The notes beneath the pieces are model-generated. The model was not told the origin of the DNA. It saw nothing but the letters and a program-made list of their open reading frames with translations, and ran no database searches. Positions 1-64,000 of a DNA stretch of 64,000 nucleotides are shown one piece after another. The position numbers and the translations under genes were made by a program. Each line of letters opens with the position of its first letter. Position 1 is the first letter of the stretch. Origin of the DNA: Herpetosiphon aurantiacus DSM 785 (GTDB taxonomy: Bacteria > Chloroflexota > Chloroflexia > Chloroflexales > Herpetosiphonaceae); contig CP000875.1 in the NCBI GenBank assembly GCA_000018565.1, positions 2,309,199 to 2,373,198 of the forward strand, read 5' to 3'.

Positions 1-1
1 T

Positions 2-859
2 GATGACCAAGGGTATTTAGAAAAAGTACGCAAATTATCTGAGCTAGTGAGATGCGCAAGCAAAAAAGCTTTACAGGAATGTGTAAGGCTTGTTATAAAA
101 CAAATTATTGATACGAAAGAGCTTAAAGCAAGCATTCTGTCTGATAAAAAGCCTCCTAAAAAAGCTTTTCGATTTCCGTCGTTAGAAAATGAGTCTGAAC
201 AGTTTTTCTATTTAAACGATACACGACAAGGAGATCAAACATTTCTGCCGTTTCGGCCAATTATTTATGGTGGCGATGATGTGACCTTTGTGTGTGATGG
301 ACGGCTGGGAATTGCCCTCGCGATTAAGTTTCTCCAAGCGTTTAACCAAGCAAGTGCTCCCGAAAACTTGCATGGGTGTGCTGGGATCGCAATTGTTAAG
401 GCCCACTACCCTTTTGCGCGAGCCTACGATTTAGCCGAACAGTTGTGTAGCTCGGCTAAGCAGAAAATTGGCGACCATAAGGCCTCAGCAATCGATTGGC
501 AAATTGCCATGACTGGAATTACTGGATCATTGGGAGAGATTCGTGAGCGTGAATATCAAACAACTTCTGGTGCATCACTGAGTCTACGTCCAGTTTCAAT
601 TACTGAGAATGCGCCATCAGATATGGTTGATTGGAATTCGGTAGCAGAAATTATTGATAACCTCCGATCGAGCGAATGGACTGATAAGAAAAATAAAATA
701 ATGCAACTGCGCGAAGTTCTACGCCAAGGCTCAGATAAAGTCGCTGAATTTGAAAAATTATACAAGATTGATATTAATCGAGGATGGATTGATAACGTAT
801 GTATGTACTTTGATCCAATTGAATTACTTGATTTTTATTATCCGTTGGAGGCCCGATGA
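2..859 (+). CDS. cas10: Cas10 (type III CRISPR large subunit), C-terminal part, 5' end outside window
   Basis: The frame is open from base 2, so this is the 3' part (285 codons) of a gene that starts upstream. A GGDD motif at bases 269-280 sits in a hydrophobic beta-hairpin context (IIYGGDDVTF), the signature of the Cas10 palm/cyclase domain that makes cyclic oligoadenylate on target RNA binding. The following FARAYDLAEQLCSSAKQ stretch resembles the helix after the palm in Cas10, and the last 100 residues are helical like its D4 domain. The stop overlaps the next start (ATGA), and RAMP genes follow. Whether an N-terminal HD nuclease is present cannot be seen. Family assignment is firm; the type III-D label comes from the neighbours. 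Confidence 0.9.
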   Translation, partial: DDQGYLEKVRKLSELVRCASKKALQECVRLVIKQIIDTKELKASILSDKKPPKKAFRFPSLENESEQFFYLNDTRQGDQTFLPFRPIIYGGDDVTFVCDGRLGIALAIKFLQAFNQASAPENLHGCAGIAIVKAHYPFARAYDLAEQLCSSAKQKIGDHKASAIDWQIAMTGITGSLGEIREREYQTTSGASLSLRPVSITENAPSDMVDWNSVAEIIDNLRSSEWTDKKNKIMQLREVLRQGSDKVAEFEKLYKIDINRGWIDNVCMYFDPIELLDFYYPLEAR

Positions 860-1542
860 GCAGCTACACAATCAAAATTACACTATTGAGCGATACAACT
901 TTTGGGACTGGTGATGGCATTGTTGGTTTAATTGATCAAGAAGTTGAATATGATCAGTATGGATTTCCATTCTTGCGCGGACGCACGCTCAAAGGTTTGC
1001 TTTGTGATGAATGCGATACCTTTATTGCTGGAATTGAATCTAATTCTAATCCTGAATTTGATGAAATTCGACGAATGCGTGACCAATTATTTGGAGTTGG
1101 TGGGAGTGTAGCTAGAAAAGAATCACGCTTGCATTTTAGTGATGCGATTTTACCATTAGCGATTCAGAATACGCTTAAAAGCTATGAATTACCAACCCAT
1201 GAAATACTCAATGCATTAACCGTTATTCGTCGCCAAACTGCGATTGAGAATGCTACAGGAGTGGCAAAGCCACATAGTTTACGGTCGCAACGGGCAGTTA
1301 TTCATGGATTAACCTTTGAATCTATAATTGATTGCAAACAAGATTTAGAACCAGCAGCCAAAGAATTATTAGATCTCAGTTGTCGTTTGTTACGGCGTTT
1401 GGGCACACAGCGCAATCGTGGCCGTGGCCGAGTTAAATGCTGCTTGATCGATCATTCCTCAGCGAACCAGCATGATAGAGATGAACATAATAAGCCAAAT
1501 AATTTTTCTACATTGAAGCAATTACTGGGAGTTGAAGCATGA
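856..1542 (+). CDS. cas7: Cas7 (Csm3-like RAMP) of type III-D effector
   Basis: A 228-residue single-domain RAMP protein forming part of the crRNA-binding backbone. Visible features are the N-terminal beta strand (TIKITLLSDTTFGTGDG), a GLID loop whose Asp27 aligns with the catalytic Asp of the Csm3 family (target RNA cleavage), the FLRGRTLKGLL segment at residues 39-49 matching the Csm3 PGSSLKG region, and a Gly/Arg loop RNRGRGRV at 186-193. GGAGG lies 7 bases before ATG 856, and the start overlaps the Cas10 stop. In the characterised Synechocystis III-Dv complex the equivalent domain is fused to Cas5 and Cas11; here it is a separate gene overlapping the Csx10 gene by 4 bases. Confidence 0.88.
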   Translation: MSSYTIKITLLSDTTFGTGDGIVGLIDQEVEYDQYGFPFLRGRTLKGLLCDECDTFIAGIESNSNPEFDEIRRMRDQLFGVGGSVARKESRLHFSDAILPLAIQNTLKSYELPTHEILNALTVIRRQTAIENATGVAKPHSLRSQRAVIHGLTFESIIDCKQDLEPAAKELLDLSCRLLRRLGTQRNRGRGRVKCCLIDHSSANQHDRDEHNKPNNFSTLKQLLGVEA

Positions 1543-3119
1543 TTTCATTGAAATATACCATTACAACCGAGCAACCACTTTTAATTACTTCGTTACAAGG
1601 TGATCCCAATAGTAGCGTGTCGTTTGATTATATTCCTGGCAGCGCAATTCGTGGCGCATTAATTGGGCTGTATCAACAAAAAAAACAAAGCACTGCTGAC
1701 TTACTTGATGATCCTACGGCTAAACGTTTATTTTTTAGCCCTCAAACCCGCTTTTTAAATGGCTATTGCGCGATTGACGAAGCACGCTGTTTGCCGTTGC
1801 CAAAATCATTGCGCAGCAAGAAACGAGCTGAGCTAAGTCAAGGTTTATGGGATAGTAGTACAAAGCAGTATCTCGATAGCGATTTACACGATAAATCTGA
1901 GCATCGATCGTTTAAGTGGCGTTTTGGTTGCTTGGATTCAGCCCAAGCACTGCATCTTGCTGATTCTGTTAAAACGGTCTTGAATATTCATACGGCGCGA
2001 GATCGCCAAAAGGGCCGGGCAACTTCGGGTAGCGGCGCAGTTTTTCGCTACGAGGCAATTGCTCCAGGCCAAGGCTTTATTGGCTATATTTTGTGTGAAT
2101 TGGATACAGATGCTGCTGAAATTCAAAGCCTGCTTAAGCAATCGCAATCGTTCCTCTGGCTCGGCGGTTCGCGCAGTGCAGGCTATGGCAAAGTGCGGAT
2201 TGAGTTTGAAGCAGTTTCAGATTGGGCGGAATACACTCCAACTAAAATTGATAGCTCTCTGAATACGATTACCTTGCTGAGCGATATGCTAATTCGCGAT
2301 CAGCAAGGGCAATATACAACTGATTTGGCTGGCAAGTTAGGTCTCAAGCCAGTTCCGGAATATTCCAATATTGCTAGCACCATTATCGGTGGCTTTAATC
2401 GCAAGTGGGGCTTGCCGTTGCCTCAAGTGCCAGCAATTGCTATGGGCAGCGTTTTTGTAGTTAAAGGTGACCTCAGTCAACATTATCAAACGTGGCTTGA
2501 ACAGGGGATTGGTGAGCGGCGCAATGAAGGTTTTGGGCGGATTGCGATTAATTGGCGGCCACAAACTGATAATCAAGGCAAATTTACTCCTTTAGTAATC
2601 AAATCCAAGCCAAAATCTGCTGATTCAGCGCAGCCAACAACCCAACCAGCCTCAATACCTTCAGAACCCATCGATAATCCGCAACTCAACCTGATCAAAG
2701 AACGGATTATTCGCCAGCGGTTAGACCAGCGTTTAGTCACATTAGCCCAAACGTATTCCATTGATGCTGGGACGATTACCAGCACGCAACTAGCACGTTT
2801 ATGGCTGACTGCACGCAATAATATTGGCAAAAGGGGCTTAACGGGATTAAATGATTTGGTTGGAAGTCTGCCTACAAATGCTCAAAATCAATTTGAACGC
2901 GCGAGAATTAACCAACAGTCGTTGTTGGATTGGCTCAAAGATCTTGCTAATAAAACGAAGCCAATTGACTGGGATGAACATTTGAATTTACCAAAACCGC
3001 TGGAAATTCCTTCAGAATTACGTGATGAATACACCTTGCGCTTAGTGATGTCGGTCGCCAAACAAGCCCGCAAACAGCTTAATGCCAACAAGCCAGCAGA
3101 TGGAGCGCCACAACAATGA
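1539..3119 (+). CDS. csx10: Csx10 (Cas5-type RAMP) with C-terminal Cas11-like helical domain
   Basis: 526 residues. YIPGSAIRGAL at 31-41 is the Csx10 hallmark. Two glycine-rich loops, GGSRSAGYGKV (209-219) and GERRNEGFGRI (325-335), mark two ferredoxin-like RAMP folds. A Pro/Gln/Ser linker (about 356-380) leads into about 145 mostly helical residues with no RAMP motif, which I infer to be a fused Cas11 small subunit because no separate cas11 gene is present. Csx10 is the Cas5-like subunit that binds the crRNA 5' handle in type III-D. The start codon is in an ATGA overlap with cas7. The Cas11 assignment rests on helicity, position and the known Cas7-Cas5-Cas11 fusion of III-Dv; a structure prediction would settle it. 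Confidence 0.85.
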   Translation: MISLKYTITTEQPLLITSLQGDPNSSVSFDYIPGSAIRGALIGLYQQKKQSTADLLDDPTAKRLFFSPQTRFLNGYCAIDEARCLPLPKSLRSKKRAELSQGLWDSSTKQYLDSDLHDKSEHRSFKWRFGCLDSAQALHLADSVKTVLNIHTARDRQKGRATSGSGAVFRYEAIAPGQGFIGYILCELDTDAAEIQSLLKQSQSFLWLGGSRSAGYGKVRIEFEAVSDWAEYTPTKIDSSLNTITLLSDMLIRDQQGQYTTDLAGKLGLKPVPEYSNIASTIIGGFNRKWGLPLPQVPAIAMGSVFVVKGDLSQHYQTWLEQGIGERRNEGFGRIAINWRPQTDNQGKFTPLVIKSKPKSADSAQPTTQPASIPSEPIDNPQLNLIKERIIRQRLDQRLVTLAQTYSIDAGTITSTQLARLWLTARNNIGKRGLTGLNDLVGSLPTNAQNQFERARINQQSLLDWLKDLANKTKPIDWDEHLNLPKPLEIPSELRDEYTLRLVMSVAKQARKQLNANKPADGAPQQ

Positions 3120-4657
3120 GTATTAATGCAACTCGTATCATTCGTAAACGGATTATTTTCAAGGCCGAGCTAGTGCTTACAAGTGCGGCGGTCTTCAGTA
3201 ATGGTGATAGCGACCCAATTATTGATATGATGATTCTGCGCGATAGTTGTGAGCCGCAAAAGGCGCTTTTGCCAGGTAGTAGTTTGGCTGGGGCTTTACG
3301 CAGTTATTTAAAAGATATAACCAAAGATGACACAGCGATTGATAAATTATTTGGCTGTATCGGTGATGAAGAGGTTGGTGAATATTTTGGGCAAAGTCGG
3401 CTCTTGATTAGTGATGCAGTCAGTCGTGAGCCGATTCAGGCTGAATTACGCGATGGGGTGCGGATTGACCATGCCACCAGAACTGCTGCTGATCAGGCAA
3501 AATATGATTTAGAGGTGTTGCCAGCCGGAACGTGCTTTAGCTTAGAGCTTGAATTTATTGTACTGGAAGAAGTACCAACTATCAATCTGTTGCCATTAGT
3601 AGTTCAAGCTTTGCATGGCCTTCAGACGGGCCAAATTAGCCTTGGCATGAAGAAAAATCGTGGATTGGGGCAATGTAGCGTTAAAGGTTGGGATATTTAT
3701 GAAATAGATATGACCAAGCCTACTGAAATTTTTGGCTGGCTTGAGCGTGATGATAAGAACCCTATTCCTACCGCTGCGCAACATTCTAATCTCTATGACT
3801 ATTTTGGGTTCCAACCTGCCGATGCCAGCCGCTATCCGGTAACGCTTACAGCAAATTTTACCTTTGCTGATGATGCGATGTTAATTCGTTCGGCTCTCCA
3901 AACCAATAATCTAGAAGATCTGATCAATAATCCGGATGATCAGACTGTATCCAAGAAGATTCCCGATCCTGTGCATTTGCAAACACGGGTTGATGGCACG
4001 TTGCAGCCCGTTATTCCTGGTACAAGTTGGGCTGGGGTTTTGCGCCATCGGGCTTTACGCATTTTGAATACTTTGAAAGTGGCAACTGCCGAGCAGCAAC
4101 TTGATGAGTTATTTGGCTTTGTTATAGAGCAGCAAGCTAAAGCACAGGCCAGCCGAATCATGATCAAAGATAGCATTATTCAGCACCCTGCGACTGAACC
4201 ATTAGTGCAAAACCGCATTGCAATTGATCGCTTTACGGGTGGTGCGTTTGATGGGGCGCTGTTCAGCGAAATGCCGGTGTGGAAAACCGACCAAACTTGC
4301 GTCACGCTTGAAATTTCGATCAAACCACCCCGACCAAAAAAAGAAGCCCAACAAGATCAGCAAAAACCAGAAGATACGCCACAGCCTGATCCTAAGCCAA
4401 CGCCTAAATTTAATCAGGCTGAAGTTGGCTTGTTGCTGTTATTGCTCAAGGATTTGTGGACTGGCGATTTGGCGATTGGCGGAACCAGTAGCATCGGGCG
4501 CGGGCGACTTCAAGGGCTTGAGGCCACGTTAACCGTCGATGGTGCTGAATTTTGCTTCAAGCAAGCCACTGATGGTATCGGTTCATTGCATATAACAGGA
4601 ACTGGCAAGCGAGATCAATTACAAATGTATGTTGAAGCGATCGGAGCGTCCTCATGA
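3116..4657 (+). CDS. Cas7-2x: tandem double Cas7 (RAMP) backbone subunit
   Basis: 513 residues with two RAMP units. Unit 1 has IID with Asp37 at the Csm3 catalytic position, LLPGSSLAGALRS (51-63) and the glycine loop GMKKNRGLG (177-185). Unit 2 has VIPGTSWAGVL (299-309) and GGTSSIGRGRL (455-465), preceded by a Lys/Pro/Gln-rich linker (about 405-430). I see no clear equivalent of the catalytic Asp in unit 2. The arrangement matches the Cas7-2x subunit of the III-Dv complex, which places two Cas7 folds on the crRNA in one chain. Start and stop are both in ATGA overlaps, so translation is probably coupled to its neighbours. Confidence 0.85.
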   Translation: MSINATRIIRKRIIFKAELVLTSAAVFSNGDSDPIIDMMILRDSCEPQKALLPGSSLAGALRSYLKDITKDDTAIDKLFGCIGDEEVGEYFGQSRLLISDAVSREPIQAELRDGVRIDHATRTAADQAKYDLEVLPAGTCFSLELEFIVLEEVPTINLLPLVVQALHGLQTGQISLGMKKNRGLGQCSVKGWDIYEIDMTKPTEIFGWLERDDKNPIPTAAQHSNLYDYFGFQPADASRYPVTLTANFTFADDAMLIRSALQTNNLEDLINNPDDQTVSKKIPDPVHLQTRVDGTLQPVIPGTSWAGVLRHRALRILNTLKVATAEQQLDELFGFVIEQQAKAQASRIMIKDSIIQHPATEPLVQNRIAIDRFTGGAFDGALFSEMPVWKTDQTCVTLEISIKPPRPKKEAQQDQQKPEDTPQPDPKPTPKFNQAEVGLLLLLLKDLWTGDLAIGGTSSIGRGRLQGLEATLTVDGAEFCFKQATDGIGSLHITGTGKRDQLQMYVEAIGASS

Positions 4658-5304
4658 AATCACTAAGCGAGATTATTCAGCACTTCATTCCTGATCAAGC
4701 TAGCACAATTCAGGGTTTGACATTTAAGTGGTTGCTAGCATTTGCGATCGATGGAGTTATTTGGGGCAAATTTGATGCTGATCGGCTGATTATGTATGAA
4801 AAATCCGATCTTCAAGGCTATAACGAGGCGATTCAAGCCAGTTATACCCCATTTCGCTCAGAAACCTTGCAGCAAATGTTGATTTTTGGTGAGCAAGCCC
4901 AACTTTCAATCTGGCGCGACGATGATCAATGGGGTAGCCACATTATTCGCGATAGTGCGAATATTATTGATGAAACGCAAATATTATGGGGAACCCATGC
5001 CGAGGCCGTTGGTGATTGGACATTTTTGACTGATGGCAACCAAGGCATGCACCACTTAATCCCCTTGGATTTGGCGACTTGTAATGCCCAAAAAAGCAAC
5101 GGTGTTGCTTATCAAATCGAGCAAAAACCTAATGGGCAACGCCAATTTAAAGCCAAACTTCAGTTTGAGCGAACAGAAGCCGATTGGCGACCAGCCCAGT
5201 TGGTGTTGCACCATTCAATCGAATTCGATGAACATGGAATCGCCACAATTCGCGCTAGCCGCTATGTTGATTTGCGTTGGCAAACTCAAGGAGCTGAAGT
5301 ATGA
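4654..5304 (+). CDS. csx19: Csx19 (type III-D accessory subunit, TIGR03984-like)
   Basis: 216 residues, no RAMP glycine loop. The opening (FKWLLAFAIDGVIWGKFD), the central FRSETLQQMLIFGEQAQLSIWRD, and LWGTH...GWTFLTDGNQGMHHLIP-like text match my memory of the TIGR03984/Csx19 family, which occurs only in type III-D loci and is a stoichiometric subunit of the III-Dv complex. It lies between cas7-2x and cas7-insertion with ATGA overlaps on both sides. Its biochemical role is not evident from sequence. Family assignment is by recall of the pattern plus context, not by a search. Confidence 0.8.
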   Translation: MKSLSEIIQHFIPDQASTIQGLTFKWLLAFAIDGVIWGKFDADRLIMYEKSDLQGYNEAIQASYTPFRSETLQQMLIFGEQAQLSIWRDDDQWGSHIIRDSANIIDETQILWGTHAEAVGDWTFLTDGNQGMHHLIPLDLATCNAQKSNGVAYQIEQKPNGQRQFKAKLQFERTEADWRPAQLVLHHSIEFDEHGIATIRASRYVDLRWQTQGAEV

Positions 5305-7460
5305 AAAAGCACATTCGTAAGATAGAAAATGATAACCGTATTGCAATTGCGCCTTACAATTTTGTGCCCCTACCGGATCGGGTTATCACGCTTGATCCTG
5401 ATAAAGATAAGATCGATCACGCTAGGTATGCTAATAATAGAAATACTGGGCAAATTGACTGTAAACTGACAACGGAAACGGATCTCTATATTCGCAGCGG
5501 ATTAACTGCCAGCGAATTTGCAGCGTCGCAACAAAATGCCCAACCCGTAGATCCTCCCCAACGTGCTAGTTTAGAAGAATTAATCGCAGTATTACAAACC
5601 AACCCGAAAAATAAACCCCAATTTTTCTCCACTACCAATAGCAATCAACCTGTAATTCCGGCTAGCTCGTTGCGCGGCATGATTCGTTCCTTGGTCGAGA
5701 TTGCTAGTTTTAGCAAAGTTGGCTGGGTGAGTGATAATCCTCAATTCTTTTTTCGAGCAGTAGCCGACAATAAGAGATCTATAGGGATCTATTATAAAAA
5801 TAAAATTAAAAATGTTCAGGCAGGGTATGTTTGTAAAATTGGAGATAAATGGGTAATATTCAAAGCGAAAGTTATTAATGGGAAAAATTTTTGTTGGTAT
5901 AAACCTTGGAATTCCTTGAACGACGATATTATCAGAGAAATTGGCATATCTATGTTTAATGATAATGATTTTTCTATAGGTTATAAGCCAATATATTTTG
6001 ATAATCCGAATTTTGATGAACACAGAAAATTTATAACAGATAGAATATCAGTAAGAAATAATTTGAATAATAAAGGATTTATAACTAATAGTGGTAATAT
6101 GTTAGAAACAGGTGAGGAAGGAAATAGTAATAGGAAGAATTATTGTATTATTTTTGAGAAATCTCAAGAGCATAAATACACAATCAATGATCAAGCAATC
6201 TATGACTACTGTAATAATCTGACTGAATTTCAAAAATTATTAGGCGAAAAAGGATGTCTGATAAATGGTCGTCCTATTTTCTTCATTGAGCCTACTCAAG
6301 AAAAAGGGGAAGTTATTTATTTTGGGCATAGTCCTAATTTTCGTTTGGCTTATCGTAGGGATGATCTCGATAAAGCAGTATCAGCCTTGGATTGTCTCCC
6401 TTCTGAAATCAGTAGTAACTTAAATATACCTGATCTGGCCGAATCAATCTTTGGTTATGTGCGTCAAACCAAAACAAATGATCAGAATCGGGCTGCCGTT
6501 AACAATAGCTTGTCTCAAGAGGGAGAAAAAAAGCAAGCCTTAGCCGGGCGGGTATTTTTTAGTAATGCCCATCTCTCGCCTGAACAAGGTGATGTATTAA
6601 AAGAAACACACATTCCGCAGATTTTGGCTAGCCCGAAACCAACAACCTTCCAGCATTATTTGGTTCAAATAGATCCTGCGCAAGATCAATTAGCGCATTA
6701 TTCAACCAAAGGTGCTGTAATTCGTGGGCGTAAACTGTATTGGCATCAACAACCTTCAAATGCTTATACGACCGATATTAAACAGGTTGAAAAAGCTCAA
6801 ACCCAATACACTTGCATTACTCCTGTAAACCCAGGCACAACTTTTGAATTCACCATTCGCTTTGAAAATTTGAGCGATGTTGAATTAGGGGCGTTGTTAT
6901 GGGTGCTGGATCTCGCTTCATGTGCAGGAAAATATCGCTTTAAACTGGGTATGGGCAAGCCTTTAGGCCTTGGTTCAGTGGCGATTAATTATGAGTTGCA
7001 ATTGACTGACCGCAAACAGCGCTATCAGCGCTTGTTTGCTCGTGATGGCAATTGGGAGACGGGTTTTGAACCATCAAGCCAAGCGACCCAAACCAAGGCG
7101 ATTGATGCCTTTTGTAAGTTTATTGATGATAACCTTGGTATGGATATTGAGGAGACCGAACAAATTCAACAACTTAGATCATTGTTAGCCTACCGTAACG
7201 GCGAAGGAATTTTATTTGCAGGGTTTTCGAGTGGTGAAGACTCAGCCTTACGTTATATGGAGATTGAACGGAATACCAAGATGTCGTTTTTGCCAAGTCA
7301 AGAGGATAAAAAAAATAAGGAAGCAATGATCAATGAATATGATGATCGTAGAGTTTTGCCAAAACCTTCGCAAGTTGCACCGCCACCTCCCCGAGAATTA
7401 CCACGACCACCAATCGCAGATGATCCAATAAAGGTTACGGTGCGCCGTGTCACACGATGA
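5301..7460 (+). CDS. Cas7-insertion RAMP subunit (TIGR03986-like), exon 1; interrupted by a group II intron at 7439/7440
   Basis: The unspliced frame reads 719 codons and stops 7 codons into the intron; the true exon ends at base 7439 (713 codons). RAMP marks: VIPASSLRG (118-126), GAVIRGRKL (472-480) and LGMGKPLGLGSV (549-560). Between about residues 149 and 353 lies a long Asn/Lys/Ile-rich, visibly AT-rich insertion, the feature that names the Cas7-insertion subunit of III-Dv. A Pro-rich hinge (about 694-709) precedes the splice site. Joining to exon 2 at 9862 keeps the frame and gives 769 residues. Without splicing the protein loses the 56-residue tail and gains VRRVTR. The start is in an ATGA overlap with csx19. 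Confidence 0.85.
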   Translation: MKKHIRKIENDNRIAIAPYNFVPLPDRVITLDPDKDKIDHARYANNRNTGQIDCKLTTETDLYIRSGLTASEFAASQQNAQPVDPPQRASLEELIAVLQTNPKNKPQFFSTTNSNQPVIPASSLRGMIRSLVEIASFSKVGWVSDNPQFFFRAVADNKRSIGIYYKNKIKNVQAGYVCKIGDKWVIFKAKVINGKNFCWYKPWNSLNDDIIREIGISMFNDNDFSIGYKPIYFDNPNFDEHRKFITDRISVRNNLNNKGFITNSGNMLETGEEGNSNRKNYCIIFEKSQEHKYTINDQAIYDYCNNLTEFQKLLGEKGCLINGRPIFFIEPTQEKGEVIYFGHSPNFRLAYRRDDLDKAVSALDCLPSEISSNLNIPDLAESIFGYVRQTKTNDQNRAAVNNSLSQEGEKKQALAGRVFFSNAHLSPEQGDVLKETHIPQILASPKPTTFQHYLVQIDPAQDQLAHYSTKGAVIRGRKLYWHQQPSNAYTTDIKQVEKAQTQYTCITPVNPGTTFEFTIRFENLSDVELGALLWVLDLASCAGKYRFKLGMGKPLGLGSVAINYELQLTDRKQRYQRLFARDGNWETGFEPSSQATQTKAIDAFCKFIDDNLGMDIEETEQIQQLRSLLAYRNGEGILFAGFSSGEDSALRYMEIERNTKMSFLPSQEDKKNKEAMINEYDDRRVLPKPSQVAPPPPRELPRPPIADDPIKVTVRRVTR

Positions 7461-7974
7461 CAGATCACCCGTTCAACGGGTAGGGATTGGCTCGAATATC
7501 CTTGGTTCACCAGCCTTACCTAGCGTGGAAACACAAAGGGGACAGCAGCATGGCTGGAAAGCGGCTAAAGGGCAGAGGCGTTGCGCCCCGACGTGCCGCA
7601 AGAACCGCACTCTATGGTTAATGCTGAATTGCATCAAGTCTAGTCTCATCCATATGCCGTAGCCATGCCTGGAAAAACGCCTGGTAATCACCAGTGTCGC
7701 TCATCTGATCTCATTTGCCGTACCAATGAAATCAACAGCCGATGAGCGTGGAGCCTCCAACGGGGAGGTTAAGAGACGAACGGACAACCTACGGGGTGCT
7801 AGTACGTCTGTCATCGATTGGAACACGGGATCGCCTACGGGTCGCGAGGCCTATGGCGACGGAACTCCCATAGTAGTCGTGGGCGTAACGACCCATTGCG
7901 GCGTATAGGAAAGCTATACACAGGGCGAAGGGGAGTAGGTGATTTTTGACTGTTCTGGTAGAAAGGAGCGCGAG

Positions 7975-9762
7975 ATGCGCACAGCCGACACTATTTTGGC
8001 AGTCATTCGTGATCGTGGGCAACGAGGATTGCCCTTAGCGCGTGTCTATCGCATATTGTTCAATGAGGATCTCTATTTGCGTGCCTATGGGCGGCTAGCA
8101 ACCAAACAAGGCGCACTCACCAAAGGAAGTACAGACGAAACTATTGATGGAATGTCAATGGCGAAAATTCATCGTATCATCGCCGATCTTCGCCGCGAGA
8201 CCTATCGCTGGACTCCAGTACGACGGGTCTACATCCCAAAAGCAACGGGAAAAACCCGACCTTTAGGGGTTCCTACATGGTCAGATAAGTTGGTTCAGGA
8301 AGTCTTACGCTCCATTCTCGACGCGTATTACGACCCCCAAATGAGCGACCATTCACATGGTTTTCGTCCGAACCGTGGATGCCATACGGCTCTTAAAGCC
8401 ATTCAGCGTTGCTGGACGGGCACACGGTGGTTTATTGAGGGTGATATTGCACAATATTTTGACACGATCAATCACACGACACTCCTCACAATATTGGCGA
8501 AACGCATCCACGATGGCCGTTTTCTTCGGTTGATCCAGACACTCTTGCAGGCAGGATATCTTCACGATTGGGTGTATCATCCGACGCTGAGTGGAACACC
8601 ACAAGGCGGGGTAATCTCCCCACTCTTGGCAAACATTTACCTGCATGAATTTGACCAGTTTGTCGAACATACGCTGATACCTGCCTATACCAAAGGGCAG
8701 AGACGGAAAGTCAATCCGGCCTATGCACAGATGGAACAACGAATCAGCAAATTACGTCGTCAACGGGAGTACGCAAGCGTTACCCCGCTCCTGAAGGAGC
8801 TTCGCACCCTGCCCTCCCGTGATGTGCATGATCCTGATTACCGACGGTTACGCTATGTGCGGTATGCCGATGACTTTCTCCTTGGGTTTGCGGGAACAAA
8901 AGTGGAAGCAGAGGCGATCAAACAGCAGATTAATGTATGGCTGTATGATCATCTCCAATTAAAACTGTCCACTCAGAAAACGCTGATCACGCACGCAAGT
9001 AGTGATCCAGCCCATTTTCTTGGCTATGACATCGTGACGCAACAGGCAAATAGCAAACAGACGGGAAACCGACGCATTGTGAATGGCCGGATCGCGTTAC
9101 GCGTAGCCCGCGCAACGATTACTGCGAAATGCAACCGCTATATGAAAAACGGGAAGGCTACCCACCGACCCGAACTGCTGAGCGAAACCGACTTTACTAT
9201 TATTGCAACGTATCAGCAGGAATATCGTGGCATTGTGCAATATTACATGCTTGCCCACAATGTATCGCATTTGCACCGCCTGCATTGGGTTATGAAGCAA
9301 TCCTTGCTCAAAACACTGGCTGCCAAACACAAAACAACTAGTGCCGTGATGCGAAGGAAATATCTGGCAACACAGCAGTTGCCTGACGGGCGCAGAATGC
9401 TCTGCATTCGCGTATTCGTCGAGCAACCAGCACGACCGCCACTCATAGCTCAATTTGGTGGGATTTCTTTGCGCCGCAATCCAATGGCAATCCTCAATGA
9501 ACGTCCACCCCAACTATGGAATGTGGGAACCGAAATTATCCAACGCTTGAAAGCGCAAGAATGCGAGCTATGTGGAAGCCATGAAGATGTGGAAGTCCAC
9601 CATATCCGCAGGCTTGCCAACCTAAAGCGATCGGGACGAACGGAAAAACCACAATGGATGCAACGCATGATTACGCGGCAACGAAAAACGCTCGTAGTCT
9701 GTTCTCAATGTCACCACCGCATCCATGCTGGAAAAACACTACCACAGCAAATCACGAAATAA
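7975..9762 (+). CDS. ltrA: Group II intron-encoded reverse transcriptase/maturase with HNH endonuclease domain
   Basis: 595 residues from ATG 7975 (GAAAGGAG 6 bases upstream); a longer in-frame GTG at 7939 lacks a ribosome site. RT motifs in order: YIPKATGKTRPLGVPTWSDK, HGFRPNRGCHTAL, IEGDIAQYFD, SGTPQGGVISPLLANIYLHEFD-type text and the catalytic YADD at 297-300. The maturase (X) domain follows, then an HNH zinc domain with CELC at 530-533, HHI at 542 and CSQCHHRIH from 576. It promotes intron splicing and target-primed mobility. No frameshift or missing catalytic residue is seen, so the element may still be active. Confidence 0.95.
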   Translation: MRTADTILAVIRDRGQRGLPLARVYRILFNEDLYLRAYGRLATKQGALTKGSTDETIDGMSMAKIHRIIADLRRETYRWTPVRRVYIPKATGKTRPLGVPTWSDKLVQEVLRSILDAYYDPQMSDHSHGFRPNRGCHTALKAIQRCWTGTRWFIEGDIAQYFDTINHTTLLTILAKRIHDGRFLRLIQTLLQAGYLHDWVYHPTLSGTPQGGVISPLLANIYLHEFDQFVEHTLIPAYTKGQRRKVNPAYAQMEQRISKLRRQREYASVTPLLKELRTLPSRDVHDPDYRRLRYVRYADDFLLGFAGTKVEAEAIKQQINVWLYDHLQLKLSTQKTLITHASSDPAHFLGYDIVTQQANSKQTGNRRIVNGRIALRVARATITAKCNRYMKNGKATHRPELLSETDFTIIATYQQEYRGIVQYYMLAHNVSHLHRLHWVMKQSLLKTLAAKHKTTSAVMRRKYLATQQLPDGRRMLCIRVFVEQPARPPLIAQFGGISLRRNPMAILNERPPQLWNVGTEIIQRLKAQECELCGSHEDVEVHHIRRLANLKRSGRTEKPQWMQRMITRQRKTLVVCSQCHHRIHAGKTLPQQITK

Positions 9763-9771
9763 ATCACTGGA

Positions 9772-9861
9772 GAGCCGGGTGCGGTGAAAGTCGCATGCCC
9801 GGTTCGGAGGGGGGCGGATGGAAAAGGACGCAAAGCGTACCTCGCCAGCCGCCTACCCTAC
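9772..9861 (+). ncRNA. Group II intron domains V and VI with 3' splice site
   Basis: Domain V spans 34 bases from GAGCCGG to CGGTTC with a GAAA loop and the AGC triad near its 5' end. Domain VI follows with a GGG/GGGCGG to CCGCCT-A-CCC stem. The single unpaired A at 9855 is the inferred branch nucleotide. The intron ends TAC at 9859-9861. Confidence 0.9.
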
Positions 9862-10032
9862 GTTATTGAGATCATTGGTACGAAGGTTATTGTTCAAAGT
9901 CCAGTATACCCCAATATAAGAATAGAAGTTGATAATATTGACGGAAAATCAATGAAGCCAGGTTTTCCTGCCAAAGTAATTATTACTGAACATGCTGATA
10001 ATAATCTTGTTAAGGCCAAATGGGCTAAGTAA
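9862..10032 (+). CDS. Exon 2 of the Cas7-insertion gene (C-terminal 56 residues)
   Basis: After removal of 7440-9861 the reading frame runs ...AAG GTT ACG | GTT ATT GAG... to TAA at 10030-10032. The 56 residues are strand-rich with alternating Val/Ile (IEIIGTKVIVQSP, KVIITEHADN) and look like a small beta-barrel; an S1/OB-like fold is an inference only. It follows the Pro-rich hinge of exon 1, as a flexible appended domain would. A gene caller working without the intron would instead report a spurious 82-codon ORF from 9784. It ends 9 bases before the csx1-type gene, whose ribosome site AAAGGAG overlaps the stop region. Confidence 0.88.
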   Translation, partial: VIEIIGTKVIVQSPVYPNIRIEVDNIDGKSMKPGFPAKVIITEHADNNLVKAKWAK

Positions 10033-10041
10033 AGGAGCTTA

Positions 10042-11295
10042 ATGATGTCCGTAAAGTTGATTACTTTCTTGGGTAATGTAAGAAAAACTGAGCAAAACCC
10101 CAAAGGCTATCAGTTGACCAAATATCAATTTCATGATGTTGAAGAACCTTATGAAACATGTTTTGTCGCTGATGCAATTGCAAGGAAATTTGCTGTTGAT
10201 GAGGTTCGTGTATTTGTAACGAAGGAAGCAATGGCAAACCATCTCGAAGATCTGCAACAAGCATTGCAAGATACAAATATTCCTGTTTATCCAGTAAAGA
10301 TCGAGACACCTGATGATAGCGATCGCTATATTTGGGATATTTTTAACAAAATTACCGATGAAGAAATTATTAAAAAACATGATTCGATTGTATTTGATGT
10401 GACACTTAGCTTTCGCTCTATCCCAATTCTGGCATTTCTTTCCAATATATATCTTCAAAAAATTCGGGAAACTGAATTAAAGGCAATTGTCTATGGAGAA
10501 TTTATACCTGGAACATCACCAACATATATGCGAGATTTATCAGTCTTTGCTAGAATTTTGGATTGGACAACCGCCGTCAGTACGTTTCAACAAACGGGCC
10601 GAGTGGAAAACTTAGCTGCACTTGCCAAGAATCTCGGTGGTGAGCCAGTTGAGCAATTTGCCAAGCAACTTGAAGCTTTCTCGCAAGAGTTGCTAGCGGC
10701 ACGGCCAGTTGGCACTACTTGGGCCGCCTCGAAATTGCCAGCCTTGCTTGAACAGGTCAAAAACGATTCAAGACCTGAATCAACACCACTTGGTTTGTTG
10801 CTTGATAGTATTGCCGAAACCTATCAGCAATTTGATCTGAACAGAGGGCCATTAGCGACACTTGATGCTACATATGAAGAAGCTAAGGTTAAGGATATTC
10901 AATTTCTTAAAATTCAGCTTGACATGATTAAATGGTATATCAAAAAAGGCTTGCCCATTCAAGCAACAACTTTAGCTCGAGAATGGCTTGTCTCACTTGC
11001 AGATTATTACCAAGATACAGCAGTTAATAGTTTTTCGTATAAAGAGCGTGATAAACTTAGCCGTTACATTAACAATTTTATACCCCCTAGTAATACTCCA
11101 AAGATACCTGATATTCAGCCAAGTAGTCGTTTAAAGCAACATGCTCAAGGTATTGCAGATGTATGGGATTCAATTCGTAATATAAGGAATGATATTGCTC
11201 ATTGTGGTTATGATCGACCCAAGGCCAAAGAAGCAGCTAAGTTACAGGCACATTTGGATTCACTTGAAGAAATGCTAGATCAACTATTACCTTAA
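10042..11295 (+). CDS. csx1: CARF-HEPN ancillary ribonuclease, Csx1/Csx2 family (TIGR02221-like)
   Basis: 417 residues. The N-terminal half is a Rossmann-like CARF domain: KLITFLGNVRK at the start, VRVFVTKEA, and the DVTLSFRSIPIL motif near residue 118-129 typical of TIGR02221 proteins. The C-terminal half is helical and carries the HEPN catalytic motif R382-N-D-I-A-H387 (RX4H). Such proteins bind cyclic oligoadenylate made by Cas10 and then cut RNA nonspecifically, so it fits the GGDD-containing Cas10 in the same operon. Two adjacent ATG codons (10042, 10045) follow AAAGGAG; either may be used. It lies 9 bases downstream of exon 2, so it is probably on the same transcript, beyond the intron. 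Confidence 0.9.
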   Translation: MMSVKLITFLGNVRKTEQNPKGYQLTKYQFHDVEEPYETCFVADAIARKFAVDEVRVFVTKEAMANHLEDLQQALQDTNIPVYPVKIETPDDSDRYIWDIFNKITDEEIIKKHDSIVFDVTLSFRSIPILAFLSNIYLQKIRETELKAIVYGEFIPGTSPTYMRDLSVFARILDWTTAVSTFQQTGRVENLAALAKNLGGEPVEQFAKQLEAFSQELLAARPVGTTWAASKLPALLEQVKNDSRPESTPLGLLLDSIAETYQQFDLNRGPLATLDATYEEAKVKDIQFLKIQLDMIKWYIKKGLPIQATTLAREWLVSLADYYQDTAVNSFSYKERDKLSRYINNFIPPSNTPKIPDIQPSSRLKQHAQGIADVWDSIRNIRNDIAHCGYDRPKAKEAAKLQAHLDSLEEMLDQLLP

Positions 11296-11566
11296 CAGGC
11301 ATAATTTCAAACGGAGAAGTGTGAGGAGTTGGTTTGCCCTCATCTTGATAATCTGTGCCAATCTGTGGCTAAAACTGGGGGTTGGGGAATTTAACGCAGA
11401 GGCGCAGAGGGTCTTAGGGGCTAGGGTTCAGGTACGTGGCACAGCAGAATAATTGGTGAAATTCGTGGAATTCGTGGCTAAAATCAAGCCTTCGTGTGCT
11501 TCGTGTTCTTCGTGGATCGAAAAAGGGATCAGGAACTAACCCCTGATCCCTAGCCCCTGACCCCTA
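11296..11566. repeat. Intergenic stretch with dispersed TTCGTG repeat element (11454-11522)
   Basis: No gene is visible. Bases 11393-11410 carry a CGCAGAGGCGCAGAGG motif. Bases 11454-11522 carry a roughly 65-bp element built of TTCGTG-type 9-mers flanking a GGCT...AGCC stem, nearly the same as one at 23242-23310. A short palindromic CCCCTGATCC / AGGGATCAGG text follows. No terminator with a T-run was found after csx1. Confidence 0.7.
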
Positions 11567-12319
11567 CTATTTAAACCGCACAATCCGAATGAAATCGGCA
11601 GCTTTGAGCGAGGCTCCGCCAACCAAGGCTCCGTCGATATCCGGCTGAGCCATCAATTCATCGACGTTATCAGGCTTGACCGAGCCACCATACTGGATAA
11701 TCACCGCATCAGCGGTTGCTTGATCGCTGAGCGCGGCCAATTCGGCGCGAATCCGGGCGTGCATGGCTTGGGCATCGGCTGGAGTGGCTGTATCGCCAGT
11801 GCCAATCGCCCAAACTGGTTCGTAGGCAATCACGACCCCGCGCAATTGCTCGGCACTTAATCCAGCCAAACTGCCGCGTAACTGCCCAACAACGACGCTC
11901 TCTGCTTGGCCACTATCGCGTTCGGCTTTGACTTCGCCAACACACACGATTGGCTTGAGGCCGTTGGCTAAGGCGGCATGGGCTTTGCGATTGATCAACG
12001 CATCAGTTTCGCCAAAATACTGGCGGCGTTCGCTATGGCCTAAAATCACATAGCTACAGCCCAATTCCTTGAGCATTTGGGGCGCAATTTCGCCAGTATA
12101 AGCTCCCTTGGCTTCGTAGTGCATATTTTGCGCACCCAAGGCCACGGCAGTGCCATCGAGTAATGGTGCTAAACTGCCCAACAAGGTGAATGGTGGGCAA
12201 ACCAACACATCACGATCGGTTAGATCGGTCAAATCGGCGCTGAGTGCTTCGACTAAGGCCACACCCTCACTGACCCCGTAGTGCATTTTCCAATTACCAG
12301 CCAACAATGGTCGGCGCAT
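11567..12319 (-). CDS. tpiA: Triosephosphate isomerase
   Basis: 250 residues, the normal length for the family. It interconverts glyceraldehyde 3-phosphate and dihydroxyacetone phosphate in glycolysis, in the cytoplasm. Catalytic residues are all visible: Lys11 in NWKMH, His95 in ILGHSERR and Glu167 in AYEPVWAIGTG; the phosphate loop GGSVKPDN is present near the C-terminus. The start is preceded by GGAGG 4 bases upstream. It is the last gene of the minus-strand tlyA-pcm-M50-tpiA group, 18 bases after the protease stop. Confidence 0.97.
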   Translation of the reverse strand: MRRPLLAGNWKMHYGVSEGVALVEALSADLTDLTDRDVLVCPPFTLLGSLAPLLDGTAVALGAQNMHYEAKGAYTGEIAPQMLKELGCSYVILGHSERRQYFGETDALINRKAHAALANGLKPIVCVGEVKAERDSGQAESVVVGQLRGSLAGLSAEQLRGVVIAYEPVWAIGTGDTATPADAQAMHARIRAELAALSDQATADAVIIQYGGSVKPDNVDELMAQPDIDGALVGGASLKAADFIRIVRFK

Positions 12320-12337
12320 ACATCCTCCAAAAAAGCT

Positions 12338-12982
12338 TTAGAAGCCAAAAACAAATAAGTTTGTGGCAATCGGCAGGTATTGTACAACAAACAACAGCCC
12401 GCCAACTGAGGCCATGGCAATAAATGCCCGCATGTCCCAGTCCATAATTTTAGCGCCATCCAATGGCCCATAAGGGATCATATTAAAAATCCCCAGTAGT
12501 GAATTGACCACATAGCTGTAGACGGAAATCTTAAACAGAAATTGGATGTTGAGAGTATTAGCGATTGGAATGAGCAGCAACGAAAGCAGCGCGATGACCA
12601 TATTGCTGGCTGGCCCAGCCGCTGCCACCAACCCAAGCTGTTTTTTGGTCAAATAACCACGATGATGCACAGCCCCAGGTGCGGCAAAGATAAATCCAGT
12701 TAATGCCAGCAGCACCGAAATCACCAACATGGCATCGTTGGCAAAAAAATGCGCTTCGCTGCCAAAGCGCCGCGCAACGACGCGATGGGCCAATTCGTGG
12801 ATGACGATGCCAAGGCCAGCGGCAATCCCCATAATAATCACGGCATCACGCAATGGCATAATATTTCGATATACCAAGGCAAAAGCCAGGGTTGTGCCCA
12901 GCCAAGCCTTGGCAAATTCAAAAAGTTCGTTGCGGGGTTTGTTATCTGAGCGAAATGGATAGCCAGCCTGTGGATTAAACAT
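12338..12982 (-). CDS. M50-family (site-2 protease-like) membrane zinc metalloprotease
   Basis: 214 residues with about five or six hydrophobic segments. Zinc-binding HELAH at 62-66 lies in a membrane helix, and PYGPLDGAKI at 170-179 provides the third ligand (Asp175), as in the NPxDG motif of site-2 proteases. There is no PDZ or CBS domain, which matches the short soluble-regulator-free branch. Its substrate is unknown. It starts 5 bases after the pcm stop and is followed closely by tpiA, so it is operonic. Confidence 0.88.
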   Translation of the reverse strand: MFNPQAGYPFRSDNKPRNELFEFAKAWLGTTLAFALVYRNIMPLRDAVIIMGIAAGLGIVIHELAHRVVARRFGSEAHFFANDAMLVISVLLALTGFIFAAPGAVHHRGYLTKKQLGLVAAAGPASNMVIALLSLLLIPIANTLNIQFLFKISVYSYVVNSLLGIFNMIPYGPLDGAKIMDWDMRAFIAMASVGGLLFVVQYLPIATNLFVFGF

Positions 12983-12987
12983 TGAGC

Positions 12988-13662
12988 CTACTCTCCTTCC
13001 GCTGTGGTTTCTGGTGCGTGCTCCCAGCCACCAGCGCCAATCAGCGGCACAAAGCGAACATTGCTAATCGTGGTTTTTTGCCAATTTTGGCCCTGCCGTT
13101 GTAGCCGAATCAATTGTTGATCCTGCGCATCGCCAATCGGGGCAACCAAGCGCCCGCCATCGTGCAACTGGCTGAGCAGCGTTTGGGCTAGTTGGGGCGT
13201 AGCCGCCGGAATGCTGATGGCATGATAAGGCGCTGCTGTTGGATAGCCCAATGAGCCATCGCCCCAGACTACCTCAATATTGACATAACCAAGATTTCTA
13301 AGCCGAACTTGGGTTTGTTGAGCTAGTGCTTGATGACGCTCAATCGTCACGACCTTGCGTACCAATTCGGCGAATACTGCGGCAGCATAGCCTGAACCAG
13401 CGCCAATTTCAAGTAGTTGTTCATGAGGATTTAGCAACAATTCCTGGGCCATCAACGCCACAATATATGGCTGCGAGATGGTCTGGCCCAAGGTTAATGG
13501 CAGTGCTTGGTCGCTATAGGCTTGGGCTTGCAAGGCTTCTGGCACGAACAAATGGCGTGGCACATTGGCCATTGCCGCCAAAATCCGCTGATCATGAATG
13601 CCTCGTGGGCGAAGTTGTTCGTCAACCATGCGCTGACGTTGCTGTTGCCAAACGTCGCTCAT
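12988..13662 (-). CDS. pcm: Protein-L-isoaspartate O-methyltransferase
   Basis: 224 residues, typical length. It methylates isoaspartyl residues in aged proteins using S-adenosylmethionine. LEIGAGSGY at 84-92 is the SAM-binding motif I. RHLFVPEALQAQAYSD and LTLGQTISQPYIVALM near the N-terminus are the conserved family blocks. The start overlaps the tlyA stop (ATGA). The C-terminus ends in a short acidic tail (ETTAEGE). Confidence 0.95.
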   Translation of the reverse strand: MSDVWQQQRQRMVDEQLRPRGIHDQRILAAMANVPRHLFVPEALQAQAYSDQALPLTLGQTISQPYIVALMAQELLLNPHEQLLEIGAGSGYAAAVFAELVRKVVTIERHQALAQQTQVRLRNLGYVNIEVVWGDGSLGYPTAAPYHAISIPAATPQLAQTLLSQLHDGGRLVAPIGDAQDQQLIRLQRQGQNWQKTTISNVRFVPLIGAGGWEHAPETTAEGE

Positions 13663-14462
13663 AAACCTAGCCCAATTAACGCTTGCGGCAGCGCAATTGT
13701 TGCAACCGCGTTGCGTTGAAAATAGCCCAAAAATTCGATATTACCCTCGGCTCCGGTAATTGGTGAGCGGGTCAATCCGGTTAAGCCTAAGCCCAAATTG
13801 TTGGCTTGCTGCGCGACTCGTTCGATCACCTGACGATGCACCGCCGAGTCGCGCACGATTCCGCCTTTGCCAACATGCTCTGGGCCAGCCTCGAATTGCG
13901 GCTTGATCAAGCAGACGATCCAAGCATCGGCTGTCAGCAACCGCAACATGGCTGGTAGTACCAAGCCCAGCGAGATAAACGAAACATCGACCACCCCGCA
14001 GGTGGCGAGTGGCGCTGGTTGTTGTTCGGCATGCGGCAGGTGCTCCAAATAGCGAATATTGGTGCGTTCAAGCACGGTCACCCGTGGATCTTGGCGAATT
14101 TTCCAATCAAGTTGGCCGTAGCCAACATCAATTGCATAGACATGGGCGGCATCACGTTGTAACAACACATCGCTAAACCCCCCAGTACAAGCGCCAACAT
14201 CAAGCGCTACGCAGCCCTGAGGATTAATATTAAAACTATCGAGGGCATGGGCAAGCTTGAGACCACCCCGCCCAACATAGGGCAAACTCGACTTTAGCGT
14301 GATTTGAGCCGCAGGATCAATCATCGTGCCAGCTTTGGTTTCGGCTTGGCTATTGACGATCACCTCACCAGCCATAATTAACGCTTGAGCCTTGGCACGG
14401 GTCGGCGCAAGTTGTAATTCAACTAATAACACATCCAAACGGTGTTTTTTTACCTTGGTCAT
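13659..14462 (-). CDS. tlyA: TlyA-family rRNA 2'-O-methyltransferase (S4 domain + FtsJ-like)
   Basis: 267 residues. An N-terminal S4 RNA-binding domain (about 6-65: RLDVLLVELQLAPTRAKAQ...) is followed by an FtsJ-type methyltransferase with LDVGACTGGFSD at 87-98. Homologs methylate 16S and 23S rRNA cytidines and were historically called hemolysin A. VSFISLGLVLPA and LIKPQFEAG are further family motifs. It is the first gene of the four-gene minus-strand group. No strong ribosome site is seen beyond AAAGGA about 8 bases upstream of the ATG. Confidence 0.93.
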   Translation of the reverse strand: MTKVKKHRLDVLLVELQLAPTRAKAQALIMAGEVIVNSQAETKAGTMIDPAAQITLKSSLPYVGRGGLKLAHALDSFNINPQGCVALDVGACTGGFSDVLLQRDAAHVYAIDVGYGQLDWKIRQDPRVTVLERTNIRYLEHLPHAEQQPAPLATCGVVDVSFISLGLVLPAMLRLLTADAWIVCLIKPQFEAGPEHVGKGGIVRDSAVHRQVIERVAQQANNLGLGLTGLTRSPITGAEGNIEFLGYFQRNAVATIALPQALIGLGL

Positions 14463-14875
14463 TACGCAGTCCTTTGTGTAAACTGGCTTTCATTTTAACT
14501 GAAACGCTGTAATTCAAAAAGGCTATAGAGCAAAGCTATCGACTATCAGGGATTTATTGGCTGTTTTGAATCCTAGGGCCACTAGCCTAACTTGGTGATT
14601 GATGGCGGTAACCCAGAGAGTAGAGCGATCTACACTGCTTAATAACTAGCTATGCCTCATTAGTCCACGCTTCATTATAGTGCTGTTCCATTGCAAGGGG
14701 GATAAATCGTTCGACAGGACGAATAGCCTATAGGCAGGCCTAGGGCTTGGGCTTATCGTGTAGCTTGCTTCCACTACTATTTGGTTGTTTCTTCAGCGCC
14801 AGCTTCAAGGCTTGCTGGGTAGTTTAGTGCGCCTTTTTTAGCGAGTGTACTTGGCGATTGTATAAAGGGGTTGCT
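14463..14875. other. Divergent intergenic region and long leader of the giant secreted protein gene
   Basis: About 410 bases between the divergent tlyA and giant-protein genes with no gene visible. It contains several short inverted repeats, for example GCCTATAGGC near 14729-14738 and GGCTATAGAGCAAAGC near 14521. I could not match it to a known riboswitch. AAAGGGG at 14864-14870 is the ribosome site for ATG 14876. Confidence 0.5.
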
Positions 14876-17800
14876 ATGATTCGCGAAACTAGTAAGCTTG
14901 CCCGAGTCGTGAGCATGTGTTTGATTCTGCTGCTAGCCTTACAAATGCTCGTTTATCCGCATGCAACGTCTGCTGCTCCCAGCAATCAAGCAACTTCCAA
15001 CCAATCACCAATAACGAGCTTAATTCGCGACCGTAATGAGCAACTTGATCCCTATTTGCAACGGGTGGCTGCTGCAGATCCCGATTTGTTTCAAGCCGCC
15101 GCCTTGTTAGCGGTGCAAGATGTGTTTAATGGCAATTTGCCCGAAATTGCAGGCGATCAGGCGATCGAGGAGCAAATTAGCTACTATCTGAATCGCGCAG
15201 CCTTGGGCTTGCCGATGCAGCCAAGCAACCTTGATCCGGCGCAGAGTTCCGCAATGCAGGATGATGCCTATTTGTGGGAGAGCAATCAGGCGGCGATAGG
15301 CACAACTTGGCAAATGACCGCCCGCCCCGATGGCGACCCGCGTTTGTTCGCCCAAGAATTTGATGCCTTGGCGGCAGCCCAAATGCCTGCTGTTGCTCCA
15401 GATTCAGCGTTTGCCCCCACTGCGCCCGTGGTTGAAGCAGCTCCTCAACCAGCGCTTGACCCAGCTGAAACGGTGGTTATTCCAGCGCTCCCAAGCAGCC
15501 CAGTTAAGCTTAAATCCCAAACCTTTATTCCAAGTCGCCCAACGAGCAGCCAATTTTTGGCCAACTTGCCCAGCCAACAAGCTGAGGCCGAATTTAGTGG
15601 CTTGCGGATTCAACCCCAAGTAGCCTTGAATAACCCAGTGCAAACGCCACATGCCAAGTTAGTGGTTACCGCAACTGCGCCATTGCAAACCAATTTCGGC
15701 TCAATCATTACCTATACTGTGACCGTTAGCAACACTGGTGGTCAAGCAGCTTCCTTGGTCGAGCTGAGCCAGCGGTTGCCAGCCAACAGTATTTTGCAAG
15801 GCTCAGTCAATGATTGTGTATTAAAAGATGGCGAACAACTGGTTTGTGCGATTGGTAATTTGAATGTCAACCAAAGCAAAACCTATCAAGTGCCCGTGTT
15901 GATGAAGGGCAATGGGACGTTGATCAGCACGCTGACGGTTAAAGATACCTTTATTGTCAACCCTGATACCAAGCCTGCCACCGCCAAAATTAGCACTAAC
16001 GTTAATTCAACTAATCGCACTCAACAAGATGTTGGCAAGATTGTGATTGCCGCTGAACAATTTACCACCATTTTTGGTCAGACTGAAGCTAGTGGTGCGG
16101 TGGAAATTGGCTTTAAAAAAGATGGCAAATATACCTATCATCTTCGGCTTGGCCCCAACGATAAAATTAAATGGGATGCTGTGGGCACGCCAACGATTAT
16201 TGAAACCTACGGTAATGTTGCCCAAATTCAAGAAAATTTTCCCTTGTTCAAGGGCGATTTTACGATTGATGTAACCAAAGATAAACCATTCATCAAGCCA
16301 AGCCCCACGATTACCCCAACCATCAAGCATTTAGCAGGCTTCCAGCTTTTAGGTAGCGCCGTGATCAGCGATGTGGCGATTTTGTCGGGCGAAGCGGGCT
16401 TTATGACTGAACTCAAAGTTTCGCTGCCTGGCATTACCACTACCTCAACCTTGACTCCAACTGCAAATATGACCACCACTACCAATTTGTTGCGGCCAAG
16501 CAGCATTTTGACGGGTACGAACCCGATTACTGGAACGAATCCTGTTTCTGGGACGGTCAAGAAAAACACCTTGCGCGTGACCGGGGTGATCAAGCCAGGT
16601 GGGAAGGGCGATGCCAAAATCAACGAATTTGAAATGTATTTTGCAGGCTTGAAGGTTAAAGTTAAAAATGCAACCTTCAGCGGCGATAAAATTAAAGTTA
16701 AGCAAGCCCTTTTGACTATGCCCAAGGAGCTTGGTGAGTTAACTGGAATTATTTCGGAGATCGAAGTAACCTCAAACTCGATCAACTTTGGTGGGGTTGG
16801 GGTCAAAATCCCGCTGCCCAATATTTATCCTTTGGGCAAGCCAATTACGGCCACAAACCCACTTACGCCAACTAGTTTATTGGCACAATCAGTGGCGCTG
16901 AGCGAAACTGGAGCCTATACGCCCGCAGTTTCGTTCATCAAAAACTCGGCCACGATTATGTACGACAGCAACGATGGCTTTAGTCTGCAAATTGATAGTA
17001 CGCTTGATTTGCATGTTGCCGATAATGATCGCAAAATTCCGGTTGAATTGAAAATCGACTGGAAAGGTCAGGTCAAAGGCACAATCAAAGAGCTGAAGTT
17101 GAAAATTGCCGGCCACGACTTAGAGATGAAAGAAGTTGAGATTAGTAATGCTGGCTTGAAAGTCAGCGAGGCAAGCTTTACGATCACCTTCCCATCTGAG
17201 AAAAAGGATGAACCTAAACCGCCTGCCGCTGGTGATCCGCCTGCTGCACCCAAGGAAGGCGATAAGAAAAAAGAAGATAAAAAACTAACGATCACGGTCA
17301 AAAAAGTTTCAATTACCAAGCAAGGCTTTGCGATTGGCGAAGGCGCAATTGCCACCGATTTGCCTGATTTTGGGCTTGGGGAGAGTATTCGCTTCACCAA
17401 AAATAAAGTTAAATTTGTCGTAACCAACCCAATTACTAGCCCAGCCATGGAGCTAGAGATTGAAGGCACGCTCAAGGTGCTGATCAAAAGCAGCGAAATG
17501 GAAACTAAATTTGCCGCCAAATGGGATAAAAAAGGCAAATTCTCGGGCAAGCTCAAGGAATTAACCCTAACGGTTGCTAGCTCTAAGCTTGAATTGAAAA
17601 ATGTTGAGTTCAATACCCAACGTTTTGCGACCAATTCGGCCAGTTTGACCTTGCCGCCGATTCTTGGCAGTACCCAAATTGCATTAACTAAAGTAGTTAT
17701 TGACGAAAATGGCCTGTCGTTTGGCGATGCTGCTGTCAAAATTCCGGTCAAATTTACGATTGGCAAACAGAATGGCGAGCCGAGCCCAACCAATTCGGTC

Positions 17801-20800
17801 ACAATTTCAGGCACGCTCGGCCTCGATTATAAGCAGGATCGATCATATAGCTTTGTGTTTGCAGGCAAAGTTTCAATTACGTTGGCCTCGCAAACTGCCG
17901 AAGCTGAAGGCCTTGTACGAATCGATAAAGATGGCAAGGTTACTGGCGATGTTGATAGTTTCGAGTTGACGATTGCTGGCATGAAGCTGGCAATCAAAGA
18001 GGCTAGCATCGAAAATGGCACGGTCAAGGCGCGTGAGGCGACCTTTGCGATTCCCAAAGAATGGGGCGGGCTATCAGTTTCGGTCTATAACATCGAAATA
18101 TCTAAAGAAGGCTTTTCGATCGGTGGTGGCTCGTTCAAATTGCCCGAAATTAAAGTTGGCGATATGTCGCTGACCCTCGAAGGTACACTCAAAAAGGAAG
18201 GGAACGGCTGGATTATCGCTGCTGGTGGTGAGTTGAAGTTGCCCAATGCGGGTGGCGCTGGCTGTAGCGGCTTAGGTGTGAGCGTCGAAATTTTTGCTGG
18301 CAGCAATCAAACTGTGGCAATGCGGATCGCACCTGCTTCGGTGGATGCCCTGAACGAATTCCAATTGCGCAAAGTTGGGGTTGTGCTCAAATGTACGATT
18401 CCTTTGGGCGCAAGCGGCTTTGATCTCACGCGGATTTCGGGCACGGTTACCCTAACCAGCAATGTGACCAAAATCGAAATGAGCGCCACGATCGAGAGCA
18501 AAATGGGGATTGGCAGCTTCCGTGCCGTGACTGCCGATGGCAATATGTCTATGGAATATGTCAAAAATCCCTATAAATTTGAGATTGGCATCGGCGCATC
18601 GATGAAGATTTTCTCGATGTTCGAAGCAGCGCGGGCCAGTGCCAAGATGCGCTTTACCGATGGCGCAGTGCCCTTCCTGTTTACCGCCGAAATGAATATC
18701 AACGCTGTGATTGCCCGTGGCAATATGAAACTGACCGCTTGGACCAAAGATGGTGCATTCAATTTGGTTGGGCGGATCTATGGCGAGGTTGGAGTTAAAC
18801 GCGGCGCATTGGTTGACCGTTGCTGGCGGATCTGGATGCCTTGGCCATTTGATGATCAAGATGTTTGTTTGACGCTGCCTGGCAGCGACCTATTTTTTGG
18901 CGCAGGCATGGAGTTTGGCAAGTTCAAGCGTGGCAATGGTGATGCTTGGGGCTTCAAAGCCAGCGTCAATATTGCCGGAGCCAACTATGGAATTTACGTT
19001 GATACCAGTGGCCGATTCAGCGTGGGCAATGTTGATGATTATCGTTTGATCGATGCACCTTCGCTGCGCCGCGCCAAGTATTTGCACGATCTGAATGCCC
19101 AACAGCAACTCAATCGCGCGAGCTTGAGCGCTGAAGATCTAGCATTGTTCAACGATTATAGTTTCAACAACCAAGAAATTATTATCAGTACCGTCGAAAT
19201 GACCCGCCCCGGCGACTTGATGATCAATATGTTGCGCTTGAGCTATGATACCGATATTCAGGTGAGCTTAGTGCGCCCCGATGGTTTGCGAATGACTGGC
19301 AGCAATGCGGCTGGTAATCTGAATTTCAGCGAAACTTTGGTTGACCCACGCGATATTCGCGACCCAATTACCCACCAAGGTAACGCTGCTGCACCACCAA
19401 TGCTGCAAACTAGCCTGAATGTGACCAATGCTGCGCTTGGTGAATGGAAGTTGGTCTTGAATCGTGCTCCTGCCTATGATTTTATTATCAACGTTAGCGG
19501 CACGATTTATGGCCCGCCAATTAGCGACTTGGTCGTGATCAACCAGAACGATGGCAATAATAGCGTCGATTTGGCGTGGACGCAGAGCACGCCATTTACT
19601 TCGACTGCGACGATTTATGCGAGCCAAGATACGATTACTGATACCGCTAGCTATACCAAAACCAACAACGTTATGCGCCCCGATGGGATTATGGCGACCG
19701 AGACGATTACGGTCGATGTTGGCACGGTAACCAAGTTTAGTGGTTATCCCTTGGTCAGCTTCGATTATGCCGAGGGCTTGCAAAATGCCGACGAAACGCT
19801 CGATCTTTCCTCGCTCAAGAGTGGGGTTTACAATCTGTGGCTCGAAGTCAACGACGGCCAGAATCCGCCAAGCCGCCATTATTTCCCGAACACAGTCAGC
19901 GTGTTGCACGCTTGGGAGCCAACATGGACAACCACCAGCGTGATTACCCCAAGCTATGGCAGCTTGGATGTGGCTTGGACGAAGCACCCTGATCCTGATG
20001 TTGATGGCTATGAAATTCACGTGCGCAACGAAGCTGATCAATTTGATGAAGATAGCTATATTGTCGATGTTGGCGATGCTTTATCACAGACGATCACGGG
20101 CTTGAATGCGGGTGAAAACTATGAGCTAACGATAATTGGCTATGATTCGGGCACTGGTCGAACTTCGGCAGCCGCACCAATTACGGCTACGCCATTGATT
20201 GCGCCATTCAGTATTACGGCCAACCCAACCGAATTGAGCTTGGATGCTGGGGTAGCGGGCACAAGCAACTTAACGCTTGCTTCGAGCATCAATCCCTACC
20301 CAGAGCAAGTATTTATTGAAGTGACTAGCTTGCCTGAAGGTTTCGCCGCCCATATCACCACGCCAATCGTAACCCCAACCTTGGCTGGAGTGCAATCGAG
20401 TGTGGTGCTCACGCCTGCCGCTAGTTTGCTTGGCGGAACCTACACTGTCACTTTGGTGGCGCTATCCAACGGAACCGAGCGCTATCTCGATATTCCGGTG
20501 GTGCTGAATGAGCCAAACTTTATGCTGCGTACTAGCGTTGATGATTTGACCTTGACCAACTTCAATAGCACCAGCGTTGCGATTGATGCGACCTATCAAT
20601 TCAGCGAACAGGATGAAATTTTCGTTGATGTGCTGGATATACCGTTTGGGGTCGATTGGGCGTTTACGCGCTCGAGCTTTATGCCAGGCGAACAAACCCG
20701 CCTGATCTTGACCGATACGATTGATCTGGAGTATGGCGACTATCCAATTACCTTGCTGGCCTTTGATAACGAGCATGCCTACACCAAAACCCTGACCTTG

Positions 20801-23122
20801 GCGGTCACCGGCTTCTATATCGAAGTTGCTGAAGATCAAGCGGCTCGACCACATGAAATTGCAGCACCCTACATTTTGAACATTGATGGCAACGAATGGG
20901 ATTCACCAATCGAATTCAGCATCGAGGAGCCTGCCGACGAAGAATTGTTCTTTGTTAGCTTGTCGAGTGCCACGGCTGAAGTTGGTCAATTGGTCAACCT
21001 TGAACTGAGCGCCTTGATCGATACTGCGCCTGGAACCTATGAAGTGTTGCTGCATGCCAGCAGCGAAGGCTATACCCAGACCTTGCCATTGTATGTAACG
21101 GTCGAAGCGAATGCCATGGCAACCGATTTGGTGATGGGCTACCAAGGCTTGATTGGCGGCTATATCGTGGCTGGCGAAAGCTACAGCTATACGCTTGCTC
21201 CCAAGAATATTAGCTTGAATCCAGCGCTTGATGTTAGCGTGATTGATCGGATGTTGGAAAATAGCTTGGTAACCTTGACTGACGCTGCTGGCTGTGGGGT
21301 TGCGACGAATGGCGCTGCGACAACCCTTAATTGTAGCCTTGGCGATATTGCGGCAGGTAGCCAACATAACGCCACAACCCTGACGTGGCAGATTAACCCC
21401 GAGGTTGCCGAAGGCACGCTAATTTCGCATACCAGCGAGTTAGTGATTAACGATACGAGCTTGTATAGTGAAACTTCGGCGATCGATAACGTTGGTGAGT
21501 TGGCTTTTACCGTCGAACGTTTATCGGATTTAGCCTTGACGGTAGACTACGATCAAATGGTGAATGCTGGCGAATTGACCACGCTCACCGCGACAATCAC
21601 CAATACTGGCCCTTCGGATGCAGCAAATGTGGTGGTCGAGTTCTACTTGCCAGCCGGAACTAGCTTAGCATCGGCTGATGTTGGCTGTATCCAAGAAGCT
21701 GAGTTGGTGCGCTGCGAGGTTGGCGTGATGGGGGTTGATCAGGTTGAGACCTTCGCGATTCAGCTTGCGGTTGGGGCAAATCAACGTGACTATCTCGAAA
21801 CGTTGATAGCCGTTGATAGCGATTCATACGACGAAGATTTGCTCAATAACTCGGTGTATAGCTTTGCCGAAGTTGTGGCAGTAGCTGATTTGAGCATGAC
21901 AATTGCACCAAATCGCACGACCATCAACGAAGGTGAGGTTGTTGAATATCTCTTGACGATTGTCAATCAAGGTTCAGCAACAGCCAATAATCTGCAGATT
22001 GAGCTTGATTTGCCCGACGAGGCCGATATTGTTGAGGTGCGGATTGGCAATGTGCTTGAAACGCCCGAAAGCTTGACGCTTGAGCCAGGTGCAACATTAA
22101 CGGCAACGGTTGGCATTCTCTACCCTGAGGATGATGCGGGTACGCCAATTCAGGTTGAAGCCTTTGCGTTTGCCGATGAGGCCAACGAGGTGAATGCAAT
22201 CAGTGTTGATGTAGCGGTGGCGAATCTGGCTCCAAGCGGAATCTTTACCAATACGCTGGTAGTCAACGAAGGCGAATTCGGCATTTTGGCCGTGATGATC
22301 GACGATGCTGGCAACGAGTATGATCCATTGACCGTTGCTTGGGATCTCGATAACGATGGCGCATTTGACGATTCGACCACAGCGATCACCCGTTTCGATG
22401 CCCGCTCGTTTGACGGAACTACCACCCGCCCAGTCGCGGTCAAGATTCTTGATGATGATGGCGGTGAAACGATTGTCAATGGCACGGTGCTGGTACGCAA
22501 TGTTGCGCCAACCGTCGCAGCTGGACCTGATCAGTTCCAAATCTACGATCAACAATTTACCCTCGATGTGGCTTTGACCGACCCATTTGCCAATGACACC
22601 AAAACTGCCAGCATCGATTGGGGCGATGGGGAGATCGATACGATTCCATTGGCGGCCCAAGTGACCAGTACCAGTGCTAGCCATAACTTTAGTGCAATTG
22701 GCAACTACACGACCAAGGTTTGTGTAACCGACGATAATCAAGGCCAAGGCTGCGATGAAGTTGTATTGTATGCAATGTGTCGCGATAATGGTTTGTTGGT
22801 GCGGGTTGGGCAGCAAAACCAGCAAATCAGTATTATTTTGGAGAATGCCAGCGGCAACCTCGCAATTCCAATGAGCATGCCATTGAGCTTGTATCACGGC
22901 AATACGGTGCTGCAAACCTTTGTGCTTGATCAGCCGTTGGCGGTGGGAGCTTCACGCACGCTCAACTATACTTGGGCCAACGCGCCGTTGAGCGCCAACT
23001 TACGCGTTGCTACCGACGACGATGGCACAGGCACAAAATCGACCGATCTCTGTTCGGGTAGTGTGTACAAGTGGGCAATTAACACCACAATCTATGCTCC
23101 GGTGATTATGGTTAATCGCTAA
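14876..23122 (+). CDS. Giant secreted multidomain surface protein (2748 aa; DUF11, Fn3, PKD modules)
   Basis: The start is ATG 14876, with AAAGGGG 5 bases upstream, rather than the in-frame TTG at 14858. A signal peptide ends near ATSA (about residue 31). Following modules: a low-complexity Ala/Pro region; a DUF11-type domain (about 260-365); four imperfect 125-residue beta-rich repeats (bases about 16615-18170); a beta-rich segment with cysteines; Fn3-like domains (about 19530-20190, DLAWT and DVAWTKHPDPDVDGYEIHV); three Ig-like units (20210-21110); three DUF11 units (21120-22210); two PKD-like units (22230-22770, IDWGDG). It ends with TTIYAPVIMVNR, resembling the (Y)xPLV segments of the FG-GAP proteins here. 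Probably an extracellular or cell-envelope adhesin or scaffold; no enzyme motif is seen. Confidence 0.85.
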   Translation: MIRETSKLARVVSMCLILLLALQMLVYPHATSAAPSNQATSNQSPITSLIRDRNEQLDPYLQRVAAADPDLFQAAALLAVQDVFNGNLPEIAGDQAIEEQISYYLNRAALGLPMQPSNLDPAQSSAMQDDAYLWESNQAAIGTTWQMTARPDGDPRLFAQEFDALAAAQMPAVAPDSAFAPTAPVVEAAPQPALDPAETVVIPALPSSPVKLKSQTFIPSRPTSSQFLANLPSQQAEAEFSGLRIQPQVALNNPVQTPHAKLVVTATAPLQTNFGSIITYTVTVSNTGGQAASLVELSQRLPANSILQGSVNDCVLKDGEQLVCAIGNLNVNQSKTYQVPVLMKGNGTLISTLTVKDTFIVNPDTKPATAKISTNVNSTNRTQQDVGKIVIAAEQFTTIFGQTEASGAVEIGFKKDGKYTYHLRLGPNDKIKWDAVGTPTIIETYGNVAQIQENFPLFKGDFTIDVTKDKPFIKPSPTITPTIKHLAGFQLLGSAVISDVAILSGEAGFMTELKVSLPGITTTSTLTPTANMTTTTNLLRPSSILTGTNPITGTNPVSGTVKKNTLRVTGVIKPGGKGDAKINEFEMYFAGLKVKVKNATFSGDKIKVKQALLTMPKELGELTGIISEIEVTSNSINFGGVGVKIPLPNIYPLGKPITATNPLTPTSLLAQSVALSETGAYTPAVSFIKNSATIMYDSNDGFSLQIDSTLDLHVADNDRKIPVELKIDWKGQVKGTIKELKLKIAGHDLEMKEVEISNAGLKVSEASFTITFPSEKKDEPKPPAAGDPPAAPKEGDKKKEDKKLTITVKKVSITKQGFAIGEGAIATDLPDFGLGESIRFTKNKVKFVVTNPITSPAMELEIEGTLKVLIKSSEMETKFAAKWDKKGKFSGKLKELTLTVASSKLELKNVEFNTQRFATNSASLTLPPILGSTQIALTKVVIDENGLSFGDAAVKIPVKFTIGKQNGEPSPTNSVTISGTLGLDYKQDRSYSFVFAGKVSITLASQTAEAEGLVRIDKDGKVTGDVDSFELTIAGMKLAIKEASIENGTVKAREATFAIPKEWGGLSVSVYNIEISKEGFSIGGGSFKLPEIKVGDMSLTLEGTLKKEGNGWIIAAGGELKLPNAGGAGCSGLGVSVEIFAGSNQTVAMRIAPASVDALNEFQLRKVGVVLKCTIPLGASGFDLTRISGTVTLTSNVTKIEMSATIESKMGIGSFRAVTADGNMSMEYVKNPYKFEIGIGASMKIFSMFEAARASAKMRFTDGAVPFLFTAEMNINAVIARGNMKLTAWTKDGAFNLVGRIYGEVGVKRGALVDRCWRIWMPWPFDDQDVCLTLPGSDLFFGAGMEFGKFKRGNGDAWGFKASVNIAGANYGIYVDTSGRFSVGNVDDYRLIDAPSLRRAKYLHDLNAQQQLNRASLSAEDLALFNDYSFNNQEIIISTVEMTRPGDLMINMLRLSYDTDIQVSLVRPDGLRMTGSNAAGNLNFSETLVDPRDIRDPITHQGNAAAPPMLQTSLNVTNAALGEWKLVLNRAPAYDFIINVSGTIYGPPISDLVVINQNDGNNSVDLAWTQSTPFTSTATIYASQDTITDTASYTKTNNVMRPDGIMATETITVDVGTVTKFSGYPLVSFDYAEGLQNADETLDLSSLKSGVYNLWLEVNDGQNPPSRHYFPNTVSVLHAWEPTWTTTSVITPSYGSLDVAWTKHPDPDVDGYEIHVRNEADQFDEDSYIVDVGDALSQTITGLNAGENYELTIIGYDSGTGRTSAAAPITATPLIAPFSITANPTELSLDAGVAGTSNLTLASSINPYPEQVFIEVTSLPEGFAAHITTPIVTPTLAGVQSSVVLTPAASLLGGTYTVTLVALSNGTERYLDIPVVLNEPNFMLRTSVDDLTLTNFNSTSVAIDATYQFSEQDEIFVDVLDIPFGVDWAFTRSSFMPGEQTRLILTDTIDLEYGDYPITLLAFDNEHAYTKTLTLAVTGFYIEVAEDQAARPHEIAAPYILNIDGNEWDSPIEFSIEEPADEELFFVSLSSATAEVGQLVNLELSALIDTAPGTYEVLLHASSEGYTQTLPLYVTVEANAMATDLVMGYQGLIGGYIVAGESYSYTLAPKNISLNPALDVSVIDRMLENSLVTLTDAAGCGVATNGAATTLNCSLGDIAAGSQHNATTLTWQINPEVAEGTLISHTSELVINDTSLYSETSAIDNVGELAFTVERLSDLALTVDYDQMVNAGELTTLTATITNTGPSDAANVVVEFYLPAGTSLASADVGCIQEAELVRCEVGVMGVDQVETFAIQLAVGANQRDYLETLIAVDSDSYDEDLLNNSVYSFAEVVAVADLSMTIAPNRTTINEGEVVEYLLTIVNQGSATANNLQIELDLPDEADIVEVRIGNVLETPESLTLEPGATLTATVGILYPEDDAGTPIQVEAFAFADEANEVNAISVDVAVANLAPSGIFTNTLVVNEGEFGILAVMIDDAGNEYDPLTVAWDLDNDGAFDDSTTAITRFDARSFDGTTTRPVAVKILDDDGGETIVNGTVLVRNVAPTVAAGPDQFQIYDQQFTLDVALTDPFANDTKTASIDWGDGEIDTIPLAAQVTSTSASHNFSAIGNYTTKVCVTDDNQGQGCDEVVLYAMCRDNGLLVRVGQQNQQISIILENASGNLAIPMSMPLSLYHGNTVLQTFVLDQPLAVGASRTLNYTWANAPLSANLRVATDDDGTGTKSTDLCSGSVYKWAINTTIYAPVIMVNR

Positions 23123-23328
23123 AATTTAGGGGCTAGTTGTCAGGGGTCAGGGATCAGGTTTAAGCAAAGCCTGCATTCCTGACCCCTTTCCTGTTTGCAT
23201 AGGGCAAGCATGGCTATTGGCTCTAGGCTATCGGAAGAACAATTTGTGAAATTCGTGCAATTCGTGGCTAAAAATAGCCTTCGTGCGCTTCGTGTCCTTC
23301 GTGGATCAAATCTGGAAGCCACAGCTCG
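23123..23328. repeat. Intergenic repeats, including second TTCGTG element (23242-23310)
   Basis: Convergent gap between the giant gene and the minus-strand FG-GAP gene. The first half has GGGGTCAGGGATCAGG and CCTGACCCC text that could fold together. Bases 23242-23310 repeat the TTCGTG element of 11454-11522, with a perfect GGCTA-AAAA-TAGCC hairpin in its centre. No gene seen. Confidence 0.75.
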
Positions 23329-25947
23329 CTAAGGAACCCAAATTAACCAGACGGGACTACTGCCAACCAGCGAGCCATAGACATCGCGAAAGGCAATTTC
23401 GAGCGATTGACCTACCCACGTTTCAAGCGTTGCGCGGGGAATTTCCACGATCATTGGCGTTGTGGCGATCTGGCTAAATTGCACTTGGCCGTTGATTCGC
23501 ACCACCAGTTCATCGTCAACTTGGATTGGTTGTACGCTCTGTGGTGATGCTGAAAAATAGAATTTGCCGCCTGGCGGTAAGCTTGTGACAAGCTGAATCG
23601 TGGTTGTATAGTAGGTTTCGCCTTGAACAGTGATCGGGCGAATTGGAATCGCTTGATCATTGAGTGTTGCCAAGACGCTGATTTGACGTAGCGAGACTAG
23701 GGGTAGGTAGGCCGATCGTTGACTGCTGGCGCTCGGCGTTGGAGTTATCGTTGGGGTTGGGGTCGGCGGTGGCGCAGCCGGACAACTATTCAACAGCACG
23801 GCCAAGGTATTCGAGAGATAATTGGCTCCCGCCAGATCGATCTTGCCATCGTGATTAAAGTCGCCAGCACTTAAACCACGGTTGGCAACCCGTGGGCCAA
23901 AAGCGCTGAGTGCTGCGAAAGTTCCATCGCCATTGCCCCGCGCAATCGTGACACTTGATTCTGAGGTATAGGATACCGCTAAATCGAGCCGCCCATCAAG
24001 ATTAAAATCGTGGCTCAAGACATCCATCGGCAACAGATTACTGGGCATGGTGGCGGTAACGCTGAATGCTCCTGTGCCTGTGCCGCGCAGAATCGAAAGT
24101 GTGTGAGCACTACGATTGGTGACCGCTGCATCGGCAATGCCATCACGATTCCAATCGCCAAAGTTCACCGAGGTTGGGCCAACCCCAACCGCTGTGTTGA
24201 TGGTTGAGCCAAACGTGCCATTGCCATTGTTCAAGCGAACGCTCAGGGTATTTGCCACGTAATTAACCCACGCCAGATCGATCGCGCCATCGCGATCAAG
24301 GTCAATGCTGGTGAGTTTGAAGGGATGCGCATCGCTTGCATAATCAGTTGCTGCGCCAAAAGCACCGCTGCCATTGCCCATGCGCACGCTGATCGAATTG
24401 GCGTTGTAGTTGGCGCTGGCAAAGTCGGGGCTGCCATCGTTATTGAAATCGGCAATCGTGATTTCAACCGGATTAAAGGGCGTTGGATAGCTGGTGGGGG
24501 TAAAATTTCCAGCTCCATTATTCAGCAGCACAAGCGCTTGATTGGCCAAAAAGGCGGCCACAATCAAATCGTTGCGGCCATCGCGATTGACATCTCCAAC
24601 CGCTACATCGGATGGTTGCAGCCCAAGGCTGATACTTATGGCGCTGCTAAACGATCCAGTGCCATTATCATAGCGAATAATGATGCTGTTGGTGCTTGGG
24701 TTGGCGATTACCAAATCGAGATCACCATCATTATTCATATCGCTGGTGGTGCTGCCAACCAAGGTTTCGGCTCCAATCGCTGTGGTTGTTGCGCTAAAGC
24801 CAATGCCACCACATTGGCTATCGCTGCGGTTCAGCAAAACCCCAACAATTGCGCCTTCGTTGCTGGTTGTTAAATCGTTGCGGCCATCGCGGTTGAAATC
24901 GGCAGCGGCAACCGCCCGTGGCACAAAGGCTCCGCTAAATGAGCCTGCATCATGAAATATGCCGTTGCTGCTGCCTTGCAAGACCCACACATTGCCGCTG
25001 ATCGTTGCCACCGCTAGGTCTTGGTTGCCATCGTTGTCGAGATCGCTGGCAGTGAGCCATTCGGGGGTTGGGCCAACTGGATAGTAGGTTGGTGCGCCGA
25101 AACTACCGTTAGCACTGCCAAATACCACCGCGACCTGATTGGTTGGCGGTCGGATGACGATTGCTAGATCACGGTTGCCATCGTGATTCCAATCGCCAGG
25201 AACAATACCATAGGGAAGATCGCTCAGCGGATAATTGACCGCGCCAGTGAATCCGCCTGCGCCATTGCCGAAACCAACGGTAAAAGCTTTGTCGGTATAG
25301 ATCGTTTTGGCCACATCCATACGATTGTCGTGGTTAAAATCGGCCACGGTTAGGCCATAGCCCCCGCCGCCAACTGTGCTCAGCAAAGGGCTGGCGAACC
25401 CGCCGCTACCATTGCCCAGCGCAACCCCAACATTATTGGTTGCGGTTAATCCGCCAACAACTAGGTCGGGGTGACCATCACGATTCAGATCGGCGATTTG
25501 AATTGATTCGGGTGCGCCAACCGTTGCCAGATTAACTGCCGCGTTGAAACTGCCTGTGCCTGTGCCAAGCAACAGCGAGACTGAAGCTGAGCCAAAATTA
25601 ACTACTGCCAAATCATCGTTGCCATCGTGGTTGACATCACTGACGGCGACTGAGATTGGAAAATTGCCAGTTGCATAGGCTACCGTCGCTGCAAATGTGC
25701 CATCACTATTGCCAAGCAACACATTAATTTCATTGGTGGCGCGTGAGGTTGCCGCGAGATCGGCCACGCCATCGCGATTGAAATCGCCAGTTGCCACAAA
25801 TGCACCGCTGCCGGTTGTGGGATAGGTTACCACCGGATCAAACACAATCGTGGCGGCGGGAACCGCTTGAGCTTTGGGATGCTGCATGATCGTTATCAAC
25901 AGCGCTGCCATGAGCAAGCTGCTAAGTATTTTGAGCGAAATAGGCAT
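23329..25947 (-). CDS. Secreted FG-GAP/VCBS double beta-propeller protein (14 Ca-binding motifs)
   Basis: 872 residues from the ATG at 25947, chosen because GGAGG lies 7 bases upstream and a signal peptide (MPISLKILSSLLMAALLI, cut after AQA) begins there; an earlier in-frame ATG would overlap the upstream gene. Fourteen D-x-(N/D)-x-D-G-x-x-D motifs (GDFNRDGVADLA, SDVNHDGNDDLA and so on) occur as seven, then a spacer containing a single cysteine, then seven, implying two seven-bladed propellers. A Thr-Pro linker and AYLPLV precede a C-terminal domain of about 115 residues shared with the protein at 30604-32658. Role is likely extracellular, binding or structural. It lies 50 bases after the DUF3179 gene. 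Confidence 0.9.
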   Translation of the reverse strand: MPISLKILSSLLMAALLITIMQHPKAQAVPAATIVFDPVVTYPTTGSGAFVATGDFNRDGVADLAATSRATNEINVLLGNSDGTFAATVAYATGNFPISVAVSDVNHDGNDDLAVVNFGSASVSLLLGTGTGSFNAAVNLATVGAPESIQIADLNRDGHPDLVVGGLTATNNVGVALGNGSGGFASPLLSTVGGGGYGLTVADFNHDNRMDVAKTIYTDKAFTVGFGNGAGGFTGAVNYPLSDLPYGIVPGDWNHDGNRDLAIVIRPPTNQVAVVFGSANGSFGAPTYYPVGPTPEWLTASDLDNDGNQDLAVATISGNVWVLQGSSNGIFHDAGSFSGAFVPRAVAAADFNRDGRNDLTTSNEGAIVGVLLNRSDSQCGGIGFSATTTAIGAETLVGSTTSDMNNDGDLDLVIANPSTNSIIIRYDNGTGSFSSAISISLGLQPSDVAVGDVNRDGRNDLIVAAFLANQALVLLNNGAGNFTPTSYPTPFNPVEITIADFNNDGSPDFASANYNANSISVRMGNGSGAFGAATDYASDAHPFKLTSIDLDRDGAIDLAWVNYVANTLSVRLNNGNGTFGSTINTAVGVGPTSVNFGDWNRDGIADAAVTNRSAHTLSILRGTGTGAFSVTATMPSNLLPMDVLSHDFNLDGRLDLAVSYTSESSVTIARGNGDGTFAALSAFGPRVANRGLSAGDFNHDGKIDLAGANYLSNTLAVLLNSCPAAPPPTPTPTITPTPSASSQRSAYLPLVSLRQISVLATLNDQAIPIRPITVQGETYYTTTIQLVTSLPPGGKFYFSASPQSVQPIQVDDELVVRINGQVQFSQIATTPMIVEIPRATLETWVGQSLEIAFRDVYGSLVGSSPVWLIWVP

Positions 25948-25997
25948 TGATTTTCCTCCAAAGGTTGCACTGCGGCAAGCATAGGGCTTGAGCGTAA

Positions 25998-27116
25998 TCA
26001 AACCGTATCCATCGCATCAACATCGGAGTAGAGCCGCAGGGTTTGGGTTCGCTCACCAATCAACGCCGCGAAGGCAAACCAAAAATGATTGCCATGAATA
26101 ATTGGGGTAAGTTGTCGCCCTTGTAGTGGGCCTGCTAGCGCTCGTCCGCTAATATCCCAACGACTGTTGGTTTGGTGGTCATAAATCGCGTGATCACGCG
26201 ATTCAAAGCTCAGCAGCATGCCATCCAATTGGCGTTGCCAAGCTGTGCCCATGCCAGTTGCATGCGATTGGGCGATGGTGGCGGCATCAACCGCTGAAGC
26301 CATGCCTGCTTGATAGAAAATTGCGATCGAAGTATCCAGATAGTGATCGTTTATTACCAGCCGACGTGCTAAAATACTGAAGGGATAGGCGAGCGCGGCG
26401 TTACCAATCACCAAACCAACCACCCGTTCCAGCGCTGGTAGTTGAGGATTGGGGCGTTGTTGCAATAGCCATGGAGTGGTTTGTTGATCGTAGGCAATGT
26501 AGGGATTTTGGCCATAACTGCGCCGAAAGCCAGTTTGGCGCGATAGTACACGGCTCGTCGGGGCTTGCTCGCAGGCAATCTGCCACGCAACCAAGAGGCT
26601 TGGCAGCATTTGGAGTTGGCTTCCGGCAAAATGTCCAACCAGACCCAACCCCGTTGCTTGTTGCCACAACGATTCGGTTTGACGATCCCACATTACTAAA
26701 TCACTTTTGCGCAGCAAACCTGAAACGCCAAAGGTTAATCGTTGGTTGGCGACTTGGCGCTCGAACACAACACCAATATTGCATAATGGGCAAAAAGTCA
26801 CGGCAATTGGCAGCTCGCCAAGCCAATCGTTCACAATTTCATGCCACATCAAGATTTGCAGCGGATAGATTGTGGTGTGCTGCTGGTTGGATACAACTAA
26901 AACTGGATCATCAGGGCTGAGCCAATCGTTGGCTTGATCAATCGACTCAAATTGCGGCTGATTGATCGGTGGAATGCCATCACGCCGTGGATTGCCCAGC
27001 GTGAACTCGCGATAATCAACCAACTGACGGCTAAAATCGGTCTGCCAATCGTGGCCAAATGTGCGCGTGGTTGGTTCATGGGCGGTTGGTTGCGGGGCTT
27101 GTGGTCGTGTGCTCAT
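25998..27116 (-). CDS. DUF3179 domain protein
   Basis: 372 residues. WLSPDDPVLVVSNQQHTTIYPLQILMWHEIVND followed by PIAVTFCPLCNIGVVFER is the typical DUF3179 core with its Cys-Pro-Leu-Cys motif, and TESLWQQATG and QTGFRRSYGQNPY are further conserved blocks. The function of the family is unknown; many members are exported but no signal peptide is evident here. GGAGG is 8 bases before the ATG. It precedes the FG-GAP gene on the same strand, probably as one transcript. Confidence 0.87.
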   Translation of the reverse strand: MSTRPQAPQPTAHEPTTRTFGHDWQTDFSRQLVDYREFTLGNPRRDGIPPINQPQFESIDQANDWLSPDDPVLVVSNQQHTTIYPLQILMWHEIVNDWLGELPIAVTFCPLCNIGVVFERQVANQRLTFGVSGLLRKSDLVMWDRQTESLWQQATGLGLVGHFAGSQLQMLPSLLVAWQIACEQAPTSRVLSRQTGFRRSYGQNPYIAYDQQTTPWLLQQRPNPQLPALERVVGLVIGNAALAYPFSILARRLVINDHYLDTSIAIFYQAGMASAVDAATIAQSHATGMGTAWQRQLDGMLLSFESRDHAIYDHQTNSRWDISGRALAGPLQGRQLTPIIHGNHFWFAFAALIGERTQTLRLYSDVDAMDTV

Positions 27117-27528
27117 TAGGGGTATCCTCCAGTTTCAAGAAGCGGTTTTGAACAAATTTGGGTAAGCCCCGACCCCTGACCAGAGTGATATTGGCACGCC
27201 AGTCAATTTGGATGGATCGTCAATTGGCATGCCCTCACCCCCTGCCCCCCTCTCCCGCATGCGAGGCGAGGGGGAACCGCACCACCATGATTATTCGATC
27301 GCCCCTCGCCCGCCGCCGTGGGAGAGGGGTTGGGGGTGAGGGGTCTTAACCTACCCTTGTATGGCTACTTTCCGCCGAGCGAGCGAGGGGAACCCTCGAT
27401 CATAAATGTTGGACTCCCCTCGCCCGCCGCCGTGGGAGAGGGGTTGGGGTGAGGGAACACCAGATCAACTGAGAATGTAGTTTAGCGTCCGAGCGTAGTC
27501 AATCCGTAATCACTGAAGGACAGGGATC
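27117..27528. repeat. Intergenic region with two C/G-rich palindromic repeat elements (27231-27343, 27373-27455)
   Basis: A 27117-27528 gap between divergent genes with no gene seen. Element one starts CCCTCACCCCCTGCC and ends GGGGTTGGGGGTGAGGGG; its arms are inverted copies around a variable centre. Element two has a degenerate left arm (CCGAGCGAGCGAGGGG) and a complete right arm. Same family as elements at 32676, 33715, 36003, 37732, 42409 and 44227. Confidence 0.85.
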
Positions 27529-30504
27529 ATGCAGTTTTGCTTTTTTGGCCTTGTGCGTGCCACATTCAACGATCAACCGCTGCAATTTCGCTCGAATAAA
27601 GTTCGGGCACTTTTGGCGATTATCTGGCTTGATCCGCGTCGCCAGTGGGCACGAGATGAGCTGGCAAGCTTGCTTTGGGAAGATTATTCGAGCAGCAAAG
27701 CTCGCACTAATTTGCGCGTAACCTTTTCGCAACTACAACAAAGCCTGCATCCGTTGTATCAGGCCTTGCCTGCGCGTGCGCCGTTGTTGGTCGCTGATCG
27801 GGCACGGATTGCGCTGCAAGCCGAAGCATGGCCCGAATTGCAGGTTGATGTCTGGCGGTTTGATCAAGCAATTGCCGCCTACCACACTCATAACCATGAG
27901 CATGGAGTGATATGTGCTGCTTGTCTTGAACAATTAACGAGCGCAGTTGAGTTGTATCAGGGCGATTTGTTGACTCCCTTTGCGATTGAGGCGAGTAGTG
28001 GCTTTGATGCGTGGCTGGAACGCCAGCGCGAGGCACGACATCAACAACTGCTGCTGGCCTACGATGTTTTAGCCGAGCATGCCCTGCGAATGCGCGATTT
28101 TCATGAAGTTCAGCGGCTTTCAACCGCCCAATTGCTGCATTTACCTTGGCATGAGCAGGCTCATCGGCGCTTGATGATTAGTTTTGCCGAGTTGGGCCAT
28201 CAGAGTATGCTGCGCGAACAGTATTTGCTCTGCCAACGAACGCTTGAGCGCGAACTGGGGATTGGCCCTGATGCGGAGACCCAAGCCCTTTACCAGCGTT
28301 TAGTCACAACTTCGACCACGCTGCCCCTGCCTAATCCAACTCTAAAAACCTTGCCTGAACTAAGCAAACCATTGATTGGCCGAACCCATGAATTAGCGCT
28401 CTTGCACAGCTTGATTGAGCAAAAACAGCAACGTTTGGTGACCTTGCTCGGCTTGGGTGGCATCGGCAAAACAAGCTTAGCCTTGGCCTATGCTCATGCT
28501 GCCCAAGCGGCTTTCGATGCTGTGTGGTTTGTGAGTTTTGCGGGTAGTGCTGGCGAATCACTCGCATCCGACCACCATCGGCTTAGCGCAACCATCGCGA
28601 CGACACTGGGGTTGTCGCAACAACTGCACACGCCCCAAGCAGCCTTGCTACATTACCTTGGGCAGCGCTCGGTCTTGTTGGTTTTGGATAATCTTGAGCA
28701 TTTGGTGCACGAGGCGCTGCATGTGCAAGCAATTCTGGATGCTTGCCCGCATGTGGTGGTGCTGGTAACTTCACGCGAACCACTCAATATTCAAGCTGAG
28801 CAGCGGGTGCAACTGCATGGTTTGGCTTTGGCAAATGCTGATCAAGCGTTCGCAGCCAGTGCTCAATTATTTCTGGCACATGGAACCAACGCTACCAGCC
28901 AAACCTTGGCCGATCCTGCCAGCATGGAATGGATCGATCGGATTTGTCGCATGCTTGATGGTAATCCATTGGCAATTGAATTGGCCGCCCGTTGGGTGCA
29001 CTATCTTGGGTTGGATGAAATTGCCACGGCGATTGAGCAGGATATGGATTTTCTACAAACTAGCGTGCGTGATTTGCCCGACCGTCATCGCAGTATGCGA
29101 GCGGTGTTTGATGGCTCGTGGCGCTTGCTTTCGCGTCATGAACAGCGCGTGCTCAGTCAGGCTAGTTTGTTTCGGGGCAGTTGGTCGCTCACGGCGATGC
29201 GCAGTATTTGCACGGTGTCGCGGCTGACCATTCGCGAGCTGATCGATAAAAGTTGGCTAACTCAGCATGCAGGCCGCGCGATGATCCATCGTTTGATTCA
29301 ACGCTATGCCCATGAACAATTGCAACGCATGCCGACTACCGCTGCAACGACTGCAAAACGCCATAGTATTTACTACTTGGCCATGCTTCGGCGGCATACT
29401 CCCGCACTCAGTGGCTCGCAACCACAAGCGAGCGTTCGACTGTTACGCGACGATCTTGATAATATTCGTCAAGCTTGGCTTTGGGCGGTAGATCATGGCG
29501 CAACCCATTTGGTGCATGCAAGTCTGGCTGGTTTATCGCAACTCTACGATCTTTTAGGCTTGTATCACGAGGCGATTCGCGTGCTGCAAACCAGCATCAC
29601 CCAGATTCAACGCCAACCAACCAGCCTACAGCAACAACGCCTGCTGATGCGCTTGACGATTGCGCTCGCCAGCCATTTCAATGCAGCGGCAGATTATCGG
29701 ACTGCCGCACAGGTTGGGCAACAGGCCTTGGATTTAGCTCAGACCCTTGATGTTCCGCAGCAGATAGCCGCCTGTTTGTTGCAAATTGGTATTGCCCAAC
29801 GCAATTATGGTTTGTTTGCTGACGCCGAACAAAGCCTTCAGCGCTCGATCGCGATTGCCCAAGCGTTGCCGTTGAAGCAGGTCTATGCCCATGCGCTGCG
29901 TAGTTTGGGCTTTTTGGCCTATCTCCAAGGCAATTATCCCGTGGCGTTGCGCTACCACGAGCAGGCGTTGGCGTTTTATCGGTTGCTTCACGATCAACGG
30001 AGTATTAATTTGGCCCAAAATACCTTGGGCTTAATTGCGCTTGCTCAGGGCGATCTTCAGCAGGCGTGGGACCAATTGGCGGTAGTATTGACGCGTTGTC
30101 AAACGCTTGAAGATGGTTGGGGCGAGGCTTTGACCCTGAATAATCTGGGAGCTGTGGTGCAGGCTCAGGGTGATCCAGCTCGCGCGATCGATTATTATCA
30201 AAAGGCATTAAGCATTCGCCAACGGATTGGCGATCGTTGGGGCGAGGGCATTAGTCTGAGCAATCTGGCGGCGGCATGGCACGAGCAGGCAGATTACCAA
30301 ACTGCCTATCAAAGCGCAATGCAAGCCATTCAGCATACCACTGCAATTCATGATTTGCCGACCAAAGCCTATGCCTTGACCACCCTTAGCCAGATTCTGC
30401 GGGTACTGGGCGATCAGGCTGGGTCAATCGCCGCCCGATCAGAGGCCACAACATTGCGCACCCAGCTTGGACAAGATCATTTAATTAGTCAAACCATTGA
30501 TTAA
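27529..30504 (+). CDS. SARP-type transcriptional regulator with BTAD, NB-ARC ATPase and TPR repeats
   Basis: 991 residues, AfsR-like layout. Residues 1-95 form an OmpR-type winged helix (FGLVRATFNDQPLQFRSNKVRALLA..., LASLLWEDYSSSKARTNLRVTFSQL); about 100-240 is the bacterial transcriptional activation domain; GLGGIGKT at 308-315 is Walker A and VLLVLDNL about 382-389 Walker B; the NB-ARC GNPLAIELAARW motif follows; the last 350 residues are TPRs (ALRYHEQALAFYR, ALTLNNLGAVVQAQGD, ISLSNLAAAWHEQ). Probably an ATP-gated activator. Its own target is not evident; the FG-GAP gene 99 bases downstream on the same strand is a candidate. Confidence 0.92.
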   Translation: MQFCFFGLVRATFNDQPLQFRSNKVRALLAIIWLDPRRQWARDELASLLWEDYSSSKARTNLRVTFSQLQQSLHPLYQALPARAPLLVADRARIALQAEAWPELQVDVWRFDQAIAAYHTHNHEHGVICAACLEQLTSAVELYQGDLLTPFAIEASSGFDAWLERQREARHQQLLLAYDVLAEHALRMRDFHEVQRLSTAQLLHLPWHEQAHRRLMISFAELGHQSMLREQYLLCQRTLERELGIGPDAETQALYQRLVTTSTTLPLPNPTLKTLPELSKPLIGRTHELALLHSLIEQKQQRLVTLLGLGGIGKTSLALAYAHAAQAAFDAVWFVSFAGSAGESLASDHHRLSATIATTLGLSQQLHTPQAALLHYLGQRSVLLVLDNLEHLVHEALHVQAILDACPHVVVLVTSREPLNIQAEQRVQLHGLALANADQAFAASAQLFLAHGTNATSQTLADPASMEWIDRICRMLDGNPLAIELAARWVHYLGLDEIATAIEQDMDFLQTSVRDLPDRHRSMRAVFDGSWRLLSRHEQRVLSQASLFRGSWSLTAMRSICTVSRLTIRELIDKSWLTQHAGRAMIHRLIQRYAHEQLQRMPTTAATTAKRHSIYYLAMLRRHTPALSGSQPQASVRLLRDDLDNIRQAWLWAVDHGATHLVHASLAGLSQLYDLLGLYHEAIRVLQTSITQIQRQPTSLQQQRLLMRLTIALASHFNAAADYRTAAQVGQQALDLAQTLDVPQQIAACLLQIGIAQRNYGLFADAEQSLQRSIAIAQALPLKQVYAHALRSLGFLAYLQGNYPVALRYHEQALAFYRLLHDQRSINLAQNTLGLIALAQGDLQQAWDQLAVVLTRCQTLEDGWGEALTLNNLGAVVQAQGDPARAIDYYQKALSIRQRIGDRWGEGISLSNLAAAWHEQADYQTAYQSAMQAIQHTTAIHDLPTKAYALTTLSQILRVLGDQAGSIAARSEATTLRTQLGQDHLISQTID

Positions 30505-30603
30505 TTGAACCCTGCGATCAGCCTGCAATTGTGTTTACGATCCGATTACGGGCGCGAGTTAGACTGGCGCGAGTTAGCTGGCTCCATGATTAAAGGATGC
30601 ACT

Positions 30604-32658
30604 ATGAGTACCCCAAAACCTATCGTTTATGCCCGCATGCTGCTTGGATTGTTATTGATTAGCATAAGTTTTGGCCTTGGATTGCCGCGAATCGCCGCCC
30701 AAACTCCCCGTGACGAGGCAACGGAGCGCTTAAACTCAGCCGATTGGGCGGCAATTCAAGGCCTGCTTGCACCAACTACGGCGATCTCTGGCTCCAAATT
30801 TCAAGCTGGCTACTTGAAGGCCGCCCAAGTTTCGGCTGGCGATAGCTTTGGCGCGAGTGTGGCAATTTCTGGCGATACGGTGGTGGTCGGCGTTCCAGCC
30901 GAGTCAAGCAGTTTGGCAGGTGTGCAAAATAGTGCTACGCCGACCATCAATGCTTTGGCTGCCCAAGCCGGTGCCGCCTATGTGTTTGTACGGGGGAGTG
31001 CTGGTTGGCAGCAACAGGCCTACCTCAAAGCCTCTGAGGTGAGCGCCAATGATCAATTTGGTTGGAGTGTGGCGATCTCCGGCGATACGATTGTGGTTGG
31101 CTCACCGAGAGAGAGCAGTAGTACGGTTGGCGTGCAAAATAGTGCGACACCAACCGTCAATAATGATCTTGGTGGGGCTGGCGCGGCCTATGTGTTTGTG
31201 CGCACTGGCTCAACTTGGAGTCAACAAGCGTACTTCAAAGCCTCACAAGTTACATCTGGCGATTGGTTTGGCTGGAGCGTGGGTTTAGCATCAAACACGA
31301 TTGTGGTTGGAGCTTATGGCGAAGATAGCAATATCGTTGGCGTGCAAAATAGTGCTACGCCGACCGTCAATGAAGCGGCTACCGCAGCGGGTGCGGCCTA
31401 TATATTTGTGCGCACTGGCTCAACTTGGAGCCAACAAGCCTACCTTAAAGCTGCCCAAATTAATACTGATGATGTGTTTGGGTGGAGTGTTGCAGTAGCT
31501 GGCGATACGGTGATCGTTGGTGCGCCAGGTGAGGACACCAGCATTGCAGGAGTGCAACATAGTGCTACGCCGACGGTGGATGAAACAGCTCTCGCAGCAG
31601 GGGCAGTCTTTGTATTTACCCGCAGTGGCTCAAGCTGGAGTCCGCAAGTCTTTGTGAAGGCCTCACAGGTTACACCTGGCGATCAATTTGGCTATAATCT
31701 GGCGATCGCTGGCAATACGATTGTGGTTGGCGCTCCCTACGAAGATTCAAGCACCTCGGGCGTGCAGCATGGCGCTAGCCCAAGTGTCGATGAGCTAGCA
31801 TCGTTCGCTGGAGCTGCCTTTGTTTATACCCAAAACGCGGGAGTATGGAGCCAACAAGCCTACCTCAAAGCCTCGAATGTGGCGGATGGTGATCGCTTTG
31901 GCATGAGTGTGGCGATTGATGCCAATACGATTGTGGTTGGTGCGCCGGAAGAGGATAGTGGCATTGCTGGGGTGCAAAATAGTGCACTACCCAACGCTGA
32001 TGAGAGCGCCATCCAAGCAGGAGCCGCCTATGTGTATGCACGGAATGCTACAACTTGGAGCCAGCAAAGTTATCTAAAGGCTTCGCAGGTTTCGACTGGC
32101 GATTATTTTGGGCGTGGGGTTGGGGTGGCGGGCGATATGCTGGTGATTGGGATTCCGCTTGAAGATAGTGCTCGCAGTGGCATCCAAAATAGTGCTACGC
32201 CGAGTGTTGATGAACTTGCTGCTGATTCAGGTGCGGCCTTAATTATTGATACAACCTATCGTTCGTATAGCCCGTTGGTTCAGCGCATGACCCTCTTGGC
32301 CTTGCTTACGATCAATTCGACGGCTATTCCCATTCGGGCGGTGACGCAACAGGGCGAAGTATTTGCAAGCTTCACGGCAACATTGCCTACCACGATTCCA
32401 GCTGGTGGCCATATTTATCTTTCGGCTAGCCCTAGCTCGTTGCAACCAACCTTGGTCGATGATCGGATTATCATTCGCGATGGGGCTAACATAATTTTTC
32501 AACATACCTACGATCTTGAGAGCAATGGCGAGCTTGTTGAGATTCCGTGGGAAGTTATTAATGCGGCTAGCGGCCATAGCCTGACGATCACTTTTGTTGA
32601 TGTCTCGGCAGGGTTGGTTGGGGCAACGCCGATCTATCTGATTTGGGTGGCTGAGTAG
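30604..32658 (+). CDS. Secreted seven-repeat FG-GAP (integrin-like propeller) protein
   Basis: 684 residues from ATG 30604 (AAAGGATGC upstream); an in-frame TTG at 30505 is rejected. Signal peptide to about residue 30 (LLGLLLISISFGLGLP...IAAQ). Seven repeats of about 75 residues each read YLKASQVxxGDxFGxSVAI-GDTIVVGAPxEDS then GVQNSATPTV and AGAAYVFVR, giving one predicted seven-bladed propeller. YSPLV then leads into a C-terminal domain of about 120 residues (LALLTINSTAIPIR ... PIYLIWVAE) homologous to the end of the protein at 23329-25947. DNA repeats are strongly similar (NSATPT coded AATAGTGCTACGCCGAC), suggesting recent internal duplication. No enzyme motif. Confidence 0.9.
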   Translation: MSTPKPIVYARMLLGLLLISISFGLGLPRIAAQTPRDEATERLNSADWAAIQGLLAPTTAISGSKFQAGYLKAAQVSAGDSFGASVAISGDTVVVGVPAESSSLAGVQNSATPTINALAAQAGAAYVFVRGSAGWQQQAYLKASEVSANDQFGWSVAISGDTIVVGSPRESSSTVGVQNSATPTVNNDLGGAGAAYVFVRTGSTWSQQAYFKASQVTSGDWFGWSVGLASNTIVVGAYGEDSNIVGVQNSATPTVNEAATAAGAAYIFVRTGSTWSQQAYLKAAQINTDDVFGWSVAVAGDTVIVGAPGEDTSIAGVQHSATPTVDETALAAGAVFVFTRSGSSWSPQVFVKASQVTPGDQFGYNLAIAGNTIVVGAPYEDSSTSGVQHGASPSVDELASFAGAAFVYTQNAGVWSQQAYLKASNVADGDRFGMSVAIDANTIVVGAPEEDSGIAGVQNSALPNADESAIQAGAAYVYARNATTWSQQSYLKASQVSTGDYFGRGVGVAGDMLVIGIPLEDSARSGIQNSATPSVDELAADSGAALIIDTTYRSYSPLVQRMTLLALLTINSTAIPIRAVTQQGEVFASFTATLPTTIPAGGHIYLSASPSSLQPTLVDDRIIIRDGANIIFQHTYDLESNGELVEIPWEVINAASGHSLTITFVDVSAGLVGATPIYLIWVAE

Positions 32659-32675
32659 GGATCAAACTATGAGTT

Positions 32676-32787
32676 CCCTCACCCCCTAGCCCCCTCTCCC
32701 GCAGGCGAGCGAGGGGGAAACCGGCTCTTGCATGAAGGCTGAAACGCCCCTCGCCCGCCGCAGTGGGCGAGGGGTTGGGGTGAGGGG
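32676..32787. repeat. C/G-rich palindromic repeat element
   Basis: Left arm CCCTCACCCCCTAGCCCCC to GCGAGGGGG, variable centre, right arm CCCCTCGCCCGCCGCAG to GGGGTTGGGGTGAGGGG. It sits 17 bases after the FG-GAP stop in a gap that otherwise shows only CTTCGTGGATCAAA text. Confidence 0.85.
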
Positions 32788-32853
32788 ATTCATCATCGCC
32801 ACAAGCCACATCCCCTGCCTGCGCTTCGTGGATCAAACGCCCATCGTCAATCC

Positions 32854-33096
32854 TCATCCCTGATAATTCATCCCTGCGCCATCGTGTGGTATCCATTGAA
32901 ACACTTCATCCAATGGCACTTGGAAAACATGAGCAATCCGAAAGGCTGCTTCTAAGGTCGGCGCGTATTTGCCTGCTTCGATTGCCGCAATCGTCTGGCG
33001 GGTAACCCCGATGCGCTGGCCGAGATCGGCTTGGGTCATTTCGCCATTAATAAAGCGTAGCAAACGGATTCGGTTAGATAGGATGCCCTCGATCAT
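32854..33096 (-). CDS. XRE-family HTH transcriptional regulator
   Basis: 80 residues. SNRIRLLRFINGEMTQADLGQRIGVTRQTIAAIEAGKYAPTLEAAFRIA-type text spans residues 7-55 and is a canonical Cro/cI helix-turn-helix; the short tail FQVPLDEVFQW is common in this subgroup, which often regulates a neighbouring membrane protein. The ATG is in an ATGA overlap with the membrane-protein gene upstream on the same strand, so both are co-translated. Confidence 0.92.
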   Translation of the reverse strand: MIEGILSNRIRLLRFINGEMTQADLGQRIGVTRQTIAAIEAGKYAPTLEAAFRIAHVFQVPLDEVFQWIPHDGAGMNYQG

Positions 33097-33512
33097 GAGT
33101 ACCTGCGATAGCTAATCACGGTGACGCTGTATTGTACAACTTCTGAGATAACCATGATCATGATTGCGGCGTTGACGATTGTCCAGCCGTGTTCGGTGAA
33201 GGGCATGATCCCACCAACCACAATCATTCCCATCATCAGCACATAATAGGCCGATTGGAATGAGCGACGTTGAATAGCTTGATCGCGCTCGTCGGGCGGC
33301 ATGCGCCGATCTTGCGGTGCTTTCATTCCTAAATAGATATGGCCTACACCCAAAATGATCAGTTGGCTGATGGTTGTGGCAGCAAATAGGCCAAGCTGTG
33401 GCAAATTGGGCACGTCAACTGGTTGAAAGATTGCCGATAAGGTGAAGTAGGGGCCATAGGTAACCGCGATAGCGATCAGTGCTAACCAAGCAGTTTTCTC
33501 TCGATACGGCAT
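33093..33512 (-). CDS. Small integral membrane protein paired with XRE regulator
   Basis: 139 residues from ATG 33512, chosen for AAGGAG 6 bases upstream; the longer frame to 33818 runs into a dispersed repeat and is unlikely. Four hydrophobic segments are visible (about 8-30, 42-64, 88-108, 113-132) with a charged loop RRMPPDERDQAIQRRSFQ between the second and third. It overlaps the XRE gene by 4 bases. The pairing resembles common XRE plus small membrane protein modules of unknown function (DUF2178-like), but I cannot name the family with certainty. Confidence 0.82.
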   Translation of the reverse strand: MPYREKTAWLALIAIAVTYGPYFTLSAIFQPVDVPNLPQLGLFAATTISQLIILGVGHIYLGMKAPQDRRMPPDERDQAIQRRSFQSAYYVLMMGMIVVGGIMPFTEHGWTIVNAAIMIMVISEVVQYSVTVISYRRYS

Positions 33513-33560
33513 ACGATGCTCCTTAGATATGTCAAATAAACCTAATCTGATGTTAGAAAT

Positions 33561-33590
33561 ACTATACATTATGTCGATTTTACATGTCAA
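33561..33590 (-). promoter_or_regulatory. Predicted promoter of the membrane protein/XRE operon
   Basis: On the minus strand TTGACA (33590-33585), an 18-base spacer and TATAGT (33566-33561) lie about 50 bases before the start codon. GACAT occurs three times nearby (plus-strand ATGTC at 33529, 33571 and 33584), one copy inside the -35 and one in the spacer, a possible operator for the XRE protein. Confidence 0.6.
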
Positions 33591-33714
33591 TAGGGTAATT
33601 TTATGGAACATAGAAGCAAGTCCGAAGTTAAAAATCAAAAGGCAAAATTGGGATCGTAATTTAATGCACAGGCGCAGAGTGGAGCAGGATGATGGATTGG
33701 CAATGAACTGCATG

Positions 33715-33793
33715 CCCTCACCCCCTAGCCCCCTCTCCCGCACGCGAGGCGAGGGGGAACCCTCAATCCTGAACGGTGCCCCTCGCCTCGCTG
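33715..33793. repeat. Left part of a palindromic repeat interrupted by an IS element; right part at 35108-35138
   Basis: CCCTCACCCCCTAGCCCCC through CCCCTCGCCTCGCTG, then the IS, then GCGGCAGGAGAGGGGTTGGGG to TGAGGGG. Together they make one full element of the family, so the IS inserted inside it. Confidence 0.8.
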
Positions 33794-33794
33794 G

Positions 33795-35107
33795 GTTTAA
33801 GGGCGGACAGGGACGCACACCATGGGTTCACACAACGACCTCGGGTTGGTATACTGGGTGGTGACGAAACCAAACCCATCCCAAAACCGAGGTCGTATGC
33901 CGAGTATACCAGCCCTTGCCCACTGGATCAACACCATCCTGCGCACCGCCGTGCCCACCCTCTCGCCCTGGACTGCCCGTCGGCTCACCGATTGGCTCGT
34001 CAGCATCCTGCTCATGCCGTCCATCACCACGCGCGTCGTGGCCTGGGGCTGTGCCCTTGGACTGTCCACCGCTGCCCACGCCGCCAGTCACGAACGCCGA
34101 CTGCGCCGCACCTATCGGGATTCCCAGCTGTCGTGGTCGCTCCATCGCGCCATCCTCGCCACCACCCTCCACATCGCACCCACTGAATCCGTCACCGTCA
34201 TCATCGATGAAACCACCCACACCGACCGCTGGACCCTGCTCACCGCCGCCCTCTGGTATCACGGTCGCGCCATTCCGCTTGCCTGGGTGCTCCATCCCGG
34301 CTATACCCGCCGCGCCACCGCCTTCTGGACCGATGTTGCCACCCTGCTGGAGCGCGTGCAGCAGGTGCTGCCCAATGCCATGTCCGTCGTCGTCGTGGCC
34401 GACCGTGCTTTTGGCTGCCCCGCCTTCACCGATCAGGTCGCGGCCTACGGCTGGGGCTGGGTCGTGCGCGTCCAAGGCCATACCCGCATCCAACTGCGGG
34501 GGCACACCGAAACCATGATCCGCACGCTGGTCACGCGAGGCCATCGCGTGGTGCGGCGGGGCCATGCCTTCAAGAAGGCGGGCTGGCGAACGGTGACAGT
34601 GGTGGCCGCATGGGAGGCGACGTGTCACGAGCCGTTACTGCTGGTGAGCAATCTGGAGGGCATTGGGGCGATTCGGCAGGCGTATGGGCGGCGCTCTGCG
34701 ATTGAGGCCCTGTTTCGCGATTGGAAAACGGCGGGCTGGCAATGGGAGGCGAGCCAGTCGCGGAGCCAGACGACGCAGGAGGCCTTGGTGCTGGGCATGG
34801 CGATCGCGACGGTGCTGGTGCTGCTGGTCGGGACGGCGGAGGCGCAGGCGGTGCTGGCCGAACGCGGGGATCGCCCCAGCCCGCGCCGCCCATGGGCGGC
34901 ACGAGAAAGTCTGTTTCGGTTGGGGCGGTATGGGGTGCTGCGCTGGCTGTGGACGGGAACGCAGCCAGCGCTGGGAGCGCGACTATCGTTGGCGGGAACG
35001 GCGCTGCACGAACGGTGGGCCACGACGGTGACGCGGGGTGGTCGGCTCGGGACGGCCATCCCCTAACACTGATGAATACCCATTCCCCAACCTGTCCGCC
35101 CTTAAAC
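33795..35107 (+). mobile_element. IS4-family insertion sequence, GC-rich
   Basis: 17-bp perfect terminal inverted repeats GTTTAAGGGCGGACAGG at 33795-33811 and its complement at 35091-35107 bound one transposase gene. The interior is visibly richer in G+C than its surroundings, pointing to arrival from another host. I see no convincing target duplication. It splits a palindromic repeat. Confidence 0.88.
33897..35066 (+). CDS. IS4-family DDE transposase
   Basis: 389 residues from ATG 33897, or 414 from ATG 33822. Catalytic residues: Asp104 (VIIDETTH), Asp169 (VVVADRAFG) and Glu270 in Y263-x2-R266-x3-E270-x6-K277 (YGRRSAIEALFRDWK), the exact IS4-family signature. The frame is intact, so the element could be mobile. 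Codon use is strongly G/C-ending, unlike the neighbours. Confidence 0.93.
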   Translation: MPSIPALAHWINTILRTAVPTLSPWTARRLTDWLVSILLMPSITTRVVAWGCALGLSTAAHAASHERRLRRTYRDSQLSWSLHRAILATTLHIAPTESVTVIIDETTHTDRWTLLTAALWYHGRAIPLAWVLHPGYTRRATAFWTDVATLLERVQQVLPNAMSVVVVADRAFGCPAFTDQVAAYGWGWVVRVQGHTRIQLRGHTETMIRTLVTRGHRVVRRGHAFKKAGWRTVTVVAAWEATCHEPLLLVSNLEGIGAIRQAYGRRSAIEALFRDWKTAGWQWEASQSRSQTTQEALVLGMAIATVLVLLVGTAEAQAVLAERGDRPSPRRPWAARESLFRLGRYGVLRWLWTGTQPALGARLSLAGTALHERWATTVTRGGRLGTAIP

Positions 35108-35284
35108 ACTGCGGCAGGAGAGGGGTTGGGGTGAGGGGAATTGGAACATGTTGAAATTCTGCAAGATCTCCCAATCCAATAGCCTATAGCCATGTTCACT
35201 TGGGCTTGACAGAGTTTATATAATCGAACATATGAGCTTTTTTGATTCAGAACGAATCGATGGAGTTTGGTAGGAGTACCCTTG

Positions 35285-35950
35285 ATGAAGTATCTGCTGA
35301 CCTCGGCTGGAATCACTAATCCGAGCATTCATACGGCGCTGGTTAAGCTTCTCGCTAAGCCGATCGATCAATGCAATGCGCTCTGTATTCCCACGGCTAG
35401 TTATGCTAATTCAAATGGCAGCGACAGCGCTTGGCGCTTTATCAGCGGCAACGAACCACGAACACCCATGTGCGAGTTGGGCTGGAAATCCTTGGGGGTC
35501 TTGGAATTGACGGCGCTGCCCAGTATCGATCAATCACGCTGGCTTCCAGTCGTGCAGCAGTGTGATGTGTTGCTCGTGGGCGGTGGCGATCCGCTGTATC
35601 TCAACTATTGGATGCAGCAATCGGGCTTGGCCGAGCTTTTGCCTAGCCTGAGCAATCTGGTGTATGTGGGCTTGAGTGCGGGCAGCATGGTGCTAACGCC
35701 ACGCATTGGCGAGTTCTTTGTTGGTTGGCAACCGCCAACAGGCGGCGATCGCACACTAGGGTTGGTCGATTTTTCGATCTTTCCGCATCTTGATCATCCA
35801 GAACTGCCTTACAATACGCTGGCTCGCGCTGAAACATGGGCTGCCACTATCGCCGAGCCTGCCTATGCAATTGATGATCAAACGGCGATTAAGGTTGTCG
35901 ATGGTCAGGTTGAGCTGATTTCCGAGGGCCATTGGAAGCAGTTTCGCTAG
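35285..35950 (+). CDS. pepE: Peptidase E-like S51 serine peptidase (class I glutamine amidotransferase fold)
   Basis: 221 residues from ATG 35285 (AGGAG 8 bases upstream; an earlier TTG at 35267 is weaker). The nucleophile elbow VGLSAGS (128-134, Ser131), the LVGGGDPLYL strand-loop at 97-106 and the FSIFPHLDHPELP segment with the catalytic His are typical of the S51 family (aspartyl dipeptidase or cyanophycinase-like). Cytoplasmic, no signal peptide. A TTGACA lies about 80 bases upstream. Confidence 0.88.
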   Translation: MKYLLTSAGITNPSIHTALVKLLAKPIDQCNALCIPTASYANSNGSDSAWRFISGNEPRTPMCELGWKSLGVLELTALPSIDQSRWLPVVQQCDVLLVGGGDPLYLNYWMQQSGLAELLPSLSNLVYVGLSAGSMVLTPRIGEFFVGWQPPTGGDRTLGLVDFSIFPHLDHPELPYNTLARAETWAATIAEPAYAIDDQTAIKVVDGQVELISEGHWKQFR

Positions 35951-36002
35951 AAAGGTCAGGGGCTAGTTGTCAGGGGTCAGTTGGTTGGCAATGAACTGCA
36001 TG

Positions 36003-36231
36003 CCCTCACCCCCTAGCCCCCTCTCCCGCACGCGAGGCGAGGGGGAACCATCCCATCATGAGCCTTGGATCTCCCCTCGCCCGCCGCGATGGGAGAGGGG
36101 TTGGGGGTGAGGGAACGAGGATGATCATGCCCTCACCCCCTCTCCCGCACGCGAGGCGAGGGGGAACCATCCCATCATGAGCCTTGGATCTCCCCTCGCC
36201 CGCCGCGATGGGAGAGGGGTTGGGGTGAGGG
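36003..36231. repeat. Two tandem near-identical C/G-rich palindromic repeats
   Basis: Copies at 36003-36113 and 36130-36231 share arms and even the variable centre (AACCATCCCATCATGAGCC), so this is a recent direct duplication. It sits between pepE and the rsmF-like gene. The first 50 bases of the gap (35951-36002) hold GGTCAGGGGCTAGTTG text like that at 23131. Confidence 0.88.
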
Positions 36232-36256
36232 ATCGCGCTGTATAAGCTCATAGCCT

Positions 36257-37702
36257 CTATTGCCAATGCGGCAGCAAATTTTCTAGGCTGTTGCCGTCGA
36301 TTTGGCCTAAACCAAGGTAGCGCTGCTGCTGATCGCGCACCACCACGATGCTGCCAGCTGCATACGTGCTGGTTTTCAGCGGTAGATCGCGGCGGGCGAG
36401 CCAATCGTCAATCTGTTGATCGTTGATCGTGAGCCATTGTTGGCTGAATTGCTCGGCATAGCGCGAAGCCAAATCATGGGCTGGTTGGAATCCATGCCGC
36501 GATAGTTTGCCAACCTGAATCCCTGCACTGACAAATGGAAAGTGCTCGAAATTGTTGAGCCAGCGCTCTGGAATCGCCTGAATTGTTTTGCCGTTACGCC
36601 ATAAACTCAGGCCGTTGGCTTCTAAAATTTTACCCAGATCAAAGCCATACACAGCGTGCAATGTATCAAGAATTTGGCGCTGTTCGTCGGCAGTAACTGC
36701 TTTGTAGCCAGCTTTGGCTAGGGTTTGTTGCGGGCGCTCTAGGCTGGGCGTGGCAATCTGATCACGCTTGATAATCAGCGCAGCGAAAAATCCGGCGGTG
36801 TTGTAGAGATGCGGCCATAAACGCAAGGCCTTGGCGATGCTGGGATCGTAATGCTGTGAGCCTGCCGCCAACAAGCCAGGCGCTTCAATTGGCACGCTGG
36901 TTGGAATTGACATAATCTGAATTTGCTCAGGGTAGCGTTTGAGCAGCGCATCAAGCACCGCCTCATCTTCTTCGGGCGCAAGGCTACAGGTCGAATAAAC
37001 CACATGGCCATTCGGTCGCGCCGCTTGCAAGGCACTTTCAAGCAACTTAATTTGGCGTTGTTGTAGGGTGTTGCGTTCGTGGCTCGAAACCAGACGGCTG
37101 GTGTGGCGTTCGCTGGTGCGCAGCGCTTCACCACTACACGGCGCATCCAATAAAACATAATCGAATTGTTCGGGCAACCAACGACCCATACGCTCGCCTG
37201 GTTGGTTAGTGATCACCGCCGAGGTGCTGCCCCAGCGCTGAATATTGCCTTTGAGGCCAGCAATCCGTTGTAAGTTGCTGTCGTTGGCCACCACCAGCCC
37301 ACGATCTTGCAGTTGCGAGATGATATGGGTGGTTTTGCCGCCAGGAGCAGCGGTCAAATCCAGCACACTTGGTTCGGCCTCAGGGGGCAATTCAAATAGC
37401 TCAACGGGCAACATCGAGGCGGCATCTTGGATGTAGTAATGGCCCATTTGATGCTCGACGGTGCGGCTTAAGTTGCCAACCTCGTTGCGGAGTTGCCATC
37501 CCGTTGGGCAAAATGGCACTTGCTCTAGTTGCCAGCCATACTGTTGTTGCCAGGCTTGCGGGCCGTTTGCACTCGCCTTGAGCGGATTGGTGCGCAGGCC
37601 GCTGGGCAATGGTTGGTTGATGCTCTCCAACAGTTGGTTAAGCTCGGTTTCATTCAGTAAATCGCGATAGGCTTCAAGCTGTCGCGGTAGTTGACGTGTC
37701 AT
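36257..37702 (-). CDS. rsmF: RsmF/RsmB-like rRNA (cytosine-5)-methyltransferase (NOL1/NOP2/Sun family)
   Basis: 481 residues. SAM site LDLTAAPGGKTTH (115-127), DAPCSGEALR (186-195) and YSTCSLAPEEDEAVLD (236-251): Cys189 and Cys239 are the release and catalytic cysteines of m5C methyltransferases. The length and C-terminal about 180-residue extension (LSLWRNGKTIQAIP..., AAGSIVVVRDQQQRYLGLGQ) match RsmF-type proteins with a PUA-like end, which modify 16S rRNA. AAAGGA is 6 bases upstream of the ATG. The name is by architecture; RsmB-type or tRNA substrates are not excluded. Confidence 0.88.
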   Translation of the reverse strand: MTRQLPRQLEAYRDLLNETELNQLLESINQPLPSGLRTNPLKASANGPQAWQQQYGWQLEQVPFCPTGWQLRNEVGNLSRTVEHQMGHYYIQDAASMLPVELFELPPEAEPSVLDLTAAPGGKTTHIISQLQDRGLVVANDSNLQRIAGLKGNIQRWGSTSAVITNQPGERMGRWLPEQFDYVLLDAPCSGEALRTSERHTSRLVSSHERNTLQQRQIKLLESALQAARPNGHVVYSTCSLAPEEDEAVLDALLKRYPEQIQIMSIPTSVPIEAPGLLAAGSQHYDPSIAKALRLWPHLYNTAGFFAALIIKRDQIATPSLERPQQTLAKAGYKAVTADEQRQILDTLHAVYGFDLGKILEANGLSLWRNGKTIQAIPERWLNNFEHFPFVSAGIQVGKLSRHGFQPAHDLASRYAEQFSQQWLTINDQQIDDWLARRDLPLKTSTYAAGSIVVVRDQQQRYLGLGQIDGNSLENLLPHWQ

Positions 37703-37731
37703 TGTTGTTCCTTTATGCGGGATCGTAGTTC

Positions 37732-37833
37732 CCTCACCCCCGACCCCTCTCCCACGGCGGCGGGCGAGGGGAGCATTTGGTTTGGTGGTTCCCCCTCGCC
37801 TGCTGGGCGGGAGAGGGGGTTAGGGGGTGAGGG
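37732..37833. repeat. Palindromic repeat overlapping the 3' end of the R-M gene
   Basis: CCCTCACCCCCGACCCC to GGGGGTTAGGGGGTGAGGG. Bases 37820-37833 are also the last codons and TAA stop of the restriction-modification gene (ending ALTP), so the gene terminates inside the repeat. Confidence 0.85.
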
Positions 37834-40800
37834 CCACATCCCCAATTCGCGTCACAATCTCGACGGTTTTGAGGCTGATGGTGATGATTTTGCCGATCAG
37901 CCGCACGATATACTCAGGATCGTCGTGGCGATTGGGATCGTTGGTGATGCCCGACCGCGCATCGGTGCTGACCCGATATTGATCAATCACCCAATCGAGC
38001 GCCGAGCGGTTGCCCAGCTTATATTCAAAGGCCGCCGCCGGAATGCCCGCCAAACTCAGAAAGTTGTTGTAGCGCAGGGTTGTGCGATCTTTGCTGAGTT
38101 TCATGCTTTCAACCCGCCAATTCAGTGGTTCGTCGCGGTTTTCGAGCCATTGTAAATTATATTCAGGCTGACTTTCGTAATTAATGTGCAGTTCGGCCAG
38201 CTCGCGGCCTGCTTGGGCCAAGGCCTGAAAATCGGCCAAGGCCACAATTGGGATGCGCGGCAGTTCGCGGCGTAAGTTGGCGGCGTAGCGTTCGCGGTAA
38301 TGCGGCGAGTGCAGCAGCCCATACACATAATAAAAAATATCCCATTTTTCGATGCTTGGCTCGCCAAGTTGGCTGCGGAAGTGCTCAAGCGCCCAATCGC
38401 TGATGTTTTCGCGCTGGTTGCTGCCATCGTCATCATAGACATAATATGGGAAGCATTGAGTTTGCCGCCCACCATAATGCAAACAAGGAATGACGTTAGT
38501 GATTTGGGCTGAAAATGGGATTTGTGCCTCGTTGACAACGCAAATTACCCGATTTTCACTAGCTGTTGGGAATAGAGATGGTATCAGGTAGACTCGCTCA
38601 TTGAGAAGCCGTTCAAAGTAAATTTTCTGTTTTGTGTATGGTCGATAGATGCCATCTATAACTTTATTTGCATCATATTGGATATAACGCCCTCGTTGGA
38701 TATTACTTTTTAGATCACCGCTCCAACTAATTTTTTTGTCATCAGTAGAAATAAAACTATCAATTTCTTGTTTGGTCACCAATCTTTGCCAGCGAGAAAC
38801 ATGATCATTGTAATAATCAATAGTGGTTTTGATGTTGTTTGATAAGGTATCAGAATCAAAATTCCAAACCCAAGCATCACGATTACTTTTTACACCATTT
38901 GTAAATTGTGTGAAAATTGCTTGACCAAATCCTTTTTTCGCTTCCTTTGTACCTAAGGGAATAAAATTATCAAAATCATTTTCTAAGCCATCCGTGAGCC
39001 AAGTATGCTTTTTATCAGGTAAAATTTCTTGCCATTCGATTTTATCTATTGTTTCAGCCTGATTAAGCAAATTAAACTTTTCTTGTTTTTTCCACATCTC
39101 GCCAGCTCGCGCATACCAAATTTTGGCATCACTTGCTTTAGTTGAACCACGCTTTTTGATCAGAAAAATGATACTGACTCCAACCTGAATGCCAAACACA
39201 TTGTGTGTTGTGCCGGAAAGTTTGGGATTTTTGCGCACATTGCCACCAAGATCAAGCACATAGATTGCATCAAAATCCTGTGCTAAATGCTTGCGCATGC
39301 CATCAAACGATAAATCATCAATAAAACTATTGTTGGTAACAAGGGCTACAATACCTTCATCACCGTTGCGTATAATTCGATCAGCCGCCCAGCGAAAGGA
39401 TTTAACATATGGATCGTTCAATGCATTTTTGTTGGTTTGTTGTGAATCGCGGCTATAGGTCATAGCCACCCGTTGATCGATAATTTCATACTTACGATTT
39501 TTATTATTATCATTCTCGTTAACTTGGCGGGCGTTGTAAGGTGGGTTGCCGATGATTACAAAAATATCTTGTTGTTGTTGTTTGAGCACGCGCTCGGTGT
39601 TTTCGGGCACAAACAAGCCCAATTGCTGGCCTGCGCCAACTTGAGCTAATTCAAAGGTATCGACCAAACAAATGCCATTGAATTCTTGATAGCTATTGGT
39701 CAATTCATAATACAAATGCTCGATATTCATCGAAGCGATGTAGTAGGGCAACAACATCACCTCGTTGCAGTGTAATTCCTCGGCATATTTTTGGCGCAAT
39801 TTGCTGCGCGGAATTTCGTGCATCACCCGCAGCAAAAAGTTGCCAGTGCCAACAAATGGGTCGAGCACATGCACGCCCGCGTTGCCGAGCGAGGTATTAA
39901 ATTCGCGCCGCAACAACTCCTCGACCGAACGCACCATAAAATCGACAATCGGCTGAGGCGTGTAAACAATCCCATGCGTATCAGCGACCTTAATCGAAAA
40001 GCCTTGGAAAAAATTCTCATACACCGTGTTCAAGAAATCCTGTTTATGGCTGAAATTCTCGATGGTGGCGGCGGTCGATTCGATTGCCCCATAAAAACGG
40101 TCGAGTTCACGCAAAAAATCATTACGATTGAACGAACGCGAAGTTAATGCCTGAATCACGGTTTCAATTTCGCGGGCAATCACATTGCGATTAACAAAAT
40201 CGGGATTATTAAAGACCTTGCGAAAAATCCGCTCGGTCAACAAGTGCTGAATCAACATCTCCTCGACCGCTGAAACCGAAATATTGGGGTTGATCGCCTC
40301 GCGCACCAAGGCCATAAAGCGCTCAAGCGCCGTGATAAAACGCTGATTCTTCTCGCTAATTTCGCGCTCGATCAAACGCAGCACGCCTTGGGCGAGTTCG
40401 GGCACGCGCTCGCGAAACTCGACGACCGCGTGATCCCATTGCAAATATTGGGGCGGCTGATAATTGAAAAACAGCAGCAGCGCATCGATCAACGCATCGG
40501 GCTGGCTAATATCCACATCGAGCACTTGGCGCTGATTTTGCCAAAGAATAATCCGTTGCGGAGCCTGAAACAAGATATTTTCAGCGGGATAGCCAGCGGC
40601 GAACTTTTTACGCACCTCAGTTGCCAAATCATCGTTACTATCTTTGGCTTCCCAGACCCCGCGAATCAAGGTAAAACTATCGAGCAAAGCACCATCGGCG
40701 CGAATCGAGCTTTTTTTCAAGCGGATCGAATACTGTTCGACCAATGTCCAGCCCATCTGGCTTGCGCAAGCGCGGAGCAAGGCCGCAAAGGCTGGAGCAA

Positions 40801-40894
40801 CTGCGCCCTCGTGTTGGGCACGGGCCTCGGCCAAACTGCGCAAACTGGCGTAATACTCGCGCACCGCCTTATGATTTGGCTTGATCGACAGCAT
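37820..40894 (-). CDS. Fused restriction-modification enzyme (type IIG/ISP-like N6-adenine methylase with nuclease domain)
   Basis: 1024 residues from ATG 40894 (GAGGG about 9 bases upstream). The N-terminal region has D72-x9-E82-A-K84 (DSFTLIRGVWEAKD), a plausible PD-(D/E)xK nuclease core. A helical linker follows; then methylase motif I DPFVGTGNF (345-353) and motif IV NPPY (450-453) of gamma-type adenine methyltransferases. The rest is a probable target recognition domain; bases about 38540-39540 are visibly AT-rich. No helicase motifs are seen, so it is shorter than LlaGI-type ISP enzymes and closer to Eco57I-like type IIG. The stop is supplied by a dispersed repeat. An IS sits just beyond its promoter. 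Confidence 0.88.
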   Translation of the reverse strand: MLSIKPNHKAVREYYASLRSLAEARAQHEGAVAPAFAALLRACASQMGWTLVEQYSIRLKKSSIRADGALLDSFTLIRGVWEAKDSNDDLATEVRKKFAAGYPAENILFQAPQRIILWQNQRQVLDVDISQPDALIDALLLFFNYQPPQYLQWDHAVVEFRERVPELAQGVLRLIEREISEKNQRFITALERFMALVREAINPNISVSAVEEMLIQHLLTERIFRKVFNNPDFVNRNVIAREIETVIQALTSRSFNRNDFLRELDRFYGAIESTAATIENFSHKQDFLNTVYENFFQGFSIKVADTHGIVYTPQPIVDFMVRSVEELLRREFNTSLGNAGVHVLDPFVGTGNFLLRVMHEIPRSKLRQKYAEELHCNEVMLLPYYIASMNIEHLYYELTNSYQEFNGICLVDTFELAQVGAGQQLGLFVPENTERVLKQQQQDIFVIIGNPPYNARQVNENDNNKNRKYEIIDQRVAMTYSRDSQQTNKNALNDPYVKSFRWAADRIIRNGDEGIVALVTNNSFIDDLSFDGMRKHLAQDFDAIYVLDLGGNVRKNPKLSGTTHNVFGIQVGVSIIFLIKKRGSTKASDAKIWYARAGEMWKKQEKFNLLNQAETIDKIEWQEILPDKKHTWLTDGLENDFDNFIPLGTKEAKKGFGQAIFTQFTNGVKSNRDAWVWNFDSDTLSNNIKTTIDYYNDHVSRWQRLVTKQEIDSFISTDDKKISWSGDLKSNIQRGRYIQYDANKVIDGIYRPYTKQKIYFERLLNERVYLIPSLFPTASENRVICVVNEAQIPFSAQITNVIPCLHYGGRQTQCFPYYVYDDDGSNQRENISDWALEHFRSQLGEPSIEKWDIFYYVYGLLHSPHYRERYAANLRRELPRIPIVALADFQALAQAGRELAELHINYESQPEYNLQWLENRDEPLNWRVESMKLSKDRTTLRYNNFLSLAGIPAAAFEYKLGNRSALDWVIDQYRVSTDARSGITNDPNRHDDPEYIVRLIGKIITISLKTVEIVTRIGDVALTP

Positions 40895-40925
40895 TGATTC
40901 AACCCTCATACACAAAAGTAGCACT

Positions 40926-40954
40926 ATTGTACGCGAGAGCTGGGCAAAGAGCAA
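40926..40954 (-). promoter_or_regulatory. Predicted promoter of the R-M gene
   Basis: On the minus strand TTGCTC (40954-40949), 17 bases, TACAAT (40931-40926), about 30 bases before the start codon. The -35 touches the 19-bp target duplication of the adjacent IS, so the insertion left it intact. Confidence 0.5.
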
Positions 40955-40969
40955 CGAGGATTCTAGCCC

Positions 40970-42392
40970 CATGCGCATCAAGCTTAGGTTCATGCTGCCG
41001 TTAATGCCCGTAAACGCTGAGCCGTGGTCGGTGGCTGCTGGCGTTTGTTCGTCCTCGCCCAGCGCTGAATCAAGGCCGCGAGCCGTGTCAACACCCGCAA
41101 AAACTGCGGCGGATCAGCCTGCGTGCTGGCCAGTTCGCCCGCCATCCCCGCGACAATCGGCGCGGCTTTGAACAAACTCCGCTCCGGATCATGCCAGCTA
41201 CTGGCGGCCAGCAGCCACTGCTGAAACACCAGCCCAATCAATTTGGCATAGATTTCACACAAGACCCGTGCCGGATTCGCCGTGCGCCAGTCATCGATTC
41301 GTGCATGGCTTTTCCAGAGCTTAAACAGCAGTTCAATTTGCCAGCGCACCCGCATCACGGTCCAGACCTCGGTCGTGCTGATCAGCAGCCGTGGCACATT
41401 CGTGAAGACCACATTCCAATCCGCCAGCGCCAAGGCCGCTGCCGACGGCATCCGATGCTGGTGCTGGGCATGCTGGCGAATCCGTGCCCGGCGCTGATCG
41501 GCAACCGCCTGCGTCACCCGCGTGACGATCAGCCGCCCATGCACCTGCTGCTCCTTCCCCACGATGATCGCACAATCCCACGTTGCCACCGGGCCAAGCT
41601 CGCGGACAAACGTGGCCAACGGCTGCGCGGCGTGTCCCGGATAGGCCACGACGGCGTTGCTGGGCAGGCGGGTGATCCACAAAACCCCCTGCTGATCGTG
41701 CTGGCGCAACCGCTCCAAGTGGTAAAACCCGCGATCGGCGAGCAGTAAACTCCCCGGCGGCAGATCGCGCTGCTGAAGCGGGAGCGCTCGATCCGCTGCG
41801 CGTCCGTTGACCAGATCGAGGGCGGTGATCGCGCCCGTGAGCACATCAAGCTGGACACCACATTTCAGGGTGGCTCCGCCGCCCGTTGTCGCATTGCCAC
41901 AGCCGCGCCAGATGCCGGTCAGGGCATCGGGCAAGCCAATGGAGGTGCTGTCATGAACGCGCACGCTGGCAAAGCGTTGGAGGATGGGCAGGGTCACGGG
42001 ATTGGCGGCGATGACGGGGTGGATGCTGGCGATGACGAGCTGGTGGAGCAGGTCAGCGGTGGCCATGGTAAAGCGTTGATCAATCGCTTGGGGAGAGACA
42101 GCAACGCCGATGCGGCAGGCCATTTGGGCCAATTGCTCCACCGTGGCGGTTGGCTGAGCCAGCCAGCCATAGACGAGGGTTTGAACGAGGGTACTGGGAG
42201 AGAATTTGGCGCGGTCAGGGCGTTTGACATACTGCTGAGCAGCGGCAATGGCCTCGGTCGTGGTCGTTAACAGGGTGTGCATAGCGTGACTGATCTGCGG
42301 TATGATCTCCATCGGATGCTCCTTGGATTCATGGTGTGTTGCAATGGCATGATGCCATGGAGCGTCCTTTCCTATTAAGCTTGATGCGCATG
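40970..42392 (-). mobile_element. IS4-family insertion sequence with 19-bp target duplication
   Basis: 17-bp perfect inverted termini CATGCGCATCAAGCTTA (40970-40986) and its complement (42376-42392). Flanking direct repeats GCAACGAGGATTCTAGCCC at 40951-40969 and 42393-42411 are identical. Removing the element and one repeat rebuilds a continuous sequence running into a palindromic repeat. The interior is visibly GC-rich. Confidence 0.93.
40990..42312 (-). CDS. IS4-family DDE transposase
   Basis: 440 residues from ATG 42312, chosen for AAGGAG 6 bases upstream; the longer frame to 42396 reads through the inverted repeat. Catalytic Asp121 (VHDSTS), Asp193 (LLADRGFY) and Glu327 with R323-x3-E327-x6-K334 (RWQIELLFKLWK). 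The tyrosine of the usual YREK motif is Met320 here. The stop codon at 40990 lies 3 bases inside the left inverted repeat. The gene is intact. Confidence 0.93.
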   Translation of the reverse strand: MEIIPQISHAMHTLLTTTTEAIAAAQQYVKRPDRAKFSPSTLVQTLVYGWLAQPTATVEQLAQMACRIGVAVSPQAIDQRFTMATADLLHQLVIASIHPVIAANPVTLPILQRFASVRVHDSTSIGLPDALTGIWRGCGNATTGGGATLKCGVQLDVLTGAITALDLVNGRAADRALPLQQRDLPPGSLLLADRGFYHLERLRQHDQQGVLWITRLPSNAVVAYPGHAAQPLATFVRELGPVATWDCAIIVGKEQQVHGRLIVTRVTQAVADQRRARIRQHAQHQHRMPSAAALALADWNVVFTNVPRLLISTTEVWTVMRVRWQIELLFKLWKSHARIDDWRTANPARVLCEIYAKLIGLVFQQWLLAASSWHDPERSLFKAAPIVAGMAGELASTQADPPQFLRVLTRLAALIQRWARTNKRQQPPTTAQRLRALTAA

Positions 42393-42408
42393 GCAACGAG
42401 GATTCTAG

Positions 42409-42509
42409 CCCTCACCCCCTAGCCCCCTCTCCCGCCGAGCGAGCGAGGGGGAACCACGAAACCAAAAGCCCCTCGCCCGCCGCCGTGGGAGAGGGGTTGG
42501 GGGTGAGGG
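42409..42509. repeat. C/G-rich palindromic repeat element
   Basis: CCCTCACCCCCTAGCCCCC to GGGGTTGGGGGTGAGGG, directly adjoining the right target duplication of the IS and 78 bases before the sigma-factor start. Confidence 0.85.
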
Positions 42510-42587
42510 CATGTCCGCTCGTAAGATTTTTAGGGCTGCTGCGTTTCCTTGTATATAAACGCTTGCTTGATTGTAGAAGGAGCGCCT

Positions 42588-43157
42588 ATGGATCTGATTA
42601 CGCGGGTTCGTGATGTGTTTACAGCGCCGCATCCGCTGGTAGACCCGGCCAGCTTTGCCCAATTCTATCAACAAACCCATGCTGTGGTTTTTCGCTATGT
42701 GTATATGTTGCATGGCCAGCCCAAGAGCGATGTTGAAGACTTCACCGCCGAAGCATTTGCGCGGGCTTGGAAGCAGCGCCAGCGATTTAGTGGCGACGAT
42801 CAGGCCGCATTGGGTTGGATTATTACAATTGCGCGGCGGATTGTGATCGACCAACAACGGCGGGCTACGAGTGCGATGGGCCGACTGTGGGCGCAACTTG
42901 ATCGCTCGCCACCGACTCCCGAACAACAAGCCATTCAGCGTGAACGCCAGCATTTGGCGCTTGAATTATTGGCGCATGTCTCGCTGACCCAGCGTGATCA
43001 TCTGATCATGCGCTACTTTTTGGGCTGGCGGGTGCAGACCATCGCCCAACACCTTGGTTGTTCCGAAAACGCCGTATCAGTGAGCATCCACCGTGCCTTG
43101 CGAATTCTGCAAACCCAGTATGCAACTTTAGCTGAGGAGCTTTTCAATGACGCATAA
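42588..43157 (+). CDS. RNA polymerase sigma-70 factor, ECF type
   Basis: 189 residues from ATG 42588 (AAGGAG 6 bases upstream). Region 2 (about 25-95: FAQFYQQTHAVVFRYVYMLHG, VEDFTAEAFARAWKQ, GWIITIARRIVIDQQRR) and region 4 (about 125-180: LALELLAHVSLTQRDHLIMRYFLGW, TIAQHLGCSENAVSVSIHRALRIL) are clear, with no region 3. It overlaps the next gene, a membrane protein, by 11 bases, the usual layout for a sigma and its anti-sigma factor. Confidence 0.94.
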   Translation: MDLITRVRDVFTAPHPLVDPASFAQFYQQTHAVVFRYVYMLHGQPKSDVEDFTAEAFARAWKQRQRFSGDDQAALGWIITIARRIVIDQQRRATSAMGRLWAQLDRSPPTPEQQAIQRERQHLALELLAHVSLTQRDHLIMRYFLGWRVQTIAQHLGCSENAVSVSIHRALRILQTQYATLAEELFNDA

Positions 43158-43893
43158 TCTAACGAACGAACACCTGCCCGTTGATGATCAACCAACTAGC
43201 CAAGCAATCGCCAAACTATTACGTGACTTTGGTGCGCATCCCAGTCAAGAATTTCATGCCCGCCAGGCCAATGCTCCGTGGTTACAAGCGACCGCACCGC
43301 AGCGGCGAGTCAACTGGTACTGGCGTGGCATGCTGATGGCTGGGCTTATGCTGTTGCTTTGGTTTACCCTGCCAAGCGGCTTTGTGGCTGCCCTTGATGA
43401 ATTTTTTGGCTTGTATCGTGCCCCATCGGATACAGTTGAAGCGCCACAAGGGACAATTCTGCCAGAAGCACCCGCCATCGCAACGCTTGAAGAAGCCTCG
43501 GCGTTAGTTGGGTTTGATATTCTCACGCCGTCGCCACTTCCGGAAATAGTCCAACAATCAAAGATTACCGTGACGGGCGAGCAACCAGACAACATGTTTG
43601 CGAGGATTGATTATCGCGATGCATATGGCTATAGTTACCTTTCGTTGACTGCCAAACGTGGGCCTCTCTACCTTCAGATTGGCGCGACCGCCAATGTTGA
43701 GATTGTGCAAGTTGGTAATGTGAGTGGTGAATATGTGCAGGGTGGCTTTATTGTGAGGGGAAATGTCTCGGAATGGGATTCGTCATATGCGAACAAAACC
43801 TTGCGTTGGCAAATTGGCGATATCTCCTATTCACTTTCATCGGTGCATCTTAGCAAGCAAGCACTGATTGATCTCGCAGCGGGAATGCAATAA
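43147..43893 (+). CDS. Putative membrane-anchored anti-sigma factor
   Basis: 248 residues. A cytoplasmic N-terminus of about 57 residues, one membrane helix (about 60-82, MLMAGLMLLLWFTLPSGFVAAL) and an outer beta-rich domain of about 165 residues (GFDILTPSPLPEIV..., YLQIGATANVEIVQVG, LRWQIGDISYSLSS) similar to DUF4367-type sensor domains. No zinc-binding HxxxCxxC anti-sigma motif is present. Assignment rests on topology and the 11-base overlap with the ECF sigma gene. Confidence 0.72.
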   Translation: MTHNLTNEHLPVDDQPTSQAIAKLLRDFGAHPSQEFHARQANAPWLQATAPQRRVNWYWRGMLMAGLMLLLWFTLPSGFVAALDEFFGLYRAPSDTVEAPQGTILPEAPAIATLEEASALVGFDILTPSPLPEIVQQSKITVTGEQPDNMFARIDYRDAYGYSYLSLTAKRGPLYLQIGATANVEIVQVGNVSGEYVQGGFIVRGNVSEWDSSYANKTLRWQIGDISYSLSSVHLSKQALIDLAAGMQ

Positions 43894-44015
43894 ATCGCAT
43901 GGTTGCTGCTCTGCATCGCCGCTTGGTTGTGCTGAGCAGCATTTGCATGGTCAGCCTCAATTGCAGTATGATCAAACGGGGAATGATCGGCCCCAATGCA
44001 ATTTTAGGAGGCTTT

Positions 44016-44192
44016 ATGAATTTGTCAGCGACCTGCGAATGTGGCACCGAGTACGACCTGAATTACGTTGAACAAGCTGGTGGCGCGAGTTTTAGCTACG
44101 ATGCCTGCCCCGATTGTGGAATTCAACTTGATCGTGAGACCGTAGCCGAGGCAATCCACGCCGATCCTGAAGCACAGGCTGAATTGTATTAA
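44016..44192 (+). CDS. Small zinc-ribbon-like protein (58 aa)
   Basis: GGAGG lies 6 bases before ATG 44016. It has CECG near the N-terminus and CPDCG 20 residues later, spaced as in a zinc ribbon, then an acidic helical tail (LDRETVAEAIHADPEAQAELY). Possible role is nucleic-acid or protein binding; I do not recognise a named family. The frame upstream to 43899 lacks a ribosome site. Confidence 0.68.
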   Translation: MNLSATCECGTEYDLNYVEQAGGASFSYDACPDCGIQLDRETVAEAIHADPEAQAELY

Positions 44193-44610
44193 ATACCCTG
44201 TTTGCCCTTAGAAAATTAATCGCGTTCCCTCACCCCCAACCCCTCTCCCACTGCGGCGGGCGAGGGGACGTGCCCTCACCATCGTCATTTCGTCATTAAT
44301 AGGCTTATCCAACTCGTCTCTCCCACTGCGGCGGGCGAGGGGACGTGCCCTCACCCCCAACCCCTCTCCCACTGCGGCGGGCGAGGGGCGGTTGGTTTGG
44401 TGGTTCCCCGTAAGGGTCGGTTTGCGCTGCGACCCACGGATACGTTGGTTCATTGATGAATGCATCCGTATCCCTGATTGCCCTTGAGGGGGTGCAGGGG
44501 GATTAAAGCCCCCTGCGTCTCCCGCCTTGAGGCGGGACGGAAGGGTGGTGATAACACAACACAGGTTTGTAACTAATTCTTGAAAACACGAGGCTAGGAG
44601 TGCACGAACC
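44193..44610. repeat. Intergenic region with three palindromic-repeat arms (44227-44406)
   Basis: CTCTCCCACTGCGGCGGGCG occurs three times (about 44244, 44319, 44366), two within full arms starting CCCTCACCCCCAACCCC, so the element has been partly duplicated. From 44410 to 44540 there are short inverted texts (GGGGGATTAAAGCCCCC, GTCTCCCGCCTTGAGGCGGGAC) that could act as terminators. No gene is seen. Confidence 0.8.
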
Positions 44611-46353
44611 TCAATCGAGCATAACCATGCCAAGCAGATAGGTATTTTGCTGAGGAGTGAGCGCAATCCGCTGCCCACCCAAATCGTACCAGCCGACAAT
44701 GACGCTATAGTTGCCTGCTGGCAAATACTGCGGCAAATTGACCGCCAATAGGTCGGTTTGGGCTTGGGCTAGGGGCCAAAATTCGCTGCTAGGATTGGTT
44801 GGGCTATCAGTTTGCGCAACCAACTGGCCAGTTTGATCAAGCACATGAATGAAGCGAATTAAGCTCGGTAATTGCTGGCTGGTTTGCCAACGTAGCCCAA
44901 TTAACAGCTGATCTTGAGCTTGAGCCGGTAAATCAAATCCAGTTAATTGAATACCATTCTGCCACACAATAGCGACTTGTTGCTTAAACTGCTGAGGAAT
45001 ATTCTCGATCTGCCACCAATCGCCAACTTTACGATGCTGCAAGCCCAATTCAGGGATCGCCTGCAAGGCATAGATCTGGCGACCTTGGGCTAATTGATCG
45101 CGAATCCGTTGCTGCTCGGCTTGAAAGCTAAATTCGAGATCTGGCCGTAGCTGCTCAACGGTTTGCAGATAGCGCAAACTCTCAATGCTCCAACCATCAC
45201 CAATCACGAGGCTATTGGCAGCGAGTGGTTCGGCCAAGCGTTGTCTGGCAAGTTGTTCAGGTTGGGCGGTATTGGATTGGTGAATTTGTGGCCATGTCTG
45301 CCAAGCCAACCACAGACTGATGCCGCAGGCCAAGCCCAGCCCCCAGCGTGGCCATGGCAACGCGGCCAACCCAAAGCCAATCAACAAGGCTTGGGCAACA
45401 TAGGCTCCCAGCCCAAACACCGCCAGATCGTCAACGAAATAGACCAAACAAAAGCCCAAAATGCTGCAATAGCTACCACCAAGCATTATTGCGAGTGGCC
45501 GTTGTTTTTGCCAACACTGCCACCAGCCAATCCCAGCTAAGCCCAAGCCCAGCCAGGTTAATTGTGGCCCAAACAGCTGGATTTGCACCTCGAAGAGCCG
45601 TTGCCAGCCTTGATCGAGCGCTCGTTGAGGATCAAACCATGCCCCGCCAGCACTGCCAAGCAGATAATCAGTAAGCAATGCCCAACCATTTTGCCAAGCT
45701 GGGGCACGCCAAACGATATACAAATAGGGCAGAAAGCTTAAACAGCCAGCCCCAACCGCCAACAGCCACTGCCGTACACTTGGGCGTTGCTGCCAACAAC
45801 AGGCAATCAGCATCCATGGCAGAATAAACACGCTGCTGCGATGATGCCCAAGCATCAGGCCTGCCGCTAGCCCAAGCAGCCAAAACGGTATGCGTTGTTG
45901 CCACCAAGCGACGATCAGCCCAAGCGTGCTGACCTGCAAAAGCACCGCAAACGCATAAATTTCGGCTTGAGTAGCCTGTTGCCAAAAGCTTGACGATAGC
46001 CCAAGCATGGCAGTGCCAGCCAAGGCCCAACGTTGGGCAAGGCCGCTCGTTTGGGCAAGTTGGTTGAAGCTGCTTAAACTGAGGGCGGCAACGAACGCCG
46101 AAAAGAGATTAACCCGCCAAGCAATACTCCCAAGTGGAATAAGCTTGCTCCAAAGCCACGTTAGGATGCTATAAAGCGGGTAGCCTGTGCTATGGGCGAC
46201 CTCAAGGGTTGGGCCAACGCGCTGAAATTCGGCGGTATCACCACCGCCAAGCCCTGGTAAGAGGGTTATGGTATAGAGCAATAACGCCAAACCAAAGACG
46301 AATAACGAGCTAGTTTTTACGTTTAGTTTCGATTGTTGAATAACAAATTGCAT
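44611..46353 (-). CDS. DUF2723 family polytopic membrane protein
   Basis: 580 residues with about eleven hydrophobic segments over residues 15-345, then a soluble C-terminal beta-rich domain. LPGLGGGDTAEFQRVGPTLEVAHSTGYPLY near residues 33-62 is the defining DUF2723 motif, with the acidic GDTAEF corresponding to the catalytic loop of GT-C glycosyltransferases (TMEM260 type). Predicted role is sugar transfer to exported proteins or lipids; the acceptor is unknown. The ribosome site before the ATG is weak. Confidence 0.85.
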   Translation of the reverse strand: MQFVIQQSKLNVKTSSLFVFGLALLLYTITLLPGLGGGDTAEFQRVGPTLEVAHSTGYPLYSILTWLWSKLIPLGSIAWRVNLFSAFVAALSLSSFNQLAQTSGLAQRWALAGTAMLGLSSSFWQQATQAEIYAFAVLLQVSTLGLIVAWWQQRIPFWLLGLAAGLMLGHHRSSVFILPWMLIACCWQQRPSVRQWLLAVGAGCLSFLPYLYIVWRAPAWQNGWALLTDYLLGSAGGAWFDPQRALDQGWQRLFEVQIQLFGPQLTWLGLGLAGIGWWQCWQKQRPLAIMLGGSYCSILGFCLVYFVDDLAVFGLGAYVAQALLIGFGLAALPWPRWGLGLACGISLWLAWQTWPQIHQSNTAQPEQLARQRLAEPLAANSLVIGDGWSIESLRYLQTVEQLRPDLEFSFQAEQQRIRDQLAQGRQIYALQAIPELGLQHRKVGDWWQIENIPQQFKQQVAIVWQNGIQLTGFDLPAQAQDQLLIGLRWQTSQQLPSLIRFIHVLDQTGQLVAQTDSPTNPSSEFWPLAQAQTDLLAVNLPQYLPAGNYSVIVGWYDLGGQRIALTPQQNTYLLGMVMLD

Positions 46354-46422
46354 AATTTATCTAGCATGCTTCTCGGCTAGGATTATCAGGTTGGCCTGCT
46401 TCGCTGTCAAGCGGGCGTAGGG

Positions 46423-49068
46423 TTAGCCTGCAATTAATTGCAAATTGTAGCCTTGAGCTAATTGTAGCGTTCGATCAAGCTCTTTGCTCAAGCCCAATTG
46501 CTGGTATAAATCGCAGGCTTGTTTGATGGCCTGTTTCGCTTCGCCATGACGTTGAGTTTGATGTAAGAGCTTGGTGAGATCGCGCCATACCCGCGCTTCG
46601 ATAAACCGATCTTGGATGGCTTGGCTTAGTTGGATCGCTTGTTGCAGATAGCGCTCGGCCAGTTCAAATTCGTGTTTTAGGGTTGCGACCCGACCTAAGA
46701 TATAGACCCCAAAGGGAACATGGCCTGTTTCTTCGTAGTGAAGCACTTCTTGGGCATATTGCTCGGCAGTTGGGTATTGATCAAGGCTTAAGTGAGCATC
46801 GGCTAGAGTCATGGCGTTTAGCGAAACCCAAAAACGTGAATTAATCTGTTTGAAAAAACTATAGGCTTGCTCGGCGAGCTTAATCGCCTCGTGTGGTTGG
46901 TTGATTTCCACCAAAAAGTAGGCCAAGTTGCTTTGATTGCGAGCAACTCGCACATCGTTGCCAATCGAACGGTAGTAGCGAATCGCAAAATCAAAATGTT
47001 CAATTGCCTCAGAATGTTCATGACGCGCATGGACAATCGCTAAACTCGCATGAGCACGTGCTTGTAAGGCTTGATCGTTGAGCGTGCAGGCATGATCGAG
47101 CGCAGTTTGGTAGCCTTGCAATGCCAAGTCATAATTGCCCTCTTCATCGGCAACTTCAGCACTGAGTAATGCCGCAATAAAGTGGGTTTTAGTAGCAGCT
47201 AGGTGCGCGGCTGCAAAATCACGCTCATGGTTCAGGTGCATCAAGCCACGTTTGACATGCAAAATTGCTTCTTGATGTTGCTGGTTCGTATCCAAAATTG
47301 TGATTGCTCGCTCGTAACTGCTCATAGCTTGCTCGATATAGCCTTGGGCTTCCCATAAATCGCCTTCTAATTGGCGAATATAGGCCCGAATTGAATCGCT
47401 GCCGGTGTAAGATACCGCCGCTAAACTAGCCCGCGCCTGCTCGTAGTTTCCAGTAAATCGGGCCAGCTCGGCTTGGCCAATCGCTAAGGTTTGGGCCTCG
47501 CGGGCTGGTATTTGATCAAGTGGGATTAATTGCAGCATACGCAGCATACGGCCAAAGTAGCCGGCGCGAATTTCATTATGCCGTTGGGGAAACCACCACA
47601 TAATCGCTTGGCTATACGCCCCGGCGGCGATTGCATGTTCGGCCGCCAGCGTCCATTGGCCGAGCATTGCATGCACTTGGGCGGCGTGTTCATTCAATGG
47701 CTGGCGTTGCTCGGCGCTCAATTGTTGCCAAAAGTGTTTGCGTAGCAACGGCCAAAGCTCAAGCGTATCATGATAGCCAGTTTGCAGCAATTCAAAATGC
47801 TCAAGCTGTTGCAGATCTTTGGTTGGCCATAAACTGCGTGGAACCGGTTGCTGAAAACTGGCCAACACCGTTAGTAGTTGTTGGGCGTTTGGGCTGAGCA
47901 TGCTGATAATCCGCTCAATTAAATAGCCAACGCTTGGATGGGCCGCTAGCATCGCGCAAATCGCTGCCAAACTCGGCTCTTGCTGCATTAAGACCATCAC
48001 GATCCGCATGAGATGAGCATTGCCAGCAATCAGTGCAAGAAATTGCTCCCATGGGTAATCGGGCTGAATGGCTGTGCTAGCATTGAACCAAGCTTTTAGT
48101 GCGGCACTATCCAATGGCTCCAAGGTGAGCGTTGGCAGATCATTGCTGAAAACCTGATTGCCAACAATCAGCAGATGCAGATTGGGAATTGCCGCTAAGG
48201 CTCGCCAAAATGAGTGCAAGGCGCTATGCTGGGGCTGACTTAGCATAACCTCGCCTTGATCAAGGCAAAATAAGGGAGCTGCTGGCAGGCTAGCACAATC
48301 GCGCCGAATCAGGCCTAACGCCACGTTGCTATTCAACTTACCGCCTTCGATTGCCAAATGTTGGGCCAAGTTGTAGGCTCCATGGTGCTGGAGAAATGCC
48401 CCAATCAAGGGCAAACAACTTTCGATCTGATCATTCAAATCGGGGAGTAAGCTGAGCCAAAAGACTGGGCCTTGCCAAGCAGCAGCGAGGGTTGCGGCGC
48501 TCGCACTTTTGCCCACGCCAGGTGCGCCAATAATACAAAGCTGGCGTTGCTGTTTGAGCAGTGCCTGTGCTTCAGCCAACCATTGGCTGCGACCATACAG
48601 ATGGCTCGGCACTGGTGGGCGCTCTAGTTGCAGCGCAGGTTGTAAAATGCTTAATAAACAATCAGTAGCTTGATCCAAAATCAAGGGCAAACGATCTTTC
48701 ATGTCGCGATGAAAGGTAGCCTTGGCTAAACCAAGTTGGTCAATAAGTACATTGACTGGTAGTTTATGTTCATGCAAAAAGCGCCAATAAATCAAGCGCT
48801 GATCGCGGTTGCCAGCGCGAAGTTGTTCTAATAGTTCAGCTAAATCATGTGATTCTTCGGGGCGAATATGGGTATCACCCAACAAGGCATAAACCACGAC
48901 AAGCTGAATAATCTGGCCACGTTGGCGTTCGCTCGGATGTGCCCCAAACAGATCGTACCATTGCCCAAGGAAGGCTGGCGTTGCCAAAGGTTGAATGTTG
49001 CCAAGTTGGGCTGGCTGATCAAATTGATTGAGTACTGTGCGTAAGATTGGGTTAAGTACATGCGCCAT
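46423..49068 (-). CDS. STAND-type NTPase with N-terminal HTH-like region and TPR repeats
   Basis: 881 residues, start supported by GAGGAG 6 bases upstream. Residues 1-150 include a possible helix-turn-helix (LPVNVLIDQLGLAKATFHRDMK). GRSQWLAEAQALL then GAPGVGKSASAA (about 180-191) is the P-loop of a STAND ATPase; LFCLDQGEVM is a Walker B-like strand. The C-terminal half carries degenerate TPRs (YDLALQGYQTALDHA, AIEHFDFAIRYYRSIGND, AERYLQQAIQLSQAI). Probably a MalT/AfsR-like regulator or signalling hub. Divergent from the secreted-protein gene at 49216. Confidence 0.85.
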   Translation of the reverse strand: MAHVLNPILRTVLNQFDQPAQLGNIQPLATPAFLGQWYDLFGAHPSERQRGQIIQLVVVYALLGDTHIRPEESHDLAELLEQLRAGNRDQRLIYWRFLHEHKLPVNVLIDQLGLAKATFHRDMKDRLPLILDQATDCLLSILQPALQLERPPVPSHLYGRSQWLAEAQALLKQQRQLCIIGAPGVGKSASAATLAAAWQGPVFWLSLLPDLNDQIESCLPLIGAFLQHHGAYNLAQHLAIEGGKLNSNVALGLIRRDCASLPAAPLFCLDQGEVMLSQPQHSALHSFWRALAAIPNLHLLIVGNQVFSNDLPTLTLEPLDSAALKAWFNASTAIQPDYPWEQFLALIAGNAHLMRIVMVLMQQEPSLAAICAMLAAHPSVGYLIERIISMLSPNAQQLLTVLASFQQPVPRSLWPTKDLQQLEHFELLQTGYHDTLELWPLLRKHFWQQLSAEQRQPLNEHAAQVHAMLGQWTLAAEHAIAAGAYSQAIMWWFPQRHNEIRAGYFGRMLRMLQLIPLDQIPAREAQTLAIGQAELARFTGNYEQARASLAAVSYTGSDSIRAYIRQLEGDLWEAQGYIEQAMSSYERAITILDTNQQHQEAILHVKRGLMHLNHERDFAAAHLAATKTHFIAALLSAEVADEEGNYDLALQGYQTALDHACTLNDQALQARAHASLAIVHARHEHSEAIEHFDFAIRYYRSIGNDVRVARNQSNLAYFLVEINQPHEAIKLAEQAYSFFKQINSRFWVSLNAMTLADAHLSLDQYPTAEQYAQEVLHYEETGHVPFGVYILGRVATLKHEFELAERYLQQAIQLSQAIQDRFIEARVWRDLTKLLHQTQRHGEAKQAIKQACDLYQQLGLSKELDRTLQLAQGYNLQLIAG

Positions 49069-49215
49069 TCCACACTCCTCGATAACCTAAAGCAGCCGCT
49101 AGTTGGCTCGTTTTGGCCTAAGTGAGACTTTTTGGGTGCAATCTGAGACTTTTTTGAGCCACAAGCCCGCTATACTAAAAGCCTAGTGATTCAAATGCGA
49201 TTAGGGAGGCTATAG

Positions 49216-50070
49216 ATGCGGCTTGTATTGATAGTAACAGTCTTAATTTGCGGGTTAGGTTCATTCTGGTTCAATCAACCCAACCAAGCTAAGGCTGATA
49301 CGCCAGCCCCACCCCCAGGTTGCGGTTTGGCCGGAGTAGACCTTTCAACCCCAAATACCTGGATGGCAGTCTGGGATTTTGAGACGGCTGATGGTTGTTT
49401 AGTACGGCTTGGCACACCCGAGATTCCGAGCCAAGATCCACCAATTTTGTTGATGAGCACGATTGAATGTAGTGTGAATGGCAATGTGGATTTCAGCCCA
49501 GCCGATTACGCCCGTTTTCAAGGCGCTGGTTACCTTTCATGTGAGCTTGACCTACCAAATGATTTGTTACAGAGCTACCCTGATTTCTGGAGCTACGTTC
49601 AGGTGCAATTTAGCACGAACGGAAATCATCCGCTCTTATACCATCCTGATGCACGGATGAATGTTAGCGTCAATGGCTTATATGGCAATTTGCAATGGCA
49701 ATATCGCCATACCACCGATTTGTTTGAATCCAACATGATTCGCCGCTTTCGCTTAACCAGCGATACACGCTTGGCAGTTGGTCAATGTTCTGGATCAGTT
49801 CAAACTTGTCCAGTTACCCAATCAGCGCCCTATGCTGGCTATGCGACAATTCATGGCGATACAAACTATGCCGATTCAAGCCAAACAATGATCAAATTCC
49901 GAACTACCGCTACGACCTTGCTAATTGGCTACAACCCAGATACGAACGAGTATTTGAATGGTAAGTTGGGCATGTTGATTATCGACCCCTATGGCAAAGA
50001 TCCTGAGCCAACCGTGATCAATCCTGACCCAACCCCGACCGCCACGCCAACCCCGCCAATTCCTCAATAG
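49216..50070 (+). CDS. Secreted protein of unknown function with Thr-Pro tail
   Basis: 284 residues; GGGAGG 7 bases before the ATG. A signal peptide (LVLIVTVLICGLGSFWF, cut near AKA) precedes a beta-rich body with six cysteines (GCGLAG, DGCLVR, IECSVN, YLSCELD, QCSGS, QTCPV), likely disulphide-bonded outside the cell. The end is NPDPTPTATPTPPIPQ, a linker type seen before C-terminal domains in this genome but here terminal. Family not recognised. Followed by a strong terminator. Confidence 0.78.
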   Translation: MRLVLIVTVLICGLGSFWFNQPNQAKADTPAPPPGCGLAGVDLSTPNTWMAVWDFETADGCLVRLGTPEIPSQDPPILLMSTIECSVNGNVDFSPADYARFQGAGYLSCELDLPNDLLQSYPDFWSYVQVQFSTNGNHPLLYHPDARMNVSVNGLYGNLQWQYRHTTDLFESNMIRRFRLTSDTRLAVGQCSGSVQTCPVTQSAPYAGYATIHGDTNYADSSQTMIKFRTTATTLLIGYNPDTNEYLNGKLGMLIIDPYGKDPEPTVINPDPTPTATPTPPIPQ

Positions 50071-50086
50071 GCGATTAAATAGCCCA

Positions 50087-50124
50087 ACTGGCAGCTAGTA
50101 ATGCAACTAGCTGCCAGTCTTTTT
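50087..50124 (+). terminator. Rho-independent terminator
   Basis: A 13-bp perfect stem ACTGGCAGCTAGT / ACTAGCTGCCAGT with a 6-base loop, followed by CTTTTTT, 17 bases after the secreted-protein stop. Confidence 0.92.
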
Positions 50125-50150
50125 TAATTTAACCAACTTTAGCGCAATGC

Positions 50151-50651
50151 TTACTTTGGTTGGCCTAACCGTGGCATAGTTTCTAGCAATGTGCGATGGA
50201 TATAGTTCAACTCTGGCGATTGGGTGTCCCATGTTTCGCCCTCAGGTACAGTTGCTTCCCACGAATCCATCCCAATAGATTGATAGACCCACCAAAGATT
50301 GTGCCATGGATCAACGAAACGCGAGAAAAGCTCGCCATACATCGGAGTTGGCTCGGTCACAATCGTTGCGCCATGAGTCACAGCAGTTTGTAAGGTTTGG
50401 GCCAGATCGGCAACATAGACTTGTAAAAAACTGGGTGTCCAAGGCCAATCGGGCTTACGATCAACCACCATCAACGTCGAATCGCCAAGTTTAAGCTCTG
50501 AATGCAGCACTAAACCATCAGTATCGATGGTGTGCGCTGCCTCAACTGGCTGTGCTCCAAACACTGCTTGTAAAAATGCACTAAGCTGGGTGGCCGCGTT
50601 GCTGATAATAAATGGATTCACCGTGCAGTAACCGGCTGGTACATGTCCCAT
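50151..50651 (-). CDS. VOC (glyoxalase/PhnB-like) family protein
   Basis: 166 residues from ATG 50651 (AAGGAG 7 bases upstream). The fold text VNPFIISNAATQLSAFLQAVFGAQPVE, HSELKLGDSTLMVVDR, LQVYVADLAQTLQTAVTHGATIV and FVDPWHNLWWVYQ is the classic paired beta-alpha-beta-beta-beta pattern of PhnB-like VOC proteins. Specific substrate unknown. Divergent from the WYL regulator with 83 bases between starts, so likely controlled by it. Confidence 0.88.
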   Translation of the reverse strand: MGHVPAGYCTVNPFIISNAATQLSAFLQAVFGAQPVEAAHTIDTDGLVLHSELKLGDSTLMVVDRKPDWPWTPSFLQVYVADLAQTLQTAVTHGATIVTEPTPMYGELFSRFVDPWHNLWWVYQSIGMDSWEATVPEGETWDTQSPELNYIHRTLLETMPRLGQPK

Positions 50652-50734
50652 GAGCTTGCTCCTTGAATCAGTTGCTGATGGATTGAGCATATTCTAAAAT
50701 TAGGACATTATTGGCCCTAATTTGGAGCAATGCT

Positions 50735-51700
50735 ATGTATTCGCCAACTAGCCGACTGTTGGGCGTGCTCGAACTCTTACAATCACGCCAGCAAATCAGT
50801 GGAAGCGAGCTGGCTCAGCGGCTCGAAATTCACCCGCGCACGGTTCGCCGCTATATTCAACAACTGCAAGATATGGGGATTCCGGTCGAGGCTGAACGGG
50901 GCATCTACGGCGCTTATCGTTTAAAGCCAGGCCAGCGAGTTCCACCACTGTTATTCACCGAACAAGAAATCCTGGCCTTGAGTTTAGGCTTATTAACGAT
51001 TCGCGAATTACAGTTTCCGGTTGAGCGAGCAACCGCTGAAACGACCTTAGCCAAGATCGAGCGTGTGCTGCCTGCTGGTTTGGTGCAGCATGCTCGCGCC
51101 CTGCAAGCAGCAATCAGTATCCAACTTGGCATCCGTTCACCGCGAATCGAGCCAGCTTGGTTGCTGCAATTGAGTTTGGCGGTGCAATACTGCCAACAAG
51201 TTCAACTTGAATATTTGTCTGCTCAACAGAATATGACTGAACGCACGATCGAACCCTATGGAATTGTTTTTAACGAAGGCGCTTGGTATCTAGTAGGCTA
51301 TTGCGATTTACGCAGGGCCATGCGGGTGTTTCGCTTGGATCGCATTCAGGCGATGCGATTGTTGGATTCAAACTTCGAGCGGCCAGCCTCAATTGATATT
51401 GTCGAAATAGTGCAGGCAGCCCTGAACGCCAGCGATCAGCCTGACGAGGTTGAGGTGCTGCTCAAAACAACTATCGAGCATGCCCGCCACATTATTCCGC
51501 CAGCTATGGGCCGGCTTGAAGCAACGCCGCAGGGAGTTCTGTTGCGCCGCGCCGCCGTGCATTTGGAATGGGTCGCCTTTACGTTGCTGGAGCTTGATAT
51601 TCCAGTGGTGGTGCTACAACCTGCTGCATTACGCGAGCTGCTTCAAGCGATCGCAACCAAAGCTTTGGGCATGAGTAATACTGCTGCGCCAACCGATTAA
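50735..51700 (+). CDS. YafY/DeoR-type HTH regulator with WYL domain
   Basis: 321 residues from ATG 50735 (GGAG 8 bases upstream; an in-frame TTG at 50711 is weaker). Residues 5-58 are a winged helix (RLLGVLELLQSRQQISGSELAQRL..., RTVRRYIQQLQDMG). The WYL domain (about 148-225) shows LEYLSAQ, TIEPYGIVFNEGAWYLVGYC and RVFRLDRI, a ligand-sensing module for nucleic acid or nucleotide ligands. A C-terminal WCX-like extension follows. Probable regulator of the divergent VOC gene. Confidence 0.92.
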   Translation: MYSPTSRLLGVLELLQSRQQISGSELAQRLEIHPRTVRRYIQQLQDMGIPVEAERGIYGAYRLKPGQRVPPLLFTEQEILALSLGLLTIRELQFPVERATAETTLAKIERVLPAGLVQHARALQAAISIQLGIRSPRIEPAWLLQLSLAVQYCQQVQLEYLSAQQNMTERTIEPYGIVFNEGAWYLVGYCDLRRAMRVFRLDRIQAMRLLDSNFERPASIDIVEIVQAALNASDQPDEVEVLLKTTIEHARHIIPPAMGRLEATPQGVLLRRAAVHLEWVAFTLLELDIPVVVLQPAALRELLQAIATKALGMSNTAAPTD

Positions 51701-51927
51701 TCAGCAATTTGCTTAGCTATCTGTACCAAAAGCCACTGATGGATTGCCTCGGCCAATTCTATATTTTGCTCTAAATAGCGTTGCAGCAAATCGCCATAGG
51801 CTTGTTGTGCTGGGTCGATCTGCGGGGCAATAAGTTGCCAGAGCTTGAGTGCGGCGTGGGCACGATGACGTAAGGCATGATCAATCTCGGCGATCAATGC
51901 CCGATCTGAAAGTGCTTGCCAATCCAT
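51697..51927 (-). CDS. Small helical protein of unknown function (76 aa)
   Basis: AGGAGG lies 6 bases before the ATG, a near-perfect ribosome site. The product is predicted all-helical (ALIAEIDHALRHRAHAALKLWQLIA..., LAEAIHQWLLVQIAKQI), with no cysteines or membrane segment. Its end overlaps the end of the WYL gene by 4 bases in convergent orientation. Family not recognised. Confidence 0.68.
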   Translation of the reverse strand: MDWQALSDRALIAEIDHALRHRAHAALKLWQLIAPQIDPAQQAYGDLLQRYLEQNIELAEAIHQWLLVQIAKQIAD

Positions 51928-52103
51928 TCAAACCTCCTATCTTCACTAAAATTAGCGATTTTATGGCCTGATTATAAGAGATCAAGCTAGCTATGTATGA
52001 TTAAGCACCAAGCGGTTAAAGGATTGTGACGTGTTCTCCTGTGGTAGTCGTCTCTTAACTTAATTGTGGTGTAGCTCGGCGTATACTGCATACATCGATA
52101 ACA

Positions 52104-52174
52104 AACAACGTTCGAACAGCGAATCGATACAGATAAACAACATTCACGCAGCGGATCGATATTCAACAACATTC
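52104..52174 (+). repeat. 2.3 copies of a ~30-bp direct repeat upstream of a membrane-protein gene
   Basis: AACAACGTTCGAACAGCG-AATCGATACAGAT (52104), AACAACATTCACGCAGCG-GATCGATATTC (52136) and AACAACATTC (52165) are successive imperfect copies ending 17 bases before the start codon. Position suggests a binding-site array or leader element. Confidence 0.6.
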
Positions 52175-52191
52175 AAAAATAGGGGGATGTT

Positions 52192-52752
52192 ATGAAAGCC
52201 TTACGTTTGTTTCCTAAACTGGTCATTGCCGTCGGTATCATCTTTGCGTTAGGCGGCGTGGGCACAATCGGCGCTGGGATCTATATTAATGATTTTGTTG
52301 GCGACAAACTTGCAGCCCAACAAATTACCACACCCGAAGATGCATCGATTCCGAATACGCCAGTGACCGATATTGCAACTGCTTTGAGTATGGCCGACAT
52401 CATTCAACACCATGCTGCTGAAAGTGGCCAAGGCCTATCGTATGCTCAAATGGGTCGCTTTGCCCTTCCCGATGGCGCACCAGTTGGCACGAACAATGCT
52501 GATGAAGCCTTGAAAGATGCTAATGGCAAACCAGTTGCCAACTCGGCTCGCAACACCCAATTGACGGCTGCTGGGCTGGTCACCTCATTGAGCCTTTCAG
52601 CAATGGCCTTTGGTGCTTCATATGGCGCAATGGCTCTTGGACTTGGCTTCTTGGTTCTAGGGATTATCATTACTGGGCTTGGTTATGCCTTACTAGGCTT
52701 GATCACTCCTGAAGTTGCCAAACGCTTTGGCCTCCAACCAGTAACCGAATAA
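52192..52752 (+). CDS. Membrane protein of unknown function, two to three TM helices
   Basis: 186 residues; GGGGG is 7 bases before the ATG. One hydrophobic helix at about 9-32 and two in the C-terminal third (about 125-175, GASYGAMALGLGFLVLGIIITGLGYALLGLI) flank a soluble loop of about 90 residues. I do not recognise a family. A clear terminator follows, so it is a single-gene transcript. Confidence 0.75.
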   Translation: MKALRLFPKLVIAVGIIFALGGVGTIGAGIYINDFVGDKLAAQQITTPEDASIPNTPVTDIATALSMADIIQHHAAESGQGLSYAQMGRFALPDGAPVGTNNADEALKDANGKPVANSARNTQLTAAGLVTSLSLSAMAFGASYGAMALGLGFLVLGIIITGLGYALLGLITPEVAKRFGLQPVTE

Positions 52753-52773
52753 CCTGCATTATCAGTTACTTGG

Positions 52774-52806
52774 AGCGGCAGTCTTTACAAAGACTGCCGC
52801 TTTTGT
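52774..52806 (+). terminator. Rho-independent terminator
   Basis: 12-bp perfect stem AGCGGCAGTCTT / AAGACTGCCGCT with TACA loop, followed by TTTTG, 21 bases after the stop. Confidence 0.9.
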
Positions 52807-52846
52807 GTATGCTCAAATTAATTAACCTGCAATAGGAGCATAATCA

Positions 52847-54307
52847 ATGTTTCCAATTAGCGACTATAAGCTTCCGCGAGCCACGCCCGAAGCACAAGGC
52901 ATTGCATCGGCGGCGTTGCTTCAATTTATCGAGGCCATGGATACCCACGTTAATCAAATCCATAGTTTGATGCTGCTGCGTCATGGTCATGTGGTTGCTG
53001 AAGCTTGGTGGTCGCCGTATGCGCCTGCCTATCCGCAGCTTTTATTTTCGCTGAGCAAAAGTTTTACCGCAACGGCGGTTGGGCTAGCGATCGCCGAAGG
53101 CTACTTTGCTATCGATGATCCGGTTATATCCTTCTTTCCTGAGCACACTCCTGCGGAATGTAGCCCTATGCTTGCAGCGATGCGCGTTCGCGATTTGTTA
53201 TCGATGGCAACTGGCCACGCTGATGATCCATGGGTATCGATGATTTCACGTCAGGATGGCAACTGGATTAAGGGCTTTCTTGAAACTCCAGTTGTTTATG
53301 CCCCAGGCACCCATTTTGTGTACAATACAAGCGCCACCTATATGCTGTCGGCAATTGTGCAGCAAACAACGACAATTCGGCTCGATGAATATTTGAAACC
53401 ACGGCTATTTGAACCATTGGGAATTGAGCATGTTGATTGGCACATATCGCCGCAAGGAATAACGCTGGGGGGAATTGGGCTAAGCCTGACCACCGAAGCA
53501 GTTGCCCGCTTTGGTCAGCTTTATTTGCAAAAAGGTTGCTGGAATGGGATTCAGCTTTTGCCAGAGGCATGGGTTGGGCAAGCTAGCGCCATGCAAATAA
53601 TCAACGGCGCTGATCCACATTCTGATTGGGCGCAGGGCTATGGCTATCAATTTTGGCGCTGCCGTCATGGAGCCTATCGTGGCGATGGGGTGTTTGGGCA
53701 ATATTGTATTGTTATGCCCGAGCAGGATGCGGTGCTTGTGATCACGGGAGGGGTGGATGTCTTTGCGATGCAGCAACCATTGAATCTGGTTTGGGAATAT
53801 TTGCTGCCCGCGATGCAAGCCGAGCGCTTGATAGACGATACGCTAGCGCAACGGCAACTAACAGAAAAACTTGCCAACTTACAGGTTCCAACTATCCACG
53901 GCGAATCCAGCGCGGCAATTGCCCAACATGTCTCTGGCCGAAGCTATCAGGTTGATTCGAATAGCTTCATGATTGAACGTATCAGCTTTGATTTTAGCGC
54001 AACTGGCTGTTCGGTTGTTGTCCAAACAGCGACGGCAACTGAAACAATTGTTTGTGGGTATCGCACATGGTCATTGGGTCGCAGCAGCCTCTTTGCGCAA
54101 CACTTTTTTGATGACACCCCAGTGATGGCTTACGGTGCTTGGACTGCCCCAGATCGGTTTACCATGGTTGTGCGGCTCTATCAAACTCCATTTGTTTACA
54201 CGATGGAATATCATTTTGTAGACGCTGAATTGCTAATGACGATTCAAATCAATGTCTCGTTTGATTCGTTAGCTCCGCTTGTGCTGACTGCGCGGCAGGT
54301 AACTTAA
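52847..54307 (+). CDS. Beta-lactamase class C/serine hydrolase family protein
   Basis: 486 residues, AGGAG 9 bases upstream. SLSKSF (about 74-79) is the SxxK motif with the nucleophilic serine; YNTSATYML near 161-169 provides the YxN-like tyrosine; GVFGQY and VITGGVD lie in the later region. The C-terminal about 130 residues are beta-rich. No signal peptide is visible, so it is probably cytoplasmic, an esterase or peptidase of the EstB/6-aminohexanoate-dimer hydrolase type rather than an antibiotic-resistance enzyme. Confidence 0.88.
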   Translation: MFPISDYKLPRATPEAQGIASAALLQFIEAMDTHVNQIHSLMLLRHGHVVAEAWWSPYAPAYPQLLFSLSKSFTATAVGLAIAEGYFAIDDPVISFFPEHTPAECSPMLAAMRVRDLLSMATGHADDPWVSMISRQDGNWIKGFLETPVVYAPGTHFVYNTSATYMLSAIVQQTTTIRLDEYLKPRLFEPLGIEHVDWHISPQGITLGGIGLSLTTEAVARFGQLYLQKGCWNGIQLLPEAWVGQASAMQIINGADPHSDWAQGYGYQFWRCRHGAYRGDGVFGQYCIVMPEQDAVLVITGGVDVFAMQQPLNLVWEYLLPAMQAERLIDDTLAQRQLTEKLANLQVPTIHGESSAAIAQHVSGRSYQVDSNSFMIERISFDFSATGCSVVVQTATATETIVCGYRTWSLGRSSLFAQHFFDDTPVMAYGAWTAPDRFTMVVRLYQTPFVYTMEYHFVDAELLMTIQINVSFDSLAPLVLTARQVT

Positions 54308-54376
54308 GCTGATGTGGATTTAGCGCCAGCGTTGTAATGCGCCATGAAAACAAATATGCATTAGGTACTCCTTTAA

Positions 54377-54859
54377 TTACAAGGCTTGAAAGTAGCGGGC
54401 AATTGGCATCAAGCGAAAGCCTTGTTTGGCATAGGTTTGCCGAGCCGGCTCATGGCCTGGATCTCCGCCAGTTTCGACCATGGCTACGCGCATGCCGAGA
54501 TTGCGAAAATGTTCGATCGCAAACTGGGTTAGCGCCGTACCAATCCCTTGTTGCTGCGCAGCGGGATCAACTGCTAGCATGACGATTTCGCCCATGCTAC
54601 TGGCTTGATGCAAGGTTGTCGCCACAAAGCCGACAATTTGTTGATCAAGCAAGGCAACCCAGGTTTGGTTGGTTGCAGCGGCACACACCGTTTCGACGGC
54701 TTGCTGCTGGTTGGTCGGCCAATCGGGGTAGAAATGCTTGAACACCGCAGCATCCATGGCAGCTTCCATCGAGGCAAATACGAGTGTCCAAGCGCGAATC
54801 GAGAGATCAACCACCGCAGCACGGTCATGGTCGGCATATTGCCGAATAACGAGATTCAT
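54377..54859 (-). CDS. GNAT family N-acetyltransferase
   Basis: 160 residues, AGGAGG 6 bases upstream. IVMLAVDPAAQQQGIGTALTQFAIEHFRNLG is motif A with the Q-x-x-G-x-G acetyl-CoA pyrophosphate loop; VAMVETGGDPGHEPARQTYAKQGFRLMP is motif B. The acceptor is not predictable. Confidence 0.92.
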   Translation of the reverse strand: MNLVIRQYADHDRAAVVDLSIRAWTLVFASMEAAMDAAVFKHFYPDWPTNQQQAVETVCAAATNQTWVALLDQQIVGFVATTLHQASSMGEIVMLAVDPAAQQQGIGTALTQFAIEHFRNLGMRVAMVETGGDPGHEPARQTYAKQGFRLMPIARYFQAL

Positions 54860-55006
54860 TACACCTCCTAGAACTTAGATGGCGCAGGCCAATCCTGCGT
54901 TGAGTTGATGCTAGCATAGCTGTGGCAGCTGCCATTCGGTCGCTGGACTGAATTTGGTTTAACTACGACGATGTTGCGGATTTCGCGCAACATCGTCATG
55001 ATCGCC

Positions 55007-57622
55007 CTAAAGCATTTCGATAGAGCCTACTGTGCCATCGACCCGAATCCGTTGCCCATCTTGGATGAGCTTGGTTGCGTGCTCTACCCCAACCACGGCT
55101 GCTAGCCCATATTCACGGGCAATAACCGCCCCATGGGTCATTAATCCACCAACTTCTGTGACTAGACCTTTGATCGCAACAAATAATGGTGTCCAACTTG
55201 GGTCGGTAAATGGCGTAACCAGAATATCACCAGCTTCAAGCTCGGCGGCTTCAATGGTTAAGATAACGCGGGCACGACCTTCAATGACACCTGCTGAGAC
55301 TGGCAACCCCACCAGTGTCCCCGTTGGAATCTGATCGCGTTGGTAGCTACCAGTGATAATTTCGCCCTCAGAAGTCATAACGCGTGGCGGCGTTAGTTTT
55401 TGATAATAGCTATATGCGGCCTTACGCTGATTGATACGATCATAATCAAGGCGCTTGCTGTTGATGGCGCTGCAAACTTCGTCAAAGGTTAGATAATCCA
55501 AATCTGTTGGCTCATGCAGCACTTTAGCCTGAACTAGCTCAGCGGCTACTTTTTGTAAGGCCTGTTTGTAGACAAAATAGCGGCTAACAATATGATACTT
55601 GGGATATTCACGATAGCCAATGAAATTGCGTAGTAGATCGATTACTCGTTTGGTTGCCGCAGCTTTTTGCTTACCATCGGGTAATTGCTGCAAACGTTCT
55701 AACAACTCCTGCTCTTTAGCTAAGGCTGTCTGTCGTCCGTGCTCGAATTTTTGTTGGCTTGCGCCATACTCAAAGCTTTTGAGGTTATTGAGCAATATGG
55801 GAATCAAGGTTATTGGCTTTTCACTCCATCGCGGTCGGGTAATATCAATTTCTCCGGTGCAGCGCATACCATAGGTTTCGAGGAATCTCATAATAGCAGT
55901 GCGAACGGCTTCGCCGCCTTCAAATTGAAGCAACTCATCCAAAAACGCCGCATTATTGGTCGCTGTTAGGTATGTAATTATGGCTGGATAGGGCCGAATT
56001 ACATCGGCAACATCCAGCAGCGCCAGCCCCATTGCCGAAGTGATATTGTTGGATACTGATTGTGCAAGGGTATCTGCTACATTGATTTCCCCCAGCCATT
56101 CCAGCATTCGTTGATTAATCCATGTTGCCGCATTCATTGCGGTCATAATTACCCCAAAACTTTGAGGATTGGCAAGATGTTGTTTAAGCTGTTGCAGATC
56201 TTCCCGAATGTATTCAGATACTGCGGCTCCTGATTTGGTTACGATGGTCTGGTTTAATCGAGCTAAAGCTTGCTCACTTTGATTGATTAACTCAGCTACA
56301 AGGGTTGGATTATGCTCAACTGTAGCCTGAAAATCGAGTGATGCTGCAATCGACTTAATGCTATCGAGGCTTGATGATGGCAGCTCAGGTGGTATTGCAG
56401 AAATAAAATCATTGCGCTCGATCAGCGTTGTCAACGCCGATTTAATCAATGGATCTGACTGACCTAAAACATCAAGCATAACCGAGCGGCGTGCGGGAGC
56501 GGCCAGATCTTCAATAATATCGACGAACAACCGTCCTCCAGCATGGATCATTGGTCGGCCTGCGGTTAATTGCCAGATCGATAACCCTAAAGGTTTCATC
56601 GCATCAGTCATCATTTGTTGATGCCCAACCGAAAGATAGATGTGTTTGTGTTGGTCTTGGTCATCAGGCAGTGGGTAGAGGGTGGTGATTGGGCGGCTCT
56701 GAAGGATAAAAAATACATCATCAGCTAAACACCATTCAATATCTTGCGGCTGGCCAAAATGCCGCTCGATGGTTCTGCCAATTTGCTCAAGCTGCTGAAT
56801 TTGAGCATCGTTTAGCGCTGCTTGACCTTGTTGTTCAGCCACAATAGGTTGTTCTTGCGTGCCGCCAGTAGCTAATGGATAGATTGCCAGTTGCTTGGTG
56901 GCGATGGTTGTTGCAAGCTGTTTGCCATTTTGGATACGATAGGTATCAGCATTCACCCGCCCACTAACCAACGCCTCGCCCAACCCAAAACTCGCTTCAA
57001 TTGATACGATCGTTCGATTGGCTGTGATTGGATCAGCGGTAAACATCGTTCCCGCAACCTGCGCTACGATCATGGTTTGGACAATCACTGCGATAGAGCC
57101 GCTACGATGATCAAGCTTATTGTTGATTCGATAGCTAATTGCCCGTTCGCTAAAGAGCGAAGCCCAACAGCACTTAATCTGTTCTAGAATAGCTGCTTCA
57201 CCCACAATGTTAAGATAGGTATCGTGTTGTCCGGCGAATGACGCAGTTGGTGAATCTTCAGTGGTCGCACTTGAGCGGATTGCATAGCCTTTGGTTGCCC
57301 CAAGTTGAGCAACCCGGTGCCTGATAGCCGCTTGAAATGCTGCTGGAAGCGGCATTGTTGTGATCTGCATTCGAATGGCTGTGCTAAGTTGACGGATTTG
57401 TTGGTGATCATTGTTCGTGAGCGACGCGAGTTGATCCAGCAATTCGCCCAGGGTAGTATTGGCCTGAATGATCTGCTTGAAGGCTGTGGTTGCAATACAA
57501 AAGCCACTAGGAACATTAATACCGTTAATGTGGATAAGCTGACCAAGATTAGTAGCTTTTCCGCCAACAATCATGCTATCAGTTGGCTTGAGCGTATCAA
57601 ACTCAATGATGTGTGATTCCAT
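55007..57622 (-). CDS. rph: Rifampicin phosphotransferase-like PEP-synthase-family enzyme
   Basis: 871 residues, the length of RPH enzymes. An N-terminal ATP-grasp pair (about 1-320: GGKATNLGQL, YAIRSSATTEDSPTASFAGQ, EASFGLGEALVSGRVNADTY, DIEWCLADDVFFILQSRPI), a middle helical region (SVGHQQMMTDAMKPLGLS) and a C-terminal swivelling His domain with TEVGGLMTHGAVIAREYGLA, His830 being the phospho-carrier. These blocks match rifamycin-inactivating phosphotransferases, which phosphorylate the drug with ATP. A housekeeping PEP synthase would be shorter and have a GGRTSHAAI-type motif instead. Substrate unproven. AAAGGGGG precedes the ATG. Confidence 0.82.
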   Translation of the reverse strand: MESHIIEFDTLKPTDSMIVGGKATNLGQLIHINGINVPSGFCIATTAFKQIIQANTTLGELLDQLASLTNNDHQQIRQLSTAIRMQITTMPLPAAFQAAIRHRVAQLGATKGYAIRSSATTEDSPTASFAGQHDTYLNIVGEAAILEQIKCCWASLFSERAISYRINNKLDHRSGSIAVIVQTMIVAQVAGTMFTADPITANRTIVSIEASFGLGEALVSGRVNADTYRIQNGKQLATTIATKQLAIYPLATGGTQEQPIVAEQQGQAALNDAQIQQLEQIGRTIERHFGQPQDIEWCLADDVFFILQSRPITTLYPLPDDQDQHKHIYLSVGHQQMMTDAMKPLGLSIWQLTAGRPMIHAGGRLFVDIIEDLAAPARRSVMLDVLGQSDPLIKSALTTLIERNDFISAIPPELPSSSLDSIKSIAASLDFQATVEHNPTLVAELINQSEQALARLNQTIVTKSGAAVSEYIREDLQQLKQHLANPQSFGVIMTAMNAATWINQRMLEWLGEINVADTLAQSVSNNITSAMGLALLDVADVIRPYPAIITYLTATNNAAFLDELLQFEGGEAVRTAIMRFLETYGMRCTGEIDITRPRWSEKPITLIPILLNNLKSFEYGASQQKFEHGRQTALAKEQELLERLQQLPDGKQKAAATKRVIDLLRNFIGYREYPKYHIVSRYFVYKQALQKVAAELVQAKVLHEPTDLDYLTFDEVCSAINSKRLDYDRINQRKAAYSYYQKLTPPRVMTSEGEIITGSYQRDQIPTGTLVGLPVSAGVIEGRARVILTIEAAELEAGDILVTPFTDPSWTPLFVAIKGLVTEVGGLMTHGAVIAREYGLAAVVGVEHATKLIQDGQRIRVDGTVGSIEML

Positions 57623-57898
57623 CGATTGCCCCCTTTGATGTCGATTAATAGCGCTGTTTGGTACTGGTATGAATGGGGCAATTGTAGTGAATTGGCAACC
57701 GAAAAAGAATTGACTTTGGGCCGTTTTATGAGCTAGACAGCCGTGTTATACTCAAGCAAAGCAATGAGATGGGCGGCCACAGTCTGTGGTCGCCCATTGA
57801 TTTAACCTGGTTGAGCAAACGATGCTCTTAACAATTAAACGTCAACGCGAGCTATGACCGAAGCCATAACTCGCGTTAGTTTGTGCTCGTTGGGCTGT
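57623..57898. other. Intergenic region with GGGCG hairpin (57771-57795)
   Basis: GGGCGGCCACA / TGTGGTCGCCC forms an 11-bp stem with one G-T pair and a 3-base loop. No T-run follows on either strand. It lies between the amtB terminator and the rph start; no gene is seen. Confidence 0.55.
57844..57877 (-). terminator. Hairpin with cUUCGg tetraloop ending the amtB transcript
   Basis: In minus-strand RNA a 15-bp stem AACGCGAGUUAUGGC / GUCAUAGCUCGCGUU with two G-U pairs closes a UUCG loop; read on the plus strand the same two positions are mismatches. This gives it a direction. The following T-content is modest (GACGTTTAATTG). Confidence 0.72.
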
Positions 57899-57979
57899 TT
57901 AGGCTTTTGCGCCTTGAGGCATGCGCAACCAAACGGCAACCAACGCAACGAACAGAACCAATGCAATGATGAATTCCAT
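57899..57979 (-). CDS. 26-residue membrane micropeptide downstream of amtB (candidate)
   Basis: ATG at 57979 follows GGAG with a 7-base spacer (GGAGCTAGCTCATG) and runs 26 codons to TAA at 57899. The product is a single hydrophobic helix (MEFIIALVLFVALVAVWL) with a short basic tail (RMPQGAKA), that is N-out or N-in bitopic. It begins 27 bases after the amtB stop and ends just before the amtB terminator hairpin, so it is in the same transcript. Too short for gene callers. Role unknown; a partner of the ammonium channel is a guess. Confidence 0.62.
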   Translation of the reverse strand: MEFIIALVLFVALVAVWLRMPQGAKA

Positions 57980-58006
57980 GAGCTAGCTCCTTATCAACAG
58001 TATGAA

Positions 58007-59242
58007 CTAAATTCCCATCCGATAGGCCACTTCGCCATGTTGACTGCTATCCAAGCCTTGTTCTTCTTCGGCTTCGCTAACCCGAATGCCAAACAAGAGA
58101 TCGACGACTTTAAGAATGCCCCAGGTCATGCCAGCGGCATAGATTGCCACAATCCCAACCGTGAGCGCTTGTACGCCAAGTTGGCTCCAATTGCCCGAAA
58201 GTACGCCATCAGCACCAGCAGGATTGATGCTCTTGGTTGCGAATACGCCAACCAAAATTGCCCCCAACACCCCGCCAACACCGTGTACGCCGAAGACATC
58301 AAGCGCATCGTCAACCCGACCACGCACCAAGTTTTCGACCACGAAGTAGCAGATGCCACCAGCTAAGAAGCCGATAATCAATGAGGCCATTGGGGTAACG
58401 AAGCCCGCAGCAGGCGTGATCGCCACCAAACCAGCGACTGCGCCAGCCGAAGCGCCGAGTACGCTTGGGCGTTTGTGTTGAATCCAGCCAGCGGTCATCC
58501 AAGCAAGCATAGCCATGGCAGCGGCTGAGTTGGTGTTGACGAAGGCTGAAACGGCCAAGCCACCAGCGCCAAGCGAGCTACCTGCATTGAAGCCAAACCA
58601 GCCGAACCACAATAAGGCAGTGCCAATCACGGTCATAGTTGTATCGTGTGGCTCCATTGCTTCTTTGCCATAGCCTGAGCGACGGCCAAGCACCAAGGCA
58701 CAAACCAGCGCCGAAACCCCTGAGGTGATGTGTACGACCGTGCCACCAGCAAAGTCTAAGGCTCCCAACGAGCGTAACCAACCGCCATCAGCCCAAACCC
58801 AATGCGCAACTGGGGCATAAATCAGGGTTGACCAAGCCAGCGAGAAAATTACGAAGGATTTAAAGCGCTTGCGTTCAGCAAATGCACCTGAAATCAAGGC
58901 TGGCGTGATGACCGCAAACATCATCTGATAGATCATGAAAGCTTGATGCGGAATCGTTGCCGCATAGGTTGGGTTTGGTTCAATCCCAACATTGCGCAAG
59001 CCAGCCCATTCGAGGCTGCCGATTACCCCGCCAACATCGGGGCCAAAGGCTAAACTATAGCCAAACAGCACCCATTGCACACTAATCAGGGCCAACATAA
59101 AAAAGCTGTGCATCAAGGTTGAAAGCACATTTTTTTGGCGAACCATCCCACCATAAAAGAGGCCTAAGGCCGGAGTCATCAACATAACCAAGGCGGCTGA
59201 GAGAAGCACCCAAACGGTATCTGCCCCGTTAATCATATCCAT
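58007..59242 (-). CDS. amtB: Ammonium transporter Amt/MEP/Rh family
   Basis: 411 residues, about eleven membrane helices. LMTPALGLFYGGMVRQKNVLS opens the family pattern; FAERKRFKSF, PVAHWVWADGGWL, DFAGGTVVHITSGVSALV, WFGFNAGSS and FGVHGVGGVLGAILVG contain the pore His pair and signature. It conducts ammonium or ammonia across the inner membrane. The C-terminal tail GIRVSEAEEEQGLDSSQHGEVAY is the GlnK-contact tail. No glnK/glnB gene is adjacent within the window. Confidence 0.97.
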   Translation of the reverse strand: MDMINGADTVWVLLSAALVMLMTPALGLFYGGMVRQKNVLSTLMHSFFMLALISVQWVLFGYSLAFGPDVGGVIGSLEWAGLRNVGIEPNPTYAATIPHQAFMIYQMMFAVITPALISGAFAERKRFKSFVIFSLAWSTLIYAPVAHWVWADGGWLRSLGALDFAGGTVVHITSGVSALVCALVLGRRSGYGKEAMEPHDTTMTVIGTALLWFGWFGFNAGSSLGAGGLAVSAFVNTNSAAAMAMLAWMTAGWIQHKRPSVLGASAGAVAGLVAITPAAGFVTPMASLIIGFLAGGICYFVVENLVRGRVDDALDVFGVHGVGGVLGAILVGVFATKSINPAGADGVLSGNWSQLGVQALTVGIVAIYAAGMTWGILKVVDLLFGIRVSEAEEEQGLDSSQHGEVAYRMGI

Positions 59243-59776
59243 GCTGCGTGGTCTCCCTAACTTGTGCTGAATGTCGGACGCTGAACTGCTTGAACGCTCG
59301 TGATCCGCAGCGCTGGGGATCGTTTGGTTGTGCTCGTTTGGTTGTGGGTGTTGAATGGCTGAAGCTGGTTTTTGCTGGACACTTGTACAAAACGTACAAT
59401 CAAAAACCGTTTTTTGCTAACTGGGTGTTAACACGATGCTAAGAATTTATCTAGCTCCAAGCATACCTGATCCAAATATAGGCTTGAAGCAGCAAAATGC
59501 ACGATCTTAACAGATGCTGATTTGTGCATGTTGCATAAATAATCTACCTAAGTGTGGTTTAGTAAGATTGCCCAATTGCTGCGCTTACAAGCTTGACTTA
59601 AAGGCTTGGTTTAACTTGAAAATTTGGCAGATGTACCAAGAGTAGTTTGGTTAGAGTGCTTAATGTTGGTTAAAATAGCCTACCCCGCGAAAGATCGTTT
59701 GATGAGGGTTTGCGTAACTATTTAATTTGACATAATCGAATAAATGAAGCTTTTGCTCTGCTGTGGAAATTAGGGC
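59243..59776. other. Intergenic region upstream of amtB
   Basis: About 530 bases, AT-rich to the right, no gene seen. An inverted repeat TTGTAC-AAAAC-GTACAA lies at 59383-59399, 141 bases before the amtB start. Confidence 0.6.
59383..59399. promoter_or_regulatory. Candidate operator upstream of amtB
   Basis: Perfect 6-bp half-sites TTGTAC and GTACAA separated by five bases. The distance to amtB suits a regulator of nitrogen uptake, but no known consensus was matched. Confidence 0.4.
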
Positions 59777-59805
59777 TTGACAGATTTATAATCCCTATGT
59801 ATTCT
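59777..59805 (+). promoter_or_regulatory. Promoter of the ribbon-helix-helix gene
   Basis: TTGACA (59777-59782), 17-base spacer, TATTCT (59800-59805). Consensus -35 and good -10. Confidence 0.75.
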
Positions 59806-59810
59806 ATTTG

Positions 59811-59826
59811 TATTCCAATTGGAATA
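59811..59826. promoter_or_regulatory. Palindromic operator overlapping the start of transcription
   Basis: TATTCCAATTGGAATA is a perfect 16-bp palindrome located 6 bases after the -10, where RNA synthesis should begin, and 14 bases before the start codon of a DNA-binding protein gene. Probable autoregulatory site. Confidence 0.7.
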
Positions 59827-59840
59827 TTTTTGGGGGATGC

Positions 59841-60227
59841 ATGGCGGATATTGAAAAGGTATCGATGAATTTGAGTGTCGTCGATTTAGGGCAAATCGAT
59901 TTATTGGTTGATCAGGGCTTTTATTCGAGCCGAACTGATTTTTTTCGCGCAGCGATTCGGACGCGGCTGGCTGGCCATGATGAGGCGATTAAGCAAGCAG
60001 TTGTACGTACCTCTTCGGTGATCGGCGTGATTTCGTTTGACCGTGAGCACTTAGAACGGATACAGCGCAATAATGAACAAGTGCGGGTTGTGGTGGTAGG
60101 GTTGCTCATTTTGAGTAATGATATTTCACCAGAGTTAGCCCAAGCCACGATCAAATCGCTTAAAGTCTATGGCTCGTTGCGAGCAAGCGCCGCAGTCAAA
60201 GAGGCCTTAGCCGAGCGGATTAATTAG
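59841..60227 (+). CDS. Ribbon-helix-helix (CopG-type) transcriptional regulator
   Basis: 128 residues from ATG 59841 (GGGGG 4-8 bases upstream). Residues 5-42 form the RHH fold: VSMNLSVVDLGQIDLLVD then GFYSSRTDFFRAAIRTRLA. The remaining about 85 residues (VRVVVVGLLILSNDISPELAQATIKSLKV...) form a beta-alpha ligand or oligomerisation domain. The promoter and palindrome upstream suggest self-repression. No toxin gene follows, so a toxin-antitoxin role is not supported. Confidence 0.85.
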   Translation: MADIEKVSMNLSVVDLGQIDLLVDQGFYSSRTDFFRAAIRTRLAGHDEAIKQAVVRTSSVIGVISFDREHLERIQRNNEQVRVVVVGLLILSNDISPELAQATIKSLKVYGSLRASAAVKEALAERIN

Positions 60228-60448
60228 TTCAGGCACACGATTCTAAACTCTGGGGCAAAAACGTTGCTTAGTAATTAAGGAGAACCATATGTTCATCCGC
60301 ACGATCGTGATCACGGTATAGGGTATTGGTTGAAAGTGGTAATGGGTGATGACGGCTAGCATCCAGTGGCCATGATCGGGTGAAAGTCCTTGATCATGGC
60401 CACTCTGCGTCAGAACTATTTGGGGTAAGAGGATGCGCCTAGGGTAGC
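60228..60448. other. Convergent gap with a 10-codon ORF (60289-60321) and a strong hairpin (60365-60404)
   Basis: ATG 60289 has AAGGAG 7 bases upstream and reads MFIRTIVITV then TAG. The hairpin AGTGGCCATGATC / GATCATGGCCACT has a perfect 13-bp stem and a 14-base loop; it lies between two convergent genes and may end both transcripts, although no T-run follows. Confidence 0.5.
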
Positions 60449-63400
60449 CTAGGCTTTGGTAAATGGTTGTTGACCGATAATCTGCTGTTGCCAAGCTTGG
60501 TCGCGATGCAGGGTAATCACTTTATATCCACCAAGCTCTTCTAAATCCCAACGCAAGCCATCAAGCGATTCGTCTGCTTCGATGCATAATACGCAGGTGC
60601 TTGGGCTATCAGCACTGGCCGCGTAAAATAAATGCGGACGACCACCTTGCAGCTCAGGTTCAATGGCATCAGGTAAGCGCTGGCCGTTTTGGTCAAGCCA
60701 TTCCAATACTTCGCGCACAAATCCTGTCGGCGTTTGAGCTAATAAGCGCTCAAGGCTCGTTTCATCCAAACCACCTTCGTGCTCAACCTGATCATGGGTC
60801 AATTGCAGCAACATATCACGAATTGCGTGGCGGTTTAGATAGGCATGCTCTGGCTGGTTGCTATAGGAGAGCAGGCAGTGGTAGCACGCTCGGACACATT
60901 CACCCGCCTGATCTATTTGTTCTGCCCCAGTGTTGGGGTCAAAATGGCAAATTTCTAGGGCTGCTCGGGCAACTCGGGCCAAGGCCTGTGGATCTTCCAC
61001 GAGCTGGCGTAGCACACCAGCGCCTCCTTCGGATGCTTCCCAGAGCAACATTCGACGATCGGCTTGATAGCCCAGCACTTGCGCTTCTAACTCCTGTGCT
61101 TCAAGCTGGAATATTGCAAGAATGCCCCGTACCAAGGCCGCTTGAAGGCTAAATAGTGCTTCGGAATTGTCGGCTAGCTCGGGTGTTGGCTGTACCAACA
61201 ACATATTACGAGTATCATTAACGACTAACCGCACATTCCGCCGAGTCTCGTTGGTTGGGTCAAACGTCGTGCTATCTTCTTCGGGATTTTTGGCCCACAG
61301 CCCCGACTGTAAATCGATACTGAAGCCTTTCATTTTGGCCCGTCGCCAGCCATGGTTAACCCGCCAAAGGGTTGCGGCATGGCCATAGTCAAGGCTAAGC
61401 GCGGTTGTCTTGGTGCGGGCCGCGATTCGGCGAAACCCTACGTGATCGCGCGAAAACTGGTAATGAGCTGAGATCGTAAATCCGAAGCGCATTCGTTCCT
61501 CTTCCTCGCTGGTAATGCGTTGGATCGACTGGGCGGTTATCGTGCTCATCGGCAACAGATCGGGCAGTAATTCGCTGGTTTTTTCATCAAATCGTGCGCC
61601 ACAGTTTGAACATACATCGAGCTGAACAGCTGAATCGTTGTGGAAATAGCCACAGATAAGGCAAACTTTGGCTTGGATAAAACGCTGCTGGGCATTGGTG
61701 GCTGGGAGCGCTGAGCGAATGATCCGATATTGTTTGCCCTCATGATAAATAATATTGCGTGGGCCAAACTCGGTTAGGGCCAGAAACCGTGGCCGCGATA
61801 AATACTCGCCATCGCCGGTATGATCGCAGAGGAAGGCGCGAACTGGGAGCCGTGGAAAGTTGTAGCCTGGCAAAAATCCTTCGCTAGCAAAATAGCGATA
61901 GGGATAAAAATCTGCGTCGCTGCCTGATTCACTGCGCGATTGATTGCATAAGATATCTTTTTGCCGTAAGGCCTCACCGTGACGGCGACGGGCTTGATCG
62001 GCCTCTGGGCTACGGCCTGAGCGTTGATGCCCACGATCCATGAGGTTGCGGGCTTCGCGCACTTGCTCGTCGGCAGCCCGATATAGCTCGCGCCAGCGCT
62101 CACAGGCTGCATCGAACTGCATCGGAGCTTCAGCTAAGGTGCGCTCGACATACTGTGGGCCAAAGCTTTGCAAGGTCGCCAGATCAATCTGGCACTGATC
62201 GATAATGCGCTGGCATGCCTCAATGCATTGAGCTTGTTGGGGCGGCGAAAGATGAATTTGGGCTTGAATCGCTGGCCAAAGTGGATACCCAACTTGGCTC
62301 GTATCAACCAGATCCAACATTGAATGTTGCATGCCAAGGCCAGTTTTACTTAACCAGACTGCATGAATGTGTGCCCGCAGCAAATCTTCGTTGACCAAAT
62401 CGATCTGTGGTGGGGCAACCACCCCAGCCACCATCGCTGGCTGACGATCAAAGAAGTATTGGTCGTGACCGCTGCCAACCGAGCAGTAGGTTTCGATCAG
62501 GGCTGGTTGCCCTGAGCGTCCGGCGCGGCCTGAGCGTTGGGCATAATTGGCGGGGGTTGGGGGCACATTGCGCATATGCACCACATTCAAATCCCCAATA
62601 TCAATGCCTAACTCCATCGTTGGCGAGCAAAACAAGACAGGCAAGGTTCCGGCACTAAAGCATTGCTCGCGGTCTTGGCGTTTTGCTTGAGCAACTTGCC
62701 CGGTATGCTCGCGACTTTCCATCGCTTGCAGATTGTGGGCCATATGCTGATACAGATTTTGGAAAAAGCGATTGATTGGCCGTGGCGCTGGGCTAAAACC
62801 CTTGAGCATCCGCGAACGAGCGAGATTGGGCGGCGGAGGTGTGCCATCGCCCGCTCGCCAGAGCAAGGCATCGCGGCTAATTTGCAGCTCGCGCGAGGCT
62901 CCCGTGCCAACATCGGTCAAGATATTGCCAACTAAGGCTTCAACTAGCACTTCGAGCAGCGGCCAATATTCCTTTTCACTGAGGGTTTTGGTGAGGCTTG
63001 GCCAGGTTTGTTCCGCCCGTAAAAATCGACCTAAAGCTGAGCTAGCGCCTAAGCTCTGGCCGTCGCCCGAACCTCTACCGTCGGGAGTTGGCACAATAAA
63101 GCGTTTGGCTGAGGTGAATTCGCGTTCATTCATCTGCCACGATTCTTGGAGCAGGGCTTCGATGCTGGTGACCATGCGTTTTTGCTCCTGCTCTTGCAAA
63201 CATGGAGCATTGATCGCTAATCCATTACGCATATAATTAAGGATTGTCCGCAGAATTTGTTCCCGTTGGTGGGAGGGGGTTGCGGCAAGTAGCTCGTGTC
63301 TGGCCCAGAGGTCGGTTTGCTGGGCCAAATCGTCAAGCCCATCGTAATCAATCTGTAGCAAGCCAACTTGTTCGAGGTTGGGCTGGGTTACACGCCAACT

Positions 63401-64000
63401 TCGGCGTAAATCTTCGTAGATCCGATATTCAATCAAGCGAATCAAGGCATCGTCGATTTTTGCCCGCTTATTTGGCAGCGTAGTTTCTTCTTTGGCATAG
63501 GCTGTTTGAGGCAAATTAAGCGCCTCAAACACCGCTTGGGCAATCGTGGTGTAGTCGAGGGCGCGACCAGCAGGCTGTTGACGAACCGCGCTATAAATTG
63601 CTGCCCGCAGTTGGGCCACACTCACAAAATCATTGAAATGGCCCGCTTGAAGTGATGCATCTTGGCGGTTATCGGTAAAACTGAGCATCTTTTGGGCCGC
63701 AGGCTGCTCGGGCAAGGCCTGGCGTAGCTGCTGAACTGTGGCCAAGGCGAGGACCGTCGTGGCGGTGGAGCGGCCTTCGCTGCTGAGCCGCGCTAATTTA
63801 CTAAAATCGCTCTCACGTTTGGTATAGAGCGTGCCGCAGTTTAAACAACTCAGAAACGGGCTTGGAATAAACCATGCCGTTGGATCATGCTCGTTGCCAA
63901 GGCTGCCATTCGTCCGAACCGTAAGTCGTTGGGGGATAAACTGCTTAAAATCTTTTTTGACTGTTCCACGGCCATTGGTGCTTTTGTTAAACCAGCTATC
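60449..64000 (-). CDS. Large DEAD/DEAH-box helicase with DUF1998-like C-terminus, 5' end outside window
   Basis: The frame is open to base 64000, so 1183 codons are visible and the N-terminal helicase domain with Walker A lies outside. At the visible N-terminal end a Cys pair (FLSCLNCGTLY) suggests a zinc site. MLSFTDNRQDASLQAGHFND and, further on, PTMELGIDIGDLNVVHMRNVPP with QRSGRAGRSGQ are helicase motifs IV-VI of superfamily 2. A second zinc-like set (CLICGYF, CSNCGARF) follows, and the C-terminal CVRACYHCLLSYSNQPEHAYLNRHAI is the DUF1998 cysteine cluster. Such fused helicases occur in several defence islands and also alone. The TTG at 63745 is not the start. Confidence 0.85.
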   Translation of the reverse strand, partial: DSWFNKSTNGRGTVKKDFKQFIPQRLTVRTNGSLGNEHDPTAWFIPSPFLSCLNCGTLYTKRESDFSKLARLSSEGRSTATTVLALATVQQLRQALPEQPAAQKMLSFTDNRQDASLQAGHFNDFVSVAQLRAAIYSAVRQQPAGRALDYTTIAQAVFEALNLPQTAYAKEETTLPNKRAKIDDALIRLIEYRIYEDLRRSWRVTQPNLEQVGLLQIDYDGLDDLAQQTDLWARHELLAATPSHQREQILRTILNYMRNGLAINAPCLQEQEQKRMVTSIEALLQESWQMNEREFTSAKRFIVPTPDGRGSGDGQSLGASSALGRFLRAEQTWPSLTKTLSEKEYWPLLEVLVEALVGNILTDVGTGASRELQISRDALLWRAGDGTPPPPNLARSRMLKGFSPAPRPINRFFQNLYQHMAHNLQAMESREHTGQVAQAKRQDREQCFSAGTLPVLFCSPTMELGIDIGDLNVVHMRNVPPTPANYAQRSGRAGRSGQPALIETYCSVGSGHDQYFFDRQPAMVAGVVAPPQIDLVNEDLLRAHIHAVWLSKTGLGMQHSMLDLVDTSQVGYPLWPAIQAQIHLSPPQQAQCIEACQRIIDQCQIDLATLQSFGPQYVERTLAEAPMQFDAACERWRELYRAADEQVREARNLMDRGHQRSGRSPEADQARRRHGEALRQKDILCNQSRSESGSDADFYPYRYFASEGFLPGYNFPRLPVRAFLCDHTGDGEYLSRPRFLALTEFGPRNIIYHEGKQYRIIRSALPATNAQQRFIQAKVCLICGYFHNDSAVQLDVCSNCGARFDEKTSELLPDLLPMSTITAQSIQRITSEEEERMRFGFTISAHYQFSRDHVGFRRIAARTKTTALSLDYGHAATLWRVNHGWRRAKMKGFSIDLQSGLWAKNPEEDSTTFDPTNETRRNVRLVVNDTRNMLLVQPTPELADNSEALFSLQAALVRGILAIFQLEAQELEAQVLGYQADRRMLLWEASEGGAGVLRQLVEDPQALARVARAALEICHFDPNTGAEQIDQAGECVRACYHCLLSYSNQPEHAYLNRHAIRDMLLQLTHDQVEHEGGLDETSLERLLAQTPTGFVREVLEWLDQNGQRLPDAIEPELQGGRPHLFYAASADSPSTCVLCIEADESLDGLRWDLEELGGYKVITLHRDQAWQQQIIGQQPFTKA

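Follow-up and report, generated by a model that had tools for sequence, protein, structure and literature searches.

In a stretch of 64,000 nucleotides from Herpetosiphon aurantiacus DSM 785 (the window), two probably secreted FG-GAP proteins end alike, which raises the question of what this shared C-terminus does. The initial annotation described it as a module of about 115 residues following a (Y)xPLV motif, and supposed a surface-anchoring or sorting role. The features concerned are listed in Table 1. Protein 1 matches Pfam FG-GAP_3 (E 1.4e-85, 13 stretches) and shows no transmembrane (TM)-like segment downstream of its N-terminus by hydropathy, and protein 2 matches FG-GAP_2 (E 3e-72, 7 stretches). 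Their C-terminal regions are homologous, with 50/116 identities (43%) and an E-value of 4e-32 for this single comparison, and the alignment begins directly past YLPLV and YSPLV and extends to the stop, as had been claimed.

Table 1. Features in the window that are relevant to the shared C-terminal domain.
Feature	Position	Strand	Basis or remark
FG-GAP_3 protein 1	23329..25947	-	Probable start is the ATG of MPISLKILSS..., by sequence reading
Protein 1 as listed ORF	23329-26001	-	TTG start
Protein 1 signal-peptide-like N-terminus	25864..25947	-	Hydropathy maximum 2.66; signal end read by eye
Protein 1 Thr/Pro/Ser-rich linker	23710..23781	-	Sequence
Protein 1 internal YLP-box-like motif YLPLV	23695..23709	-	Conserved columns 1-5; resemblance to NCBIfam YLP-box
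C-terminal jelly-roll-like domain, copy 1	23332..23682	-	Homology and predicted model
FG-GAP_2 protein 2	30604..32658	+	Probable start is the ATG of MSTPKPIVYARM, by orthologue comparison
Protein 2 as listed ORF	30505-32658	+	TTG start
Protein 2 internal YLP-box-like motif YSPLV	32266..32280	+	Conserved columns and predicted model
C-terminal jelly-roll-like domain, copy 2	32284..32655	+	Homology and predicted model
Giant secreted DUF11/PKD protein with terminal YLP-box-like tail, without C-terminal domain	14858..23122	+	ORF, Pfam
Terminal YLP-box-like tail of giant protein, TTIYAPVIMVNR	23084..23119	+	ORF translation

The resemblance between the two copies goes beyond chance, since the same genome holds 8 copies, the weakest of which was still found with an E-value of 4.8e-14 in a translated search reading through stops. 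Among 60 related genomes, 28 copies were present in 7, all of Herpetosiphonaceae, and the two genomes of this family without a copy are 75-76% complete. The domain occupies the extreme C-terminus in all 28 copies, its size is nearly constant (126-131 residues counted from the motif, below called the box), and its conserved core consists of VDD, F-x-D and Y-L-h-W. The profile search across Chloroflexota that had been proposed at the outset covered 400 genomes of the phylum and scored 10 candidates per genome, so that its counts are in principle lower bounds. It gave one extra match (G349, E 0.003), which we judged to be a chance hit; the protein concerned reads like a pilus protein of the CpaB type. 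Scanning genome contigs with two peptide patterns yielded 301 matching stretches and three loci, in H. giganteus, H. geysericola and H. llansteffanensis, in a scan that may omit records near the genome of the window and that diverged copies would escape. None of 121 pattern-matching stretches in viral contigs was confirmed as a relative of the domain, and none was found on plasmids. In the collections searched the domain is restricted to one bacterial family, indicating that 'typical of this lineage' was an apt description.

Neither Pfam, NCBIfam nor the PDB sequences contained a convincing match to the domain. The best hit of the PDB profile search had an E-value of 0.72, and the isolated domains matched no NCBIfam family at E up to 1, hence no type IX secretion (T9SS) sorting-domain model. 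A model for T9SS-dependent proteases and, separately, TIGR04183 gave matches below their cut-offs in two proteins, located in FG-GAP or other parts outside the domain. Searching the 28 members against Pfam returned scattered weak matches to four families, none of them a carbohydrate-binding module (CBM): DUF4992 (2), BppL_N (1, E 0.002), Transmemb_17 (1) and GST_N_2 (1), all unsupported by the other members. AlphaFold2 models, each built from 5 sequences, predicted a β-sandwich of ten strands and one short helix for both copies, with pLDDT values of 86.9 and 86.4 and a pTM of 0.78. In a structure comparison, the top match of copy 2 was the Vip3 C-terminal domain (Z 8.5, rmsd 4.8, 110 aligned), and the N-terminal sugar-binding domain of GH2 beta-glucuronidase scored Z 8.3 (rmsd 2.9, 106 aligned); the latter was the top match of copy 1 (Z 7.2, rmsd 3.1, 105 aligned). 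CBMs followed with Z 6.0-6.8, and Eph receptors, Cry toxins and viral capsids were also among the matches. Taken together, the GH2, Vip3 and CBM jelly-rolls aligned over 100-110 residues at Z 6-8.5. The comparison tool grades Z values of 7-8.5 as a possibly common arrangement, and the reach of the comparison is that of the families ranked by Foldseek, which itself gave nothing below E 0.001 for either copy. The models thus predict a jelly-roll of the galactose-binding or CBM-like kind. The suggestion that the domain was 'not a known one' therefore stands for the sequence family and fails for the general fold, which is predicted to be a common one. Of note, a jelly-roll fold in itself proves no ligand, and residues that would bind one were not identified.

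According to hydropathy, all 8 carriers in H. aurantiacus begin with a signal-peptide-like stretch, and no TM-like segment follows further on; signal peptides are predicted for them. Of the remaining 20 copies, the majority were read from loci that reach only 1.5 kb upstream of the domain, and their N-termini were checked only partly. The domain is borne by five unrelated types of passenger, namely FG-GAP_3, FG-GAP_2 and RCC1 repeat proteins and two types without a Pfam name, and no glycoside hydrolase family scored above its cut-off in the passengers scanned. L013 and L014 share 61% identity in the domain and have unrelated passengers (passenger E 0.42), whereas P2 and L014 share 57% in the passenger and 37% in the domain, and a tree test rejected a single clade for the 9 domains borne by FG-GAP_2 proteins (p-AU 0.013). 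Over all six passenger labels the tree requires 5 changes, which is the minimum possible, so that a single acquisition for each passenger type suffices to explain it and further exchange need not be assumed. In the neighbouring genes L025 and L031 of genome G002, 119 of the last 123 alignment columns are identical while the passengers are divergent. At the nucleotide level, 350/378 nt of the box-domain part and 58/60 nt from the stop onward are identical, and the near-identity comprises linker end, box and domain.

In one respect the initial reading is not supported as stated: the motif and the domain are two separate things. (Y)xPLV is not part of the predicted fold. In protein 1 the box residues have pLDDT values <50, and the box is also outside the fold in the copy 2 model. 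The motif is conserved nonetheless. The pattern [YF]xP[LFM][VIL] fits the boxes of 27/28 copies, the remaining one being YLALV, which together with YAPML makes up the two weak boxes among the 8 of the H. aurantiacus genome, and the entropy of box columns 1-5 is 0.35-1.27 bits versus 1.97-3.01 in columns 6-13. The sequence resembles the 'YLP-box putative sorting motif' of NCBIfam (NF050076 sort_motif_YLP and NF053834 ultrashort_CTERM). Scanned at E up to 10, the C-terminal regions of all three window proteins remained without a match to these two models. Of three other carriers scanned, only L021 (G007) matched, with 11.1 bits for NF053834 (cut-off 10) and 12.0 for NF050076 (cut-off 15). The basic residue that commonly follows the core in terminal boxes was found at the same position in only 5/15 domain clusters. 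Both FG-GAP proteins carry the box internally, and it is extreme C-terminal only in the giant protein, which is absent from the 8 domain matches in this genome. The initial annotation was right that the giant protein has the same kind of motif; the position differs, as TTIYAPVIMVNR forms its very C-terminus, whereas the motif of the other two is followed by ~120 residues.

Many other secreted proteins end in a YLP-box-like tag. NF050076 produced 16 matches in the H. aurantiacus genome (12 terminal, 2 internal, 2 not resolved) and exceeded its cut-off in 49/60 related genomes, and the YLP models matched 3/5 tail proteins scanned. Because these models are very short and also match control genomes (NF050076 in 10/14 at E up to 10 and over cut-off in 2, NF053834 over its cut-off in 11/14), they are usable as a name and a lead only. 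A loose protein pattern was enriched 3.2-fold at the C-termini of 985 H. aurantiacus ORFs (9 tail matches) and 3.7-fold in G028 (3 matches), with nil enrichment in a sample of G013. Five of the nine H. aurantiacus tails were kept (C1:345231, 2737182, 4660855, 4849564 and the giant protein), and four were dropped as unlike the box or lying within a membrane protein (C1:49590, 2626890, 2840988 and window 12338-12982). A strict pattern gave 45 matches followed by a stop versus 22 followed by GNN in 16 genomes of the same order, H. aurantiacus included. There were no stop-followed matches in H. aurantiacus and one each in 2 of the 4 other listed genomes of the genus; 30/45 came from one genus (G011, G014, G020) and 6 from G007. 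The reversed pattern matched 17 times versus 61 overall, and 5 versus 45 times in the 16 same-order genomes. As this control is not codon-aware, the sense-codon control was added, using GNN codons only and with both patterns run over all sequence, not genes only. Beyond the order, 16 stop-pattern matches (two ending in TGG, one with an inner stop) stood against 60 with GNN. Twelve tail loci were read, and since the majority of their proteins lack part of the N-terminus and two of the ORFs are <100 aa, the secretion of these proteins is mostly unproven.

Three FG-GAP_2 paralogues in H. aurantiacus stop at or soon after the box and lack the domain, and a G008 homologue ends with neither box nor domain. 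At one of the box-only paralogues, C1:2199394, no domain remnant was seen in the translated search reading through stops, so loss and late gain are not separable there; the direction of change was probably a gain behind the box, not a loss. The explanation that we prefer, and to which we give an even chance of being correct, is that a family-specific accessory jelly-roll of ~120 residues keeps secreted proteins attached to the wall or sheath of the cell that made them. Carriers would be exported via Sec and released outside the membrane, where the jelly-roll would hold the passenger by non-covalent binding to the cell's own wall polysaccharide or sheath, and this retention may add to, or substitute for, the role of the terminal YLP tail. 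The Thr/Pro linker, where present, would space the passenger from the module and is a possible recombination joint. Glycan or wall binding by the domain, surface retention through it and thereby an anchoring or sorting role are inferences, as is a division of labour between box and domain. A reference from 1989 that PMC3368417 cites deals, by its title, with a wall peptidoglycan-polysaccharide complex of H. aurantiacus.

Alternatively, the jelly-roll may face outward as an adhesin that binds glycans of prey or solid surfaces, with the YLP-box alone responsible for retention. The same predicted CBM-like fold would serve this purpose, and the passengers are repeat proteins, kinds often tied to adhesion. 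PMC6210107 describes Herpetosiphon as a predatory genus. However, the near-constant length of the domain, together with its terminal location on all five types of passenger, suits an unchanging role better than it does the binding of diverse prey, and we regard this alternative as unlikely, if a serious possibility.

Equally unlikely is a two-stage surface system, in which the internal YLP-box would be a sorting or processing site and the mobile glycan-binding jelly-roll behind it would decide on filament retention, release or handover to the wall, the module being recombined onto secreted repeat proteins via Thr/Pro linkers. No other instance of a YLP tag followed by a folded domain is known to us. 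It appears quite improbable that the domain serves as a pro-domain or chaperone-like cap at the C-terminus, cleaved off at the YLP-box or close to it once the protein has been exported, so that the mature protein ends at the box like the paralogues. The conserved box does directly precede the fold, where the models have low confidence, and the paralogues do stop there, but the domain is as conserved as expected of one working in the mature protein, and no processing enzyme is known to us.

The domain could also be a plain accessory fold without any anchoring function, stabilising or dimerising its carriers; duplication would then have spread it, and only descent would have preserved the YLP-box. 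Common ancestry could account for the co-occurrence of box and domain, and the conserved core could be purely structural. Yet the unrelated passengers and the near-identical L025/L031 pair argue for a portable function, as does the conservation of the box across H. aurantiacus copies that are mostly 30-50% identical, and we consider such a plain fold a quite unlikely explanation. A cytoplasmic or catalytic domain, finally, is not supported, as there was no convincing enzyme-family match and the 8 H. aurantiacus carriers look secreted.

Retention of proteins at the surface of monoderm Chloroflexota is, to our knowledge, poorly understood, and we are aware of neither an enzyme nor a receptor for the YLP-box. 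Our literature search found nothing joining Herpetosiphon with FG-GAP or Chloroflex with YLPLV, the term 'YLP-box' was absent from the literature searched, though database models exist, and broader searches gave nothing relevant to domain or motif. The occurrence of box-terminal and box-plus-domain forms on paralogous passengers in one genome amounts to a natural experiment, in which the role of the box, as cleavage site, docking strand or mere linker, can be tested directly, together with the possibility that the jelly-roll replaces it. The domain also serves as a marker for probable surface proteins of this gliding predator.

Compared with known systems, the NCBIfam YLP-box has its hydrophobic core in common with (Y)xPLV, whereas the boxes of the domain carriers are internal, have a folded domain behind them and often miss the trailing basic residue. 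LPXTG, PEP-CTERM and MYXO-CTERM signals are likewise C-terminal tags found across many secreted proteins; however, they possess a terminal TM segment, and hydropathy indicated none in 8/8 H. aurantiacus carriers. The T9SS C-terminal sorting domain is similar by analogy only, being a C-terminal β-sandwich carried by a variety of secreted proteins in a gliding bacterium. It differs in that the isolated Herpetosiphon domain has no NCBIfam match and in that the host order is described, in PMC6210107 and PMC3368417, as monoderm, without an LPS outer membrane. PMC6210107 also mentions outer membrane vesicles (OMVs) in Herpetosiphon, which complicates the view of the envelope. Closer in predicted structure is the N-terminal sugar-binding domain of GH2 beta-glucuronidases (7pr6, 3k46), a β-sandwich that matches over ~105 residues at 2.8-3.1 A, with ~10% identity; unlike it, the present domain comes without a catalytic domain and is terminal on secreted repeat proteins. 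Jelly-roll CBMs (CBM6, 16, 22, 29 and 36) show no sequence match and Z values of only 6.0-6.8, and the passengers here are without a glycoside hydrolase family above cut-off, whereas the general fold and size in the model, and the accessory position on secreted proteins, are the same.

The last parts of FG-GAP protein 1 and FG-GAP protein 2 had been reported in the initial annotation to align, and they are indeed homologous: in both proteins a domain of ~120 residues runs from after YLPLV or YSPLV to the stop codon, and 50 of 116 residues are identical in a pairwise alignment of the two domains. The stop of the regulator, which from its architecture we take to be SARP/AfsR-like, adjoins the listed FG-GAP protein 2 ORF with zero gap on the same strand (probable start 30604), and co-transcription of these two genes is possible. 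The DUF3179 gene shares 4 bases with the same-strand gene of FG-GAP protein 1 at the latter's listed TTG start, and the transposase gene lies ~1.2 kb 3' of the FG-GAP protein 2 gene.

Genes of the two FG-GAP proteins and their neighbours
Feature	Coordinates	Strand	Remarks
FG-GAP_3 repeat protein (FG-GAP protein 1)	23329-26001	-	Pfam
DUF3179 protein	25998-27116	-	E 2.7e-95
Regulator with BTAD, NB-ARC, TPR repeats	27529-30504	+	directly 5' of FG-GAP protein 2
FG-GAP_2 repeat protein (FG-GAP protein 2)	30505-32658	+	Pfam
DDE transposase	33822-35066	+	DDE_Tnp_1, E 2.4e-12

The window occupies C1:2309199-2373198 of the H. aurantiacus genome (6,785,430 bases in 3 contigs; C1, 6,346,587 bases; C2, 339,639 bases), which contains 8 domain copies. 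Among 60 related genomes, this one included, 28 copies were found in 7: 8 in H. aurantiacus, 5 in G001, 3 in G002, 7 in G003, 2 each in G004 and G005, and 1 in G007. Six of the seven are the genomes of the genus; the seventh is one of three further family members, of which the two that lack a copy are 75-76% complete. The domain immediately precedes the stop codon in all 28 copies. The profile search across Chloroflexota that had been proposed, performed on 400 genomes of the phylum, returned the same 7 genomes and one additional match (E 0.003), which was rejected as a domain copy; that protein reads like a pilus-assembly protein. A pattern scan of public species genomes, which may omit records near the genome studied here, yielded 301 pattern-matching stretches, and 3 of these loci, in H. 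giganteus, H. geysericola and H. llansteffanensis, have the domain. In G001 and G003, too, ~9 kb separate the two window genes.

Five types of passenger, i.e. of the part upstream of motif and domain, occur: FG-GAP_3, FG-GAP_2, RCC1 plus Calx-beta, and two without a Pfam name. The passengers at loci L011 and L012 (C1:1387984 and C1:745897 regions) contain repeated His-Cys...Cys blocks and match no Pfam family at E up to 0.01; they may represent an undescribed repeat protein. The carriers at L013 and L014 have 61% of the domain in common and unrelated passengers (E 0.42), whereas FG-GAP protein 2 and the L014 carrier share 57% of the passenger but only 37% of the domain. Judged from these comparisons, domain and passenger histories disagree and the domain appears to move. 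The 9 FG-GAP_2 rows occupy three positions in the domain tree, a single clade for them being rejected (p-AU 0.013), and each other passenger type with more than one row forms one branch. All six passenger labels require 5 changes, the minimum possible, so exchange is occasional, and there could have been one acquisition per passenger type. Two adjacent genes in G002 diverge in their passengers (9 of 10 passenger blocks show 10 to 17 identities per 40 columns) and end almost identically: they agree in 119 of the final 123 columns, in 350 of the 378 bases that encode box and domain, and in 58 of the 60 bases beginning at the stop, a pattern consistent with gene conversion or unequal exchange.

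No convincing match to the domain was obtained from Pfam, NCBIfam or PDB sequences. AlphaFold2 models of both copies, with five sequences as input each, were confident (pLDDT 86.9 and 86.4, pTM 0.78) and predict ten strands and one short helix. In VIA-align, copy 2 aligned best with a Vip3 C-terminal domain (Z 8.5, rmsd 4.8, 110 aligned) and with the sugar-binding N-terminal domain of a GH2 beta-glucuronidase (Z 8.3, rmsd 2.9, 106 aligned), and copy 1 with beta-glucuronidases (Z 7.2, rmsd 3.1, 105 aligned). CBM rows followed lower (Z 6.0-6.8 for copy 2; a single row, 6.1, for copy 1), interspersed with Eph receptor, Cry toxin and capsid rows, and Foldseek gave no match with E <0.001 for either copy. 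These comparisons make a jelly-roll reasonable as the predicted general arrangement, and its assignment to any particular family weak.

Residues 1-6 of the models, which contain the motif, have a pLDDT below 50. When the 28-row alignment was collapsed to 15 clusters at 80% identity, the five motif columns (Y12F3, L12, P14, L8F6, V13) showed entropies of 0.35-1.27 bits, against 1.97-3.01 bits for columns 6-13, indicating that the motif is kept despite its position outside the fold. The DNA pattern Y-[LF]-P-[LF]-[VIM]-x-R-stop matched 61 times in 20 of 151 Chloroflexota genomes, and 45 of these matches fall in the 16 same-order genomes listed, mostly in a single genus. The reversed-pattern control gave 17 matches (5 in the 16 genomes), and the pattern with a GNN codon instead of the stop gave 82 (22 in the 16 genomes). 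Within genes, a stop occurs once per few hundred codons and roughly a third of codons are GNN. Since stop-followed matches in the 16 genomes are about twice as frequent as GNN-followed ones, although stops are much rarer, the C-terminal bias of the YLP-type core there is strong. NCBIfam labels such tails 'YLP-box putative sorting motif' (NF050076, NF053834), and 3 of 5 tail proteins matched. In 21 H. aurantiacus proteins that we collected, the C-terminus coincides with such a box or lies shortly behind it: 19 from 17 regions picked for prior tail signs, one at C1:2737182-2750294, and the giant window protein. For 18 of the 19, a hydropathy scan read by eye showed a hydrophobic segment close to a plausible start. 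K or R stands two residues past the core in 12 of 12 terminal boxes found with NF050076, a count biased by the model favouring that residue, and is absent in several other box-ending proteins of this genome. Four tandem genes with Thr/Pro linkers at C1:409000-418300 (L245:77-9108) form a clean terminal series (PVYLPLVSKDN, PVYMPLVGKDQ, PVYLPLVSKGE, PVYLPLVVRGE). The NCBIfam YLP models do not score the three window motifs, which are therefore named YLP-boxes by resemblance.

FG-GAP_2 paralogues of H. aurantiacus occur in two forms. The domain is present in FG-GAP protein 2 and the FG-GAP_2 genes of L010 and L014, and absent from those at C1:2199394, C2:193793 and C2:129124, which end in YLPFVATSDRAAAQTAAQ, YLPWAGRE and YLPLTTRGE, respectively. 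In the FG-GAP protein 1 orthologue of G007, which belongs to a sister genus (49% identity; locus L190, G007:C156, 238-2421 and flank), the box FLPVITSK precedes a low-complexity Thr/Pro-rich tail, and the domain is absent. An FG-GAP_2 homologue in G008 has neither box nor domain. The domain is thus optional behind the box.

PMC6210107 and PMC3368417 describe the order as monoderm, with ornithine in its peptidoglycan and a sheath that is disputed; the title of a 1989 paper cited in PMC3368417 gives a peptidoglycan-polysaccharide complex as its topic. We infer a working model in which the carriers, with their predicted signal peptides, would be exported via Sec, and the predicted jelly-roll would bind non-covalently to wall polysaccharide or sheath of the cell itself and so retain them at the surface, either alongside the box or instead of it. 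Alternatively, the domain could be an outward-facing adhesin, a pro-domain that is cleaved at the box, or a plain structural cap. The initial annotation's reading, a surface-anchoring or sorting module typical of this lineage, is partly supported: a C-terminal module specific to the lineage does exist, with anchoring as its putative role, and the motif is a tag distinct from it, similar to one that a public database already names.
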